DNA of 64,000 nt from NCBI GenBank assembly GCA_037349105.1, contig JAYJMM010000119.1, forward strand, positions 310,001 to 374,000, given 5' to 3'. Source of the stretch: Limnomonas spitsbergensis (taxonomy: Eukaryota > Chlorophyta > Chlorophyceae > Chlamydomonadales). The translations under genes were made by a program, and so were the position numbers. Positions 1 to 64,000 of this stretch are shown one piece after another (position 1 is the stretch's first letter; every line of letters begins with the position of its first letter). Under the pieces are notes generated by a model, which worked only from the letters and a program-made list of their open reading frames with translations, did no database searches and was not told where the DNA came from.

Positions 1-3000
1 TCCCCCACACCCCCACACACCTGCACCCGCTGTACTCACCAAACCATCCCTCTTGGCCTGTGTTCCCCCTCCACACCCCCACACACCTGCACCCGCTGTA
101 CTCACCAAACCATCCCTCTTGGCCTGTGTTCCTCCCCCACACCCCCACACACCTGCACCCGCTGTACTCACCAAACCACCCCTATTGGCCTGTGTTCCCC
201 CCCCCACACCCCCACACACCTGCACCCGCTGTACTCACCAAACCACCCCTATTGGCCTGTGTCCCCCCCCCACACCCCCACACACCTGCACCCGCTGTAC
301 TCACCAAACCACCCCTATTGGCCTGTGTTCCCCCCCCACACCCCCACACACCTGCACCCGCTGTACTCACCAAACCATCCCTATTGGCCTGTGTTCCCCC
401 CCCACACCCCCACACACCTGCACCTGCTGTACTCACCAAACCATCCCTATTGGCCTGTGTTCCCCCCCCCCCACACCCCCACACACCTGCACCCGCTGTA
501 CTCACCAAACCACCCCTATTGGCCTGTGTTCCCCCCCCACACCCCCCCACACCTGCACCCGCTGTACTCACCAAACCATCCCTATTGGCCTGTGTCCCCC
601 CTCCACACCCCCACACACCTGCACCCGCTGTACTCACCAAACCACCCCTATTGGCCTGTGTTCCCCCCCCACACACACCCACACCTGCACCCGCTGTACT
701 CACCAAATCATCCCTATTGGCCTGTGTTCCCCCCCCCCACACCCCCCCACACCTGCACCCGCTGTACTCACCAAACCCCTTATTGGCCTGTGTTCCCCCC
801 CCCCACACCCCCACACACCTGCACCTGCTGTACTCACCAAACCATCCCTATTGGCCTGTGTTCCCCCCCCACACCCCCACACACCTGCACCCGCTGTACT
901 CACCAAACCATCCCTATTAGCCTGATTCCCCCGCGCCGACACACACACCTGCACCCGCTGTACTCACCAGACCATCCCTATTGGCCTGTGTTCCCCCCCC
1001 ACACCCCCACACACCTGCACCCGCTTTACTCACCAAACCATCCCTATTGGCCTGTGTTCCCCCCCCACACCGCCACACACCTGCACCCGCTGTACTCACC
1101 AAACCATCCCTATTAGCCTGATTCCCCCCCGCCGACACACACACCTGCACCCGCTGTACTCACCAAACCATCCCTATTGGCCTGTGTTCCCCCCCGCCGA
1201 CACACACACCTGCACCCGCTGTACTCACCAAACCATCCCTATTGGCCTGTGTTCCCCCCCCACACCCCCACACACCTGCACCCGCTGTACTCACCAAACC
1301 ATCCCTATTGGCCTGTGTCCCCCCCCCACACCCCCACACACCTGCACCCGCTGTACTCACCAAACCATCCCTATTGGCCTGTGTTCCCCCCCCACACCCC
1401 CACACACCTGCACCCGCTGTACTCACCAAACCATCCCTATTGGCCTGTGTTCCCCCCCCACACACCCCCACACCTGCACCCGCTGTACTCACCAAACCAT
1501 CCCTATTGGCCTGTGTCCCCCCTCCACACCCCCACACACCTGCACCCGCTGTACTCACCAAACCACCCCTATTGGCCTGTGTTCCCCCCCCACACCCCCA
1601 CACACCTGCACCCGCTGTACTCACCAAACCATCCCTATTGGCCTGTGTTCCCCCCCCACACCCCCACACACCTGCACCCGCTGTACTCACCAAACCATCC
1701 CTATTGGCCTGTGTTCCCCCCCCACACCCCCACACACCTGCACCCGCTGTACTCACCAAACCACCCCTATTGGCCTGTGTTCCCCCCCCCCACACACCCA
1801 CACCTGCACCCGCTGTACTCACCAAACCATCCCTATTGGCCTGTGTTCCCCCCCCCACACACCCCCACACCTGCACCCGCTGTACTCACCAAACCATCCC
1901 TCTTGGCCTGTGTTCCCCCCCCCACACCCCCACACACCTGCACCTGCTGTACTCACCAAACCATCCCTATTGGCCTGTGTTCCCCCCCCACACCCCCACA
2001 CACCTGCACCCGCTGTACTCACCAAACCATCCCTATTAGCCTGATTCCCCCCCGCCGACACACACACCTGCACCCCCTGTACTCACCAGACCATCCCTAT
2101 TGGCCTGTGTCCCCCCTCCACACCCCCACACACCTGCACCCGCTGTACTCACCAAACCATCCCTATTAGCCTGATTCCCCCCCGCCGACACACACACCTG
2201 CACCCGCTGTACTCACCAGACCATCCCTATTGGCCTGTGTTCCCCCCCCACACCCCCACACACCTGCACCCGCTGTACTCACCAAACCATCCCTATTGGC
2301 CTGTGTTCCCCCCCCACACCCCCACACACCTGCACCCGCTGTACTCACCAAACCATCCCTATTAGCCTGATTCCCCCCCGCCGACACACACACCTGCACC
2401 CGCTGTACTCACCAAACCATCCCTATTGGCCTGTGTTCCCCCCCGCCGACACACACACCTGCACCCGCTGTACTCACCAAACCATCCCTATTGGCCTGTG
2501 TTCCCCCCCCACACCCCCACACACCTGCACCCGCTGTACTCACCAAACCATCCCTATTGGCCTGTGTTCCCCCCCCACACCCCCACACACCTGCACCCGC
2601 TGTACTCACCAAACCATCCCTATTGGCCTGTGTTCCCCCCCCACACCCTCCCACACCTGCACCCGCTGTACTCACCAAACCATCCCTATTGGCCTGTGTT
2701 CCCCCCCCACACCCCCACACACCTGCACCCGCTGTACTCACCAAACCATCCCTATTGGCCTGTGTTCCCCCCCCACACCCCCACACACCTGCACCCGCTG
2801 TACTCACCAAACCATCCCTATTGGCCTGTGTTCCCCCCCCACACCCCCACACACCTGCACCCGCTGTACTCACCAAACCATCCCTATTGGCCTGTGTTCC
2901 CCCCCCACACCCCCACACACCTGCACCCGCTGTACTCACCAAACCATCCCTATTGGCCTGTGTTCCCCCCCCACACCCCCACACCTGCACCCGCTGTACT

Positions 3001-3048
3001 CACCAAACCATCCCTATTGGCCTGATTCCCCCCCGCCGACACACACAC
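1..3048. repeat. 66-bp minisatellite filling a DHC1b intron, about 46 copies
   Basis: Units of about 66 bp start at the exon 51 donor and run to the window edge. On the minus strand each unit holds GCGGGTGCAG/GTGTGTG, copied from the exon end and donor, plus a second consensus donor GGTGAGTA. Two unit types alternate: the common one with CCCCACAC runs, and a rarer one with CCGCCGACACAC like the copy touching the exon (near 930, 1130, 1195, 2050, 2175, 2375, 2440, 3030). All six frames are open over long stretches because the unit is a multiple of 3; these are not genes. Confidence 0.95.
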
Positions 3049-3157
3049 CTGCACCCGCTCCACCCGGATGAACTCCAGGTGCTCATCGTAGTACCCTTCA
3101 TGCGTCAACAGCTGCTGCAGGAAGGCCACGAGCTGCGCAGTCTGGTACTTATCAGGG
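3049..3157 (-). CDS. DHC1b: DHC1b exon 51, last one in the window (residues 2399-2435)
   Basis: Reads [15 protein letters not shown] to RVERVQ. Its donor GTGTGTGTCGG is the first of dozens of near-identical copies in the 1-3048 array. The next exon lies left of position 1. Confidence 0.93.
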
Positions 3158-6100
3158 CTGCGGGTATAAGAGACACATCAGGGGCAGGGAGGGCAGGGTT
3201 GATGGAGGAGGGTGGAGCACCACATGCAGCGCAGCCTTTTGCTCGTCGGGTTGCGGGGGGACATGCATACTGCACGCACGATAGGCGCATGGTGCTTTTC
3301 GTTTCATAGTCCATTTTGCTCCCTGGTTTCCTTTCTTTTGTGGTTTAATTTGTTTCATGCTTTATTTTATTTACTGCCCCAGGCCAACATACCCTGAAGG
3401 TCCATAATACTGAAGACGACCAGCCGCCATCACTCCGCCCCCCTGTTCCGCCCCCTCCCAGCCTCTCATCCCGCCCCCTCCCAGCCTCTCATCTCCTCAC
3501 CGCGGCAGATTGATATCCTTGAGGTACAGGATGATGCGCGCATTGTCCGGCGGGCGCAGGCTCTTGCCGCTGTTGGTGGTCACGGGCTTGCCACACACCT
3601 GCACCAGCTTCTGGATGATGTTGGCGGCATTGGTCTGGGCGCTGCAGGACACCTCAGCGATCTGTCAGCAGCAGCAATGGCAGCAGCAGCAGCAGCAGAG
3701 GGTAGGGGTGAGGATATGGATGCTGCAAGGAGGCGCTTGATTAGGCTAGGATGTAGGAGCAGGCAGGGGTAGGTGCTGCTAATCCAACATGGATAGCACA
3801 GTGTTTTCCAGGTAATGCGCTGGGTCCTCCACACAGGAGGCCTCACACGCTAAATGGTCCGTTGGCCTTGCCCTGGAAAATTGGGTGGGATCCAACCATG
3901 CGGCCCAAAGAGGGTCTTTCCTCTCTGCGGTGCCCCAACTGGTTAAAAATATTAAATCTTGACACCGGCTTTTGAATCCGAACATGTAAATTAGAATGCC
4001 GGTACAGGTACCTTATTTCAATCAGAATATTACAATCAGGGACCTTGGCGGGCCTTGCAGCCCAACACACACATGTGTGTGCAATTGAACATACATGAGA
4101 TCTCAAACTAGACCCCACACAAATGCCTAGGAAACCTCAGCCCAGAACAGGGGGCTTTTACCTCCACCCACCACCCCAAGCCCATGGCCGTAATGGTCTC
4201 CCTACATCCTTCCTCCAAGAGCTGCATCTGAACCCTCCCACCCAAGCCTGCATCTGCACCCTGCATCCCCAGCTGTTCACCCACCTGCGCCCCGGAGATC
4301 CTCTTGAGGCAGTAGTCCAGCAGAGTGGACTTCCCGCAGCCCTCGGGTCCCACCAGGATGAAGGGCTCGCGGTTCTTGAGCCACGGCGCCACCACTGCCA
4401 GGTCCTGGTTGACGCCCTCCGTCTGATTAGCACACAGGGCAGGGGGGCAATGGGAAGCACTATATGCCCGAATAAAAATACAGCAGTGCCTGCCTAGAGA
4501 GAGTGCCATGAGGCCCATATAAATGAACCCTACATGAACCAGCCTGTAGCCAAGCACCCCTGATAAACCTTCATTAAAAATATGGGCATGTGGCACGTGC
4601 ATGCGGCATCAGTGCTAGAGCGGTGCTTTGTGTAGATCTTTGTTTGCCAGTACAGTTTGCCGCATCACCTAAGGCGGCACGAGCCTATCACCCCCCACAA
4701 CCTGAACCCTCATCCGAATCAGGGATTTATTCAGCCTCTTCCCCATTTGAATCAATGAGAGCATGTGTATTTTCGTCAGCTGCACCCGTGCGACCAGCCA
4801 GACCCCCCCCCCCCCTATAAACCCAATGATCTCCTCCAGGGCATGTCCGCCTTATCGACATCACCTGCACCAACGTGACCGAGTCCGGGTCCAGGGGCAT
4901 GTCCCTCAGCTCATCCCCCAGCATGCTGAGCGGGTCCATCCCGTAGGCAATGTCCAGCAGGCCCCCCTCGCCGGCCATCTTCCCCAGATCATTGATGAAG
5001 TCCGACCGCGTGTCCGGGGGCATGTTGGCACCCAGACCGCGCGCCAGGGCAACGATGAAGTCATGCTTGCTGCCGGCGCCCAGCGCCAAGTGGCTCAACG
5101 CAGCATCCAGGAGACCAACCTGGAGAGAAGGGAACACAACGGGATTGACGGGGGGCGAGGGGGGTGAGGGTTTCAGGGGCACAGGGTTTACAGTTGAGGG
5201 TTCAAGGTTCAGGGTTTAGGGCCCTGTTCTTACGCAAATAAATGCATCCTGAATAAGTGTGTCTGTTGTCACCTTGGTGGTCTCCACTGCCCTTGGCGCC
5301 TTGAGTGCCCAGTCCAGTGCCTTGTGGAGGTAGTCCTTGCACCAGATCTCCATCTGGGTCGGGTCGCTGGCTGAGTGGCTCACCAGCCACTTCTTCAGGA
5401 TGCGGTCCACGTCCACCGCCTCGTCGGACAGGAAAATCATGCCGCACCTGGAGGAGTGCCGTAGTGCAAGGGTGAGGGTTCAGGCTTGAATAGGATTATA
5501 GGATAGATATGAAGGGGAAGGAAGTGTGGAGGATGAAAGAAGGTGTATGATCAATTTGTGATGCATAAAATCGTAAGGTTCTGTTCAGTAGTCTCCAGGG
5601 TTAGGCTCGACAAAGTCATAAAGGTCAAGCAGGGGATGACAAGTAGGTTTTATTTCGGTTGAATGAGGATTTCGATTAAATTTACGAGAAATTTGCCTTG
5701 CAAAAGGAAGTAGGTTTAATTTATGCCCAACGAGAATGCAGGTTTGATTAGATTAAGAAAGGAACTTAATTAAATTCAGGTGTAATAGTGAATTATGATG
5801 CACCGGTACCTACCTACCTAACTAGTGCTAGGCTTCATTCAGGTTTCACAAGGCATTATGATAAATGTGGGGCTCATAAGGATTGATGTCAGCAGAGTTT
5901 CAGGATTAATACAAGGTTTTGAGATGAGCAGTAAGGGCCTCCGTCTCTGCCTTTTCCACAATTCCAGGAGAGACCGGTGAACAAATGGAGTAAGCCTTAT
6001 GGACAGTTACCGCGGGCCAGTGGTGGGGGCCTGTGTGCCATGTGGTGGGTGCTTGTGGGGGTCTGTCTCCTCCCTACCCCTTTCCTCCCTCTCAAATGTA

Positions 6101-9100
6101 CAAGTATGTCGCCCACAGGTCCAGGAGGACCCGCCTAAAATGGACTACTAGTAGACCCCCGCCCCTTAAAGAAAATTTCCACCTCACCCCATCCCCAAAG
6201 GGTCCAGCCTTTAATCTCCTCAGGAAACAGTACCGTGGCCGATCAGGTAGCTGCCTGAATCCACGACTCTGGGCCCATTGTTTCTTTTATATTGTTGATC
6301 CAGCCCATGGACTCACCGGGATACAGTGGCTGGCGAGGCAAAGGCGAGGCTGTGGCACTCGAAGATGAAGTTGATGTTATTGGCAAACTGGATGCGCTCG
6401 CCGTTGGGCATGGTGAGCAGCCTGGGGGGTGGACAGGGTGGAGGGGATGGGGAAGGGGCAGGGACAGGGGAGGGGAAGGGGAGGGGGAAGGGGCAGGGAC
6501 AGGGTGGAGGGGAAGGGGAGGGACACTTGAAGGGGAGAAAGGAAGCAAGATTTGGAAGTTACCCTTACAGCCAGAGCGGGTGAGAGGCAAAACAAAATGG
6601 AAAAAGACAAATGTGCAACTCGGTGTGAACATGAAGGTTTAGGGGTCGAGCAGGGCACAATATCATTGCATGCCTTATTGTATGATGGAAATCGGCGGCA
6701 TTTGATATGGGGAATGCAGCGGTGTAGGTATCACCTCAATCTGTTGCCGGCCAGCTTCACTCAGTCTCAAGTTGAAGAAAAAATCTAACCTCAAACAGGA
6801 TCCTTGAGGACGAAATTGCCAACACCCCGACGTTGGCATTCACGTAAGTACCTTAATGCACCCTATACCGGGTGGCCATAATTGACATTATGCTGTGCAG
6901 GTTTCTGAAATAGGAGTTCCGAATACCCCCCCCGTTTTTCACACCGGTATCTCGTTTTATTTCTTCAGATCCAAGGATCCCCGAGATCCCCGGATCTATG
7001 GATCCAATACCCCACCTGTTATCATCCAGCACCGAGTTGAGCGACTCAATCCACTCCGGGTCCACGTCTCCGTCACAGATGATCCACGAACGCTGCTCCA
7101 GTGGCTCCTTGACCACCTTGCGGGCGGCGGCCGTCAGGACACCATCAGACCTGAAGGCGGTACAAGCAAGGACAGGGCGGCTGTCAGGGCAGTACAAGCA
7201 AGGACAGGGCGGCTGTTAGGGCGGTACAAGCAAGGATAGGGCAGCTGTTAAGGGGTTACAAGCAAGGACAGGGCGGCTGTTAGGGCGGTACAAGCAAGGA
7301 CAGGGCGGCTGTCAGGGCAGTACAAGCAAGGACAGGGCGGCTGTCAGGGAGGTACAAGCAAGGACAGGGCGGCTGTCAGGGCGGTACAAGCAAGGACAGG
7401 GCGGCTGTAAGGGCGGTACAAGCAAGGACAGGGCGGCTGTAAGGGCGGTACAAGCAAGGACAGGGCGGCTGTCAGGGCGGTACAAGCAAGGACAGGGCGG
7501 CTGTCAGGGCGGTACAAGCAAGGACAGGGCGGCTGTTAGGGCGGTACAAGCAAGGACAGGGCGGCTGTTAGGGCGGTACAAGCAAGAATAAGGTTAACGT
7601 CAGGAAAGTATCCAACCTCAATGGAAACAAACGCACATCATCCGGACGTCTGGAGCAATGCTTCTCCTTCCCTCCCCCCCCCCCCCCGCGTTGCCAGGAC
7701 CCTAAAACCTTAGGTTACAAAAATATAACGTTTGTATCATTGCACCATTCTTTGAAATTTGAAAGAAACCGGAGCTGATCGTAGCGCGGAAAAGCCTCCC
7801 CCAATTGATAAAAACACCATCATTTTGTTTTATTTCTCACCACTCTCTTGTGTCAAGGTTCATGGATCCTAGCAGCTGTTGACGGGGCATGGCCTTGGGG
7901 TTCATCTTGTACAGGACAGGCTTGCGGCCAATGCGTTCATACGCCTTCTCCAGGACCTGCAATAAAAGGATGGACATGGTGCTTAGTGACCTGCATGGAG
8001 GAAATGTCTGAACCCTAAAGTGTTAACGCAACCGCCCGAAGGGTTTGGGGTTTTGGATTATACCCTGTAACCCCCGCAGCGTTGACACAACCTCCCAAAG
8101 GGTTAGAAGGGTTTAAGGGTTATAAACTTTTAACCTATTACCCCCATAGCGTTGACACAACCGCCCAGAAGGCCCAGAAGGGTGGGACTTCTCATCTCCC
8201 TCTTTAAATGCTTGTATCTGAATTTTGCTGTGCCCAGGCCCAGAACGGTGGGGCCGAGCACAGCGAGCTTCAGTTACGAGCATGAAACAAGGGAGAGGGA
8301 GATGAGAAAACCCTTAAGCATTAGGAAACCCTCAAGCATTAGGAAACCCTCAAGCATTAGGAAACCCTTAAGCATTAGGAAACCCTCAAGCATAAGGAAA
8401 CCCTTAAGCATTAGGAAACCCTCAAGCATAAGGAAACCCTTAAGCATTAGGAAACCCTTAAGCATTAGGAAACCCTCAAGCATAAGGAAACCCTTAAGCA
8501 TTAGGAAACCCTTAAGCATTAGGAAACCCTCAAGCATTAGGAAACCCTTAAGCATTAGGAAACCCTTAAGCATTAGGAAACCCTCAAGCATTAGGAAACC
8601 CTTAAGCATTAGGAAACCCTTAAGCATTAGGAAACCCTCAAGCATTAGGAAACCCTTAAGCATTAGGAAACCCTTAAGCATTAGGAAACCCTCAAGCATT
8701 AGGAAACCCTTAAGCATTAGGAAACCCTTAAGCATTAGGAAACCCTTAAGCATTAGGAAACCCTTAAGCATTAGGAAACCCTTAAGCATTAGGAAACCCT
8801 TAAGCATTAGGAAACCCTCAAGCATTAGGAAACCCTCAAGCATTAGGAAACCCTTAAGCATTAGGAAACCCTTAAGCATTAGGAAACCCTCAAGCATTAG
8901 GAAACCCTCAAGCATTAGGAAACCCTCAAGCATTAGGAAACCCTTAAGCATTAGGAAACCCTTAAGCATTAGGAAACCCTCAAGCATTAGGAAACCCTCA
9001 AGCATTAGGAAACCCTCAAGCATTAGGAAACCCTTAAGCATTAGGAAACCCTTAAGCATTAGGAAACCCTTAAGCATTAGGAAACCCTTAAGCATTAGGA

Positions 9101-12100
9101 AACCCTCAAGCATTAGGAAACCCTTAAGCATTAGGAAACCCTCAAGCATTAGGAAACCCTCAAGCATTAGGAAACCCTCAAGCATTAGGAAACCCTCAAG
9201 CATTAGGAAACCCTTAAGCATTAGGAAACCCTTAAGCATTAGGAAACCCTCAAGCATTAGGAAACCCTCAAGCATTAGGAAACCCTCAAGCATTAGGAAA
9301 CCCTTAAGCATTAGGAAACCCTTAAGCATTAGGAAACCCTCAAGCATTAGGAAACCCTCAAGCATTAGGAAACCCTCAAGCATTAGGAAACCCTCAAGCA
9401 TTAGGAAACCCTTAAGCATTAGGAAACCCTCAAGCATTAGGAAACCCTTAAGCATTAGGAAACCCTTAAGCATTAGGAAACCCTTAAGCATTAGGAAACC
9501 CTTAAGCATTAGGAAACCCTCAAGCATTAGGAAACCCTTAAGCATTAGGAAACCCTCAAGCATTAGGAAACCCTCAAGCATTAGGAAACCCTCAAGCATT
9601 AGGAAACCCTCAAGCATTAGGAAACCCTAAGCCTTAGAGAAGAAAAGCTGCGGCGGCAAATGAACACACACAGAAAGCAAGGGCATGGCAAATTAGCGTC
9701 CCTCACCTCCCAAAGTGTGGACTTGCCGCTCCCCGAGGGCCCCACGATGATGATCCCGATGCGCTGCTCACAGGCCAGGTGTAACTGCCAGATCTTCTCC
9801 AACTGCTGCGGAGTCAGGTCCAGCTTCAGGGCAGCAGCCACCTCCACCAGTGCCTTTTCCAGCTCAGCGCTCACACTGGAGGGGATCAGACAGGGGGGGC
9901 AGGGAGGATGGGGGGAGGGAGGGGCTAATGGGATCAGACAGGGGGGGGCAGGGAGGATGGGGAGAGGGAGGGGCTAATGAGATCAGACGACCCCTGGCTG
10001 TTATAATGGGCTGCACGCGGATGAGCAACCCAACAAGGGAATTCACCAACCGGCACCAAGATTTCCAAATTTCAAAAAGCATACTACATGAATGACGAGA
10101 ACGTATCCCTCTTCGTTGTGTGCCCCTCCTGTTCCCGCTCACCTCTTCTAAACTGACAACGAGGGCCACAAGCGCACCCTGGCTGTTTTGTGTGTGTGTT
10201 AGCATCTCAGGTTTTCAAAAGTTTGGGCGGGCGGCCAGCCTCACACTTTGTTCAGTCCAAGCTCACGAACATATCCCCCCCCCCCCTTTTCCTCCCAACC
10301 CACTTGTCTGTGATCTCGATGCCTGGGAATAGATCTGCTAGTAGGTCCCTGAACCTCCTGTTGTCATCAAATGTGAGCGTGGGCAGCTTGGTTGCACACA
10401 CCGCACGCACGATGAGGCCCATCTCACTGGCAGCATCCAGCTCAGATCCAGCCTGGGATAAAAGAGAGGGAGGGAGGAAGAAGGGGCAAAGGGGGTTAGG
10501 GGAATGAGGAGGAGGGGCTGAGCAAGAAGAGTAGTTCAACTCAAATTCAGCGTGTGAGAAAGGGCAGGGAGGAGGAAGGCAAGATGGGGGTAGGGAAATG
10601 AGGCTGAGGGGCATGCAAACTGTGGGCTGAGCAAGGAGAGCAGTTGGACTCACCTTCAGCCTGGGAGAACGAAGAGGACGGGAGCAAGGTGAGGAGAGGC
10701 GGGACTATGGGGAAATAAGCTAGGTGTGTGGAAGGAGGAGGCAAGGCAGAGTGGGTGAGGTTTTGGGGGAAGGGTTCCAATTAAGATCCTGCCCAGGAGC
10801 AAAGGGACAGGGAAAATGAGAAGGGTCGGGTGGGCAGGGTCATCATGTCAGTGGTTTTGCCTACGAGACACTATTTCTTCCCCGGCCTACCTCTTTAAAA
10901 TATATCGCCTCCCTACCTTTCAAATGTCCCTCAGCTCTTCAGCACCCCCCCTCCCACCAATCCCCGCCACCCTACCTTTCTTGTATCCCTGAGCTCCCTG
11001 CCTGCAATGCCCAAACTGGTCTTGAGCGCCCGCAGCCCCCAGTCGTAGTGCTGCTGAGGGGACAGCAGCTCACGGGAGAGGCTGAACAATGCGGTGAGCT
11101 TGCGAGCCAAGTCCTTGGCAGTGACAAAGCCCTCACTGAGGAGGAGCACCTCGGCAATCAGCTCGTTGTCGGGAACTGTCATGGCAATGGACCTGGAGGA
11201 GAAGTGGGGTTGGTGTTGGTGAGGAGGGGCACCTCAGCCGTTTGCCCTAGTGTGAAGTGTTGAGGTCTACAGTCTGCTCCCAGGTGCAAATGGAGCACTT
11301 GAGAAACGCATTGCAGACATGCAAGTTGAAGTGCAATGCAGTGGTGGTTCAGCAGAGGATGTGACCCCCCCCCCCCAATCCATACACCCAATCCAGGACA
11401 CAGGAGGACAGGACAGTAGGACACCGCTGAGCTGCTCGCCTTCAAAGATTGTTGGTCACACAGACACTGTGCTGTGATGGCTTAAGGTTGTCAGGTGACT
11501 GGTTTAGGGTGTAAGGTTTACAGTTGAGAGGCTAGGGTTGAGTGTGTTCCAGGCTGAAATATAAGGGTTTAAAGGCTCTAGTCAGGTGGTTTATTGGCCG
11601 AGGATTCAGGGTTCAGAGGCATGGGTTTAATGTTCCCTTCGCTGAGAGATCAGGGTGTAGAGGCTAGAGTCCAGTATTTTCTTTACTGAGGGCTCAGGAT
11701 TCAGTTAGAGGAATCCAGGGCCTGCCCCACCTGAACAGCTGCCTGTGGTTTAGGGTTTCGTGCTTTCTTGGCTGAGGGTTGGGGATCCGTGCCCGGCCTC
11801 CTGGGCCCTCCCCACCTGAAGAGCTGCTTGAGGTTGTCCGGCAGCTTGGAGCGACCCCCATACCCCTTGCCAGCAGGGTTCAGGGTCACGAAGATGCCAG
11901 CGTTGCGGTCCACCTCGATGACCTTGCCCATGAAGGACATCTCCTTTGCGCCCTCACGCAGGGCACCCTGCAGATCGAAATGTAGAGGGGGTGGGGGGGG
12001 GCAGAGTTGAGGGCTCAGGGGGGTCCGAGTTCGGAGTTTAGGGTCCAGGGGGTTCCTAGTTCAGGGGTCAGGGGTTTAGAGGTCGGGATTCAAGGGGCAA

Positions 12101-15100
12101 GGGTTGAGGTTTCAGGGGCTCCAAGGTCTGAGGTCAGGGTTCAAAAATCACAATTCAGGAGTTCGGAGTTCAGGAGTACAGGGATAGTGGGTGCAGGGTT
12201 CAAAGGTTCAGAGGTCAGAGAGGCCTGGGGCGTGGGAGGGTTGAAAAAGGGCATCCCCTCCTCAGGGCACACATATTTAATGAGTGTGCATCTGGAGCCT
12301 TCGTCAGGAGGATGAGGGAAAAGAGGGCAAACACATCAAGAGCTTCACGGGCCCAGGCTTCCAAGCACCCACACGAGGTACCATACATCACAATCTAGAT
12401 CTAGATCTGCACCTGGATGATCTGGATCTGCTGGCTAACTGCCGACAGCACCTCCTCGTCCAGACGGTTGAACTCATCGAAGCAGCCCCACGCGCCGCAC
12501 TTGACAAGGCCGACAAAGATGCGGCCCATGCTTTTGAAATCAAACTCCTCGTCGCAATTGAAGACAAGCACCTGGGAATGAGGCGTGTGGGGCAATGCTG
12601 ATGATGATGGCCTTCAGGAACACCTCAATGTCACTTCAGCTACACCTCAGCTACACCGGCCCATTGCCTGCAGGGCTTGATGCAGCAAGCTCTGGTGCAT
12701 GGACCACCGGGCAGAGGCGGGTCAAAGGCTTGGTCCCCATCGACCAATGGGTGGCCGTTCGGCAGCCTCTTTAAGTTGGCCTGACACACACACTATATCA
12801 ACAATCAATAAACGCCGATGGAGGTTGAGAGAGGGGTATGACGTGATGCTATGGCAGTTGCTTGTGTTTGAAAGAGCATGGGTGGCACTGTGACAGAATC
12901 CATAATGACTGAGGCACTGCCCATAAATAAATAAGGCACTGTCCTTCCAAAAGCCACAGTCATGAGCACTTTGTTTGCGTGCGCACTAGACCGCCACAGG
13001 GACCATGGAGACCCAACCACAAAAGACCTAGGAGGCCGGTGACCAAAGCAGCAGCTGGGAGTGATGCACAAATACCTGCTGGCTGAAGGCGGGCTGGGTT
13101 GAATTGGGTTGGCTAGGCTAGGCTGGGTTGAATTGGGTTGGCTAGGCTAGGCTGGGTTGAATTGGGTTGGCTAGGCTAGGCTGGGTTGAATTGGGTTGGC
13201 TAGGCTAGGCTGGGTTGAATTGGGTTGGCTAGGCTAGGCTGGGTTGAATTGGGTTGGCTAGGCTAGGCTGGGTTGAATTGGGTTGGCTAGGCTAGGCTGG
13301 GTTGAATTGGGTTGGCTAGGCTAGGCTGGGTTGAATTGGGTTGGCTAGGCTAGGCTGGGTTGAATTGGGTTGGCTAGGCTAGGCTGGGTTGAATTGGGTT
13401 GGCTAGGCTAGGCTGGGTTGAATTGGGTTGGCTAGGCTAGGCTGGGTTGAATTGGGTTGGCTAGGCTGGGCTGGGTTGAATTGGGTTGGCTAGGCTAGGC
13501 TGGGTTGAATTGGGTTGGCTAGGCTAGGCTGGGTTGAATTGGGTTGGCTAGGCTAGGCTGGGTTGAATTGGGTTGGCTAGGCTAGGCTGGGTTGAATTGG
13601 GTTGGCTAGGCTAGGCTGGGTTGAATTGGGTTGGCTAGGCTAGGCTGGGTTGAATTGGGTTGGCTAGGCTAGGCTGGGTTGAATTGGGTTGGCTAGGCTA
13701 GGCTGGGTTGAATTGGGTTGGCTAGGCTAGGCTGGGTTGAATTGGGTTGGCTAGGCTAGGCTGGGTTGAATTGGGTTGGCTAGGCTAGGCTGGGTTGAAT
13801 TGGGTTGGCTAGGCTAGGCTGGGTTGAATTGGGTTGGCTAGGCTAGGCTGGGTTGAATTGGGTTGGCTAGGCTAGGCTGGGTTGAATTGGGTTGGCTAGG
13901 CTAGGCTGGGTTGAATTGGGTTGGCTAGGCTAGGCTGGGTTGAATTGGGTTGGCTAGGCTAGGCTGGGTTGAATTGGGTTGGCTAGGCTAGGCTGGGTTA
14001 TTGCTCAAGTGTGGCTAAATCACCCCAAATCAACACAGGGCTGGAGGGCCTTATAGATCGACCCTAGCCACGGTACAAAGCTTATGGGGATTCCTCCGTC
14101 AATTGATCATAACACATTTTAAAACATGGATAACATGTACGCAACCGTCCACTAGGCCCCTGCTCACCTGTCGGGCCATGGCTTGTCCCAGGGCCTTGAC
14201 AGATTCTGTCTTCCCGGTTCCTGCAGGCCCGTAGGGGTTGCCTCCGTAGCCCAGCGCCATGCCCTGCAGACAACAACATGCCTTGTTAGAAGCCGGTTCT
14301 GATTGACGGGCATGCCATAGGGGGCATGCCATGCAAGTAACCGATGCCATTTGGGGGGCATACCAAGTACATCTTAGGGCTCCCACATTCGCATGTCCCT
14401 GGATTCCAGATGAAGCCACTGGTAGAGTGAAGGACCCCTGCCTTTTGTAGGCATGACGTCCTAGGCCCACAGGATTTGGACAGTCTACGGAATCTTGCCC
14501 TATTGCTTTATTACAGATTTTGCACCTCCACTTGCCACGGGCACATTTGCAGAGTTTTCACGGTCAGATGGCTCCATGCCCATGCCCTCTTACCTGTGTG
14601 AGCGTTAGGTAGCACTTGTCGGTCAGCGGCGTGTACACCAGCTTCTGCGCGTTGCCCTGGTACTCCCAGCTGTACTCGAACTGCGCCTCGGCCATGTGCA
14701 CAGCCACGCCCCCCTCCGGCTGCGAGTAATAGCGTAGCTGGCGCCGCCACGCCCACTCCGAGGCAGAGGAGACCTTGTGCGTGAGGAGCTGCTCACACAC
14801 GTCCACATAGTGGATGAAGTCCAGGATCAGGGCCTGAGGGAGGGGATCGACATGGGATTTAAAACAACGAGACAAGCATGATGTGGATAATCAGGGCGGT
14901 CTGGTGGGTGGATCCACAGAAAAAGGGAGAGGGCGGTAAGTTGATGTTACAAAGTTGACGCAACCACCCACAGCCTTTTGCGAAAGGGCCAGGCAGAAGG
15001 AACCGGAAGGAAACCACACACGAAAACCGAAACAAGCACCAGAGAACAAACAGAAACGCCAGCAACAGAGACAACGGACAGGCCACGGGCAACACCAAAG

Positions 15101-18100
15101 CAGAGACACATAACCAACACCAACCGACAGATAAGCAGCCAACAACAAGAATACGGACACGGAGGGGACCAGAAAGCAAAGCCAGCAGGAGCAAAAACTG
15201 AGCGGGAACCCGGAGCCAAACAAGAGCCAAGAACAGAGCCAAATGTACATCTATCCAGTCTTGACTCAGGGCTTCACGGCTTGATCCAGTGGGCAGGAGA
15301 AGGTTAATACGAATTTAAGACATTGAGTCCAGGACCTGGAATGAAATGTGAAATGCAGTTTCTGATCATGTGTTGGTGTCTCCCCACATTGCCCCCCTTC
15401 CACACAAACCTGCCCCTCCTCTCCCCCATCCCCCTTCTCTCCACTCCCCCTCCGCCTGCCCCTCCTCTCCCCCTGCCCCTCCTCTCTCCCCCCCTACCCT
15501 TCCCCTCCTCTCTCCCCCCCCTACCCCAGGCCCTCCTCTGCCCCCCCTCCCCCTGCCCCTCTGATGTCCCTGCTCCCCCCCACCTGCTTCTTCAGCTGCA
15601 GCAACGTGGCTCCTGTGTAGTCACTGCTGGCCAGCCTCTGAAGCTGACCACGCGTCTCAGACAGCAGCTTCTGCAATCCAGCACATCAAGGTTGAATGGC
15701 AGTTCGAATACGCATACAGCAATACTTGTATGGTGGTTGGGGCAGTTGCTGCTGGCCAGACTCTGAAGCTGATCGTGAATCTCAGACAGCAGCATCTGCA
15801 AACCGGCACACTACACTTGAATGGCAGTTGGAGTGTGCTTTCGACAAAATTTGAATGGCTGTTGAGACAGCTTCTCTTGGCCAGACGCTGACGCTGACCG
15901 CACGTCTCAGACAACAGCTTCTGCAATCCGGCATGACAGGCTTTAACTGCATTCGAAATAAGCTTACACCAATATTTGTGTGCTTGAATAGTTGTTGGGA
16001 CAGTCGCTGCTGGCAAGCCTCTGACGCTGACCGTGCATGTCTGACACCAGCTGCTGCAGACAGGTCCACCCTATTGTATGGGCGGGAGGCAGCCTCTCAC
16101 CTGCAAGCCGCTGGATCCTCCCTTGATGGCCGCCTCAGCACTTGCCGTAAAATTTACAGCTTCCTTGAGGCAGAGCACCTGAGAGGAGTCAACAGCAGGG
16201 GAAGGGGGGATGAGGGGAAAAGGGGCCTGCTTTATGGATGGCTTGCTTTGTGTACTAGTGTTTTCACGTGGGTATTTATATCGCAAACATGTGCTGTTAC
16301 TCCCCGCTCCCAACCGACCTGGCTCGACGCGGCCTTGAACTCGTCCGGCATGCGCCCTGCCCTGACCGCATCCAACTGCCCCATGAGCGTACGCTTCATG
16401 GCGCTGCTCAGCGTCCCCAGCCAGGTCTCAATCTGCTCCGTCACCCCAACAGCGCCCCCGGTGAACTCCACCACCTCAGTCTCCATGGACTGCATGGCGC
16501 CAATTGTGGCGTGGTCTGCGCTGAACTTGACCTTGTGGATACCGGCAAACAGCTTCTTGAGGTGGGACTGGATCACCGTGGGGTTCTTGGACTGGCCCAG
16601 GATCTCCAGCAGGTCGTCGTCGCCGAGGAAGTAAAACCTGGGAGTAGAGGGCAACCAGGATGGGAACAAACGTTTCTCTCGGTTTTCGAATCTGGCTTTC
16701 GGTGTTCGCAAACGGTGTAGGATCTCAAACAGGACAGAAATTCGAATGTTTGAATCCGTTTTGTCGAAACAGGTTATTACAGGTTTACACAAGGAGATAC
16801 ATAACAACCCAGATTTGATGCAGCAGCAGCCCTGGACAGGAGATCCCCTTCATCCGCCTACTGCAGGAATGATCCAAACTGTTGTCGTTTCATAATGGCT
16901 CACCTTGGGAAGCTGCCCCTCTTGTCTTCCAGGAAGTCCGACAGCGCCCTTTGACACACGTCCAGCTGCTGGGCCATCTGAGGTAGCTTGTCACGGATAC
17001 CTGGGATCTCCGCAAATGACACGACCTTGCCGGTTGCCTGTTGATATAAAGGAAAAGAGAGACAAATGAGGTGGCAGATTGAGTCAAAGAGATTCCCTCA
17101 AACGGCTCGTCCATGCCAGTAGCTGATGTGTGGGGGGGGAGGAGGATAAGCAAAGTGGCAGAACAGCAAGCGGGAGTGTGACGCCCAAGGCGTGGAAGTG
17201 TGAGGCCTGTTATGGTTGTTGAGGTCAAGACAGGGATCGTCACCTATCCCTTGCTCCAGGTCATTAATCACTACCAGCTCCAGAACCAGAGTCCTGGTCC
17301 CTGAACCCGCCTCAGGCTGGTCCATACCCCTACCTCCCACACCCACCCAGGACCTATAACCTTGTCACAATCCCCCTCAGTACATTGTGTGGAGTAAAGA
17401 AGGTCGTGAAAAGCTTGGGCCTGCCGCCCACCTCTAGCTGTTCCATCCCCCTACCTCCCGCACTCACCTAAGGCCTAGAGCCACGTCATCCTGACCTGTC
17501 ATTCTTCCACTCAGTATTTTGTACTTTGCGACAAATACGCAAGTACTTAATGCCCAATTCTGAAGTCCTTTGTCGAATACTGAACATTAGTAAAGCCTGG
17601 GCCCGCCACCCACCTCCAGCTGGTTCATGACACGTCGGAACTCCTCGTCCACATTCCGAAACCTCGTCTGCTGCTGCGGCAGCGCCCCGCGGGCAAAGAT
17701 GGGTTCGAGGTACACCCACTTGCGCTGGATCTGGTTGAGGAGTGCCAGGCCCTCCTGCAGGAAGCCGAACTTGCCCTCCCAATTGTTGACCTGGAGGACG
17801 GGGACAAGGAGGGGTTGGGTTTTTATAACCCTCCTAATGGGTTTAGGGCATCCAGCCAGTGTTTCCTCTTTGCTTCCTGGTGGAACAACGCTACGTTGGT
17901 TGGTTCAAAAGATAAGTGGATGCGCCACTGCCACAACCCATGTCTCGAAGAAATAGGGGGAAATCCCCGGATCCCCTGCCCCCAACCTTCAACACTAGAC
18001 CCTTAGCCCTAACATTACGCCCCTAACACTTGCCAATCGACCTTAACCCTAAACTAGGAGACCATCCTGGTGCACCGGTATGGTGCTCTGCTTTCCAAGG

Positions 18101-21100
18101 CTTGCCACGCCCAGAGCGAAATGCGTTCCCCACTCCCCATCTCATGCAAATTTAACAAGGTCTCCTCACTACGCGGAGGGACACGAAGTGGAGGGTATTT
18201 TGGGGGTCCCTCCACGCCGTGGAAGACATTTTAGGGTCCCATACCATCTGGTACCCAAATTGAGCTCGAGAGGGTTACGCCGCGGCTCTGCTGCACCTAC
18301 GGTGGAGGGCCGAGGCGTGCCCCTTTTTTGAGGATAATCCTTTATGTACAGACGTTGCGTGCAACGTGGTGGTCATAAGATTCATTATGTATTAAATTCA
18401 TTTCTGATCCAATGCACAGGTAGGCTGTACCCAGTAACCCAGCTGGTAATTTCTGCCCCTGCTGAAACCCTCCCCTGAAACCTCATCCCACTGGAAAATA
18501 AAAAGCCCCCATCATCCCCCCCCACCCCAGAAGGCCCCCATCTCTCTGGATTGTTAAGGGGTGGGCAGCACTGACCTCATCCTTGAACAGGCTGAACAGC
18601 GGCGACTGCTTGAGTGACGCCACCATGCTCTGATGGTCCCCGACCTCACTCATCACGTTGCGCCACTCCTTGATCAGGGACACCTTCTTGGTCTTACCCG
18701 CAGTCTGTGGGGGAAACAACAGACGATACAAACGGAATTCATTCATAGGGGACATGGACACATGGTGTCATGTGGGGCAAGGTTTGGTTCCAAGCAGGGC
18801 ACCCTCACAGCTGCCGGGCATAAAGTGTTCCTACGGCACCTCTCACAGGGCCTACGTTTGACTGCCATGAGAGTTAAATCCAGAGCTGGTGATAGAAATA
18901 GAGCTTGAGCCAATATCTGCCTGAGAGCCTCCTGAAAGTTAAGAGGGTAAGATTCCCCAATCAAGCCTACCCAGACGAAACAGGCTCACTCCTTACACAA
19001 AACATGAGCCTGCTTCTTTCCCCTGAACAAACGTGCCTGTCCTCACAGCACTTCCCACCCAAAACATAACATGCTCTCACTTCATTAGTACCCTCCACCG
19101 CCCCCCTCACCCCTCTCCCCTCGCCGGCGCTCCCACCTCCCTCCCTCCCCTCCTCTCTCATCTTCCACCTCTCATGCCCCTCTCTCACATCTCCCCTGTC
19201 CCTCCCCTCCCCTCCCCCCCCTCACCTGACTGGTGCTCTCACTGAGCTCAAACTCCCGCTGCAGCCCCCACAGCTTGAGCTCTGCCAGCGCCTTCCTCAT
19301 CATGGACTCTCCCTGTGCCTGCGAATCCAGCGCCTTGATCGCGTCCACGTTCTTCACGACGGCGTCGGCTGCGTCCAGGAAATGCGCGAGGGTCACGGTC
19401 TCCTTGGTGATGCCGTGGGGGCCGCTGGTCTTGAGGCCGATCAGGTTGAACATCTGGGTGGGGGGGAAGGGGCACAGGAGTACACATCGGGGGTACAGAC
19501 ACACAGCGACAAAAAGCAGTGCAGTGGTTGGATGCGTAGACGCAGAGGCAGTTACACGCACAGCTGCACATGGCGGAGTTGCAGGGTAGCACACATTTAG
19601 ATCGTATGCTGCCTTGTTCCTGGAGTCCAGGGTTTAGGGTATGTGCTGCCTTGTTCATGGCGTTGAGGGTTCAAGTCAATGCTGAAGGGCTCAGGGAGTT
19701 GAGGGTAAAGGGTCTATGCCGCAGTGTGCTCGTGGTTGAAAGGTTAAGGGCTGATACCGCAGCGTCAGGGGGGGTCACCTGTAGCCAGTGCGTGTCCTCC
19801 CATCCCGCCCCACGCATGCAACCCTTGAGGTACGGCAGGCAGCGGCTGTAGTTGTCAATCTCGTTCATGAGGATGAGCGCGATGGGGTCGTCGGCGCCCT
19901 TGCCCTCGATGGCCTTGCTCCACTTGGCCAGGAAGTCCTCGATCTTCCACACCTGGTGACCATATGCAGGCAGAGCATGTTCAGGGTGAGGGTGCCCAAA
20001 TGCCCTGCTTGCCCCACCTGGACAGAAGGTCCTCGACCTTCAAAACCTGGTTACGCGTTGAGGATTGAAGGCAGGGATTTACAGTTTAGGGTCTAGCATC
20101 TGGAACCTGAGCCACGGACCCTTGAGCCTCAGATCAGCAGGGTCTTGACCTAGTCCCCACCTGGTCGCGCATGCTCAGCCAGTCCTTGTTGGCCATCTCA
20201 TTGCGCTCCTTGAGGAACTCGGCATACCTGGAATCGGGGGGAGGGTTGAGTTAGCAGGAGTAGTAGAGTAGAGGGGGGGGTGGGAGAGTGGAGCAGTGGG
20301 GGGGGAGTGGAGTTAAGTGGAGTAGTGGAGAAGAGGGGGGAGTGGGAGAGTGGAGCAGTGGGGGGAGAGTGGAGTCAAGTGGAGTAGTGGACAAGAGGGG
20401 TGAGTGGGAGAGTGGAGCAGTGGGGGGAAAGTGGAGTTAAGTGGAGTAGTGGAGAAGAGGGGGGAGTGGGAGAGTGGAGCAGTGGGGGGAGAGTGGAGAT
20501 AACAGGAGTAGTGGAGTAGTAGGAGTGTGGAGTACAGGGGTGAGGGTTGAGCAAGGCATGGAAATTATGCCCCCTTGTTTCTTTTTTGGGGGGGGGGATA
20601 CCACTGGTCACTTCAAGTTACACCCTTCAGGAGAGCCCCTTAATGCTCAGCCTTGAACCCCCAAGAAATCAGTATGCAGAAGTGAGCTCCTACACATGTA
20701 GAAACATAAGCTTGGGCCACAAAACAGCCGATTGGCTGCCCCCCCCGCCCATCCATGCACCTGTCCCACGATGTCTTGGTCAGCGCCACATCAGCAGCCA
20801 CTTCCTCCAGGGTGGCAAAGTCCCCAATCTCCAGCTTAAAGGCCTCGGCGTCCTGCGCAGGGTGGGGCACAATACGGCACAGATCAAGCCGGCTTAATAT
20901 ACCAAGGTCGCACTATACGGCTCAAGGGTAGCCAGATGGTGCTGCCAATCTGCCATGGGTATGCAACCACAGGCAGGGAATGGAACCGGGGTCAAGGAAG
21001 CACACGTAAAGACGGAAGATACATGAAACTGTGTGCCGCATCGGCCGGGCGCAGAGAGAGGCGGCGGCCTATGCGGCACATCCATGAAGGAACAAGATTC

Positions 21101-24100
21101 CCCTGCTCACTCTGCCTTGGGACGAGATTATTTTGGTACCACTTCTCTATATAACCCATTGTTTGGTATTTGGACCAAAAGAGCCACAAGGCTCCCCCGT
21201 TAAGTTCTGTGGATCCAGCACCAGACAGTCAGACACTGACAAAATACCGTGTTGTGCTGGGTGATCAGTATCCATTTCATGTCCACCTGCTGCGGCTTGG
21301 GGATGCAGGATCACAAGGGCCTCATTAGCCCACCCTGCCCCCTTGAAACCCACCGTCTGCAGCTTGGTGCTGGAGTTGTAAAAGGGTCTAATGACTAGCC
21401 CATCCTGTGTCCCCCCCAATCCCACCTTCTGCAGCTTGGTGCTCTCCTCTCGCAGCTCCTCGATGGAGGCCGCATACTCCTCAATGCGTGTGAGCACCAC
21501 TGCGGGGTTGCCCTGCGGACCGCCCTTGGGCTTGAGCTCGTGCCAGCGGGACGCAAAGCCAGCCACCTTGCCCCTGAAGGGAGAAGGAGACATGAGGGCG
21601 ATAATATGGGGTAGGAGCTAGGCAGGGATAGGGGGGAACGAGGGAGGGGGAGAATCACAGGGGGCAGGCAGCGGGAGTTTCAGGCCGCCTTGCCCCCAAA
21701 GGACCAAGGGACAAGGGTTATGGCAATGGGAGGGGCAATGGAATCAGGCAAGGCTGAACAGCACAAATAGCAAAGGTTGCACCATCTGCAGTCCCTAGTT
21801 GGGGCTTCCTTTCGCCCCTCTCGCCCCACCTGAACTCGTCCAGCTGCTTGGCAATCACGCCCCCCAGCTGCTGCTTCTGCTCATCCAGGTGGGCATCAAA
21901 CTGCTGCAGCTGTGTCGTGAAGGCCTCCCAAGCGTTGTTCACCTCGCCCAGATCCACCACAGCATATGCAGCATCCTTGCCATTGACAGCCATGGCACGT
22001 AGCAGCTTGTTCTTCTCGTCGATGCGGCGGCGGACCTGGAGGAGGAGGGCAGGTTGGATTGAGGCCCAGGAAAAACTGGAAAATGTTGTAACGATGTTTA
22101 ACAGACGCTTGAAACGCTTCAGGGTGATGGATGAAGGGTGCTTTTCACTAGGTAAGGAACAGCACTCAGCAGATCGTGCCTCGAGCGACACAGGACGACG
22201 GAATGACTGACGTTTCGAAATGTCACGCAGAGCCGGAGCGACGATTTTCGTAGAGCCGTGTAGGAAAACTGTGCTAGGGGGGAATCGAACCCCCGTCTGT
22301 TCCGTGGCAGGGAACTATGCTACCACTATACCACTAGCACTTGTGATAGATGACATGTTGAGTGTTCCTGGGGTCAGATCATCAACATTGGCTTGCTTTC
22401 TGCCCCCTCAATCAATCTAGGCTTAGCGGCTTGGCCGCTCCCAGTCTCCCATCACAGCCTTTACCCCCGCTCTTTCAGTGGTGGAGGAGCACGCCAATGT
22501 TGTGCACCGTGCCTCCCACCGGGCTGTGGTGCACTTTTGGTCTTTTGTGCCAGACGTTGTGTCGTTGGCTCCTGTAGTCCTGTCCCCTCTGAACGGCAGA
22601 AGGTGCCCCCATCCCATCCCTTCATTGCTGTCCGGGAAGAGGGAGAGCAAGTAGCCTTGCAGCTCAACTTGTCGCCTGGGGTGACTTGGCATGGTGACAG
22701 CACTTCATTCGTGTTGCTTTTATTTAGCCGGCTCCGATCTTTGCCTGTAGGGCAGCGTCCTTTGCTGTGGCTGTCCCGGTTTAGGCGCTACTTCAAGACG
22801 CGCTTCATGCTTGAGCTCTTGGTACTTTCTTTGGGCCATGTCTTCTAGGCTTTTGGTCTCTGCCTTGACGCTGCATGTTGGAGTGCCAGGCTTTCCTTTT
22901 GTTTTGCTTGGCTTTCCAAGACTCAGGCTCTCTCTCTTAACCTCTTTCAACTTCGTAGAGTTAACTCGCTTGCCTAGGGTTTTTATTGCTCTCTCTCTTT
23001 CTTCTGAGGCTCATTTGACCTGAGCTGGGCCAGCTCTACGTTTTTCGGTTTGTCTGTCACTCTGTCTGGGATCTGGCTCTCCAGATCTAACAGTAGGGAC
23101 AACGGCTGCTCAGCGGTCGGCCCCCCGATGTACAAATCAAAATCAATCTAGGTAATTACCGGTATGTTTTGGATTTTGGACCCGACCCTTACCTGCGCTA
23201 CGGTGACGAGGCCGTCCACCATGCCCCTGGCCTCCTGCCCAGCTTTGCCAATGTCCTCCACGCTCGCCGCCGTCCGCGTGAAGAGGTCCGAGCCGTTGCG
23301 CATGAACTCCTCCACCGTCTCCTTCTCCGACACAGCCTGGAGAGAGCACAGGGACCACCGACTTACTCCGCACTTCCGCAGGCACGCCCAAAAATCCCAC
23401 GACAGACTCATCGGTGGATTCGTAACCCAAACAAATGCATACAGCATGAAATAGCATTCAGGTGTTGGAGGCACAGTTCACTCCTTCTTAACTTCGGGGG
23501 TCCTGACGCAAGAGAAAAATACCGTTGGTCTCCATTCCCAAAACATTTCCATACAAGGCCCGCAATCCACAACCCTTGTCATTCAAGTCCTCACCTTCAT
23601 CCTTTTCCCTTCGCTCCGCTTCCAGTAAAGCGCTTGGCGTGCTTGTCTATATCACCTTCCAACTCATATGCCCAGTGTCCTCCCAGGCCTCCTGCCCAGT
23701 CCCCCCCGCCCTCCTCCAAGGGCCGCAAGGCAATCCTTCACCTTCCTCCTCCGACCTTTGTGCTGGCGTGCCTGACTGCCTGTTTACGGTATATCACCTA
23801 GCACCTAAAAGCCGAGCAGACCCAGTTTCTCCCCCAGCCCTCCTGCCCAGTGTCACACAGCAATCCCTCACCTTCAACCTGAGACCTGTGTGCTGGCGTG
23901 CCTGTTTATATCACCTTCCACCTCATCAGCTCCCTTCTGCCCAGTATCCCCCCCAGCCCTCCTTCCTAGCGTTGCGTGGCCTCCTCCCTCACCTTCCTCC
24001 TCAGGCTGGTGATAAGCGCTTCCTGCAGCTTCTTCATATGCTCATCCACCGCAGCTTTGACCGGCAGCAGAGACAGCTTGTAGCAGTCAATCTGGCGGGA

Positions 24101-27100
24101 GGGGCGACAAAGAAAACATCACAAGGGCAGGACGGACCCCATGAGGGTGTGGGGAGCGAGTAGGGTGCAGTCATATCCAGGGCCTTACACGCAATCCTGG
24201 CAGCCTCCATCGCACCCCCCTCTGAGCTACCAAACAAAGTCCCCCGCGAATTATTCCACAAGCACCCTCCCCCCACCCCCTACCAGACACCCTTGCCTCA
24301 TAAAGTAGGTCACCTGTATCCCATCCTCCCTGCCCCATCCTCCTGCCCAATCAGAGACTGTTTGCCTTAATGGGCAGCTTATCTGCATCCCATCCTCTTG
24401 CCCAATCAGACTCTGTTTTGCCTCCTTGAGTAGCTTTTCTGCATTCTCCCCCCCCCCTCTCTTTACTGCCCTTCCTGGGCCCCCCAGCACCCACATCCCT
24501 CACCAGTCACCTGGACCTCATTGCACATCTTCGCTGCGTCCTGTCCCACCGCCGCCCCTTGAAACACCCTCACCTTTGCCTCGTTGGGCAGCTTCTCTGC
24601 ATTATATCCACGCTTTCCACACATGGCTCACCTTTGCCTCGTTGGGCAGCTTTTCTGCATCCTTTGCCGCCCCCTTGAGCATCTTGAAGTTGAGCTCCCA
24701 GTCGGCCACCTCAGTCAGGTTCTCATCCACGTACTCATCAAGGTCCACGCCGCCCATCACCACCCAGTCCTGAAATGTTGGGGGGGGAGGGATTGTGGGG
24801 GGGATGAGGGGGGGTGGAAGGGTTGGAGGGCGGGTTGGAGGGTGGAGAGGGGGGGGGGGGTGAGGAGGGGGGAGGGTTGAGGGGGGGGAGAGTTGGAGGG
24901 TTGAGAGGGGGGGGGAGGGAAGGGGGGGGGGGGGGGGGGAGGGTTGAGAGGGGGGAGGATGGAAGGGGGGGGGGGGGGGGGGGTGGAGGGTGGAGAGGGG
25001 GGGGGGGGGGGGTGAGGGGGGGGAGAGTTGGAGGGTGGAGAGGGGGGGGGGTGGAAGGGGGGTTGGAGGGTTGGAGGGTTGAGAGGGGGAAGGGATGGAA
25101 GGGGGGTTGGAGGGTTGGAGGGTTGAGAGGGGGGGGGGAGGGTTGGAGGGTGGACAGGGGAGGGGGGGGGGGTGAGGGGGAGGAGGGTTGGAGGGTGAAG
25201 AGGGGGGGGGGGAGGGTTGAGGAGGAGGGAGGGTTGAGGGGGGGGGGGGGGGGGGGTGGAGGGTTGAGAGGGGGGGGGGGGGGTGAGGGGGGGGAGGGTT
25301 GGAGGGTGGAGAGGGGGGTGGGGGGGGTGAGGGGGGGGAGAGTTGGAGGGTTGAGAGGGGGGGGGGTGGAAGGGGGGTTGGAGGGTTGAGAGGGGGGGGG
25401 GAGGGTTGGAGGGTGGACAGGGGAGGGGGGGGGGGGTGAGGGGGAGGAGGGTTGGAGGGTGAAGAGGGGGGGGGGGAGGGTTGAGGAGGAGGGAGGGTTG
25501 AGGGGGGGGGGGGGGGGTTGGAGGGTTGAGAGGGGGGTGGTGGAAGAAGGGGAGGGATGGTTGGAGGGTTGAAAGGGGGGGTGGGGGGTGGGGGGGGTGG
25601 GGGTGGAAATCTGGAGGTCTAAACGGCCGGGGTGTGGATGTGGGGTGGGGTGAACAATACAGGTTCAAACATGCGGGCTGCAGCATTTATAGAACAACAG
25701 ACAGAGCGTACCAGTTGCAGTGGCACTTCTGAAGTCGGTCAGTGTCCGCCTCGAGGACCATCTCCGGACACATCTGGGGAATGGACCCTGGGGAAGCCTG
25801 GCTCAACCTTGGTGGCTACCTTGAAAGCTAAGCATGACATATGTTTGGGTAGCCTACCTGTGCTAAAACCGAACGAGTGGCTTCTGTAATCCACGCCTCA
25901 GGACGTTTGTACATTATTTACTAAGCCAATCACAATATCCCTGGGACCATCCACCCCAAACACACATGTTCACACCTGATATTTCTTGAGCTCATCCCCC
26001 AGCTGGGTGAACAGCGCCTCGGCTGCGGTGTACACCTTGGCAATGCCATCCGTGTTGGAATCGACGATGGGCTGGAAGAAGCCGGGTCGCTCACTCAGGT
26101 CACTTACACCTTTCATCCTGAACATGGGAACAAGAGCAAGAGCCTGGTGACCTTTCATGGCTGACCTTCCATCCAGAAGGAAGTAAAAATTGCATGGAGC
26201 ATGAAAGCATGCTGGATTAACCAGTAAAGAAGAAGAAGCTAGGCTGGGCACGATTGTAGACAAAGGGTTGGGAAACAAGCGGGAGAGGGGAGTCAAGCGC
26301 CGCCAAACCTGAGAGAGATAAGCTGGATGGATCTTAAATGCGTGCCCTGTGACGTCCTGTACCACCAGGTCTAGCCTGACATGTCCTGCCTCCACCTTTT
26401 TATAATATAATCCGGGGGGAACGCAGTGCCGCCCACGTGCCTGTTGCAACACCTTGTTTTCAACTTCATGACTGTGGGACGCAGTCGAGCTCTTTCAGGC
26501 ATTGGGCGCACCTGAGCGGCAGGCCCAGGAACGTGTTGAGGAAGTCCTTGTGGTGCTTGATACGGATCTCCTCCAGAGGGGGGTCATACTGCAGGAGGGA
26601 GAGAGGGAAGCAGTAGGGGGGAGGGCCGTGACAAGGGAACAGCGGGAAGCAGGTGATGACACGTTAAGAGGAAAACACGCTAAGCATCCCCTTGGTCAGG
26701 TCAGCAAGACAGAGAGGTACATTAGAAAGGAACGTGCATGATGTTGTCCGTGCAAAGGTGGTCGGCACAGGATGCCGGAATGGGGATAAGTCCCAGGCAG
26801 GCTACGGCCCGCTTCTCTCCACTGCACAGTGCACACGTGTTGAAGGTTTGTAACCCCTCCCCCCCCTCCCCCCCCTTTCACCACACACCTGCAGTCGGTG
26901 CTGCCTGAACACCATCTTGACCTCCACCTCGGGCAGCGTCTTGTTGATACACTCCAGCCCCTGCGTGTACTGGTACTCCAGGGACTTGTACAGCTGGAAG
27001 TCCCAGTACTGCCGCCACACCTGCAGGAGGGACACACGAATAAAATACAGGCTTAATTACCGTACATAATTACAGGCTTAATTACATAATTACAGGCTTA

Positions 27101-29650
27101 ATTACATAATTACAGGCTTACAGGCTTAATTATATCTGATTTCTTTGTTTACGCGTCGGCTGGTAAAGCAGGGTTGCACACACACATCATCCTCCGCAAG
27201 GCGTGGATCAAAGAAGTTCACACCCACTTGGCCGGATCAGAGTGTAGGCTCTCACCCTTTTATCTAATTTATACTCAGCACCCCGCCCACATGATGTGAC
27301 TCCCAGCGGTATCCCACCAACCCCGCCCGCCCATGAGCTGCTACTCCTGGCAATAATCTGCGTATCCTTTGCAATTGTATCTATTGATGCCTAGCACCCT
27401 GCACCCACCTGCTGCGACTCTCGGCTGTATCCCTCGGCCTCCAGCTTGCTGAAGATCTCGCGCATCTCCTTGACCCCCTGCGCCCACCTGTCCTTGTACC
27501 GGACCAGGTCTGTGCCCATTAAGGACACCACCTAAACGCAGGAGATGGAGGCAGGGGGGGGAGGGGGGAAGAAGGGTGGGGGGAGACGCGGGGGAGAGTG
27601 GGGGAGAGGCGGTGGCTGGTGGTGGTTGGGGGGGGAGGGGCTGGCAGCACTGTTGCTTTACAGGCTGCTTGAGCTACATTTCAGCCTGGTGCAGCTGCAT
27701 TTGGGGCTACTGGTGTAGCATGTAGGCCTGCATTTGGGGCTGCTGCTGTTGGGGTCTGGTACAGCAATCCCTGCCGCTTGGAGGAGGGTTGTTGGGAAGG
27801 GTAGAGGAAATTGTTGGTGGGGGGGAGGGCTAGGGGGATTCAACTCGAAATGCGGAGGAGGATTCCTATTCAAGAAATGTTTGAAATCAAAGAATACGTT
27901 GGTCCTCGACTACTCGCCTTATCCCTCAGCGTCTCGTGCCACTTGCGCAGCTGCCTGTTGCGCTCCGCCAGCCGGTCCGCCACCTCGCTCAGGCGGCGCA
28001 CGTAGCCCTCCAGGGCGGCGGCATTCTTCCAGGTGATCTCCTTGTTCTGACCATCACGCGGGTTCATCAGCACCTGGGCAGGGAGGGAGGAGGAGGAGAG
28101 GTTCATAGGGAAGGGGGCGAGGACGGGCGTTGGGGGGGAGGCTGCAAAAATCGTTCAGCAATCTCCCAGGATTTTCTTGTCCAGACTTGGAAATTCCATA
28201 TATATAATATTAAATATTGTATGTCTGCAGTGACCAGGAATTTATTTTCCTGAGCATTACACTGGTTGGTCAATCCCCGGTTGAAAATGGGGTATGAACA
28301 GTGTGGCGGCATGCTTTCAGGAAATCTCCTGGGTATGACCCTCATACAGATACACCCCTGGCATCAGCACGGAGCAACACCCGGTGGGGAGGAGGAGGCC
28401 TGTGTGGAAACATCATCCAACGATGAAGAGAACGAGGGCAGTCTGGCCATCACACTAATTGATTGGCACTGGGGATGAGTGAGAAGGGCGTTCAGGCTGG
28501 GGGGCGCAATTCGGCTAAACCTGTGCCGTATTGTGCCGTATCCTGCCACCTTGGTAGAACAGCCCGGCTTAACATAAGCCCATATCCGGCTGCCATGTTT
28601 TCAGGCGGAGAAGGGTGGTAGGGTGCTATGAGGGAGGGTGATGTTCAGGCAAGGCGGAGGGGATCCCCAATGGATGTTGGGTTGAAATCAGAAGGAGGAA
28701 AAGGATCTGCCCCCTCAGGCCCATCCCGCTTACTGGCATACAATTATTACCTCTCTCCACAAGACCTGTAATCGACTTTGCTATTAGCACATACCCTCTC
28801 TCGCAAGACATAAGGGACAAGGAGACCTGCACCCTCTTGTACTTAATTGAAGGGAGTCGAAGACCACACCTTCTCAAACTCGAGTGCGTCCTTGAGCATC
28901 ATGGGCTTCTGGCAAGGGATCATCTCCGTGCTAATGTTGTTGTAGAAGTTGGCACTCTGCTTCAGCACCATGCCGTACCTAGGGGCAGCAGAGGCACACG
29001 AGCGAGCAATACTGAGGGGGGGGGGGCGTTAAAGCATTTCGATTCTGGGGCAGCAGGGGCACATGAGCGGGCAACACTTAGGGGGGGGGGGGGACGTTAA
29101 AGCATTTCGATTCAGGGGCAGCAGGGGCACATGAGCGAGCAACACTTGGGGGCAGGGGGAAATGTTAACGTACTTCGATGGCTGCCGGGATTTCTGCTTC
29201 AGCCCCTGAACCTGAGGGGCGGCATCAGGCACACAAGCAAGCGGGGCATTAATTCAGGTAAAGGCCAAACATTTTGTACAATACCTTCACAAACCAGTGA
29301 GAGGAGTGCCTTCAAGCAATACTATGTTCTAGTTAAGTATCTATTGGCAATGGATAGGGTCCTGGGACGCATAGCCCTTCATATCCAACACACACTTGCG
29401 TGGGTGATTCCACCTAAATAACTTGGCCGTTGCACACCCATCCTGTCGGGTTTGGGACTTAGGGAAATAGGTTTAGGACTTGAGGGTGAGGGTAAAACAA
29501 TTAGGGTGGAGGGTTTGAGGTCTATGACTTGGGGTTTAGGGTTTAGGACTTATGGTCGAGGGTTTGGGGTCAAAATTGGATCCTCATGCCCATCTGTACA
29601 ACGTGGCCGATGTGCCCCACCAGAAACATTGAGGGTTGAGGGCTGGGGGT

Positions 29651-29696
<46 letters not shown>

Positions 29697-32600
29697 GGTT
29701 GGGGGTTGAGGGTTGAGGGTTGAGGGTTGCTGGTTTCGTCTGCACACCCAAACCCTCATCCCCACCTGTAGAACCTGGCTGCTGTGTCCACCTCCTGCAG
29801 GATCTCCCTCTTGATGGGCAAGGCCAGGGACTGCAGCTGGCGCACCTAAGAATAAAAGGCATTGCCAATAATAAGAGGATGGGCCAGCAGCGATAGGGGG
29901 GCAAAGATGAAAGAATAGGGCAGCAGCTTAAGGGCTGCAAGGGGGCAGCACAACAAACATTACCAAGAATAGGATGCTGGGGTACTGGGGCAGCCACGAT
30001 AGGGGGGCAAAGATGAAAGAAAAGGGCAGCAGCGAAGAGCAGCAGCTAAGGGCAGCAAGGGGAAAAGACAGGGGCGGCTTCATCTGTTGCATGTGTAGGA
30101 AAAGGGGAATCTGTTTTCCTGGGGCCTATTCTCCTTCTTTGAGAACTGCTGCATTTTCATGAATTGCATCCACCCCCTCACCCCTTGCCTCCACCCCTTG
30201 TCTTCACCCACTCTCCTATCTCCACACACACGCCCCACCCCCCGTTGCCTCCTTCCTGCCTCCATCCACTTGCCCCCCTCACCTCTCTGAGCAGCACTAC
30301 AACTTGTTCGTTGAAGTGTGTCTTGATGTGGCTGTTCTGCGAGTCAAAGGTCATGAGCCTGCTGTTCTTCCATGCAGACATGTTCTCCAGCTGCTGCTGC
30401 GTGTCGCCCTGCAGTACAAATACACACACGTACACACACAATTGTTTATAAACAGCACTGGCCTCCCACACTGCAAACTGCTACTGCCTGAACTTCTCCA
30501 CCACACTGCACACAATTGTTTAAAATCAGCACTGACCTCCCACTCTGAAAACTGCTGCTGCCTGAACTGCTCCACCTCCCGGGTCAGGTCCTGAGCCACG
30601 CCCAGACAGGCCCGCAGGCCCCCGGCGCCGCCGCCCCTGCCTTCGTCGTCGGTTGCCTTGGCCTGCTCAGGTCCCAGCATGAGGCGCAGCAGCTCCACCG
30701 CCTTGCCCAGCTTAAGCAGGGTCTGCGGGGGACAGGGGACAGAAGGGGGGGGGGTGAGGGAAATGGCGTGCATCTCGTTAAGCAATTTCCTTAAGGTAAA
30801 AATGAGGATTTAGGGTTTGAGCTCAAGATGACAGTCCCTATCCCAGCTTCCATCTCGGGAAATCTCAACATGGTCGGGGCCGGGCAGTCTTTAGGTTTGG
30901 TGTTAAGTTTTTCACGGGAGGGATTTGTGTTACTAGGCTGAGGGACGGCACAGGCGCAGCCCAGCACCCTCCTCTTGACCGTCTCCAGCCTTCACTTCAC
31001 CCCTGCACATCTCCTGGGAGGGGTCCTCTCTCTCCACAGTCTCCAACGCCCCCTCCCTCCCAGCACCCTCCTGGGCACAGTTTCAAGGGTTGACGTCAGC
31101 CCCGCCCCGCCCTCGCGTCACCTGCAGCGACCACATCAAGAGCTGCACGATGGACGCTTCCTGCCCGCCCCCGCCTCCGTTCACGCGGCGAGACGCCAGG
31201 TCCTGATGCGCATCAAAGTCGCCCTGCAGGTGCTCGAGGTGCTTGTCCACCTGGGGGGACGAGATAATCGAAATGCACAGGGGCATCAAATCGGCGAGAA
31301 TTCGGGGAAATGATTTTTGTGTATGTAATGCTTCAGCAAGAATTCAGATAAATTTGGTAGAAATTCGCCATTCCTCCGGGTGGGCTACCGAAAAACATTG
31401 GTTTGCATGCACAGCGAGCGTACCGTATCCTCCTTGAGAGGGGGCCTATGGGCGCTCAATGCACTCTGTAAAAAAAATCAGGGCTACGTAGAAACTGAAT
31501 CAAAATCAGGATAACAAAGAAGCATTCCGTGAAATCATAATTACCTAGACACAACTTCAAAAGACATGATCATCTAGGCCCACTACCGGTATCTAACATC
31601 TAGATGACAGTATGCTTTGTCACCCCTCGCAATACTTAACAGTTGAGGGGTGAGGGAACCCATCCAATAATGTATATCCAACAATGACATCAGTTATCAG
31701 TCGGGAATCGAGAGTTGCGCTCTTAGGGTTGCATCAAAGATATAATGAACCATTTCCGGTACCCAAGGGAAGGCGGATCAAATGTATGGTGCAGTATGTA
31801 AAGAAAACAGAAAAATGTGCCCCCCCCTGCCAGCACCCAGGGTTATATCTCGAGTGTCCCACCTGCTTAGCGAGCGCATCCTTCTCGCTGACCAGGGTCG
31901 AGGCAATGATGGGCATGCCCAGTAGGCCGCTGTACCGCTTGAGATCCTGAAACACCTGCAGTACATGGCATGTCGGTACATCTGAGGGGCTCAGTTGGTC
32001 ATGCTGAAATTAAAGCGACCGGAGGACGCAACCACTTACGGCTTTCAGTGCCTGCTGAGTTAGCCAGCACTCGTCATTCAGATCTTGATAGGTGCAAGCG
32101 CAGACGCTACCACGAAACGAACTGGGTCCAAGAAGTGTCTGAGAATGTATGCCTGAGAGACCTTATGTCCGCCATGTGGAGCTAAGGTGATATGGGCTAC
32201 GGAAACTTACGACGCACATGTGGGTTTGGCCCAGGTTGCGATGTTTCTTTAGCTCTCACCCCCCCCATGGGGCGTAGTTCCGTTCTTTGTAAGGTCAAGC
32301 AGGCTCCGGGTCCTGGATGACGGCAGCGGGGGCATCCTGCTATTAGGAAAGAAGGCAATGCTCCCCTCACGGTGTATGCACCACTGAAAGGGAACAGTGG
32401 TTCAGCGTGGGGACGAGGTTGAAAATTCCCCATCTGAAGCGGGCACCAAAGGGGCGGTACTGGACGGGGGGCTTATGGGAGCCTTGCTTAAGGGAGTCTA
32501 CCCTTCTTCCATACAAATAACACATATAAATAAATACGCCGAGGCGTGGATTAAGAAAGCCCCACGTTCGGCTGTAGCGCTGGATAGGCTACCAGCCTTT

Positions 32601-35600
32601 AAGTTGGAGCTGGTCTCTCTAGTCACCTGCTGCGGCTGCGTCATGGCCCCTCCGGCCCCGCCCACAGCCGCCACCATGCTTGGGACAATGGTGGTGGTGA
32701 ACAGCTGGCGCAGGCGCTGGCTGATGCTCTGCTCAATGGGGGCCATGCGGCGCTGGTACTCCTCCTTGGCAGCAATCCAAGCACCAGACGTGAACTCACT
32801 GACCTGCAGGGGGCAGGTTTAGGGGGAAGGGTTCAGACGCCAGACATGAACTTGCTGACCTGCAGGGGGGGACACGGAATGGCGAAGGTAGCGGCAAAAC
32901 AATGTTTGTCATTGAGCTATCAGCATGTCAAATAAATGCTGATAGGTGGGGGGGAGGCAAAGCGTTGGACCTTTGCACTAGCTAAGCATGCAAACAAATT
33001 GCAAGGCGACGGGCAGACGCACATTCATTTTCTAAATTTATACCTGCAGAGTAGCTACCCTGGCAAAAAGGGGAAATACCTCATCCTTAACCCTACACCC
33101 CACCGTGGCTCTTAGCCTCATTTATACCTGCAGAGTAGCTGCCCTGGCAAAAAGGGGAAATACCTCATCCTTAACCCTACACCCCACCGTGTCTCTTAGC
33201 CTCATTTATACCTGCAGAGTAGCTACTTTGGCAAAAAGGGGAAATACCTCATCCTTAACCCTACACCCCACCGTGGCTCTTAGCCTCATTTATACCTGCA
33301 GAGTAGCTACTCTGGCAAAAAGGGGAAATACCTCATCCTTAACCCTACACCCCACCGTGGCTCTTAGCCTCATTTATACCTGCAGAGTAGCTACTCTGGC
33401 AAAAAGGGGAAATACCTCATCCTTAACCCTACACCCCACCGTGGCTCTTAGCCTCATTTATACCTGCAGAGTAGCTACTCTGGCAAAAAGGGGAAATACC
33501 TCATCCTTAACCCTACACCCCACCGTGGCTCATAGCCTCATTTATACCTGCAGAGCAGCCACTCTGGCAAAAGGAGCAAAGACCTCCCCAATGCCCAAGC
33601 TCTGGGCCTCATCCGAGCGGAGGAGCTTGGAGAGCTCTTCGTGGGTCTCGCGGATGTGATAGATCTGGAGGGAGAAAGGCAGGGGAAATGTATGAATATA
33701 TCTGGAGGGAAGAAGGTAGGGGAAATGTGTTGATATATCTGGAGGGAGAAAGGTAGGGGAAATGTGTGGATATATCTGGAAAGAGAAAGGCAGGGGAGAT
33801 GTGTGGATACATCTGGAGGGAGAAAGGTAGGGGAAATATATCTGGAGGGATAAAGCTATGGGAAATGTGTGAATAAATCTGGAGGGAAGAAGGTAGGGGA
33901 AATGTGTGGATATATCTGGAGGGATAAAGCTATGGGAAATGTGTGAATAAATCTGGAGGGAAGAAGGTAGGGGAAATGTGTGGATATATCTGGAGGGAGA
34001 AAGGTGGGGGGAATGTGTGAATATATATAGGGACAAAGCCATGGGAAATGTGTGAATACATCTGGAGGGTAAACTCAGACAGGATGATGTGTGTGGTGAG
34101 GGGGGGCAGGTAGCAAGTGTCCAGAGCTACAGAGATCCCTGAACTCCACAACGTCCGGGACACAGAGATGGTGCTTTCCTTTTCGTGCAGTCTTGAACAA
34201 GTCCCTGATTGCATTAGCACATCAGATGCCGCCACATAGTTCACACAACCACTCAAAGCCTTTTACGAAGGGGCCAGGCAGAGCGTACGGGTAGGAACCC
34301 AGAAAGGAGAACCTACACACAAGGCGGCCAGTGAAAGAGGGCCGCCCAGCCGCAGCTCGGGTATGCCACCACTCGTACATCAGCCTAGCTCTTCAGGCCT
34401 TCCCTTTCAATTTTGAATTCGAACCTGTCGCCTGATCTCAGATCTCCCAAAAACCCCCAAACCGGTAGGTAAAGAAACCAGACCCAGAAAGAAATCTAAC
34501 CCTGTAACCCTCATCCCGAAAACCTGCCGATGATTTCCTCTCCATCTCTCCATCCACACTCCTTACACGTACCTCTTCCAAGCGCTCCTGGAAGGCGTAG
34601 ATGTACGGGTCTGCAAACGGCTGCCCCTCCCACGCGTGTCCTCCGTTGTCCAGCCCCATTGCCCAGTCCTGGGTCAGGCCCTTTGCCTCCGCCACCCACA
34701 TGGACATGATCTGGCTGCCTCCGATCAGCGCAGGCTTGAGCTCAGGGAAGGGTGTGGCCCAGAGGTCTATGCTGCGCATCTGGGACTGGATGTAGGAGGC
34801 CACGGCGGCACCGGACACCTTGAGGAAGTTGTCGGCTCGGGGCTGGCCAACCGCCCAACCACCACTGTTCTGCTGACGGATCGGCCATACCTTTCACACA
34901 CACACACACAGCAGATGAAACAGAAGGTAAGAGGAGGGGAGATGGAGCGCTTTGAAGGTGGAGGGATTGAGGTCCATAACCCATTTATTGTGCAGGACCA
35001 TTGGGTGCTAAGAAAGCGCAAGATATGGGACTTCAAAGGTCAGTGACTGCCGGCCTTGCATTGTTAGCATTCCATGGGCATCTGCCCCGTTTCTTTTCGT
35101 GCATGCCAGACCGCATCTGGAGAGCGGCCGGGCGACCGCCACAGTGCTTACAGGGACCAAACTTTGACCGGCTCACAGCCGGGGGGCCGAGCAGCGCAGG
35201 GCTTGCCTTACCAGCCTTCCATAGCCACAAGCTGTGATGCAGTTGAATTGTAGCTGAGGCGGGCTAAAACAATTTCCGGCCATTGGCCTCAGCAAGAGCG
35301 CTTGCATGCCGTTCCAACTGCTGCGCACAACATATAGTTAATGAGAGCACCACCACAATGTAACGAATTCCGAGCATTCGAACTCAAACACTGCTCCTAA
35401 TCTTCCAGCCCAGCAGCAGTAGAGTGCCACTGCCTACTCGCCTGTCTCATGGCCTGCAGCATCTGCTCCACCAGCTCCTTGATCCCCTCCCAGCCACCCT
35501 CCACCTCGCCCTCCTGAAGGTTCTCCAGCGGCTGCCGTAGGTACTCAAGGAAAACATGCACCTACACCAAGGCAGGGGGAAGGGCAGGGGGAGGCAGGGG

Positions 35601-38600
35601 GGGGGGGGGTAGGGAGGGGGGCAGGGGAGGCAGGGGGAGGCAGGGAGGGGGGGTAGGGGCCATGAGGGGGAGGCAGGGGGGGGAGGTAGGGGCCATGAGG
35701 GGGAGGCAGGGGGGGGGGGGAGGGCAGGGGCCATGAGGGTTGGACTGGCGCAACAATGTCAAGGGTGAAGGTACAAACCCTTACCCTGAACCCGAAGACC
35801 TGCAGGAGGGCGAGGTGGAGGGTGGCTGGGAGGGGAAAGACTAAGAATATTGTTTTAAGACTAAGCACTAGACAGACTCAGGCAGGCCGCTGGCCATGTT
35901 CCTTCCAGTGCGCATCAGACCCCCTTTGGTAGGCCGCCGGAAGTGCCTTTTCTAACTGCGCACCAGACCCCCTTTGGTAGGCCGAAGGCGGTTTTCCTTT
36001 TGGCATACACCAGGCGAGCGTTGGCATGCTGCCGCTTGTGTTCCTTCAAGTGTGCACCAGAGCACTGTTGGTACGCCGCCGGGCGGCCAGCAAAACGCCG
36101 GTTGGGACCAGCCTTGACTGGCCGACAGCCTGGGGTCCAAGCGGCAGGCCTTGCAGCACCCCCACAGCTTTAGGCCGTGATGTACCTGAACTTGTAGCTG
36201 AACTTGTAGCTGAACTTGTAGCTAAACTTGTAGCTGAAATCGTCCCTAAATTGTACCTCCAGCAACCTAAAGCAAACCATGGCCAGCACCCACCTGTTGG
36301 GCAACCTTGGCAGCTGCTCCGGGCCTGCCGGCCACCTCCGCCCAGAAGTCCAGCTCATCGAGGGGGCTGAGGATGCTGGTCAGCGTGGCCTGATTGGGAT
36401 CCTGAATGCTCTGGGATGCCTGAGGGAGGCATACGCAGGAGGCAGGGGGGGACGATGTGCTTATTTTTCGGCTACCAGAAGGCCACCAGAACGCCCTACG
36501 GCAGTCAAAGGCCTGAATGGGACAAAACGGGGTCCAGCCTTTTTGTTGGCAGCCAAGACAGCAGGGCTGTCCACAAATGGGGCCTCCGGCCGAAGGCGAG
36601 AGTGTAGCTGACATGTAGCTGTCTAGCTGAGCCATGGAAATTGTACCGTCGTGGCACATCCAATGGTGGTATGTTCGATGCTTACCACTCCCCGCCTCAC
36701 CGCCTCACCTCGCATGCAACGGGGCCAACCTGCCACGAACACCCTCGCCCTGCCCCCCACGCACTCGTCATATCAACCCAATCTCCACCCCCTATCAGCT
36801 CCCTCCCTCTCATTAACTTGACTTCTCCCCTGTCCCTCTGTTTCCCTCCTGTTCATTTAGTCATTTGCACTGAGACCAACGGCCTCTGACAGCCACCCTC
36901 TGGTCCACCTGCAGCTGCAGCATGATGCCATTACAGCACCTGCCCTCCTGCCCATAGGCACTCCACACAGCCTCCCCTCTGCCCCTCACCTCCACACACC
37001 CCACTTACCGGCTCCCCTGAACCCTTCCTGACCGCTGCACCCAGACCGGCCTGCAGTTGCTGCAGCAGCTCCTGTAGCTTAGGGTCCAGGGCCGGGCCCT
37101 GCTGGCCACCCCCCTCCAGCAAGGGACCGTAGACAGACTTGATGGAGTGGTACAAGCTGCAGTGAAGTAGTTAGGGCACAGAGTGGAGGGAGACAGATTG
37201 GGGGTTACGGGTTCAGAGCATGGGGTTTAAACCTGCACCTTCACCGGACTTGATGGAGAGGTGCACGCTGCAGTATTTTGTGCTTTCAATGTAGGGTGTC
37301 ATAATTGGGTTTTGGGTTCAGGGTTTGGGCATGGGCTTAAAATGTGCCATAAACAAACCTTGTGTAGAGGACTGGAGGTGCATGCTGCGCTTTGATAGTG
37401 GAGTGTGGCGGAAGATCATGCACACATGGATCGGGCAGTGTGCTGATGCAGCATCAGTGCAGGCGGCCTGCATCTGCCAGGCAGGCACGCGCTCGATGAT
37501 TGTCGATTACAGCCGAGGTTTGCCTGCTCCATCTCCCCCTCAACTGCCAGGGAGGGTGTGCTGTATCTCCTATTTTGCCTGCCGTTCAATATCTAATGGC
37601 AACAAATCTCACCCTTCTCCCGCTCCCCCTCAGCTGCTGAGGAGGGTGTGCTGCATGTCTTCATCTACCAACCTAACCTCGCGTTCAAAATCTTATGACG
37701 CCTGCTCCCCCGCTCACCTGCTGAGTGGCGTGTGGGAGACTGATGACACCTGGATATTGGCTGGGACATCAGTCACCTTCACAGGCCCGGGACGCAGCTT
37801 GGATAGCGTGATCTGCAAACGGGGGCACGAGGGCGGCGAGGCGGATTCCGTCGGCAGACATCCTTTTGTGTGTTGGTGTGGCATGCATCTTTGAACAGGG
37901 TTAAGGGTTGAGGGAGTAGGTTCAAATTCTAGGGTTACGGGATCATGTTGTAGGGTTAAGGGACAAGGCTGCTGGGTTCAGGATTTAAAGTCTAAGGTAT
38001 GGGGACAAGGGGTCCGGTTTTAGAGTATATGGCCAATACAAGGGGCATCTTGTACTTGCATCCCAGTAGGAAGCACGGGATGGTTACTTTTAGGGTGGAG
38101 GACTTGAGGTTTAAGGTATGAGCCTCAGGTTTCGCACAAGCTTTACCTGGTACTCGCATCCCGGTGGGAAGCCTGGGGTGTTGGACAGCTGTAGCTGCAA
38201 CTTGCCTGTACCTAGGCCCGAGACGCTGGCCTGCAAAGCGAATTAGCATGCAGATCGTATTAGGACACACACTTTGAACACAAAAGCGTCCATGAACACA
38301 GAGGTCGTAGAATCTCACAAGCGTGCACGAGTGTTTACAGATAGGGTGTAAAACGACACCGGAATGCACACCAGAATGCATACCACATTGAGATGCAGAT
38401 CCTCCTGCAACATGAACAAGCAGCCAGCAGTTATGGAGTGCCCAGAGCATGAAGCTAGAGTGTATTCTGCATGCAGCTATGGAGTACAGATAACATGAAG
38501 CTAGAGAGCAAAGGGCATGGCCTTATAATGGAGGCAGCATGGAACTTGACGATATGAAAACGACCCAAGCATCTGGAGGTAGACACATTGGGAGACCCCA

Positions 38601-39752
38601 ACAACATGGTGTGCATGGCATTTCAGTGGAGCAGTACAAACAGAAAATTCTGATGCATCAGAGGTACTGGGCAAGGGGGGGGCAAGGCCGCCACTGTGGG
38701 AAGGAGGGAGTGGATATGTGGCCCCGTCTGACAGAATCTGCCAGCCTTAAGAAGAGGACATGGACTGAATAGAAATTGTTGTCAGCAGCTAACATTAGGG
38801 TTTGAGATAATAGTCGGCGGTGCAGTGCATGGGAGTGTGGTCACAGGTAGATTCCAGTTTCTTTGTTTGGCTACACGTTGACAGTCAGGGGGCTTTTCTG
38901 CGGCCACCAAGGGCCCTTGAACGGCCTACGTTCGGTGGCCGAAGTGGCGTGGCTGGCCATGCATGAGGTCTGTGTCCGAAGGCCAGACGTTAGCTGAATT
39001 GTGGGCGAGCCATGTGGAAATAAGCACTGGTTGATCCCTGGAGGCTGGATGGTAACGTAAGATCGACCGCTCCCAGCACAAGAAACGACAGGTACGCGCT
39101 ATGATTGTAGATTCCTCCTTAAAGGCCAAGCCATATCTCTTGTATCATGATGATCACGTGCACACATGGGCTGGCCATCAGAGCTCATGGCCTGTGGCTC
39201 CCGGCCTGTACTGCCCCTAAAAAATGGCATCACACCTGGCCTACTGATGTGCACACCATGTACCCCCTGAAACACTAACACGTCCTCTGATACGTTAAGG
39301 AGATGCTGCCAGATCTTCCAATGAGACTTCCACAGGCATGGCTGCATGGATTAGGGCCCTGGGCCTGAATTTTAACATCCGAGGTAACGGGGCAGCACCG
39401 CAGCACCATCTGATTTGAATGGCTGGCCCACCGCATATGCATGTCTAAAAGATCGCTGCCAAACTACTTTGGAATTTAATAATGGGCCGGCCCAATCTAC
39501 ACGTGCTGTTGGTACACCTTTCCACGAATCTATGCAACTCCCACCCTGATGCCTTCCATGCCAGGATGCAGCCCGTATGACCTAGGCATGCAAGGTTCTC
39601 GCCTGCAGGGCTGAAATGCTGCCATCATTTAGAAACGCGGCGATAGCTCCGTTGGCATCCTGGGCAAGGACTTGGATGTACGCTTCTTTCTGGTCTGGAG
39701 GAGCGATGGCACCAGCAACTGTCGAGCAGACGAAAGAGGTTCGAGGATCCAT
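3049..39752 (-). CDS. DHC1b: Cytoplasmic dynein-2 heavy chain (retrograde IFT motor), 51 exons, 3' part beyond window
   Basis: Heavy chain of the dimeric motor that carries IFT trains from ciliary tip to base. I joined 51 minus-strand exons by splice sites and reading phase; they give 2435 residues with no stop or frameshift. Residues 1 to about 1640 are the DHC tail and linker. AAA1 has Walker A GPAGTGKT (1735-1742) and Walker B DE (1787-1788). AAA2 has GPSGSGKST (2026-2034) and a DGD Walker B (2102-2104). AAA3 has GPEGCGKS (2324-2331) and LKDIN at 2392-2396, where the usual acidic pair is replaced, as I recall for dynein-2. The segments [16 protein letters not shown] and [19 protein letters not shown] fit dynein-2 rather than dynein-1 or axonemal chains. 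The family is about 4300 residues, so AAA4, stalk and AAA5-6 lie before position 1. Start chosen at ATG 39752; an in-frame ATG at 39854 would add 34 residues. Confidence 0.93.
3501..3661 (-). CDS. DHC1b: DHC1b exon 50 (residues 2346-2399)
   Basis: Reads [15 protein letters not shown] to DINLP and a split arginine; [11 protein letters not shown] is the AAA3 Walker B region. Donor GTGAGG. Confidence 0.95.
4285..4422 (-). CDS. DHC1b: DHC1b exon 49, AAA3 Walker A (residues 2300-2345)
   Basis: Reads [15 protein letters not shown] to RISGAQ, with [14 protein letters not shown], the dynein-2 style AAA3 P-loop. Donor GTGGGT. Confidence 0.96.
4865..5119 (-). CDS. DHC1b: DHC1b exon 48 (residues 2215-2299)
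   Basis: Reads [15 protein letters not shown] to SVTLVQ, the AAA2-AAA3 connector. Donor GTGATG. Confidence 0.94.
5273..5447 (-). CDS. DHC1b: DHC1b exon 47 (residues 2156-2214)
   Basis: Reads [15 protein letters not shown] to VETTK; end of AAA2. Donor GTGACA. Confidence 0.95.
5448..6316. other. DHC1b intron 46, no recognised feature
   Basis: This 869-bp intron is AT-richer than the exons and holds no repeat array, RNA gene or ORF that I can support. Confidence 0.6.
6317..6421 (-). CDS. DHC1b: DHC1b exon 46 (residues 2121-2156)
   Basis: Reads [15 protein letters not shown] to SPATVS and a split arginine; AAA2 sensor I region. Donor GTGAGT. Confidence 0.96.
7016..7150 (-). CDS. DHC1b: DHC1b exon 45, AAA2 Walker B (residues 2076-2121)
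   Basis: Reads [15 protein letters not shown] to VLDDN, with [19 protein letters not shown] 32-bp minisatellite abuts its acceptor. Donor GTGGGG. Confidence 0.96.
7151..7587. repeat. 32-bp minisatellite, about 13 copies, abutting the exon 45 acceptor
   Basis: The unit is close to GCGGTACAAGCAAGGACAGG followed by GCGGCTGTTAGG, with T/C/A variation before AGG. The array begins at the splice acceptor. On the minus strand each unit carries an acceptor-like CCCTGACAG. Confidence 0.93.
7841..7956 (-). CDS. DHC1b: DHC1b exon 44 (residues 2038-2076)
   Basis: Reads [14 protein letters not shown] to NLDTRE and a split tryptophan, with [13 protein letters not shown]. Donor GTGAGA. Confidence 0.96.
8308..9631. 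repeat. 18-bp satellite, about 73 copies, with T/C higher-order pattern
   Basis: The unit is AAACCCTNAAGCATTAGG with N = T or C, almost invariant otherwise (a few early units have CATAAGG). Because 18 is a multiple of 3 and no stop occurs, both strands are open for more than 440 codons (KP-L/S-SIR on plus, FLML-K/E-G on minus), but it lies inside a DHC1b intron. T and C units follow an ordered pattern (TTC triplets, then CCCTT pentads). Confidence 0.95.
9707..9875 (-). CDS. DHC1b: DHC1b exon 43, AAA2 Walker A (residues 1981-2037)
   Basis: Reads [14 protein letters not shown] to STLWE, with [15 protein letters not shown]. Donor GTGAGG. Confidence 0.96.
9876..9985. repeat. Tandem duplication of about 53 bp beside the exon 43 acceptor
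   Basis: Two G-rich copies containing GGGATCAGACAGGGGGG start right at the acceptor, and a third start follows. This is another junction-adjacent duplication. Confidence 0.7.
10304..10452 (-). CDS. DHC1b: DHC1b exon 42 (residues 1932-1981)
   Basis: Reads [15 protein letters not shown] to GIEITD and a split asparagine. Acceptor-side copies lie at about 10530-10560 and 10645-10670. Donor GTGGGT. Confidence 0.93.
10453..10680. repeat. Copies of the exon 42 start and acceptor
   Basis: Exon 42's CTCAGATCCAGCCTGGGA recurs as CTCAAATTCAGCGTGTGA near 10538 and CTCACCTTCAGCCTGGGA near 10650, with purine-rich spacers. Period about 100-110 bp. Confidence 0.6.
10976..11192 (-). CDS. DHC1b: DHC1b exon 41 (residues 1859-1931)
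   Basis: Reads [16 protein letters not shown] to DTRK, with [17 protein letters not shown] at the AAA1-AAA2 junction. A copy of its end and donor lies at 10912-10940. Donor GTAGGG. Confidence 0.96.
11722..11752. repeat. Copy of the exon 40 end and donor
   Basis: CTGCCCCACCTGAACAGCTG resembles the true junction CTCCCCACCTGAAGAGCTG at about 11808-11826. It is a decayed decoy 5' splice site inside the intron. Confidence 0.65.
11816..11967 (-). CDS. DHC1b: DHC1b exon 40, AAA1 sensor I (residues 1809-1859)
   Basis: Reads [14 protein letters not shown] to NLKQLF, with [19 protein letters not shown] decayed copy of its end and donor lies at 11722-11752. Donor GTGGGG. Confidence 0.96.
12413..12571 (-). 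CDS. DHC1b: DHC1b exon 39, AAA1 Walker B (residues 1756-1808)
   Basis: Reads [16 protein letters not shown] to IQIIQ and contains GCFDEFNRL, the AAA1 Walker B. Donor GTGCAG. Confidence 0.97.
13092..13999. repeat. 29-bp minisatellite, about 31 copies, very homogeneous
   Basis: The unit is GGGTTGAATTGGGTTGGCTA followed by GGCTAGGCT. I see essentially one variant unit (GGCTGGGCT near 13467), which implies recent expansion or homogenisation. Located in the intron between exons 39 and 38. Confidence 0.95.
14168..14263 (-). CDS. DHC1b: DHC1b exon 38, AAA1 Walker A (residues 1724-1755)
   Basis: Reads [20 protein letters not shown] and on to MARQ. Carries the main ATPase P-loop. Donor GTGAGC. Confidence 0.97.
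14594..14833 (-). CDS. DHC1b: DHC1b exon 37 (residues 1644-1723)
   Basis: Reads [16 protein letters not shown] to CYLTLTQ, with [17 protein letters not shown] at the linker-AAA1 boundary. Donor GTAAGA. Confidence 0.96.
14944..15245 (-). mobile_element. Probable LINE/SINE 3' end with hairpin tail
   Basis: Read on the minus strand, a T/C-rich stretch ends in CTGCCTGGCCCTTTCGCAAA, then AGGCTGTGGGTGGTTGCGTC. The same tail recurs at 34232-34300 (minus) and 41697-41760 (plus). CCTTT-CGC-AAAAGG can form a short hairpin, as in non-LTR retrotransposon 3' ends. The family assignment is inferred. Confidence 0.45.
15584..15670 (-). CDS. DHC1b: DHC1b exon 36 (residues 1615-1643)
   Basis: Reads [16 protein letters not shown] to LQLKKQ, phase 0. 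Three decayed copies of this exon and its acceptor lie just upstream at 15735-16060. Donor GTGGGG. Confidence 0.9.
15735..16060 (-). pseudogene. Three decayed tandem copies of DHC1b exon 36
   Basis: Starting 125-133 bp apart, three segments upstream of exon 36 translate to [30 protein letters not shown] and a third with [13 protein letters not shown] residues, against [16 protein letters not shown] in the exon. Each keeps an acceptor-like CTGCAA or CTGCAG (plus strand) and the intron flank TTGAATGGCAGTT. All have lost the second half of the exon and its donor. Confidence 0.8.
16101..16178 (-). CDS. DHC1b: DHC1b exon 35 (residues 1589-1614)
   Basis: Reads [16 protein letters not shown] to SSGLQ, phase 0. 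Donor GTGAGA. Confidence 0.92.
16319..16637 (-). CDS. DHC1b: DHC1b exon 34 (residues 1482-1588)
   Basis: Reads [16 protein letters not shown] to KAASSQ. Highly conserved dynein linker signature ([17 protein letters not shown] across the junction). Donor GTCGGT. Confidence 0.96.
16904..17037 (-). CDS. DHC1b: DHC1b exon 33 (residues 1438-1482)
   Basis: Reads [16 protein letters not shown] to KRGSFP and ends inside an arginine codon. Donor GTGAGC. Confidence 0.93.
17038..17613. repeat. Intron with copies of the exon 32 end and donor
   Basis: GCCGCCCACCTCTAGCTGTTCCAT (17422-17445) parallels GCCACCCACCTCCAGCTGGTTCAT at the true junction (17605-17628). A more decayed copy lies near 17270. Confidence 0.6.
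17614..17790 (-). CDS. DHC1b: DHC1b exon 32 (residues 1379-1437)
   Basis: Reads [14 protein letters not shown] to VMNQLE, with [18 protein letters not shown] typical of the dynein linker. A copy of its end lies at 17411-17440. Donor GTGGGT. Confidence 0.95.
17791..18575. other. DHC1b intron 31, no firm feature
   Basis: A CG-rich segment at about 18060-18340 differs in composition from its flanks and may be an old transposon fragment, but I find no terminal repeats or coding match. Confidence 0.4.
18576..18704 (-). CDS. DHC1b: DHC1b exon 31 (residues 1336-1378)
   Basis: Reads [14 protein letters not shown] to SLFKDE, phase 0; linker ([15 protein letters not shown]). Donor GTCAGT. Confidence 0.93.
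19226..19453 (-). CDS. DHC1b: DHC1b exon 30 (residues 1260-1335)
   Basis: Reads [14 protein letters not shown] to ESTSQ, with [18 protein letters not shown]; linker domain. Donor GTGAGG. Confidence 0.94.
19779..19952 (-). CDS. DHC1b: DHC1b exon 29 (residues 1202-1259)
   Basis: Reads [15 protein letters not shown] to DTHWLQ, phase 0. A copy of its first bases and acceptor lies at 20012-20056. Donor GTGACC. Confidence 0.93.
20012..20056. repeat. Copy of the exon 29 start and acceptor
   Basis: TGGACAGAAGGTCCTCGACC then TTCAAAACCTGGTTAC mirrors the true exon start and acceptor at about 19925-19960, about 90 bp away. Confidence 0.7.
20161..20227 (-). CDS. DHC1b: DHC1b exon 28 (residues 1179-1201)
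   Basis: Completes the arginine, then [16 protein letters not shown] to MRDQ; EMANKDW matches the dynein-2 linker region. Donor GTGGGG. Confidence 0.92.
20240..20545. repeat. About 60-bp G-rich minisatellite, 4-5 copies
   Basis: Repeats of GTGGAGCAGTGGGGGGAGAG and GTGGAGTTAAGTGGAGTAGT units lie in the intron between exons 28 and 27. Confidence 0.85.
20761..20852 (-). CDS. DHC1b: DHC1b exon 27 (residues 1149-1179)
   Basis: Reads [16 protein letters not shown] to LTKTSWD and ends inside an arginine codon. Donor GTGCAT. Confidence 0.9.
21354..21375. repeat. Copy of the exon 26 end and donor
   Basis: CCACCGTCTGCAGCTTGGTG copies the true junction CCACCTTCTGCAGCTTGGTG at about 21422-21441. A weaker third copy lies near 21282. 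Confidence 0.75.
21426..21573 (-). CDS. DHC1b: DHC1b exon 26 (residues 1099-1148)
   Basis: Reads [16 protein letters not shown] to ESTKLQK. A copy of its STKLQ end and donor lies at 21354-21375. Donor GTGGGA. Confidence 0.93.
21830..22035 (-). CDS. DHC1b: DHC1b exon 25 (residues 1031-1099)
   Basis: Reads [15 protein letters not shown] to AKQLDEF and ends inside an arginine codon; predicted coiled or helical linker-tail segment. Donor GTGGGG. Confidence 0.93.
22265..22268 (-). terminator. RNA polymerase III terminator of the tRNA-Gly gene
   Basis: A TTTT run on the minus strand begins two bases after the discriminator base. Confidence 0.75.
22270..22340 (-). tRNA. tRNA-Gly (GCC)
   Basis: On the minus strand a perfect 7-bp acceptor stem (GTGCTAG/CTAGCAC) encloses a D arm, a TTCC/GGAA anticodon stem with loop CTGCCAC (anticodon GCC), and a T arm GGGGGTTCGATTCCCCC. 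The discriminator base is A at 22270. No intron. It lies inside the DHC1b intron between exons 24 and 25, in the same sense as the host gene. Confidence 0.95.
22422..23141 (+). mobile_element. Probable 5'-truncated LINE insertion
   Basis: A 720-bp segment is bounded by the 11-bp direct repeat ATCAATCTAGG at 22411-22421 and 23142-23152, which I take as a target site duplication. The right end is T/C-rich and finishes GATGTACAAATCAAA, like a LINE 3' tail. An ORF of about 150 codons ends at 22848, but I do not recognise its product. It sits about 70 bp upstream of the tRNA-Gly 5' end. Confidence 0.55.
23193..23336 (-). CDS. DHC1b: DHC1b exon 24 (residues 983-1030)
   Basis: Reads [17 protein letters not shown] to DGLVTVAQ, phase 0. 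Its downstream intron holds the LINE insertion and the tRNA gene. Donor GTAAGG. Confidence 0.92.
23580..23990. repeat. Decayed copies of the exon 23 end and donor
   Basis: CTCACCTTC-like donors recur near 23590, 23738 and 23868, followed by related flanks (TGCTGGCGTGCCTG twice), ahead of the true junction at 23988-23996. Confidence 0.6.
23993..24091 (-). CDS. DHC1b: DHC1b exon 23 (residues 950-982)
   Basis: Reads [17 protein letters not shown] to SLRRK, phase 0. Decayed donor copies lie near 23590, 23738 and 23868. Donor GTGAGG. Confidence 0.92.
24285..24605. repeat. Copies of the exon 22 end and donor
   Basis: CTCACCTTTGCCTCGTTGGG then CAGCTTCTCTGCAT at 24571-24605 matches the true exon end at 24627-24660. 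Decayed versions (TTTGCCTTAATGGGCAGC, TTTTGCCTCCTTGAGTAGC) lie further into the intron. Confidence 0.8.
24632..24769 (-). CDS. DHC1b: DHC1b exon 22 (residues 904-949)
   Basis: Reads [14 protein letters not shown] to KLPNEAK, phase 0. A near-perfect copy of its last 30 bases and donor lies at 24571-24605, with more decayed ones further downstream in the intron. Confidence 0.92.
24778..25605. repeat. G-tract array, about 830 bp
   Basis: Nearly pure G with interspersed GGTTGAGA, GGAGGGTTG and GGTGGAAG. Many runs exceed 8 G. It lies in the DHC1b intron between exons 21 and 22; the plus strand is the transcription template. Antisense ORFs of Pro/Ser composition are artefacts. Confidence 0.95.
25976..26117 (-). 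CDS. DHC1b: DHC1b exon 21 (residues 856-903)
   Basis: Completes the arginine, then [18 protein letters not shown] to ELKKYQ. Donor GTGTGA. Confidence 0.92.
26512..26588 (-). CDS. DHC1b: DHC1b exon 20 (residues 831-856)
   Basis: Reads [16 protein letters not shown] to FLGLPL and ends inside an arginine codon. Donor GTGCGC. Confidence 0.92.
26889..27020 (-). CDS. DHC1b: DHC1b exon 19 (residues 787-830)
   Basis: Reads [18 protein letters not shown] to QHRLQ, phase 0; strong match to the dynein-2 tail. Donor GTGTGT. Confidence 0.93.
27046..27132. repeat. Short AT-rich tandem repeat
   Basis: TTACAGGCTTAATTACATAA is repeated about four times next to the exon 19 acceptor. Confidence 0.8.
27409..27531 (-). 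CDS. DHC1b: DHC1b exon 18 (residues 746-786)
   Basis: Reads [16 protein letters not shown] to SRESQQ, phase 0. A decayed copy of its end lies at about 27284-27312. Donor GTGGGT. Confidence 0.92.
27918..28073 (-). CDS. DHC1b: DHC1b exon 17 (residues 694-745)
   Basis: Reads [16 protein letters not shown] to HETLRDK, with [11 protein letters not shown] diagnostic of the family. It is followed by GCGAGTAGT, a GC 5' splice site at 27916-27917. Confidence 0.93.
28870..28978 (-). CDS. DHC1b: DHC1b exon 16 (residues 657-693)
   Basis: Completes the split arginine, then [14 protein letters not shown] to ALEFEK. Strong tail match. Donor GTGTGG; acceptor CCCCTAG. Confidence 0.92.
28982..29180. repeat. 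65-68-bp tandem repeat, three copies
   Basis: GGGGCAGCAGGGGCACATGA begins units at 28982, 29047 and 29115. The first abuts the exon 16 acceptor. Confidence 0.85.
29636..29732. repeat. (TTGAGGG)n heptamer array
   Basis: About 13 copies of a 7-bp telomere-like heptamer (canonical plant/algal type TTTAGGG) lie inside a DHC1b intron. Confidence 0.9.
29766..29845 (-). CDS. DHC1b: DHC1b exon 15 (residues 631-657)
   Basis: Reads [15 protein letters not shown] to TAARFY and ends inside an arginine codon (AG/G). Donor GTGGGG. Confidence 0.92.
30283..30408 (-). CDS. DHC1b: DHC1b exon 14 (residues 589-630)
   Basis: Reads [13 protein letters not shown] to EQVVVLLRE, phase 0; the final LLRE joins VRQL of exon 15 as in dynein-2. 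Donor GTGAGG. Confidence 0.92.
30455..30536. repeat. Tandem copy of the exon 13 end and donor
   Basis: GGCCTCCCACACTGCAAACT then GCTACTGCCTGAACTTCTCC copies the true exon end (30534-30573). The intron flank CAATTGTTTA is duplicated too. Confidence 0.85.
30537..30722 (-). CDS. DHC1b: DHC1b exon 13 (residues 527-588)
   Basis: Reads [16 protein letters not shown] to QQFSEWE, phase 0, with [12 protein letters not shown] matching the tail. A copy of its end and donor lies at about 30462-30505. Donor GTCAGT. Confidence 0.9.
31122..31250 (-). CDS. DHC1b: DHC1b exon 12 (residues 484-526)
   Basis: Reads [16 protein letters not shown] to LLMWSLQ, phase 0, with a glycine run in the middle that the human protein lacks. 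Donor GTGACG. Confidence 0.88.
31251..31862. other. DHC1b intron 11, no recognised feature
   Basis: AT-richer intron sequence without repeats or ORFs that I can support. Confidence 0.6.
31863..31955 (-). CDS. DHC1b: DHC1b exon 11 (residues 453-483)
   Basis: Reads [15 protein letters not shown] to KDALAKQ, phase 0. Flanked by TACTGCAG and GTGGGA. Confidence 0.9.
31956..32626. other. DHC1b intron 10, no recognised feature
   Basis: No array, RNA gene or convincing ORF seen. Confidence 0.6.
32627..32803 (-). CDS. DHC1b: DHC1b exon 10 (residues 394-452)
   Basis: Reads [16 protein letters not shown] to AMTQPQQ, phase 0. A copy of its first bases and acceptor lies at 32840-32872. Donor GTGACT. 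Confidence 0.9.
33044..33547. repeat. 84-bp minisatellite, six copies of the exon 9 end and donor
   Basis: Units start at 33044, 33128, 33212, 33296, 33380 and 33464; the next step, 33548, is exactly the exon 9 boundary. On the minus strand each unit has GCCAGAGTAGCTACTCTGCAG/GTATAAATG (split here at the junction) against GCCAGAGTGGCTGCTCTGCAG/GTATAAATG in the real exon. Confidence 0.95.
33548..33664 (-). CDS. DHC1b: DHC1b exon 9 (residues 355-393)
   Basis: Reads [15 protein letters not shown] to ARVAALQ. Both splice junctions of this exon abut minisatellites made of copies of those junctions (33044-33547 and 33665-34075). Donor GTATAA. Confidence 0.9.
33665..34075. repeat. 37-bp minisatellite, about 11 copies of the exon 9 acceptor
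   Basis: Units contain ATATATCTGGAGGGAGAAAG then GTAGGGGAAATG. On the minus strand each gives CTTTCTCCCTCCAG/ATATAT, copying the real acceptor CTTTCTCCCTCCAG/ATCTAT. Confidence 0.93.
34232..34300 (-). mobile_element. Second copy of the hairpin-tailed repeat
   Basis: The minus strand reads GCTCTGCCTGGCCCCTTCGT, then AAAAGGCTTTGAGTGGTTGT, matching the tail at 14944-15000. The upstream body is short or unrecognised. Confidence 0.4.
34573..34890 (-). CDS. DHC1b: DHC1b exon 8 (residues 249-354)
   Basis: Reads [11 protein letters not shown] to FQERLEE, 106 codons, phase 0. Acceptor TGTGAAAG has a weak polypyrimidine tract (GT repeat). Donor GTACGT. Confidence 0.87.
35050..35265 (+). mobile_element. 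SINE-like dispersed repeat, copy 1
   Basis: Shares GCCGGGCGACCGCCACAGTG, CAGCCGGGGGGCC-type and CACAAGCTGTGATGCAGTTG blocks with 35880-36240, and ends in TTGAATTGTAGCTGAGG. Nonautonomous family inferred. Confidence 0.35.
35442..35561 (-). CDS. DHC1b: DHC1b exon 7 (residues 209-248)
   Basis: Reads [16 protein letters not shown] to LQAMRQ, phase 0. It is followed by GCGAGTAGG, a GC 5' splice site at 35440-35441. Frame and length fit the next exon exactly. Confidence 0.85.
35580..35735. repeat. G-rich simple array
   Basis: Repeats of GGGGGAGGCAGGGGGG and GTAGGGGCCATGAGGGGGAG lie near the exon 7 acceptor. Confidence 0.85.
35880..36240 (+). mobile_element. SINE-like dispersed repeat, copy 2, with 12-bp tail
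   Basis: Internal blocks repeat (GCGCACCAGACCCCCTTTGGTAGGCCG at 35967-35988 and a similar block at 35918; split across repeats). The body ends in CTGATGTAC-like sequence and four units of GAACTTGTAGCT at 36187-36240. Confidence 0.4.
36294..36419 (-). CDS. DHC1b: DHC1b exon 6 (residues 167-208)
   Basis: Reads [10 protein letters not shown] to AAKVAQQ, phase 0, with [10 protein letters not shown] matching the tail. Donor GTGGGT. Confidence 0.88.
36470..36635 (+). mobile_element. SINE-like dispersed repeat, copy 3
   Basis: Contains GGCCACCAGAACGCC and a GCCTCCGGCCGAAGGCGAG block like copy 2, and ends in TGTAGCTGACATGTAGCTG. A fourth fragment may lie at 38890-39000. Confidence 0.35.
37009..37156 (-). 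CDS. DHC1b: DHC1b exon 5 (residues 117-166)
   Basis: Reads [16 protein letters not shown] to KGSGEP and contains [16 protein letters not shown], a strong match to the dynein-2 tail. Donor GTAAGT. Confidence 0.92.
37520..37660. repeat. Copies of the exon 4 end
   Basis: CCCCTCAACTGCCAGGGAGG and CCCCTCAGCTGCTGAGGAGG, each followed by GTGTGCTG, mirror the real CGCTCACCTGCTGAGTGGCG at 37711-37730. Confidence 0.6.
37718..37812 (-). CDS. DHC1b: DHC1b exon 4 (residues 86-117)
   Basis: Reads [15 protein letters not shown] to HTPLS plus a split serine; it aligns with the KLRP segment of dynein-2. Donor GTGAGC. Two decayed end copies lie near 37527 and 37617. Confidence 0.88.
38046..38084. repeat. Copy of the exon 3 end
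   Basis: TTGTACTTGCATCCCAGTAGGAAG (38050-38073) parallels the exon's TGGTACTCGCATCCCGGTGGGAAG (38148-38171). Confidence 0.65.
38147..38230 (-). CDS. DHC1b: DHC1b exon 3 (residues 58-85)
   Basis: Reads [10 protein letters not shown] to PPGCEYQ, phase 0 at both ends, flanked by TTTGCAG and GTAAAG. A decayed copy of its end and donor lies at about 38046-38084. Confidence 0.8.
38384..38404 (-). CDS. DHC1b: DHC1b exon 2, 21-nt microexon (residues 51-57)
   Basis: Encodes EDLHLNV in phase 0 between TTGCAG and GTATGC. It bridges exon 1 and exon 3 in frame. It is very short, so it is less certain than the other exons. Confidence 0.55.
38405..39602. other. DHC1b intron 1, long, no firm feature
   Basis: A 1.2-kb first intron. 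It includes a GGCC-rich patch near 38890-39000 resembling the SINE-like family. I see no ORF of note. Confidence 0.5.
39603..39752 (-). CDS. DHC1b: DHC1b exon 1 (residues 1-50)
   Basis: Begins ATG GAT CCT; reads [10 protein letters not shown] onward and ends at ISALQ. FLNDG near its end aligns with the dynein-2 N-terminus. The exon is followed by GCGAGA, so it uses a GC 5' splice site at 39601-39602; the only GT just downstream lies after an in-frame TAG. Confidence 0.72.
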
Positions 39753-41411
39753 GTGATTGGACTTGTACTTATAATATAACGACAGATATGTCGAGAGCTG
39801 ACGCTGCTGTGGCAGCGAGGTTGAGAGGAATAATGGCAACAACTCGTTTGTCAAAACGGGGGATTCGAAAGCGTTGCAAATGGTAAGACTAATCAGGCGT
39901 CAAACAGCGCTGTGACCCTTCATTAGGCATTCATATGGACTGTCTGTGCACTGGCTCGCAGCTGCGACGTTCAGACAGGCCGCGGGAAGCGCGAAGCATC
40001 ACCAGAGAGTACGGCAGAATGGGGAAAGAGTGACGAACATACCATGGCGATGATCTCAGACTCTCCGTTAGTTTACATCGATGAGGCAAAAGTGCATTCA
40101 TTGTGTGTTCGCAGTGGTATTCACTCTGACATTATCATGAGTAACATGCATGCAAGCCTCAAGATCTCATCAGACATAAGTGCACAACATGTTAAGTAAT
40201 ATTGGCCTGATATAAATTCATCTAGCACGTCATGAAGAGCAGAAAGAGTTCAAAGGTGTGTTGTCCTATTGTACGGCAACCCGACCAAATTACCGCAGGT
40301 TCCGTCCAAAGTCTCTGGTGCCGTTCTGATACCTGCATTCACGATTTCCAGGCCACCTGCACAGTGAATTCTGATGCACATCAAAAACTTCGGGAAGGCT
40401 GAAGCCACTGAGAAATTGCGCATCGCTGCTTCGACACTGCTTGAATAGTGACCTAGTAGGCCACCGGGTATCCCAACTTCGCTCCCGTCTCGAAGGCCTC
40501 TACATCGGCAGCGTCATTCGTGAGGCAGCCAGGCACATGAGAGCAGACGACGAAGGAGGTAGGTGCATGCATGCAGCATGGTGGGTCCCATTGCGGCATT
40601 GCCTCATCACACCAGCGACGCTCACCTCTGCCCACATCAGCATATTTTTGATGTTGGATTTAAATTGCTTGCCTGAACCTACATTTAACGATGACTTGAT
40701 GTTCGCAAGCCCCAGACGCATGCCCATGCAGGGAGGCAGGTGCCACGATGCATTATGCAACACGATGCACCATTCCTTGACGCCTCCAGGGACATTGTGA
40801 ACCATGTTGCACAATGCATGAAAGCACATGCATGATGCACGGTATATCATAATCCAGGAGACCACTGTCTCAATGGACTCACTGTCCTCTTTGTTGGGGA
40901 CACGGACGCTCAGCATTACCGAATTCCATGGACAGTCGAGGGCCTTCTCTTCATTTGGATTTTGTGAGGGTTCACCCTGGTGGCTTATTGCAAGGATTTC
41001 ACGCTGTCTGCAGACAGAGTGATGTGGAGGCTCATCATAACTAGTAAGGGCAAAACGTCTTTACTTTTTCGGGGAAGAGGCTGTGATTGGGAGTTTGGGA
41101 CCAAAGTCAGACTGATGTAGCTGAGTCACACAAAAGTAGCAGCGGGAGCATGGAACTAAAACCAATTGTTGCACGCAGTGGCATACTAGCAAAATCGGCT
41201 GTATTAGGTAGTGGCATCAAGGGAGCAGCTGATGGATGTTTAAAATGAGGAAACACCTCCTAAATAGAGACTGCCATAAACAAAGACTGCCAGGACGGTG
41301 CTCTGGCTATCGGCGCTGGCATTTCCATTTCGTATTATTTCGTGTGTGTTTGAATGGCAGTTGGTGCTGCCTGCCGCGTGCCCTCCAGGCGACCCGGTTC
41401 ACTCTCTCCAG
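39753..41411. promoter_or_regulatory. Intergenic / 5' region between DHC1b (minus) and the plus-strand gene
   Basis: Should hold the 5' UTR and promoter of DHC1b and possibly early exons of the divergent gene. I see no clear TATA box. A short coding-like stretch at about 40459-40559 (plus, RSRLEGLYIGSVIREAARH, followed by GTAGGT) cannot be joined in phase to the 41412 exon directly. Confidence 0.4.
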
Positions 41412-41510
41412 GATGATCTAGGCAGCGGCGGCAGGGGTAGGGGTTTGATGCAGCGCATGATCAGGCGCCTTTCATATACGGACAAGGGCAAGAAGTCCGC
41501 CAAGCCGCCG
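41412..41510 (+). CDS. Unrecognised gene, first supported exon
   Basis: Follows CTCTCTCCAG and precedes GTGAGT; reads DDLGSGGRGRGLMQRMIR to KSAKPP. The internal ATG at 41448 is a possible start. Confidence 0.6.
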
Positions 41511-44500
41511 GTGAGTGCCTCCCTCGTGCCCTGGACTTCGGGAAGTCCTTCCTTTGGTATTCCTAATGTGTGTGTGCGTGTTTTCCTGGTTTGGCTCAAG
41601 CTCTTCCTGGTTGTGTTAATTTTGGCCTCTCTGATAGTGGTGGCTCTTTCAGCATTGTTTTCTGGGTGTCTTTCTTGTGTCCCTCCCAGATAGCTCTGCC
41701 TGGACCTTCCGAAAAGGCAGAGGGTGGTGGTTGCTTAAACAAAAACTTGTAATAGCCAGTTGAAGGCAGCTAGACAAAGGCACACACACACACAGCACGC
41801 ATGGTTGAAGGCAATTCAAAAAGGGCACACACACATGCACAAAGAATGCTTGGAATTGGTTCTTGATTTGCACTGGGACGAGGTTCACAGAATACCTCTC
41901 CTTCCCCCCTAAACCCTAGACCCTTAGCTAGTATGAGGTTCCCTTAAACCCACGACACTAGGCGGATAAAGAACCCTTCACCCTCAGCCATCTGCTGCTC
42001 AAAGCAGCTCCTTGCCACATCAAAAGCTGCCGACTTGTAAACCCTACTTGTTTTCCTATCACAAGTGACCCCGTACAGATTGGATTAGCTCATCAAAGCC
42101 TGCGGCCAAACGGGTGGATTCCTTAGTCCGCGCCTCAGGGCAAATTATTTGCAAAGGGACCTCTGTACAGCAGATGACGTTTCAGGGACCTCTGTACAGC
42201 AGATGACGTTTCAGGGATCTATGTACGGCAGGTGTCGTTACAGGGATCTATGTACGGCAGGTGTCGTTACAGGGATCTATGTACGGCAGGTGTCGTTACA
42301 GGGATGTATTGCTAATTTAAGCCAGCGAAGGAGCTAGTTATTGCACGTGTGCCTGTGCCCCCACCTTCTCCATGACGCCCCCTGGTCCTCCACCCTCCAT
42401 GCCGCCCCCTGGTCCTCCACTCTCATACCTGTTTTTCCTCCCCTTCCTCCCAGGCCGCTCCCCGATCCTCCCACCCCGGACACGACGTCTACACTGACCA
42501 TGTCTCCCTCATGAAGTTCCACAATGAGTTCCACGCGTATGCCTCGGGCTCCTGCTCCCGGCCTGAGGCCCTGGACCCCGGGGATCGCCTCCATGTGCGT
42601 CATCTGGATCACACATGCCACTGGAATGATACCATGCACTCGATATATTAGGGACACGTGTTAAGGTTTACGTTCAAGAGTGAACCTTGTGTAGTGATAA
42701 CCCTAAAACATCTAGAGTTTACCTTCACCCTTATCCCTAAACCCGTAAAAATCTGATAACATGCAATGTATCCTCAATGCCTGTGATATATTGACAGCAC
42801 ATGTATATATACTAAAGATTGACTGTTGATAAATGATACAATGATAGCATGCACCGTCCTTGTCATAGCCTTGCATGTCTTTCTCTTGCACAGTGCCTAG
42901 ATGCACCCCTAGCCCCTTTCTGCATGAACCCTGCTAAGCCTACTTGGCCCCAAGTGGTGTGGTGTCATGAGCTATTTTGGGAGCTCTGTGAGTAGCTATG
43001 TGCCCCCCTTCCCCCCCCTCTGATCACCCTTGTGGTGCCACCTGGACAATGATTGTCATACAGGCGCACACACCACTTGAACGGCAACCCATCCCCTCCG
43101 GGCGCCCCTCGACGGCACCTTCAGGTTCTACCACGGCCTGGTTCCCTGTACAGCCTGAGGAGTCTGGGCCTGTTCACTTTGCATTCGGAGAGGCTGAGGT
43201 GAGTGGGGGGTGCAACAAATAATTAATTAACATAAACTTAAGCTGATTGACATTTATAGTTGGCTCTTATTAAAATTAAAATGCATATCTGTGCAAATTA
43301 GAGATGGCACGTGACAAGCCTGACATGACGTTTGAATGGCAGTTGCTGCCAGTCTGTGTAATTTGGGCTTTGAATTAAGGCAACCCAAAAGGTGGGCGTC
43401 CCTTGAACAATCATGGCACGGGGCTAACTAGCCCGACCTCTTGACATTTGTGACGACCTTCCAATATTTGGTCCCCTTGCTTCGCAGCCAAGGAAGAGCC
43501 GGGGTCCCTCGGAATCCAATTTCCTGCTGAAGCTGGAGAAGATGGGCCATGCAAAGGTGTGGCGCTTACTGGGGACACGGTGTGGGGACTGTTTACATGT
43601 CAATGTATGACGTTTGGGGGGGAGGCTGCTTGGAGGCAGTTGTGTGGGCATATGGGGGCTGTTGACTGGTCAAGTGATGCCCTCGGGGAGGGCTGTTTCG
43701 GGGCCGTAAATTGCAGCAAAATTATTGTTCATGCATCCTCTTCATACTGCATTACAGCCCAAATTACACCAGGAAATGCCTAGCCTGGCCTAGCATAGCA
43801 TAGCATAGCATAGCATAGCCTAACCAGGCCTGGCCTGGCCTGGCCTGGCCTAGCCTAGCCTGGCCTAGCCTAGCCTAGCCTGGCCTGGCCTAGCCTGGCC
43901 TAGCCTAGCCTAGCCTAGCCTAGCCTAGCCTAGCCTGGCCTAGCCTAGCCTGGCCTAGCCTAGCCTAGCCTAGCCTGGCCTAGCCTAGCCTAGCCTAGCC
44001 TAGCCTAGCCTGGCCTAGCCTAGCCTAGCCTGGCCTGGCCTAGCCTAGCCTAGCCTAGCCTGGCCTAGCCTAGCCTGGCCTAGCCTAGCCTAGCCTGGCC
44101 TGGCCTAGCCTGGCCTAGCCTAGCCTAGCCTAGCCTAGCCTAGCCTAGCCTGGCCTAGCCTAGCCTAGCCTAGCCTAGCCTAGCCTAGCCTAGCCTAGCC
44201 TAGCCTAGCCTAGCCTAGCCTAGCCTAGCCTAGCCTGGCCTGGCCTGGCCTAGCCTGGCCTGGCCTGGCCTGGCCTAGCCTGGCCTGGCCTAGCCTGGCC
44301 TAGCCTAGCCTGGCCTAGCCTAGCCTGGCCTGGCCTGGCCTGGCCTAGCCTGGCCTAGCCTGGCCTGGCCTGGCCTAGCCTAGCCTGGACTGGACTGGAC
44401 TGGACTAGACTAGACTAGACTAGACAAGCCTGGCCTAGCCTAGCCTAGCCTAGCCAAGCCTGGCCTGGCCTGGCCTGGCCTTACGTAGCTCGGCGCAAAT

Positions 44501-46198
44501 GTATAAGCAGATTTGAATTTCTGAAGCTAGTTTGGATGTTTCATTTCTATTTTTAGCATCTATGGCGTGAAAGTTGTGGTGCCAATGGTTGGATTGGGGT
44601 TATTCACTGCCCCGGGAAATCCCCCATGGAGGGAATGTGGGAGGTGGGACTTTGCATTAATACTGATGGGTGGGTGGGTGGGTGGGCTACTCAAACCTTG
44701 AGGCTGGTCGGAAGCTTGCCTATTGCACTGGAAAGGGGCAGGATTCGTATCTTCCATGCCTTTGGTGCGTCTTTGACAGGTGGCTCCGGAGCCTCGTTGG
44801 TCGAGCCAGCCTGCCTCCCCCCTGCTGGACCCGCACCCTCAAGGTCCGCCTCCAGTGCCGCAGCCTGACCCGAGCCGTAGTGGGCACAGCGTTCTCCTCA
44901 GCGGCCGTTCCTCTGACCCGGGCAGCCGGGCGCTGGGAGGGGCTGGTGGCAGTGAGCCTGGACGTGGCAAGCTGAAGGACGCTCTGGGGGGCACGTGGGT
45001 GGGGGCGGTGGCTGTGGGGCTGATGGATCAGCTGAACCCTGGTAAGAATCAGGGGGCTGGCGGTGAGGCAGCGGCTGGCCGTGGCAGGGCAAAGGTGCAG
45101 CCGCACAGGCCTGGAGCCAGCGGAGAGCAGGTCGACCAGCAGCTTGGCCCGCAGTACCGCCAACAGGAGGACCAGCGGTCTTCTTCAACGTACGGAGAGC
45201 AGGGCGGGGGGCAGTACGATAGCCGTGGGCAGTACAGCGCAGAGCATTCCGGCCAGGTGCAGCCAGCGCGGCTATCTCGCGTGTCTGAGCCTGGCTTTGA
45301 GCAGCCCGCCCGTGAGAAGAGCAACATGTTGTGGGCACCGGCAACTGCCACAAAAGTTCGGGGCTCTATGGGCGTCGCGCCCACCGCTTCTCTCTCCCCT
45401 CTTAACATGCCGCGGCCGCCGCCGCACAAACGTCCATCATTTCTGCAGCGCATTGCCGGCCTGGCCACCAGCGCTAGCACGGCCAAGGCGCCGACCGGGC
45501 AGCGCCCGCGCTCCTCGGACCCTGGCCAGCTGGCGGCACTCCCGCAAGCCTCTCCCCACCCGCCAAGCAGCGAGCGAGGCCAGCCTTTTATGGAGCAGCA
45601 GCAGCAGCAGCAGCAGCAGAGGTGGCCCTCAAGTGAAGTTGAATTCTCATCCGTGCAAGAGGCATCATCTAGGGCGCACCTCAAGCCGCAACCGCTGCAC
45701 GGCACCGATTGCGTGCCGGCGTTCTCGCAGCCGCCGCCTGAGTCCTTCCCGACCCCGACCCGGACGATACCCGTCATGGTTCAGCCGCGCAGGCGCCCCC
45801 CGGCGGTCCTCTCCCATCGGGACGCTCTCAACTACTCCCCGCAACGTCCCGCTGGCACAGCGCCCGGCTCAGAGGCGGCGCCCAGCGCAGTCATGGTGCT
45901 GCCACGGGGAGGACGCGCCCAGCTGCCCCGCTCGCCGTCTCCCTCACCTCCCCTTGCAGAGAATGTGCCAATCAGCGCCAGTACCAGCAGATCCGGAAGC
46001 CCAGATCAGCAGCAGCAGCAGCTGAAGGTGCAGGATCCCTTGGCATCACGGATCGGCAGCAGGTCTTGGACACCTGACCAGCTGTCGGAGGGCAGGCCAC
46101 CACAGGCGGCGTCGGGGCTGAGTACGAACGGGTGGGCATCAGACCTGCCAATCCAGGATGCTCAGCCGCGCATCATCTCCCGCCGCCCAGGTGGATAA
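41412..46198 (+). CDS. Unrecognised protein, last five exons, disordered C-terminus
   Basis: Five exons joined in phase 0 give 620 codons up to TAA at 46196: 41412-41510, 42454-42594, 43064-43198, 43488-43556 and 44780-46198. I do not recognise the family. The first two exons are basic then mixed (RMIRRLSYTDKGKKSAKPP; HVSLMKFHNEFHAYASGSC) and could be folded. The fourth has a short amphipathic stretch, NFLLKLEKMGHAK. The last 472 residues are low-complexity, rich in Pro, Ser, Gln, Gly and Arg, with an eight-Gln run, and look disordered. No signal peptide or membrane segment is seen. The acceptor before 41412 suggests that upstream exons exist; alternatively translation starts at ATG 41448. 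Divergent from DHC1b, but nothing ties it to cilia. Confidence 0.6.
41520..41760 (+). mobile_element. Third copy of the hairpin-tailed repeat
   Basis: A T/C-rich stretch ends GCTCTGCCTGGACCTTCCGA, then AAAGGCAGAGGGTGGTGGTT, the same tail as the minus-strand copies near 14950 and 34240. Confidence 0.45.
42156..42303. repeat. 29-bp tandem repeat, five copies
   Basis: Units GGGACCTCTGTACAGCAGAT then GACGTTTCA (two) and GGGATCTATGTACGGCAGGT then GTCGTTACA (three). Confidence 0.92.
42454..42594 (+). CDS. Unrecognised gene, exon
   Basis: Between CTCCCAG and GTGCGT; reads AAPRSSHPGHDVYTDH to PGDRLH, 47 codons, phase 0. Confidence 0.65.
43064..43198 (+). CDS. Unrecognised gene, exon
   Basis: Between CATACAG and GTGAGT; reads AHTPLERQPIPSGRPS to AFGEAE, 45 codons, phase 0. 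Confidence 0.6.
43488..43556 (+). CDS. Unrecognised gene, exon
   Basis: Between CTTCGCAG and GTGTGG; reads PRKSRGPSESNFLLKL to GHAK, 23 codons, phase 0. Confidence 0.6.
43783..44482. repeat. Pentamer array (CCTAG/CCTGG)n, about 700 bp
   Basis: Runs of AGCCT and GGCCT in mixed order, with short ACTGG and CATAG patches at the edges. In the intron before the last exon of the plus-strand gene. Confidence 0.95.
44780..46198 (+). CDS. Unrecognised gene, last exon (472 codons plus stop)
   Basis: Follows TTTGACAG; reads VAPEPRWSSQPASPLL to IISRRPGG then TAA. Strong GC-rich third positions support coding. The Gln run is encoded by CAG repeats near 45594. Confidence 0.75.
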   Translation: MAPEPRWSSQPASPLLDPHPQGPPPVPQPDPSRSGHSVLLSGRSSDPGSRALGGAGGSEPGRGKLKDALGGTWVGAVAVGLMDQLNPGKNQGAGGEAAAGRGRAKVQPHRPGASGEQVDQQLGPQYRQQEDQRSSSTYGEQGGGQYDSRGQYSAEHSGQVQPARLSRVSEPGFEQPAREKSNMLWAPATATKVRGSMGVAPTASLSPLNMPRPPPHKRPSFLQRIAGLATSASTAKAPTGQRPRSSDPGQLAALPQASPHPPSSERGQPFMEQQQQQQQQRWPSSEVEFSSVQEASSRAHLKPQPLHGTDCVPAFSQPPPESFPTPTRTIPVMVQPRRRPPAVLSHRDALNYSPQRPAGTAPGSEAAPSAVMVLPRGGRAQLPRSPSPSPPLAENVPISASTSRSGSPDQQQQQLKVQDPLASRIGSRSWTPDQLSEGRPPQAASGLSTNGWASDLPIQDAQPRIISRRPGG

Positions 46199-46588
46199 GC
46201 GTTGCTGGGGGCTGGCAGCGCCGGGTACAGTTGATGGCAAGGGATCCTGTGTGTGCAGAATCAATTCTGGTCACCAGCTTGTACATACAGCGAGTAAAGT
46301 TGCTGGGATGACAATTTCCTGACAAAGCGACGGGTGCCCTGCACTGCTGGTGGGTAATGCAGGACTATTAGAGGCACACGCAACGAGGTGTCTGCACATG
46401 CTGGCTGACAGCTGACGCTCAAAACCATGTGACTGGCCATGTGCTGAATGCCTACCGTCTGGCTACCAACGTACGCAACAGGTCCCCACACAGGAAAGCA
46501 TGCAGAATGTTGCGCACAACAGACATGCTGTGTTTCTCAGCTCACAAGGAACATGCACTGTAGAAAGGGACTGCTCCTGAGTTCAGGA
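46199..46588. other. 3' flank of the plus-strand gene
   Basis: Presumably 3' UTR. I see no clear TGTAA polyadenylation signal here; one TGTAA occurs much later at about 47283. Confidence 0.4.
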
Positions 46589-47060
46589 AAGTGCACTTAC
46601 TTTGTGAGATTACGCGGCCAGCATGTGGTGGATGCGCTGCATGTGTGCTTACAGTGCCCTAGCGCGAAGGAGAGGCTAAGGGCGAGAGGTTGGGCAGGCC
46701 CCACGGAGGGCGCCTCGGACTTTCAGCAGATGTACCAGGGCAGGCATGGGTGGGAGGCTCTGGATTTTGTTGAGGACGTGGTAGAATTTGTTGAGGGCTA
46801 GTTTGATGTATTTGTGTTGCCTCCTTGGGGACTGGCTCTTTCCCTTTGTGTCCCTCTCTTGCTTTTAGGGGCGGGGATCTTTCGGTCGGCCTCTCCGTTT
46901 TCTGGGGGGGAGTCTTTGTCCTTTGTGCTCCTCTCTGGCTTTCCTCTTGACTTAAGTTCCTTTTATTTTCCTCCCAACGAGACAGGAATACGGTAGCCCG
47001 CAGGCAGGGGTGGGAAGACCTGGCTTTTGTGGAACTTGTAGTTGGGTGTTTTTAAGGCTA
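46589..47060 (+). pseudogene. Probable LINE 3' fragment
   Basis: An open stretch ends at TAG 46799-46801 and reads VVDALHVCLQCPSAKERLRA with a tail FVEDVVEFVEG, like the cysteine-containing C-terminus of LINE reverse transcriptases. A T/C-rich 3' region follows. 5'-truncated and not functional. Confidence 0.4.
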
Positions 47061-48028
47061 GTCTCTTCAAGGGCAGATTTTGAGCAGGGCCCAGAGGTGC
47101 AACGTCATTGACTTGCAAAAGCAGTCTTCATATGCACAGCCCACACTGCACCAGCAAACACACCGCATTCGGCCAACACAGCACCAGCGTAAGCTGGCCT
47201 CGTCGAAAGCCAGTCAAGCCATCGCATGCACACTCAGTGGTCAGTGTATCAGATTAAGAATGCTGAGTTCAGAGACTGGCCTGTAAAAACGTAACAAAAC
47301 GTCACAAAAACGTCACAGAGACCATATTCGTTGCCACGTCACAAGGCCTAGCACAAGTCAAAAGTTTGTTGGGCACACATGGTTCTCGGGGACTGAGCCA
47401 AAAATGACAGCTTTTACAGATGTATCCCATTATCCAATTGCCAATGACGTTATACCTCTGGGCTCTACTAAAAAAGGATCAGCCGCATGGGCGCCCAGCC
47501 ATCTGGTCGGGAGGGAATGGGAAGTCAAATAGGAAAATAAAGGAGAAAGAAGAATATAAAAAGCCCAACCCCAAAAGGAAAGGGAGTCCGGAGAATTCCG
47601 AGCCCCTTCAGAGTCAAGCGTGCAACAAGTGAAAAAAGAGGATACAAGGCTACTTTGAGTTTAGCTTCCCAGTGGGACATCACACTTGATGCACAGGGCA
47701 ATATCTGTAGAGGCTCAGTGCCAGCCTGAGATGTCTCCTTCTGTACTACCGTTTTATAATTTGTTGGCCAGCCGTTTTCCAGCCGATGTGTCTTATAGAT
47801 GCCCACCATCCCGCAGCCACGCCCACTGCCCCACTCCCAGCAGGCCTTAGCCGAATTCTCTCATTACACCCCTCGATTAGCCCACCTTAGGGGGTTAGCC
47901 GGGCCAAAAGAAATATAAATATGTCGTCTTGAATGGAATTCGGTCGGCGACTGAAGCAACTCAACTTGCGCTCTTGCAGCACCACGCCATATTTGAACAG
48001 GGACCCTAGGTTTATTTATCAACCCCTG
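47061..48028. other. Repeat-like intergenic DNA
   Basis: An A-rich block at 47515-47640 is T/C-rich on the minus strand, like the LINE 3' regions elsewhere in the window. No gene is supported. Confidence 0.4.
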
Positions 48029-48912
48029 TGTCGCACCATAAAGCAGTAATCGTGCCAAAATGGTGTAAGCTGTCCTTACTGCCTTAGAGAGGCTCAAACT
48101 ACTCACAACTAAGGTTCAACACCTGTACATACGTGCCTCTTGTACTACACTGCTGAGGTACAAGGGCTGTAAAGGGGTAACTTGGTACAGCGTACCGCAT
48201 AAGAGCTAAGGCTGGGATAAGGCTGGCCTGCCCGGGCGCCCCTAGCTGTGGGTACCGCCCCTACTTTACTCGCGATGGTTGCTTCGGGTCCGTGGTGGAC
48301 TTCTTCCCCACTGAGTGGCGGACACCTACGGGCGGACTCAGCGTCTACACGCTGGCCGTGAATGCGCAGCGCGTTAAGCTGTGGTTGGAACTTCTAGGTG
48401 ACAGGCGTGGAGCTGGTCGCTTGTAGAGCTGCGACTAAAGGCCTGTCGGGTAGCGAACCCTGCAGGTCGTTATGAGTCACTTACCGCGTGTAGCGGGCGG
48501 AGCCGTAGCCGTAGACTGCGGACGACGTAGTCCTAGGCAGGGCTGGGCTTCGGGCTAGGTGTTCTCGTGCTTGCTAGAAGGCGGGGTCGTTGTTCTAGGC
48601 TTGACTGGCTTAGTGGTACTGGCTTTGATGCACTTCACTGGTTAGGTCTCCGAGATCTAGCCGGTGCTGGTTACAAATAGAGGCCTGTCCACTTAAAAGG
48701 AACGAAGTGAACGTCAAGCGTGCAAGCCGGGATTCAAAGGTCCCGGCAAGCCCTATGCACTGAGTACGGGAAACCCTGCCTCAGACCTTCCCGAAAGTGG
48801 GAAGCTGGGCTCCTAACCCTAAAAGGGGGCTCCGCAGGGAAGCTGCGGAGTCTACGGGGACGCGTCAGCGGACCCTACGGTTTTGGCACGTATACTGCAT
48901 TATACCGTGACA
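48029..48912 (-). mobile_element. Solo or partial LTR (884 bp)
   Basis: Bounded by TGTC...GACA, with the inverted ends TGTCGCACC and CCGTGACA. Its first 245 bp (plus coordinates) are identical, apart from one base, to the start of the neighbouring LTR at 48915; the rest is unrelated. Only GC separates the two. No clear target duplication. Confidence 0.6.
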
Positions 48913-48914
48913 GC

Positions 48915-49965
48915 TGTCGCACCATAAAGCAGTAATCGTGTCAAAATGGTGTAAGCTGTCCTTACTGCCTTAGAGAGGCTCAAACTACTCACAACTAAGG
49001 TTCAACACCTGTACATACGTGCCTCTTGTACTACACTGCTGAGGTACAAGGGCTGTAAAGGGGTAACTTGGTACAGCGTACCGCATAAGAGCTAAGGCTG
49101 GGATAAGGCTGGCCTGCCCGGGCGCCCCTAGCTGTGGGTACCGCCCCTACTTTACTCGCCCCCCGCTCCTCACGGAACGCACACCGGGCGTGCGTGGGGA
49201 GCCGGACTAGGGGTGGTACTGAAATTGAGATCGGAAAAATATGTACACTCAGAACTGGTCAGTTCCCTAACACGGAACCCTCCTAAACACCTAAACAACC
49301 AGTCGGTTTGAACAAAAGAAATCCACTGAAGAAAATCCACTGCAGGAAATTAACACAAGGAAATTCACCAAAGAATACTCACTGAAACCCGTGGCGAACC
49401 CTAGGTCCAACCAAGGTACCGAAAACTCGACTCAGGCCTCTGGGTTCCCGGTCTCTTTCTGGCCTGATCAGGGCATACAGAATCCGGTACCTTCACCATT
49501 GTCATGCTTGTTTGGAAGTCAAGAAAGGGTCAGAACCCCTGAAAAACCATCAGAACTACGGGAAGCCAGCGGCCATCAGAATCCATCAGAAATTGTCAGA
49601 ACCCTTCAGGAATCAGAACGCATCGGAAACCATCAGAAACCAGAATTCCACAGAAACCATCAGAAATCAGAACGCATTGGAAACCATCAGAAACCAGAAT
49701 TCCACAGAAACCCTCAGAAATCAGAACGCATCGGAACCATCAGAAACCAGAATTCCACAGAAACCATCAGAAATCAGAACGCATTGGAAACCATCAGAAA
49801 CCAGAATTCCACAGAAACCATCAGGAATCTACAGCGGGTCGCATGAGAATGAACCGAATCTTCAGTGGGGCTCATCCGGGTCTACAGACTTCTCCTGTTA
49901 TTCAACCCTCAGCTCTTCGTAGGAACACGGAAACCCGCTGCTCTCGCCCCACTGCACCGTTGACA
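48915..49965 (-). repeat. 3' LTR of the methyltransferase-bearing retrotransposon (1051 bp)
   Basis: Bounded by TGTC...GACA (TGTCGCACC at 48915, CCGTTGACA ending at 49965). It lies just past the Pol stop in the element's sense. Its right part holds a 54-bp tandem repeat. I could not confirm a strong polypurine tract at its edge; a purine-rich AAGGGGGACAAAGAGGG lies about 100 bp before it. Confidence 0.65.
49560..49832. repeat. 54-bp tandem repeat in the 3' LTR
   Basis: Units combine CATCAGAAACCAGAATTCCA and CAGAAACCATCAGAAATCAG with AACGCATTGGAAAC; about four to five copies in the U3 side. Confidence 0.88.
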
Positions 49966-50093
49966 CCTGGCCCTAAGCTACAGGAGACGTGTGCAGTAGC
50001 AGCGGTGCTTCTCCCAACCCGCCGCTACAGGTGGCTGGCCCTGTGGCGGTTCTATGGCTATTATCCCTCTTTGTCCCCCTTGGCTGTCTGCCC

Positions 50094-53000
50094 CTAGGCA
50101 GCTGTCTCCTCCTCTGCTCTGGCTGCGTCGGTGGCCGCTTTGGCCCTGCGCTGAACTGCCCTGGGGGTGACGTTGGCTTCTCCTCTGCCCGTTGTGTATG
50201 AAATGTCATACAGCCCGTTGGGCATGGGCCTGGCGATGCCCCGCTCCATCTGTTTAGTGGCCGGATTGGTGGCCATGACCTCCACCTCTGGCTTGTCCAT
50301 GGCTCCTGTCTCCTGGGCTGCTCTGGCGGCTGCCCTGGTTGCCCGGGGCGCTGTCTCCTCGTGATGGGCTGGTTTGTTCGGTACTGCTGCTGCGGCCGGG
50401 CCCGTCACGCTGGTCCCTGATGCTGGCTCGCACCTGGGGCACATCCAATCGCCCTCGGGGATGGCGTAGAGCGCTGGCGCGAGGCAGTCCATGTGCCAGC
50501 CGGTGTTGCATGCGTCGCACAGGAGCATGACGTCCCCCCGGTCGGGTAGGCGGCAGACTTCGCAGGACAGGCTGACGTTGGGCCTGGAGGTGCTGAAATC
50601 CACCCTGCCTTTCAGGTTGGGGAGGTGGCACGGGGAGCAGTTGACTGCGTTCTCTGTTATGGTCAAGCCATCGGCGCCCTCTAGCACCAACGCCCCCGTC
50701 TCCCCCAGCCTCTGCACCCGCAGGATTTCCGGCCTGGCTTTGGGGTCGAGGCTGCGCCGCTCCGAAGCGTACCGGACGAACACGTAATCCCCAACGGCGA
50801 ACCGCCTGACCTGGGGTACATATCCTCCTCCGCGGATCCTGGCGTAGCGCAACTTGTCCCGGTGCTGTGCGATCTTCAGGTGCTCTCCCGCGACCGGAAG
50901 GGCCTCCTTGATCCTGGCCACCCTGGCGAGGAGCAGGTCTGCGGCCTCCTCCACTGTTGCCACTCGCGCTGTGCTCCATAGGTCTGCCCCGACCTTGGAG
51001 GGGAACACTGGCTTCTGCCCGTACAGTACCTCGTAGGGAGCCATGCGCGTAGCCTGCTGAGGCGAGCACCGGAAACCCAGCGCCACCCACGGGACCATCC
51101 TGTCCCACGAGTCATCGCTGCTCCCGTCCCCGCAGCACTTGCGCAGGCCCGTCTTGAGGGTCTGGACAGCCCGTTCGGATAGCCCATCCGCCTGGGGATG
51201 GTTGGCGGAGGTGGTGCGATGGTCAATGAAGCAATCGAGTAACATGTCTTGGAACTCTCCCTGGAACTCTGTCCCCTGATCGGTGACCACCTCTGCGCAT
51301 CCCCCAAACCGTGCAACCACGTTTTGGAAGAATGCCAAGGCCGTCACGTCAGACGCCTTGCTGGGGATGGGGATAAGCTCCACCCACTTGGAGTAGTGCT
51401 CTACACACACCATGACGTACCGGTTGCCCCTAGGCGTGGTAGTGAACGGCCCGCACAGGTCCACACCCCAGCGGAAAAATAAACCCTCAATAGGGAGTGG
51501 GTGCAGGTCTGGCTGCGTGTGATTGAACGTGGACGCCCTTGCCCTGTCGCACACCCCGCACTCCTGGACAGCCTTCCTGACTGCTGCTCTAAGCCCTCTC
51601 CACCAGTGCTGCTGCAGGATCATGAAGGCCGTGCGGTGGCTGCCGAAGTGACCGGTGCTAGCGTGAGCTTCCCTGATTACTGCCTGTCTGTCCTCGGGCC
51701 TGGGAACTACACACCGCCGCCCGTCTGGCATCACCCTTATCAGCACGCCCCCCCTCTCTGGTTCCCACTGGAAAGGTGCGGCTCTGCGCTGCACCCTGGC
51801 CTGTTCCCCTGCTTCTGCCCCAGGGGGGTGCATTTTTGATTGCAGGTAGTGCAGGACTGGCACGTCTGTCCATACGTCCACCCGGGCTGCAGGCCCTGCT
51901 GCGCATCCTGGCGGGTCCACGACCTCCCCTGCTTCGTCGTCAGCTACCCGGACGGGATCTGGGTCTGGGTGAGACTGCCCACCTGGTTCCTGGGCTGCAT
52001 CCGCCCAGTCTGTTGCCGCTGACTCCCCCAAGCATTGCCGATACGTTGCTGCCGCTTCGTCCTCGCCGGAGCATGCTTTGCCTGCACTGGCTAGGGCGCA
52101 ATGTGTGGACGTCAGGGTCATGCCGATAGCGGGGTCGCGGTCCGGGTCTGGTAAACCAGCCCTGCGGGCCAGCTCCCTAGGGATGATCTTGGCCGCCTCG
52201 AGGGCTATGGTGAGCCAAGCCTCGAGAGCCCAAGCATCCATGCACCTGCCCAAGGCGGCCCTCCTATCTCCTTCAGGGAAGTCGGGGCGGGGCAAAGTGG
52301 ACCCCACTGCGTACCCCATGGCCCTCTCCCTTTCATTTGCATTTGGTTCCTGCAGGCCCCCCATGGGCCTGAAAACCATGCCGATCTGCCCGTTCCGGAA
52401 AGCGTAGGATGCGGGGGTGGCCATGAGGCAGGGCAGCGCCCTCCTTGGTTGCCCAGACACATTGATACGGTACCCGCCGTTATCGGGGCAGGCCACGACC
52501 TGCGCCCTACTACCCTCGTCCAGGATGTCATCCACAATACCGTCGTGCGGCCTATGCGATGCCTGGATAACAAACTCAATGTCTGCAGCTGGTGCTAGGT
52601 TGCCCCAGTAGTTGCGCGTGCGGTGGGCATAGGAGCCCACTTGCGCTGCATCAAACAGGGAAGGCCTGCCCAGCATCCTGCACACCTCGCCGAAAGCCTC
52701 TACACTAGCCTTCTCGCTCCTCTGGTTTAGCTGCATAGCGACATTTTCAATCAGGTATGCTGGCGGCTTGGCCCTCTGCAGGAACTGCAAGGAGCCGAGC
52801 AGCTTGATAAGCGGGAAGAAAGACCTGCTCCTGGCCCCCTCGAGCCCCTTGCCCTTGCCTGCAGCCGACAAGTCATGGCACTCCCATCCTGCTACCATAA
52901 ACCACTGGCGACCTTGCTGTGCCCCAACCTCTATGAAGTGCTGGGCAGTAATGGAGTACACGTCCTGGGGCAAAGCCCTGAGCGCCCCCTCGACAGCAGG

Positions 53001-56000
53001 CGCTGGGAGCAATAGCGGGTATTGCTTGTGCAGCTGCACCAGTCTTCCCCCCGCGATCTCCCGCATGGTGGCACTGGTGTCGGCGTACAGATACTGTATG
53101 ACCGGGATGCCTGCTCTAAGCACCATCTCAAGCCCAGAGCACATACCTCCGAAGGGTTCGAACAGGACCACTCCCTCTTGCTCCAGGGCGTACACCGCCG
53201 CTGTGGGTAGGCATGCCGTATCCACCCCTGCATGGAGGTGGGCCGGAGTCGAGCGGGGCAGGTCGGTCAGCACATTGTTGATCAGGTCCCGGGCCCTGGC
53301 CCTACTATTGAAAGCTCTTTCTGCAGTACTGGCAGGCTGTGCCTGCTCATCGTCCTCATCCTTTGCGCTGGAGATAGCCTGGCCGCACGGGGCCACTGTA
53401 CATGCCGTCTCAGCGGCCTGCAGGCGGCGCACGCCTCGTCTGCCCTCTTGCGCCAGGCGAACCACCTGATCTGCGTGCCACTGATTTACCCTGCCTAGGC
53501 CTGTGAGCATAGCGACATGAGCTCCGCAGGTGACCCCACTAGGGTTGTGCGGCTCAGGGGCGACATCGTCTAGCCGCGCTCCTGTGCGGTCGTCAGATGA
53601 CGGGAGGGGTGACCTAGACGGGATATCTGCGTTCTGGTGGCAGGCCCCTGACCGGTGGACAATGGTGATGTCAAGCTCCTGGAGCATGAGTGCCCAGCGT
53701 GCGTGCTGCCCCACTAGGGCCTGGTTATCCATGAGATAGGTGAGGGGTTCGTGGTCTGTGACCAAATGCACCTTGCACCCAAAGAGCATATGACGGTACG
53801 TCCGGGCAGCGTACACAGCGGCGAGCATTTCCCCCTGAAACGACGAGTAGCTCTTTTCGCTTTTGTTCAGGGAACGGGAAGTGCAGGCTACCATGTACTC
53901 CCTGCCGCTGTCGTCACACTGCCCTAGCACCGCCCCTATACCCTGTTTAGAGAAGTCGGTGTACAACAGGAATGGCCTTGGTGGCCCCTTGCCATCTGGA
54001 CCCGTTCCGCTGTAGTCAGGTCTGCGTAACACCCTGCCTCCTTCGCACATCTCAGTTTTGATCAGCTGAAACGCTTGGGCCTGCTCGGGACCCCACACAA
54101 ACGGGACCCCCTTGACAAGCAATGCGTTGATGCATGCGGCTTTGCGAGAGAAATCCGGGATGTAGCACCGGTAGAAGTTAAGGAATCCCATGACCTCCTG
54201 AATGTTCTTGACCGATGCGGGTTCGGGCAGAGCCATGACGGCCGCTATTTTGGCTGCGTGCGGTGTGAGACCTTGGGCCGAGACGTTGTGGCCTAGGTAC
54301 TCCACCGTGGCACACCCAAACAGGGACTTGTCAGGATGCGCTCGCAGTCCTACCGCGTGGAGCATGTCTAGCATGAGCTCGACATGCCTGATGTGATCTG
54401 CAGGTGTGTCACTATACACCAGCAGGTCGTCAATGAAAGCCACACAGAAGGAGCTCAGGCCCGCCCTGGCGATCTCTTCCTCCATCATACGCTGGAAGAA
54501 GGGAGGCCCGTTGCGCAGTCCAAAGTTCAACTTTGTGTACATCCATAGTTCTGGGCCCATCCAGAAAGCCGTTTTGGGCTGGTCCTCGACCTTGATCGGG
54601 ATCTGCATGAATCCTGACCTCAGATCTACCTTGCTAAATACTTTAGCTGTGCCCAGGTTCTGAAAGATAGTTTCCATCCTGGGGATAGCAAACTCCTGCT
54701 TGGCCGTGCGGAGGTTCATTCTCCTCATGTCATGCGCAATGCGGTGGTCTGACCACTCGCCCGTCTCGGCACACTTCTTGGCCGCTACGACCGAGTTGGC
54801 CGCAAACTTGATGGGCCCTCCCTGGGGGACCCTGACAATAATGCCTGCCGCTATCATGGGCTGGCATTTCTCTTTGAAAATGGCTGCTTTAGGGGGTGGC
54901 ATGTCCCTTGCTTTCTGAAAGCACGAGTTGTGCTCGTCCTCTAGGGCCAGCGTAAACTCACCCTGTGCACCGCAGTAGCCTGGCAGTTCAAGCATGGAGT
55001 AGGCGAACGCCCCCTGACGGTCCCGTAGGCTCTGCTCCAGCTGCTCCTGCTGCTCCCCAGTAAAGTCGGGGTGCTTCCCGAGCAGCCACCCCTCCTCAGT
55101 TTTGACGTACTCTGAGGGCGCATGCACCACCCCTCCGGGCTGGAACATGTCGATGACTCCCCCTGCCAGCGGTTCCCCTGTCACTGCCTGTGGCCCTGCG
55201 TTGGATGTGCCCTGATCCCAGGTGCTTTGCGGACGGGGGGGCCGAGGGGCGGGCATATCCACTGGGGGTCGCAGCCAACCAGGCTCCAGCTTGGCAGCTG
55301 CCTCCCTGCTGCAGACGAATGCTCCTTGTCCGGCAGTGAATCCCCCTCCTCGCACGCCCCTTCCGCTGGCCTGTGCCCCAGGGAGGCAGGAGAGCAGGAG
55401 CCACACCAATGCCAGGTGGCACAGGCAAGCCAGAAGGCCCCTGAACGCTGTGCAGGGAAGGAGACCCTTGCAGGCCGGCTGCTGTCTGGGGCTGGGCTGT
55501 GGTCCTGCAGGGGCTGCCGGTGACGGCGCTGCTGGCGGGCCCTGGTCCTCTGGTCCCTCCCGCCAGGAGATTTCCAGCTCCACCTGGCTGATCCTGGTGG
55601 GCGGCGATGGGCACCCTGTGCTGTTACTGGCGTCTCTTGCCGCTGCTTTCCTGCGTCGTTGGCGCGCGCGGGTCCTGGCGTTCCTTGCCCTTCGCGCTGC
55701 TGCGGCCCTGACCTTGGAGGAGTCCGCTGGTCTGTTTTCGCCCCTGCTGGTGGGGGTCTGATGTCCCTCTGCCGCTGTTGGACCTGTGCAGCCTGCAGCG
55801 GATCTGTAAGCGCCTTCCGGGCTGACAGTCTGGGCTCTGGCGCTGCTGCTGCTCCTGGCTGCGCTGCGCGGCTGTCTGCCCAGCTTGTGGGGCTGGAGCA
55901 TCGTCCGCTGGATGGCCTGGTAGTTCCATAGGCTGGTTCTCTCCGGAACCCCCCACTCCACCGGCCAGTCGTCCAATGGCTCGCCTGCCTCTGGCCACCG

Positions 56001-59000
56001 CCCCTCGTCATTGGCCTTGATGAGCTCTGCCCCGATGGACAGGATCTGGGCGTACTGGACCGCGTGCATGGACGGCTGTAGGGGCTGGTCTGCTGTCTCC
56101 CTGTACCATTCCCTGAATGGCACTGGGCGCTGCTCCCCCCTTCTAGCCTGGTTGGCCTCGTCCTGCCTTCGCTCCTCGATGGCCTGCCGTACGTCGGAGA
56201 TGGTTGCCCTGCTGTGCGCTGCCTTGAACACCACCTCCCTTTCGCCGGGCAAGGCTTCCTGCGCGCTGCACCACCATCGCACCCCGAGCCTGGAGTCCTC
56301 CTCCATCTGCCTTTGCCTGATGAAACCCAGCGACTGGTTCCTCTCGGGGCATGCCATGGCTAAGTGCCCCTGGTGGAAGCAGATGGCGCATCTGCCCTCT
56401 CGCAGGCGTGGTGCGGGGCAGGCGTGGTAGTCGTGCCCCTTTTTTCCGCAGCGTTCGCACGGCTCGCTGTGGACGGAGTGGTGGCCCCACGCCGGGGGAA
56501 CTGCATCGCTGCAGCCGCAGGAGGCCCACACCCCTCGCCGGGTACCTCCTATGCCTGGCTTGTCCATGCAGGTGCCGCATGCCTTGGCGTGGCACCGACA
56601 GCAACGCCGGCTGGGCTGTTCTGTTGGGCCAATGCTTTCTCCGCATCCCAAGCAGCTTGGCAGCCTGGCCTCGGGGGTCATGCAGAACTGGCACACTCTG
56701 GCTGCCCCTGTCCGCGGTGTTCTCATGCACAGGTCATGCCATGCTAGTCCGCATGCGCTGCACCAGATCACGCGTTCGCCTGCACGGGCCTGGTCGCACC
56801 CTGCGCACGGCTCCTTGCGCTCTTGGCCGGAGCCAGAGGATTGGCCTGAGGTCCCGGCGCCGTCTGTGCCTGGGTCCCCCTCCCGTTCTGGCGGCTGTGC
56901 CTCGCTGAGGGACCCTAATCGGCCGCGGAATGCCTGCCGCAGCTCCTCCGCTGCCTGGTTGCGTCCCTGCAGCCTGGGGTCGGGGCTGGGGTCTGGGACC
57001 ATGCTCAGCCTGTAACGCAGGCTGGCCTCGATGCGGCCGCCCCTGGGCTCTGGGCCTTCCTGGAGGACTGGCCATGGTGCCCCGCCCTCGAGCCGCTGCC
57101 TGTCCCGTTGAGCCACAAACTGTCGTAACTCGTCATCCCACTGCTCCTTGCTGAGATCTGCACTCCTGTGATCGGGCTCCCCCTCGGCTGCCAAGCGCGG
57201 CGCGCCAGGGTCCTCAGGATCAGGATTGCTGGCCTCGCTGTTGGTGTCGCTGAGCCCCCTGCTCCAGCTGGGTGAGGTGTCAGCCTGGAATCCCAGGGTT
57301 GCCGCAGGTTCTGGCCGCCCTTCTGTGGCTCTGCTCTGCTGGCTGTCCCCTTGCATATGCCCGGCTGAAGGTGCAGTATGCTCGCCGGGCACTGCCACCC
57401 TCCCCTCTGGTGGCGCAGTGTGCCCTGCTGTTGCTGCTGGTTCCTCCTCGGAATCCGAGTCCTGTAGGAGCTGCGGCAGTCCTGCCAAGCTGTTCTCCTC
57501 GTCTGACTCGGGCCAATCCACCTCGTAGTTGCCCCCCCTCAGGGAGGTGAAGAAAGAATGCTCCCTGCTGCTTGGCTGCATGTTGAGGGTAGTTTCGTCG
57601 GGGCTGTGAGTGCTGCCTGGGCTGGTTGTCTCCCTGAATGCTCCCCAACGCCCCCGCGGCGTCTCTTGGCGGTCCGCTATGCCCCTATCCAGCAGGCCTG
57701 TCAGGTCCCTCAGGGCCTCATCGTGATTGCTACCGCTGAATAGGGGGTGGAGCGTGACGGCTCCCCTGGGGTGCCTTTGCCACCAAAGGCGGACAGTGGC
57801 CGCCGGTGCCGACCAGTGGGGCAGCAAGATGGATGGGACGCCGTTGTAGTAGGCCGCCTGTTCCACCCGCATCCACTGCTGTAGGCAGCTCTGCAGCCTG
57901 CCTTGAGCAAAGGCTGAGAGGGTGAGGGCCTGCTCGCCCTGCCACGCGGTGGCGCCCGCTGCTGGCGTGCAGTGCGCTGACACGTGCGTAGGGCAGTCGG
58001 CTCTTTCTTGGGGTGCCCAAAGCTCGTCCACTATCTCGATGTTGTGGACAGCTGCTGACATCTGTTCTGGCAGCAATGTCCTGTTAAGGGCCATCATCAT
58101 GATGGTCCACACCGCCGGGTCTGTTCCTCGAAAGGTGGACACCGCGTGCTCCTCTGCCTGTTCTACGGAGGGAAACCGGTCACTCTGCACCTGGGTAGCT
58201 GTCTTGAAGAAGAACCACACGGGCTGGTCATCGCGTGTGGCGTGCATGTGTATCCACGCCCGCGGTGCGGGGTGCGGCCACTGCCCCTCCAGGTCCTCGT
58301 GGTAGTATGCCACCGCCATCCGAACCGGGATAGCGACCCTGGCGTCACTTGGCTCGTACCCCCAGGGGACCGCCTGGCCCATGACCTCTCTGGCGATGTC
58401 TTGCCCCCTCTCGACGATCTCGGGGCATTGGCGAGGCGTTCCTGGGTGGAGGATCCCGGCACCGTCGTACCCGCTGTGGTCCCGCAGTGCCGCCAGGGCG
58501 TACGCCTGCCTGGCTGCTGCTTGTGTGGGTACGCAGACGGCTTGGTTGGCCAGGCACGGGTGGCGAGCGAGAGTCATGACGCAGTTCTCTGCCCACGGTG
58601 TCCGCATGAATCCGTCGTGGGCGTGCTGCCACATGCCGTATGCCCTTGCCGCGTCTGGTATCTCCGAGCTGGTCCTGAACTGCTCCTCTGCTGCGGTAAT
58701 CCCCTCCTTGACGACGCTGCCCAGGAGTTCGCTGACGCAGTTGGCATAGAGAGGAGTTGGCCACGTGGAGCTCATGAACTCTTCCATGGCCGTGCTAGGT
58801 CTGATGTGACCTTTAATGGCCGCAGCCAGGAGCCCTGCTGTGACCGCGTCCATGGGAAAGACCAACCTTGCTACTGCCTGCATTGCTGCCTGTCTGTCAA
58901 CGCAGATGACTTCCCCCCGCGGTACGCACCAATGGTTTTGCAACCTGCACAGGCCGTCCGCGCCCGCGCCGGGAAGGGTGATCATGGCCGCTGTGGCGGC

Positions 59001-59852
59001 TACCTCTGGCATGTCTGTTCCTGCCGGGTACCACTGCACGAAGCAATGCCTAGGCCAGGGCTCGCCAGGCCCTGGGCCCGGTGCGTCGAGGTCCTCTGCG
59101 CCTGCTACTGCGCTGAGGTCGCTGTCTCCCCAGTGGTCTGGGTTCTGCGGCTCCTCTGGTTCCCACCACTGCTCTCTTTCGCTGGGTACTTCCTCTTGCA
59201 TCCATGTCCTTTCTGTTGGTCCGTGCTCTGTCCTGCAGCTGCGGTGCCCGCTGCCTGCGGCTAGGGGCCGGCTGGTGACGCCCCCTGTGGCCCCATGGGC
59301 CTGCAGCGTGGAGCTGCTACCGCCTCCTTCCGCGGAAGCTGCCGGCCTTGGGCCTGCGGCGGGGGCCCCTGCTTCCGGGGTACCTGGGCACAACACGTCG
59401 GGGGGGTCGTAAATGTCCTGGGAAAGGTCGTCTGACTCCCCCTCCTGCCCTGAGGCCTCCCCTGATATCTCAGGGTCCTGTCTGTGGGCGCTGCCCTCTG
59501 ACTCGCTGTTGCCCTGGTCTTCCCTGGCCCTGAGCGTGACTAGGAAATTTGCGAGCAAGGCGAGCCACCCCTCTTGAGGGGCTGGTGCTCCCATGCGTCG
59601 CAGGTAGTCCAGGAGTTCTAGGGCATGGGCTGTGCTCTTAGGGGCGTCTGCGGGCATGGTCAAGAGGCCATTGGTGGCAATTGCTTCCACGGCCACCCGC
59701 CAATGATGGATTTGCTGGGGCACCTCTCCGTTCCGTGCCTCCGTGGCTATCCCCTCTGGGTCCAACCCTGGCTCAGGCTCACGTCCTTCATGAAGGCCCA
59801 ATGGCTGCCTTGCCTGCTCTTCCTGCCCGTCTAGGTACGCGTCATCCCACTC
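50094..59852 (-). CDS. Pol polyprotein: zinc fingers, RT, RNase H, DNA methyltransferase, integrase, PHD finger
   Basis: Open for 3252 codons after the Gag UAG (59853-59855), in the same frame. Residues here count from the TTG at 59801; no ATG occurs before residue 49, so readthrough of UAG is the simplest start. Order: unknown acidic then Trp-rich region 1-990; PHD-like finger 999-1040; RING-like Cys cluster about 1050-1098; CCHC knuckles 1115-1128 and 1138-1151; hydrophobic segment about 1454-1476; reverse transcriptase with FIDD at 1789-1792; RNase H (D1949 of TDFSK, then FQGEM, TDHEP, NADIPSR); cytosine-5 methyltransferase about 2205-2530; integrase with HHCC and D2781, D2841, E2876; PHD finger 3080-3124; basic/Ala-rich tail to 3235. 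Copies RNA to DNA and inserts it; the methyltransferase is the unusual addition. Confidence 0.9.
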   Translation of the reverse strand, partial: EWDDAYLDGQEEQARQPLGLHEGREPEPGLDPEGIATEARNGEVPQQIHHWRVAVEAIATNGLLTMPADAPKSTAHALELLDYLRRMGAPAPQEGWLALLANFLVTLRAREDQGNSESEGSAHRQDPEISGEASGQEGESDDLSQDIYDPPDVLCPGTPEAGAPAAGPRPAASAEGGGSSSTLQAHGATGGVTSRPLAAGSGHRSCRTEHGPTERTWMQEEVPSEREQWWEPEEPQNPDHWGDSDLSAVAGAEDLDAPGPGPGEPWPRHCFVQWYPAGTDMPEVAATAAMITLPGAGADGLCRLQNHWCVPRGEVICVDRQAAMQAVARLVFPMDAVTAGLLAAAIKGHIRPSTAMEEFMSSTWPTPLYANCVSELLGSVVKEGITAAEEQFRTSSEIPDAARAYGMWQHAHDGFMRTPWAENCVMTLARHPCLANQAVCVPTQAAARQAYALAALRDHSGYDGAGILHPGTPRQCPEIVERGQDIAREVMGQAVPWGYEPSDARVAIPVRMAVAYYHEDLEGQWPHPAPRAWIHMHATRDDQPVWFFFKTATQVQSDRFPSVEQAEEHAVSTFRGTDPAVWTIMMMALNRTLLPEQMSAAVHNIEIVDELWAPQERADCPTHVSAHCTPAAGATAWQGEQALTLSAFAQGRLQSCLQQWMRVEQAAYYNGVPSILLPHWSAPAATVRLWWQRHPRGAVTLHPLFSGSNHDEALRDLTGLLDRGIADRQETPRGRWGAFRETTSPGSTHSPDETTLNMQPSSREHSFFTSLRGGNYEVDWPESDEENSLAGLPQLLQDSDSEEEPAATAGHTAPPEGRVAVPGEHTAPSAGHMQGDSQQSRATEGRPEPAATLGFQADTSPSWSRGLSDTNSEASNPDPEDPGAPRLAAEGEPDHRSADLSKEQWDDELRQFVAQRDRQRLEGGAPWPVLQEGPEPRGGRIEASLRYRLSMVPDPSPDPRLQGRNQAAEELRQAFRGRLGSLSEAQPPEREGDPGTDGAGTSGQSSGSGQERKEPCAGCDQARAGERVIWCSACGLAWHDLCMRTPRTGAARVCQFCMTPEARLPSCLGCGESIGPTEQPSRRCCRCHAKACGTCMDKPGIGGTRRGVWASCGCSDAVPPAWGHHSVHSEPCERCGKKGHDYHACPAPRLREGRCAICFHQGHLAMACPERNQSLGFIRQRQMEEDSRLGVRWWCSAQEALPGEREVVFKAAHSRATISDVRQAIEERRQDEANQARRGEQRPVPFREWYRETADQPLQPSMHAVQYAQILSIGAELIKANDEGRWPEAGEPLDDWPVEWGVPERTSLWNYQAIQRTMLQPHKLGRQPRSAARSSSSARAQTVSPEGAYRSAAGCTGPTAAEGHQTPTSRGENRPADSSKVRAAAARRARNARTRARQRRRKAAARDASNSTGCPSPPTRISQVELEISWREGPEDQGPPAAPSPAAPAGPQPSPRQQPACKGLLPCTAFRGLLACLCHLALVWLLLSCLPGAQASGRGVRGGGFTAGQGAFVCSREAAAKLEPGWLRPPVDMPAPRPPRPQSTWDQGTSNAGPQAVTGEPLAGGVIDMFQPGGVVHAPSEYVKTEEGWLLGKHPDFTGEQQEQLEQSLRDRQGAFAYSMLELPGYCGAQGEFTLALEDEHNSCFQKARDMPPPKAAIFKEKCQPMIAAGIIVRVPQGGPIKFAANSVVAAKKCAETGEWSDHRIAHDMRRMNLRTAKQEFAIPRMETIFQNLGTAKVFSKVDLRSGFMQIPIKVEDQPKTAFWMGPELWMYTKLNFGLRNGPPFFQRMMEEEIARAGLSSFCVAFIDDLLVYSDTPADHIRHVELMLDMLHAVGLRAHPDKSLFGCATVEYLGHNVSAQGLTPHAAKIAAVMALPEPASVKNIQEVMGFLNFYRCYIPDFSRKAACINALLVKGVPFVWGPEQAQAFQLIKTEMCEGGRVLRRPDYSGTGPDGKGPPRPFLLYTDFSKQGIGAVLGQCDDSGREYMVACTSRSLNKSEKSYSSFQGEMLAAVYAARTYRHMLFGCKVHLVTDHEPLTYLMDNQALVGQHARWALMLQELDITIVHRSGACHQNADIPSRSPLPSSDDRTGARLDDVAPEPHNPSGVTCGAHVAMLTGLGRVNQWHADQVVRLAQEGRRGVRRLQAAETACTVAPCGQAISSAKDEDDEQAQPASTAERAFNSRARARDLINNVLTDLPRSTPAHLHAGVDTACLPTAAVYALEQEGVVLFEPFGGMCSGLEMVLRAGIPVIQYLYADTSATMREIAGGRLVQLHKQYPLLLPAPAVEGALRALPQDVYSITAQHFIEVGAQQGRQWFMVAGWECHDLSAAGKGKGLEGARSRSFFPLIKLLGSLQFLQRAKPPAYLIENVAMQLNQRSEKASVEAFGEVCRMLGRPSLFDAAQVGSYAHRTRNYWGNLAPAADIEFVIQASHRPHDGIVDDILDEGSRAQVVACPDNGGYRINVSGQPRRALPCLMATPASYAFRNGQIGMVFRPMGGLQEPNANERERAMGYAVGSTLPRPDFPEGDRRAALGRCMDAWALEAWLTIALEAAKIIPRELARRAGLPDPDRDPAIGMTLTSTHCALASAGKACSGEDEAAATYRQCLGESAATDWADAAQEPGGQSHPDPDPVRVADDEAGEVVDPPGCAAGPAARVDVWTDVPVLHYLQSKMHPPGAEAGEQARVQRRAAPFQWEPERGGVLIRVMPDGRRCVVPRPEDRQAVIREAHASTGHFGSHRTAFMILQQHWWRGLRAAVRKAVQECGVCDRARASTFNHTQPDLHPLPIEGLFFRWGVDLCGPFTTTPRGNRYVMVCVEHYSKWVELIPIPSKASDVTALAFFQNVVARFGGCAEVVTDQGTEFQGEFQDMLLDCFIDHRTTSANHPQADGLSERAVQTLKTGLRKCCGDGSSDDSWDRMVPWVALGFRCSPQQATRMAPYEVLYGQKPVFPSKVGADLWSTARVATVEEAADLLLARVARIKEALPVAGEHLKIAQHRDKLRYARIRGGGYVPQVRRFAVGDYVFVRYASERRSLDPKARPEILRVQRLGETGALVLEGADGLTITENAVNCSPCHLPNLKGRVDFSTSRPNVSLSCEVCRLPDRGDVMLLCDACNTGWHMDCLAPALYAIPEGDWMCPRCEPASGTSVTGPAAAAVPNKPAHHEETAPRATRAAARAAQETGAMDKPEVEVMATNPATKQMERGIARPMPNGLYDISYTTGRGEANVTPRAVQRRAKAATDAARAEEETAA
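50430..50566 (-). other. C-terminal PHD finger of Pol
   Basis: C4HC3 pattern with CDACNTGWHMDCLAP and PEGDWMCPRC (residues 3080-3124), the canonical PHD spacing. PHD fingers commonly read the histone H3 tail. It occupies the place where chromoviruses carry a chromodomain. Confidence 0.9.
50870..51690 (-). other. Integrase domain of Pol
   Basis: Zinc-binding HHCC (HASTGHFGSH with later CGVC), then WGVDLCGPF (D2781), VTDQGTEF (D2841) and LSERAVQ (E2876). By my count 34 residues separate the second D and E, one fewer than the usual 35. Confidence 0.93.
52205..53190 (-). other. DNMT3-like cytosine-5 DNA methyltransferase domain inside Pol
   Basis: Motif I FEPFGGMCSGLEMVL (SAM binding, from residue 2214); motif IV GWECHDLSAAGKG with catalytic Cys2308, where the usual Pro before Cys is Glu; motif VI ENV (E2352); motif VIII HRTRNYWGN (2393-2401); then a target-recognition stretch of about 90 residues and a motif IX/X region ERAMGYAVGS to GRCMDAWALEAWL. 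The CxDLS and KGLEGARSRSFF spacing resembles DNMT3 (CNDLS, KGLYEGTGRLFF) more than DNMT1 or bacterial Dcm. Predicted to methylate cytosine in DNA. Confidence 0.88.
53595..54900 (-). other. Reverse transcriptase and RNase H domains of Pol
   Basis: RT blocks visible: KVDLRSGFMQIPI, FGLRNGPPFFQRMM, FCVAFIDDLLVYSD, KSLFGCATVEYLGH, FLNFYRCYIPDF. RNase H follows with TDFSKQGIGAVLGQ, SFQGEMLA, LVTDHEPLTYL and HQNADIPSRSP, the Ty3/gypsy pattern with all four acidic sites. Confidence 0.95.
56400..56810 (-). other. Zinc-finger cluster in the Pol N-terminal part
   Basis: A PHD-like C4HC3 finger (CAGC, CSACGLAWHDLC, CQFC; residues 999-1040), a Cys-rich RING-like block (CLGC, CCRCHAKACGTC, CGC), then two CCHC knuckles, CERCGKKGHDYHAC and CAICFHQGHLAMAC. 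Confidence 0.8.
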
Positions 59853-62800
59853 CTATTCAAACCAGGTGTCTGGTTCGTTGAACCCTGGGTCGTGCCCCCT
59901 GGGGATGGTGGCGAAGCACCCCTGGGCACCTTTGCCCGCCCACCTGGGTCCCTCCGGTGGTCCTGGCAGGAAGTTGGCGGGCGGGGCGCCTGCCTGCCTG
60001 GCTGCCCATACCTCGAATGGCTCGTCCTTGGCTGCCTCGAACAGGTCGCGGAGGCGTTCGTGCTGCTGGCTGCCGCTGGGGGGCTCCTCCTGCCTGAAGC
60101 GACTGTGTCCCGGGTTGTCCTGGGCTGGTGCTCGGCCTTCGCCCCCGCCGCTGGGCCTCCAAGGCTGGGCCTGCGTCTGGTTGCATTCGAATGCGAGGTG
60201 GCCGCTACCTCCGCACTTGTAGCATGCTTCCTTAGGGAGTGCTCTGCCGGTCCTGCCCCGGGCAGAGTCTTCCAGCGGCGCCCACCTGATTATCCTGCTC
60301 TCCCCTGGCTCCTCGGCTGTCGAACGCCTTCCGGGGCTGTGGGCCTGGCTTTGCCTAATGGGGCTTCTGGCTCTTCCCTGCGGCCAACGCTCGCCGCGGG
60401 GGCTGCGTGGCGCCTCCCCTTCCCGGCGCCTGCCGCTCCCGCCCTCGGGTTCTCTGCTGCCGTGGTTGGGTGGGTTCCCTGGGGTAACGGGACTGCGGCT
60501 GCGAGTTCTTCTGTTCCTGCCCCCGCCGTCTGGGCTGAGGGCCTCCCTGCCCCTGGGCCGCTGGTTGCCACCGCTGGTGCCCTGCGGGGGTGGAGGTGGC
60601 CTTCTGTTTGGTGACCTCGCCCGAGGCTGCTGTGCGCCGCTCCTTCTCTCTGTCGGTTCCCCCGGCCAGCGCCCGTCCTGGTGCTGTTCGGTGCTTGGAG
60701 CCCGCCGCTCCCTGCTGTGGCTACTGCGCCGTGGGCTCCTTTCCCTTGGCTGACGCTCTGCGGCGCTGGCGCTCCTGGGCGCCCTGCCGCCGTCGGGGTT
60801 GCGGCTTGGGCCGCTGCCTGACCCCCTTGCCCGTGGAGAGGGGGTGCGGCTGGCCCTTGCTTTGGGGTGATTGCCCTGCTTGGGCTGGGCTCTATTGTCC
60901 CGTAGAGACTGCAACATGTCCTCCGGGTAGTCCCCTAGGCCAGGGTCGTCGAGCTCACTCAGGACCTTCTGCACCTCAGTGGGCTTACCCCTGGGCGTTC
61001 CTTCTTGGCCGTCCTGTCCTCCTCCCCTGGCTTCCTTGCTTGGTGCCGCGCCCTGCTGCTGGGGCTCGACAGTTGTGTCTGCCGCAGGCTGCTGCTGCCT
61101 GGCCTCCCTGGCCCCGCTGCAGGCCTCCTGCTGGGCTCCACAGGGGCGCTGGGGCCCCGGCTCAGGGGCTGCCTCTGTGCCCTTGTACTCCTCCTTGTAC
61201 CTCCTTTTGAGATCATTCACCTCTATGATCCACTTGGCGCATTCGCCCTTCCACCGTGCCATCTCCCTGTCTGAAGCGCCGTCCGCCATTGCCCGGGCCT
61301 GCTCCATTTTGAAGGAATAGATGTCTGCCTCCCTGCTGGCGATTCTCTGCCTGGCTGCGACCCGGATGGCCCTGTTCAGGGCCTGGACCTGGGCCTCCAG
61401 GCTGCTGACGACGTCTGCCCTGGGAGCGTTTCTGTCTGCCTGCAGCTCAGACTCTGAATCAGTGGTTCCTTCATCGCTGTGGCTGGTGTCCTGAGTGTGC
61501 GCAGCCGGAGAGCCTGGCTGGCAGCTGCCTCTGCTGTACGTGTCTACTCCCCGGCCCGGCTCGTTCTCCAGGAGCTCCCCTAGCCGCCGCTCGCATTCCT
61601 GGTCCGTATGCGATCTGCGCATGTCGCAATACGCGCAGGGGCCGTCCCTGTTGCGCAGGGCATTCCTGACCTCCTGTCGGACGGTGTGCTCCTGCTCCAT
61701 GGCCAGCCTCGCCTTGTCCCGCGCTGCTACGGGAGGGTCCACGGCTTTGCCGTCCTTGTCCCGCGCTGCTACTGAGGGGCCCCCGGCTTTGCCGCCCTTG
61801 TCTCCGCTGACGGGCCGGCTCCCGGTACCCCTGGTACCGTCCGGATCCGCCGGCGCTGCGTGAGCCTGGGTACGGGCTACTGGGTCTGCCTCTGGCGCTG
61901 CAGCAGGGTTGGTTCCCTTTTGCCCTGCTTGCTGGCGCGCTGCCTCAGTACCTGCGCCACGGGCCCCTTTGGCCTTGGCCGGCTTGGCCCCTTCTGGTGC
62001 TGCCGCAGGTGCCTCTGCCGCGGGCAGACGGGTGACACGGTTTGCGGCGACTGTAGTTTGCGTCGCAGGGCCGCCTCCTGTACCTGTCACCATGGCACAT
62101 TGTGGGGTTAAGTCTGGGTTCATCTCGCCCCAATCTGCCGGCCACTCCTCAGGCACCCAGGCGGGGTCGTCCAAGCCTGCCCAGGTTGCCGCGGCCGCCT
62201 GGTGGGATCCTGCTGGTGATATCAGTTCTAGCGGCAGGGTGAGCCCGTCGGCTCCCCCTTGAGGGAACAGGGTGAGGCGCCCTGCGGCTTCTAGGACTCC
62301 CCCATACTTGAGGAATTCGGGGTTCCCTACCAGGTGCTCATACGCGTCAGGAGGCGTCTTGACCACCCTGACCGCTGCTTTCTCCACGATCGCATTCGGG
62401 CTTCCATACCCGTACACGACGTAGATGAACAGAATCCCGTACAGGTCTGCTCCTGCATTATCGGTTGTCCTGATCTTTTCATCCGTCCTCACCAGCTTGG
62501 CCCCCATGGCTACCAGCTGTTCTGCTATGTTGACGGTGATGACATGGCATGAACATGCCGTGTCCATTAGTGCCTTCTGGGCCACCAGCACCTTCCCTTT
62601 CACCATGAGGCCTACGCACTGGCTGTAATCTCGCCTGTCGTTTGTGAAGTATTGTAGCCTCGGGCTGATGGTGATCTTACGACCCTGACCTATCCAGCCC
62701 GGCTCACCACGGACCGGCGTGACTCCCATGGGCATGGTGGTGTGCGCCAGCGCTGTAAGTCGTTCGTTGATGTAGCCCACCTGCGCACGGACATCGCACA

Positions 62801-64000
62801 GTCCGTCAGCTAGTCGCCTAAGAGCAAGCCTTTTCTCTCCCTTCCTGGAAGGGTGTTCAACAGCCAACGGCTCCTCCTCCTCCTCACTGCTAGAGGAGGG
62901 TCTAAAGGACCGTGGCCTGGCGTTGTGGGCTGCCTGCTTGTACTCTCCAGGCTTGGGTGCCAGCCCAACCTGCGTCAGGAGGGCTACGGATTCGCTGAGC
63001 ATTTCGGCCACCGTTTGGTGCCACCCATCCGGCTCAGCGAGCTCGGAGGGGCCAGAAAGGTGAGACAGATGAGCGGACTGCTGGCCATGCCCCGCCTGCC
63101 CCTGCGGCTGCCTCTGGGCCGGCCTGCCTCCTTGGGCCCTGTCGTAGGTCCTGTTCACAGGTGGCCCCTGCGGTCTTGGGGGCGGTGGGTACTGCTGTTG
63201 AGGCGGCCGTGCCTGCCCCGTGGTGATGTCAGTGGCCAGGGAGGCAGGGCGGCGTTCGTCTCTAGCCCTGGGAGTCCTGCAGTCCCTTGCCAGGTGGTCC
63301 AGGCTGCCGCATTGGAAGCAGGCTTTGGGGGCGCCCCCTGCGCTGTGGGTGCTGGTTGTCAAGGCTGTGGCTTGGTCGGCCCACGTGACGCCCTTGGCTC
63401 TGCTTTCCTGCCTGGCAGGCTGGCTGCTGTTCTGGTATGGCGCAACCCCTGGTCCATCCCCTCTGGGCCTGGCTTCCCACTGGCTGGGCCGATCTCGCCT
63501 GCCGCGCCCCGCCTGTTGCTCCCCCTGGCTCCTCTGCTGATGGTCTCCTGGCCCTTGCCTGGAGTCCATGGCAGCCAGGTCCCCTAATTCCAGGGCGAAC
63601 CTCTCCCACAGCAGTACCTGCTGCGTCAGGACCTCTACCTGGGCCTCGTCTGTCATGTGCAGGTATCCTGGCACTGTCATGATGAACGCTGTCAGCTTCA
63701 CTCTGACTGCCCCTGGCAGCCCTTCGTAGAACATGTGGGCTACCGAATGCCTCCTGCCGAAGTGGTCCACTGCGTCTCTGGATATCTGCAACAGCTCTGC
63801 TGTAGACATGACTCGGAAGGCGAATGCCTCCACTGTCTCCTCTGGCTTGACGCCTGGGTCCAAGGTGGTCTTGACCCCGAGCTTCAGGCCGGTGATTGCT
63901 GCCCTCTCATCTGAAGTCGGCTTGCCCACCTCCCTTTGGACCACCCTGATCCACAGGGTTAGCAAGGATACCTCACAGGTCGGCTCCTCCACTGGGGTTC
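59853..64000 (-). CDS. Gag-protease polyprotein, 5' end beyond window
   Basis: The frame is open from 64000 to UAG at 59853-59855. Residues counted from 63992: capsid-like N-terminal part (VKPEETVEAFAFRVMSTAEL, MFYEGLPGAVRVKLTAFI), CCHC knuckle CFQCGSLDHLARDC near 222-236, an aspartic-protease segment KALMDTACSCHVIT with D477 (DTA where retroviral types often have DTG), a CCHC-like CAYCDMRRSHTDQEC, a charged helical stretch, a long Arg/Ser/Pro-rich region with RS dipeptides, and a last knuckle CYKCGGSGHLAFEC near 1254. It packages RNA and matures the polyprotein. The true start lies beyond the window. Confidence 0.85.
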   Translation of the reverse strand, partial: TPVEEPTCEVSLLTLWIRVVQREVGKPTSDERAAITGLKLGVKTTLDPGVKPEETVEAFAFRVMSTAELLQISRDAVDHFGRRHSVAHMFYEGLPGAVRVKLTAFIMTVPGYLHMTDEAQVEVLTQQVLLWERFALELGDLAAMDSRQGPGDHQQRSQGEQQAGRGRRDRPSQWEARPRGDGPGVAPYQNSSQPARQESRAKGVTWADQATALTTSTHSAGGAPKACFQCGSLDHLARDCRTPRARDERRPASLATDITTGQARPPQQQYPPPPRPQGPPVNRTYDRAQGGRPAQRQPQGQAGHGQQSAHLSHLSGPSELAEPDGWHQTVAEMLSESVALLTQVGLAPKPGEYKQAAHNARPRSFRPSSSSEEEEEPLAVEHPSRKGEKRLALRRLADGLCDVRAQVGYINERLTALAHTTMPMGVTPVRGEPGWIGQGRKITISPRLQYFTNDRRDYSQCVGLMVKGKVLVAQKALMDTACSCHVITVNIAEQLVAMGAKLVRTDEKIRTTDNAGADLYGILFIYVVYGYGSPNAIVEKAAVRVVKTPPDAYEHLVGNPEFLKYGGVLEAAGRLTLFPQGGADGLTLPLELISPAGSHQAAAATWAGLDDPAWVPEEWPADWGEMNPDLTPQCAMVTGTGGGPATQTTVAANRVTRLPAAEAPAAAPEGAKPAKAKGARGAGTEAARQQAGQKGTNPAAAPEADPVARTQAHAAPADPDGTRGTGSRPVSGDKGGKAGGPSVAARDKDGKAVDPPVAARDKARLAMEQEHTVRQEVRNALRNRDGPCAYCDMRRSHTDQECERRLGELLENEPGRGVDTYSRGSCQPGSPAAHTQDTSHSDEGTTDSESELQADRNAPRADVVSSLEAQVQALNRAIRVAARQRIASREADIYSFKMEQARAMADGASDREMARWKGECAKWIIEVNDLKRRYKEEYKGTEAAPEPGPQRPCGAQQEACSGAREARQQQPAADTTVEPQQQGAAPSKEARGGGQDGQEGTPRGKPTEVQKVLSELDDPGLGDYPEDMLQSLRDNRAQPKQGNHPKARASRTPSPRARGSGSGPSRNPDGGRAPRSASAAERQPRERSPRRSSHSRERRAPSTEQHQDGRWPGEPTERRSGAQQPRARSPNRRPPPPPQGTSGGNQRPRGREALSPDGGGRNRRTRSRSPVTPGNPPNHGSREPEGGSGRRREGEAPRSPRGERWPQGRARSPIRQSQAHSPGRRSTAEEPGESRIIRWAPLEDSARGRTGRALPKEACYKCGGSGHLAFECNQTQAQPWRPSGGGEGRAPAQDNPGHSRFRQEEPPSGSQQHERLRDLFEAAKDEPFEVWAARQAGAPPANFLPGPPEGPRWAGKGAQGCFATIPRGHDPGFNEPDTWFE

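Follow-up and report, generated by a model that had tools for sequence, protein, structure and literature searches.

A DNMT3-like cytosine methyltransferase domain between RNase H and integrase in the Pol of a Ty3/gypsy-type retrotransposon of the green alga Limnomonas spitsbergensis

Hosts rely on cytosine methylation as a chief means of keeping transposons in check, and it is therefore puzzling that a transposon should bear the enzyme itself. In the founding paper, such elements come from dinoflagellates and a single charophyte (de Mendoza et al. 2018, PMC5890265); its introduction refers to two earlier studies that had linked DNA methyltransferases (DNMTs) to reverse transcriptase. KnitGypsy-Dnmt3 of the charophyte Klebsormidium nitens is an LTR element of the Gypsy type with a DNMT3-related methyltransferase in its Pol ORF; the key residues are conserved, the domain is under purifying selection and the repeats are DIRS-like (PMC5890265). 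It is the one Gypsy DNMT assayed in that study, and it gave no methylation in yeast, a result that the authors call inconclusive, while two copies of SymbioDIRS-Dnmt3 from dinoflagellates were active there (PMC5890265). A further paper refers to reports of retrotransposon DNMT3s from streptophytes and dinoflagellates (PMC12344493).

The window analysed here, a stretch of 64,000 nucleotides, contains a copy of a Ty3/gypsy-type retrotransposon with an unbroken Pol. Compared with the published description, it resembles KnitGypsy-Dnmt3 in having a DNMT3-like domain in a Gypsy Pol, but it belongs to a different phylum of green algae. SymbioDIRS-Dnmt3 shares the DNMT3-like domain in the Pol ORF but is a DIRS element with a tyrosine recombinase, whereas the element in the window has a DDE integrase (H2C2 and rve in Pol). 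SymbioLINE-Dnmt of dinoflagellates is likewise a retrotransposon with a C5-methyltransferase but, unlike our element, is a LINE that carries an enzyme of an orphan lineage in ORF1 (PMC5890265). The precedent of methyltransferases captured by retroelements, which an earlier sequence-only reading of this DNA had mentioned, is real (PMC5890265); the kind is already published, and the window holds a further member in another algal lineage. The words Chlamydomonas, Volvox and chlorophyte are absent from the available text of PMC5890265, and a literature search by title, abstract and passages, with subscription papers, Repbase and supplements outside its scope, returned no report of chlorophyte DNMT-bearing gypsy elements. 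The chlorophyte-wide spread of the family and its catalytically dead branch, both described below, are apparently new. Iyer et al. 2011 is reportedly one of the earlier studies on DNMTs and reverse transcriptase, and may include green algae.

All features of the element lie on the minus strand. The frame at 50094-59852 is open for 3,252 codons from stop to stop and, counted from a TTG, encodes a Pol of 3,235 aa (50094..59801). Besides the methyltransferase domain it contains a reverse transcriptase (RT) with FIDD (Pfam RVT_1, residues 1690-1840; 54282..54734), an RNase H (Pfam RNase H models, residues 1903-2042; 53676..54095) and an integrase (IN) composed of an H2C2 zinc-binding region and an rve core (Integrase_H2C2, 2702-2756; rve, 2778-2869; 51195..51698), with TDQGTEF and a downstream Glu (LSERAVQ). 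The order RT, RNase H, integrase, with a DDE integrase, is the Ty3/gypsy arrangement. Some lentiviruses carry a dUTPase, an unrelated enzyme, in the same Pol slot between RNase H and integrase. A C-terminal PHD finger (Pfam PHD, residues 3080-3124; 50430..50564) lies 3' of the integrase and is matched in 61 of 69 family members, the window included. The adjacent gag/protease-like ORF (1,381 aa; 59853..63998) runs past the window edge and is terminated by a TAG (59853-59855) lying in the Pol reading frame; it has zinc knuckles and, by eye, an aspartyl-protease-like LMDTACS at 62550-62570. A BLAST comparison with 170 proteins (E 1e-4) gave no match to gag or to Pol residues 1-1,540, and we therefore claim nothing on the history of either.

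Downstream of Pol, repeat B1 (245 nt, 48915..49159) differs by 1 mismatch from B2 (48029..48273), the presumed outer end of the element. Between them lies segment A (48274..48914), a putative LTR body with inferred boundaries; the stretch from 48912 to 48029 can be read as having TGTC...GACA ends. This B-A-B end, which may be comparable to the DIRS-like repeats of KnitGypsy-Dnmt3, is seen at the 3' side only, as the 5' end of the element is outside the window; the 5' A copy of a DIRS-type A-coding-B-A-B arrangement would fall past 64000. A search of the rest of the window for a repeat of Pol residues 1561-3130, or of the stretch 48001-64000, found none.

The sequence-only reading had placed a DNMT3-like methyltransferase between RNase H and integrase of one unbroken frame, and Pfam, profile and fold comparisons confirm this. 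The domain (Pol residues 2205-2545; 52167..53189) carries its motifs at the positions claimed earlier: motif I (EPFGGMCSG, from residue 2215), motif IV (GWECHDLS, from residue 2305; 52866..52889) with the catalytic Cys2308, motif VI (LIENV; 52740..52754) with Glu2352 and Asn2353, motif VIII (AHRTRNYWGN, with AHRTR from residue 2392; 52599..52628) and motif X (GRCMDAW, from residue 2518). The set is complete and the order, I, IV (Cys), VI (Glu), VIII (RxR), X, is unpermuted.

Pfam DNA_methylase matches residues 2301-2365 with a sub-threshold 18.0 bits on the whole protein (cut-off 22) and with 22.1 bits on the isolated domain; the curated models NCBIfam dcm and Pfam DNA_methylase match 21 and 19 of 24 members, respectively, and specify a C5 methylase only. 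The profile match to DNMT3A (E 8e-22; 80.7 bits) exceeds those to the DRM type (50.3 and 40.3), HhaI (37.4), DNMT2 (28.4) and DNMT1 (16.0). Structure prediction returned the class I methyltransferase fold (AlphaFold, pLDDT 94). DNMT3 ranks closest among solved structures in the best 50 fold matches, a list in which DRM and DNMT1 are absent and which is evidence on neither. In a viral structure library, phage and giant-virus DNA cytosine methyltransferases reached TM-scores of at most 0.62 (best 50 of 601), weaker than DNMT3. By profile bits and fold ranking against solved structures, the domain is thus closer to DNMT3 than to DNMT1, DNMT2, DRM or bacterial enzymes, and the catalytic domain of DNMT3A/3B is its closest solved structure by both measures (best 50 fold matches). 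The two share unpermuted motifs and AHR.R..WGNL around motif VIII, but the window domain is only 24-25% identical in structural alignment, has Glu for Pro in motif IV and is embedded in Pol. Identity with DRM, the plant relative of DNMT3, was rejected, as the domain lacks the permuted motif order of DRM (PMC5890265). Predicted fold and motifs together support the reading that this Ty3/gypsy-type Pol contains a DNMT3-like enzyme. As to the substrate, DNMT2 uses the same fold on tRNA, and an RNA substrate was suggested for LINE-type elements by de Mendoza et al. (PMC5890265), but methylation of RNA (the element transcript or tRNA) rather than DNA is very unlikely here: profile and fold are both DNMT3-like, and the DNMT2 match, at 28.4 bits, is much weaker than the 80.7 bits of DNMT3A.

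A domain search found 68 homologues among proteins of 1,779-5,661 aa, a restriction that favours intact copies. When retention of Cys2308 and of the Glu-Asn pair was checked across these long ORFs, both were present in 69/69 with the window. The earlier doubt about activity, based on GWEC, falls away: GWEC is the commonest motif IV of the family, Glu precedes the catalytic Cys in 44 of 69 sequences and in 86 of the 163 proteins with a methyltransferase match, and this state therefore does not indicate inactivity. Among the named hosts are Monoraphidium, Haematococcus, Chlamydomonas, Tetrabaena, Pleodorina and Pyramimonas; the family spans several Chlorophyceae plus one Pyramimonas fragment.

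Relatives were also collected by RT (120 of 166 matches listed). The order RNase H, methyltransferase, integrase was found in 126 of the 128 relatives having RT, methyltransferase and integrase segments (124 by full span and two more once stray sub-threshold matches were set aside), which come from many contigs and named genomes; in the remaining two the methyltransferase is located before RT. Chance is excluded by the DNMT3A profile match (E 8e-22), the model confidence (pLDDT 94) and this shared order. That the domain is a passenger or an artefact, by chance fusion or assembly error, is scarcely credible: the whole-protein Pfam score is under the curated cut-off, but the order recurs in named genomes and on many contigs, no stop interrupts the Pol frame, and kept catalytic residues, conserved order and constraint on the domain already contradict it.

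A methyltransferase match is present in 163 of 170 proteins, and 145 of these keep Cys, Glu and Asn. The 18 others are five short fragments (212-450 aa), nine proteins of a volvocine-type clade and four from Haematococcus. The seven proteins with no match comprise three other gypsy Pols (P0088, P0089, P0101), two that have no integrase match and stop shortly after RNase H (P0141, P0145), and P0133 and P0144. In viral contigs, the methyltransferase alignment search gave 75 pattern matches and the RT search one, with no relatives in either; genome contigs yielded a single relative (L001), with 103 pattern matches. Trees were built from 58 of the 128 complete proteins plus L001 and P0091, the sampling keeping the window, named hosts, all degenerate rows and the two with the methyltransferase before RT, and thinning the rest at 56% RT identity. 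In the RT plus integrase tree, the 62 rows of the family group into a single clade, with two outgroup Pols outside it (no copia or DIRS rows).

Outside the degenerate clade, the rate ratio of methyltransferase to RT plus integrase is 1.12, from protein branch lengths that are a protein-level proxy with non-independent branches (59 rows, LG+G4, one fixed RT plus integrase topology from a quick search). By this measure, constraint there is only slightly weaker on the domain than on RT plus integrase; the degenerate group was defined by motif loss itself, and P0126, a Haematococcus row in decay with a tip ratio of 6.2, was counted outside it. Mean identity over non-degenerate pairs is 0.420 for the methyltransferase, 0.473 for RT and 0.445 for integrase, and methyltransferase identity equals or exceeds that of RT in 1,206 of 7,140 such pairs; conservation of the domain is slightly below that of RT and integrase. 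Ratios are also raised at three Haematococcus tips whose motifs are intact (P0146, 1.97; P0102, 2.56; P0110, 2.88).

Methylation of their own new copies is a published hypothesis for such elements (PMC5890265). We favour, with a probability of roughly 0.6, an active methyltransferase, probably for CG, that is delivered with Pol and camouflages new element copies. The domain was in place before the family diversified; it would arrive together with Pol to methylate the double-stranded cDNA or the fresh insertion; in a CG-methylating host, the methylated copy would no longer resemble unmethylated foreign DNA. The PHD finger probably aids the choice of insertion-site chromatin. An unlikely alternative, put forward by de Mendoza et al. 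(PMC5890265), is a truce with the host, in which the enzyme silences the new copies of its own element, with less damage and a longer element life. Anatomy and retained catalytic residues fit this equally and no observation here separates it from camouflage, but such self-restraint must be selected via host survival. CpG depletion was rejected as a footprint of self-methylation: values within the element (gag 0.59, pol 0.63, methyltransferase stretch 0.55) are above those of the flanks (0.45-0.53).

One clade, to which Chlamydomonas reinhardtii belongs, has lost the catalytic motifs of the domain; structure prediction still returns the fold there, and the rate ratio is 3.5. Elsewhere the domain is decaying (Haematococcus P0126-P0129) or undetected (P0133, P0144); the enzyme is therefore dispensable in some lineages. 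Mammalian DNMT3L works without catalysis. That the domain mainly binds or scaffolds (SAM or DNA binding, Pol assembly), with catalysis secondary, is nevertheless unlikely for the family: catalytic residues are kept in 69/69 domain-search sequences, and in the dead clade the domain changes at 3.5 times the rate of RT plus integrase, which points to relaxed selection. For that branch, we tentatively consider that the family carried a DNMT3-like enzyme before it diversified and that the C. reinhardtii branch lost catalysis, probably once, yet retained the folded domain, now a pseudo-methyltransferase that resembles DNMT3L and serves Pol in a non-catalytic way. If so, the domain has two separable functions, and a model alga could serve to test why retrotransposons bear such enzymes. 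The family offers its own natural control, with constraint in the intact-enzyme lineages and a drop in the dead branch, and because that branch occurs in the genetic model C. reinhardtii, the value of the enzyme to the element can be approached by experiment. Tetrabaena P0091, whose alignment covers the second half only, entered neither the methyltransferase tree nor the rate comparison. The second Arg of motif VIII is missing from all nine volvocine-type proteins. In three of them (P0090, P0092 and P0093), a Cys stands one residue before the catalytic site and a Glu lies close to motif VI, so the alignment may be shifted there.

On its minus strand the window contains most of a retrotransposon, which runs from 63998 to about 48029. 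The gag/protease-like frame (59853-63998) extends past the window edge, carries zinc knuckles and the motif LMDTACS, and stops at a TAG; Pol, an open frame of 3,252 codons (50094-59852), continues beyond it in the same reading frame. The sequence-only reading had placed a methyltransferase (MTase) between RNase H and integrase in one unbroken gypsy Pol frame, and this is what we found: Pol carries reverse transcriptase (RT, with FIDD), RNase H, MTase, an H2C2/rve integrase (with TDQGTEF and a downstream Glu) and a PHD finger. Two 245-nt repeats with 1 mismatch between them and a spacing of 641 nt lie 3' of Pol. In element orientation the 3' end has the arrangement B-A-B, with possible TGTC...GACA termini at 48912 and 48029. 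This resembles the DIRS-like repeats (A-coding-B-A-B) of the Klebsormidium Gypsy element, as described by de Mendoza et al. 2018 (PMC5890265), and serves as a lead only, because the 5' end of the window element falls outside the window.

The reports of methyltransferases captured by retroelements that the sequence-only reading mentioned are real: the same paper describes KnitGypsy-Dnmt3, SymbioDIRS-Dnmt3 and SymbioLINE-Dnmt, and cites an older survey that saw DNMTs linked to RT. The element in the window adds a member to this published kind. Possibly new are the chlorophyte-wide spread, a second MTase position and a branch of volvocine-type elements, those of C. reinhardtii among them, whose domain is catalytically dead, since none of the three was reported in the literature searched.

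The element has a large family of relatives: an MTase-domain search gave 68 Pol-type proteins (identity 32-49%). Loss of Cys2308 or ENV in most copies had been named as evidence against the proposal; among these relatives Cys and Glu-Asn are retained in 69/69 (window included), a set in which intact frames are favoured because only proteins of 1,779-5,661 aa were taken. A scaffold or binding role as the main work of the domain, with catalysis secondary, seems improbable. The residue preceding the catalytic Cys is Glu in 44, Pro in 18, Ser in 5 and Ala in 2 of these 69, and 61 have a PHD match. We collected 170 proteins, 18 from a domain-profile search and the RT-based ones from the 120 of 166 matches listed; of this set, 163 have an MTase match, and in 128 RT, MTase and integrase are all complete. 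The order is RNase H, MTase, integrase in 126/128, and the MTase precedes RT in 2/128; a related genome contig (L001) is a third such case. The record name of one family member, P0044, resembles a transcriptome entry, which suggests that it is transcribed.

In a quick RT plus integrase tree that used two other gypsy-type Pols as outgroup, all 62 family rows form a single clade (support 100). The window element and C. eustigma belong to one group of 8 rows (SH-aLRT 94 in the rooted and 97 in the unrooted tree), a placement that points to a chlorophyte host. The three rows with the pre-RT layout (96) are sister to the other 59 (100), so the MTase probably predates the diversification of the family and moved once within the element, or else was acquired in two separate captures; support in the MTase tree is too low to choose between these. 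Two of the 62 rows, P0133 and P0144, gave no MTase match. The former has merely a short stretch separating RNase H from integrase, and the corresponding stretch of the latter resembles, by eye, a decayed motif I region; we regard both as further MTase losses outside the volvocine-type clade.

A single TAG (59853-59855, minus strand) separates the two long in-frame reading frames of the window, and L001 has the same design, suggesting that Pol may be produced by stop readthrough; otherwise, the TAG is a nonsense change in the window's copy. The TAG is followed by GAGTGG in the window and by CAATCA in L001, the latter matching the sequence after the leaky stop codon of tobacco mosaic virus. As the L001 MTase lies upstream of the TAG, it would be translated together with the gag-side protein and be more abundant. 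Some relatives (P0014, P0155, P0162) have single frames of 4,231-4,737 aa.

Hosts named by the sources were Monoraphidium neglectum and Chlamydomonas eustigma in the domain search, Pyramimonas (one fragment) in the domain-profile search, and C. reinhardtii, Tetrabaena socialis, Pleodorina starrii and Haematococcus lacustris among the RT-based matches listed. All 4/4 named hosts whose taxonomy was checked are Chlorophyta. The family member P0021, whose record assigns it to a Minisyncoccia bacterium MAG, is probably algal contamination because it groups with Monoraphidium (support 100). L001:1-9285, filed under an uncultured cyanobacterium MAG, carries the family's gag-like, MTase, RT, integrase and PHD regions and is probably mis-binned algal sequence; its ends overlap by 127 nt, so the assembly is circular, from either collapsed LTRs or circular DNA.

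In the likeliest account the MTase, made as part of Pol between RNase H and integrase, would therefore enter the particle with RT. After second-strand synthesis it would methylate cytosines of the element DNA, probably CG, before or just after integration, as its DNMT3 affinity and the activity in yeast of two dinoflagellate relatives (PMC5890265) suggest; RNA as the substrate is very improbable. A new copy would then resemble the methylated bulk of the genome. CpG is depleted in the flanks (observed/expected 0.45-0.53), as expected for a CG-methylating host, versus 0.59 in gag and 0.63 in pol; with element CpG no lower than that of the flanks, no CpG footprint of self-methylation is visible. 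That the MTase silences the element's own new copies is unlikely.

Elsewhere in the window, a 472-aa open frame in a GC-rich patch (44780-46198, plus strand) has no Pfam match at E 0.1. A very C-rich minisatellite (66-bp unit, about 46 copies) occupies the window edge (1-3059), and long tandem arrays lie at 8308-9637, 13092-13999, 33036-33586 and 43778-44481 (periods 18, 29, 84 and 5). The sole Rfam match above gathering score within the window is a tRNA-Gly (GCC) at 22270-22340 (minus strand).
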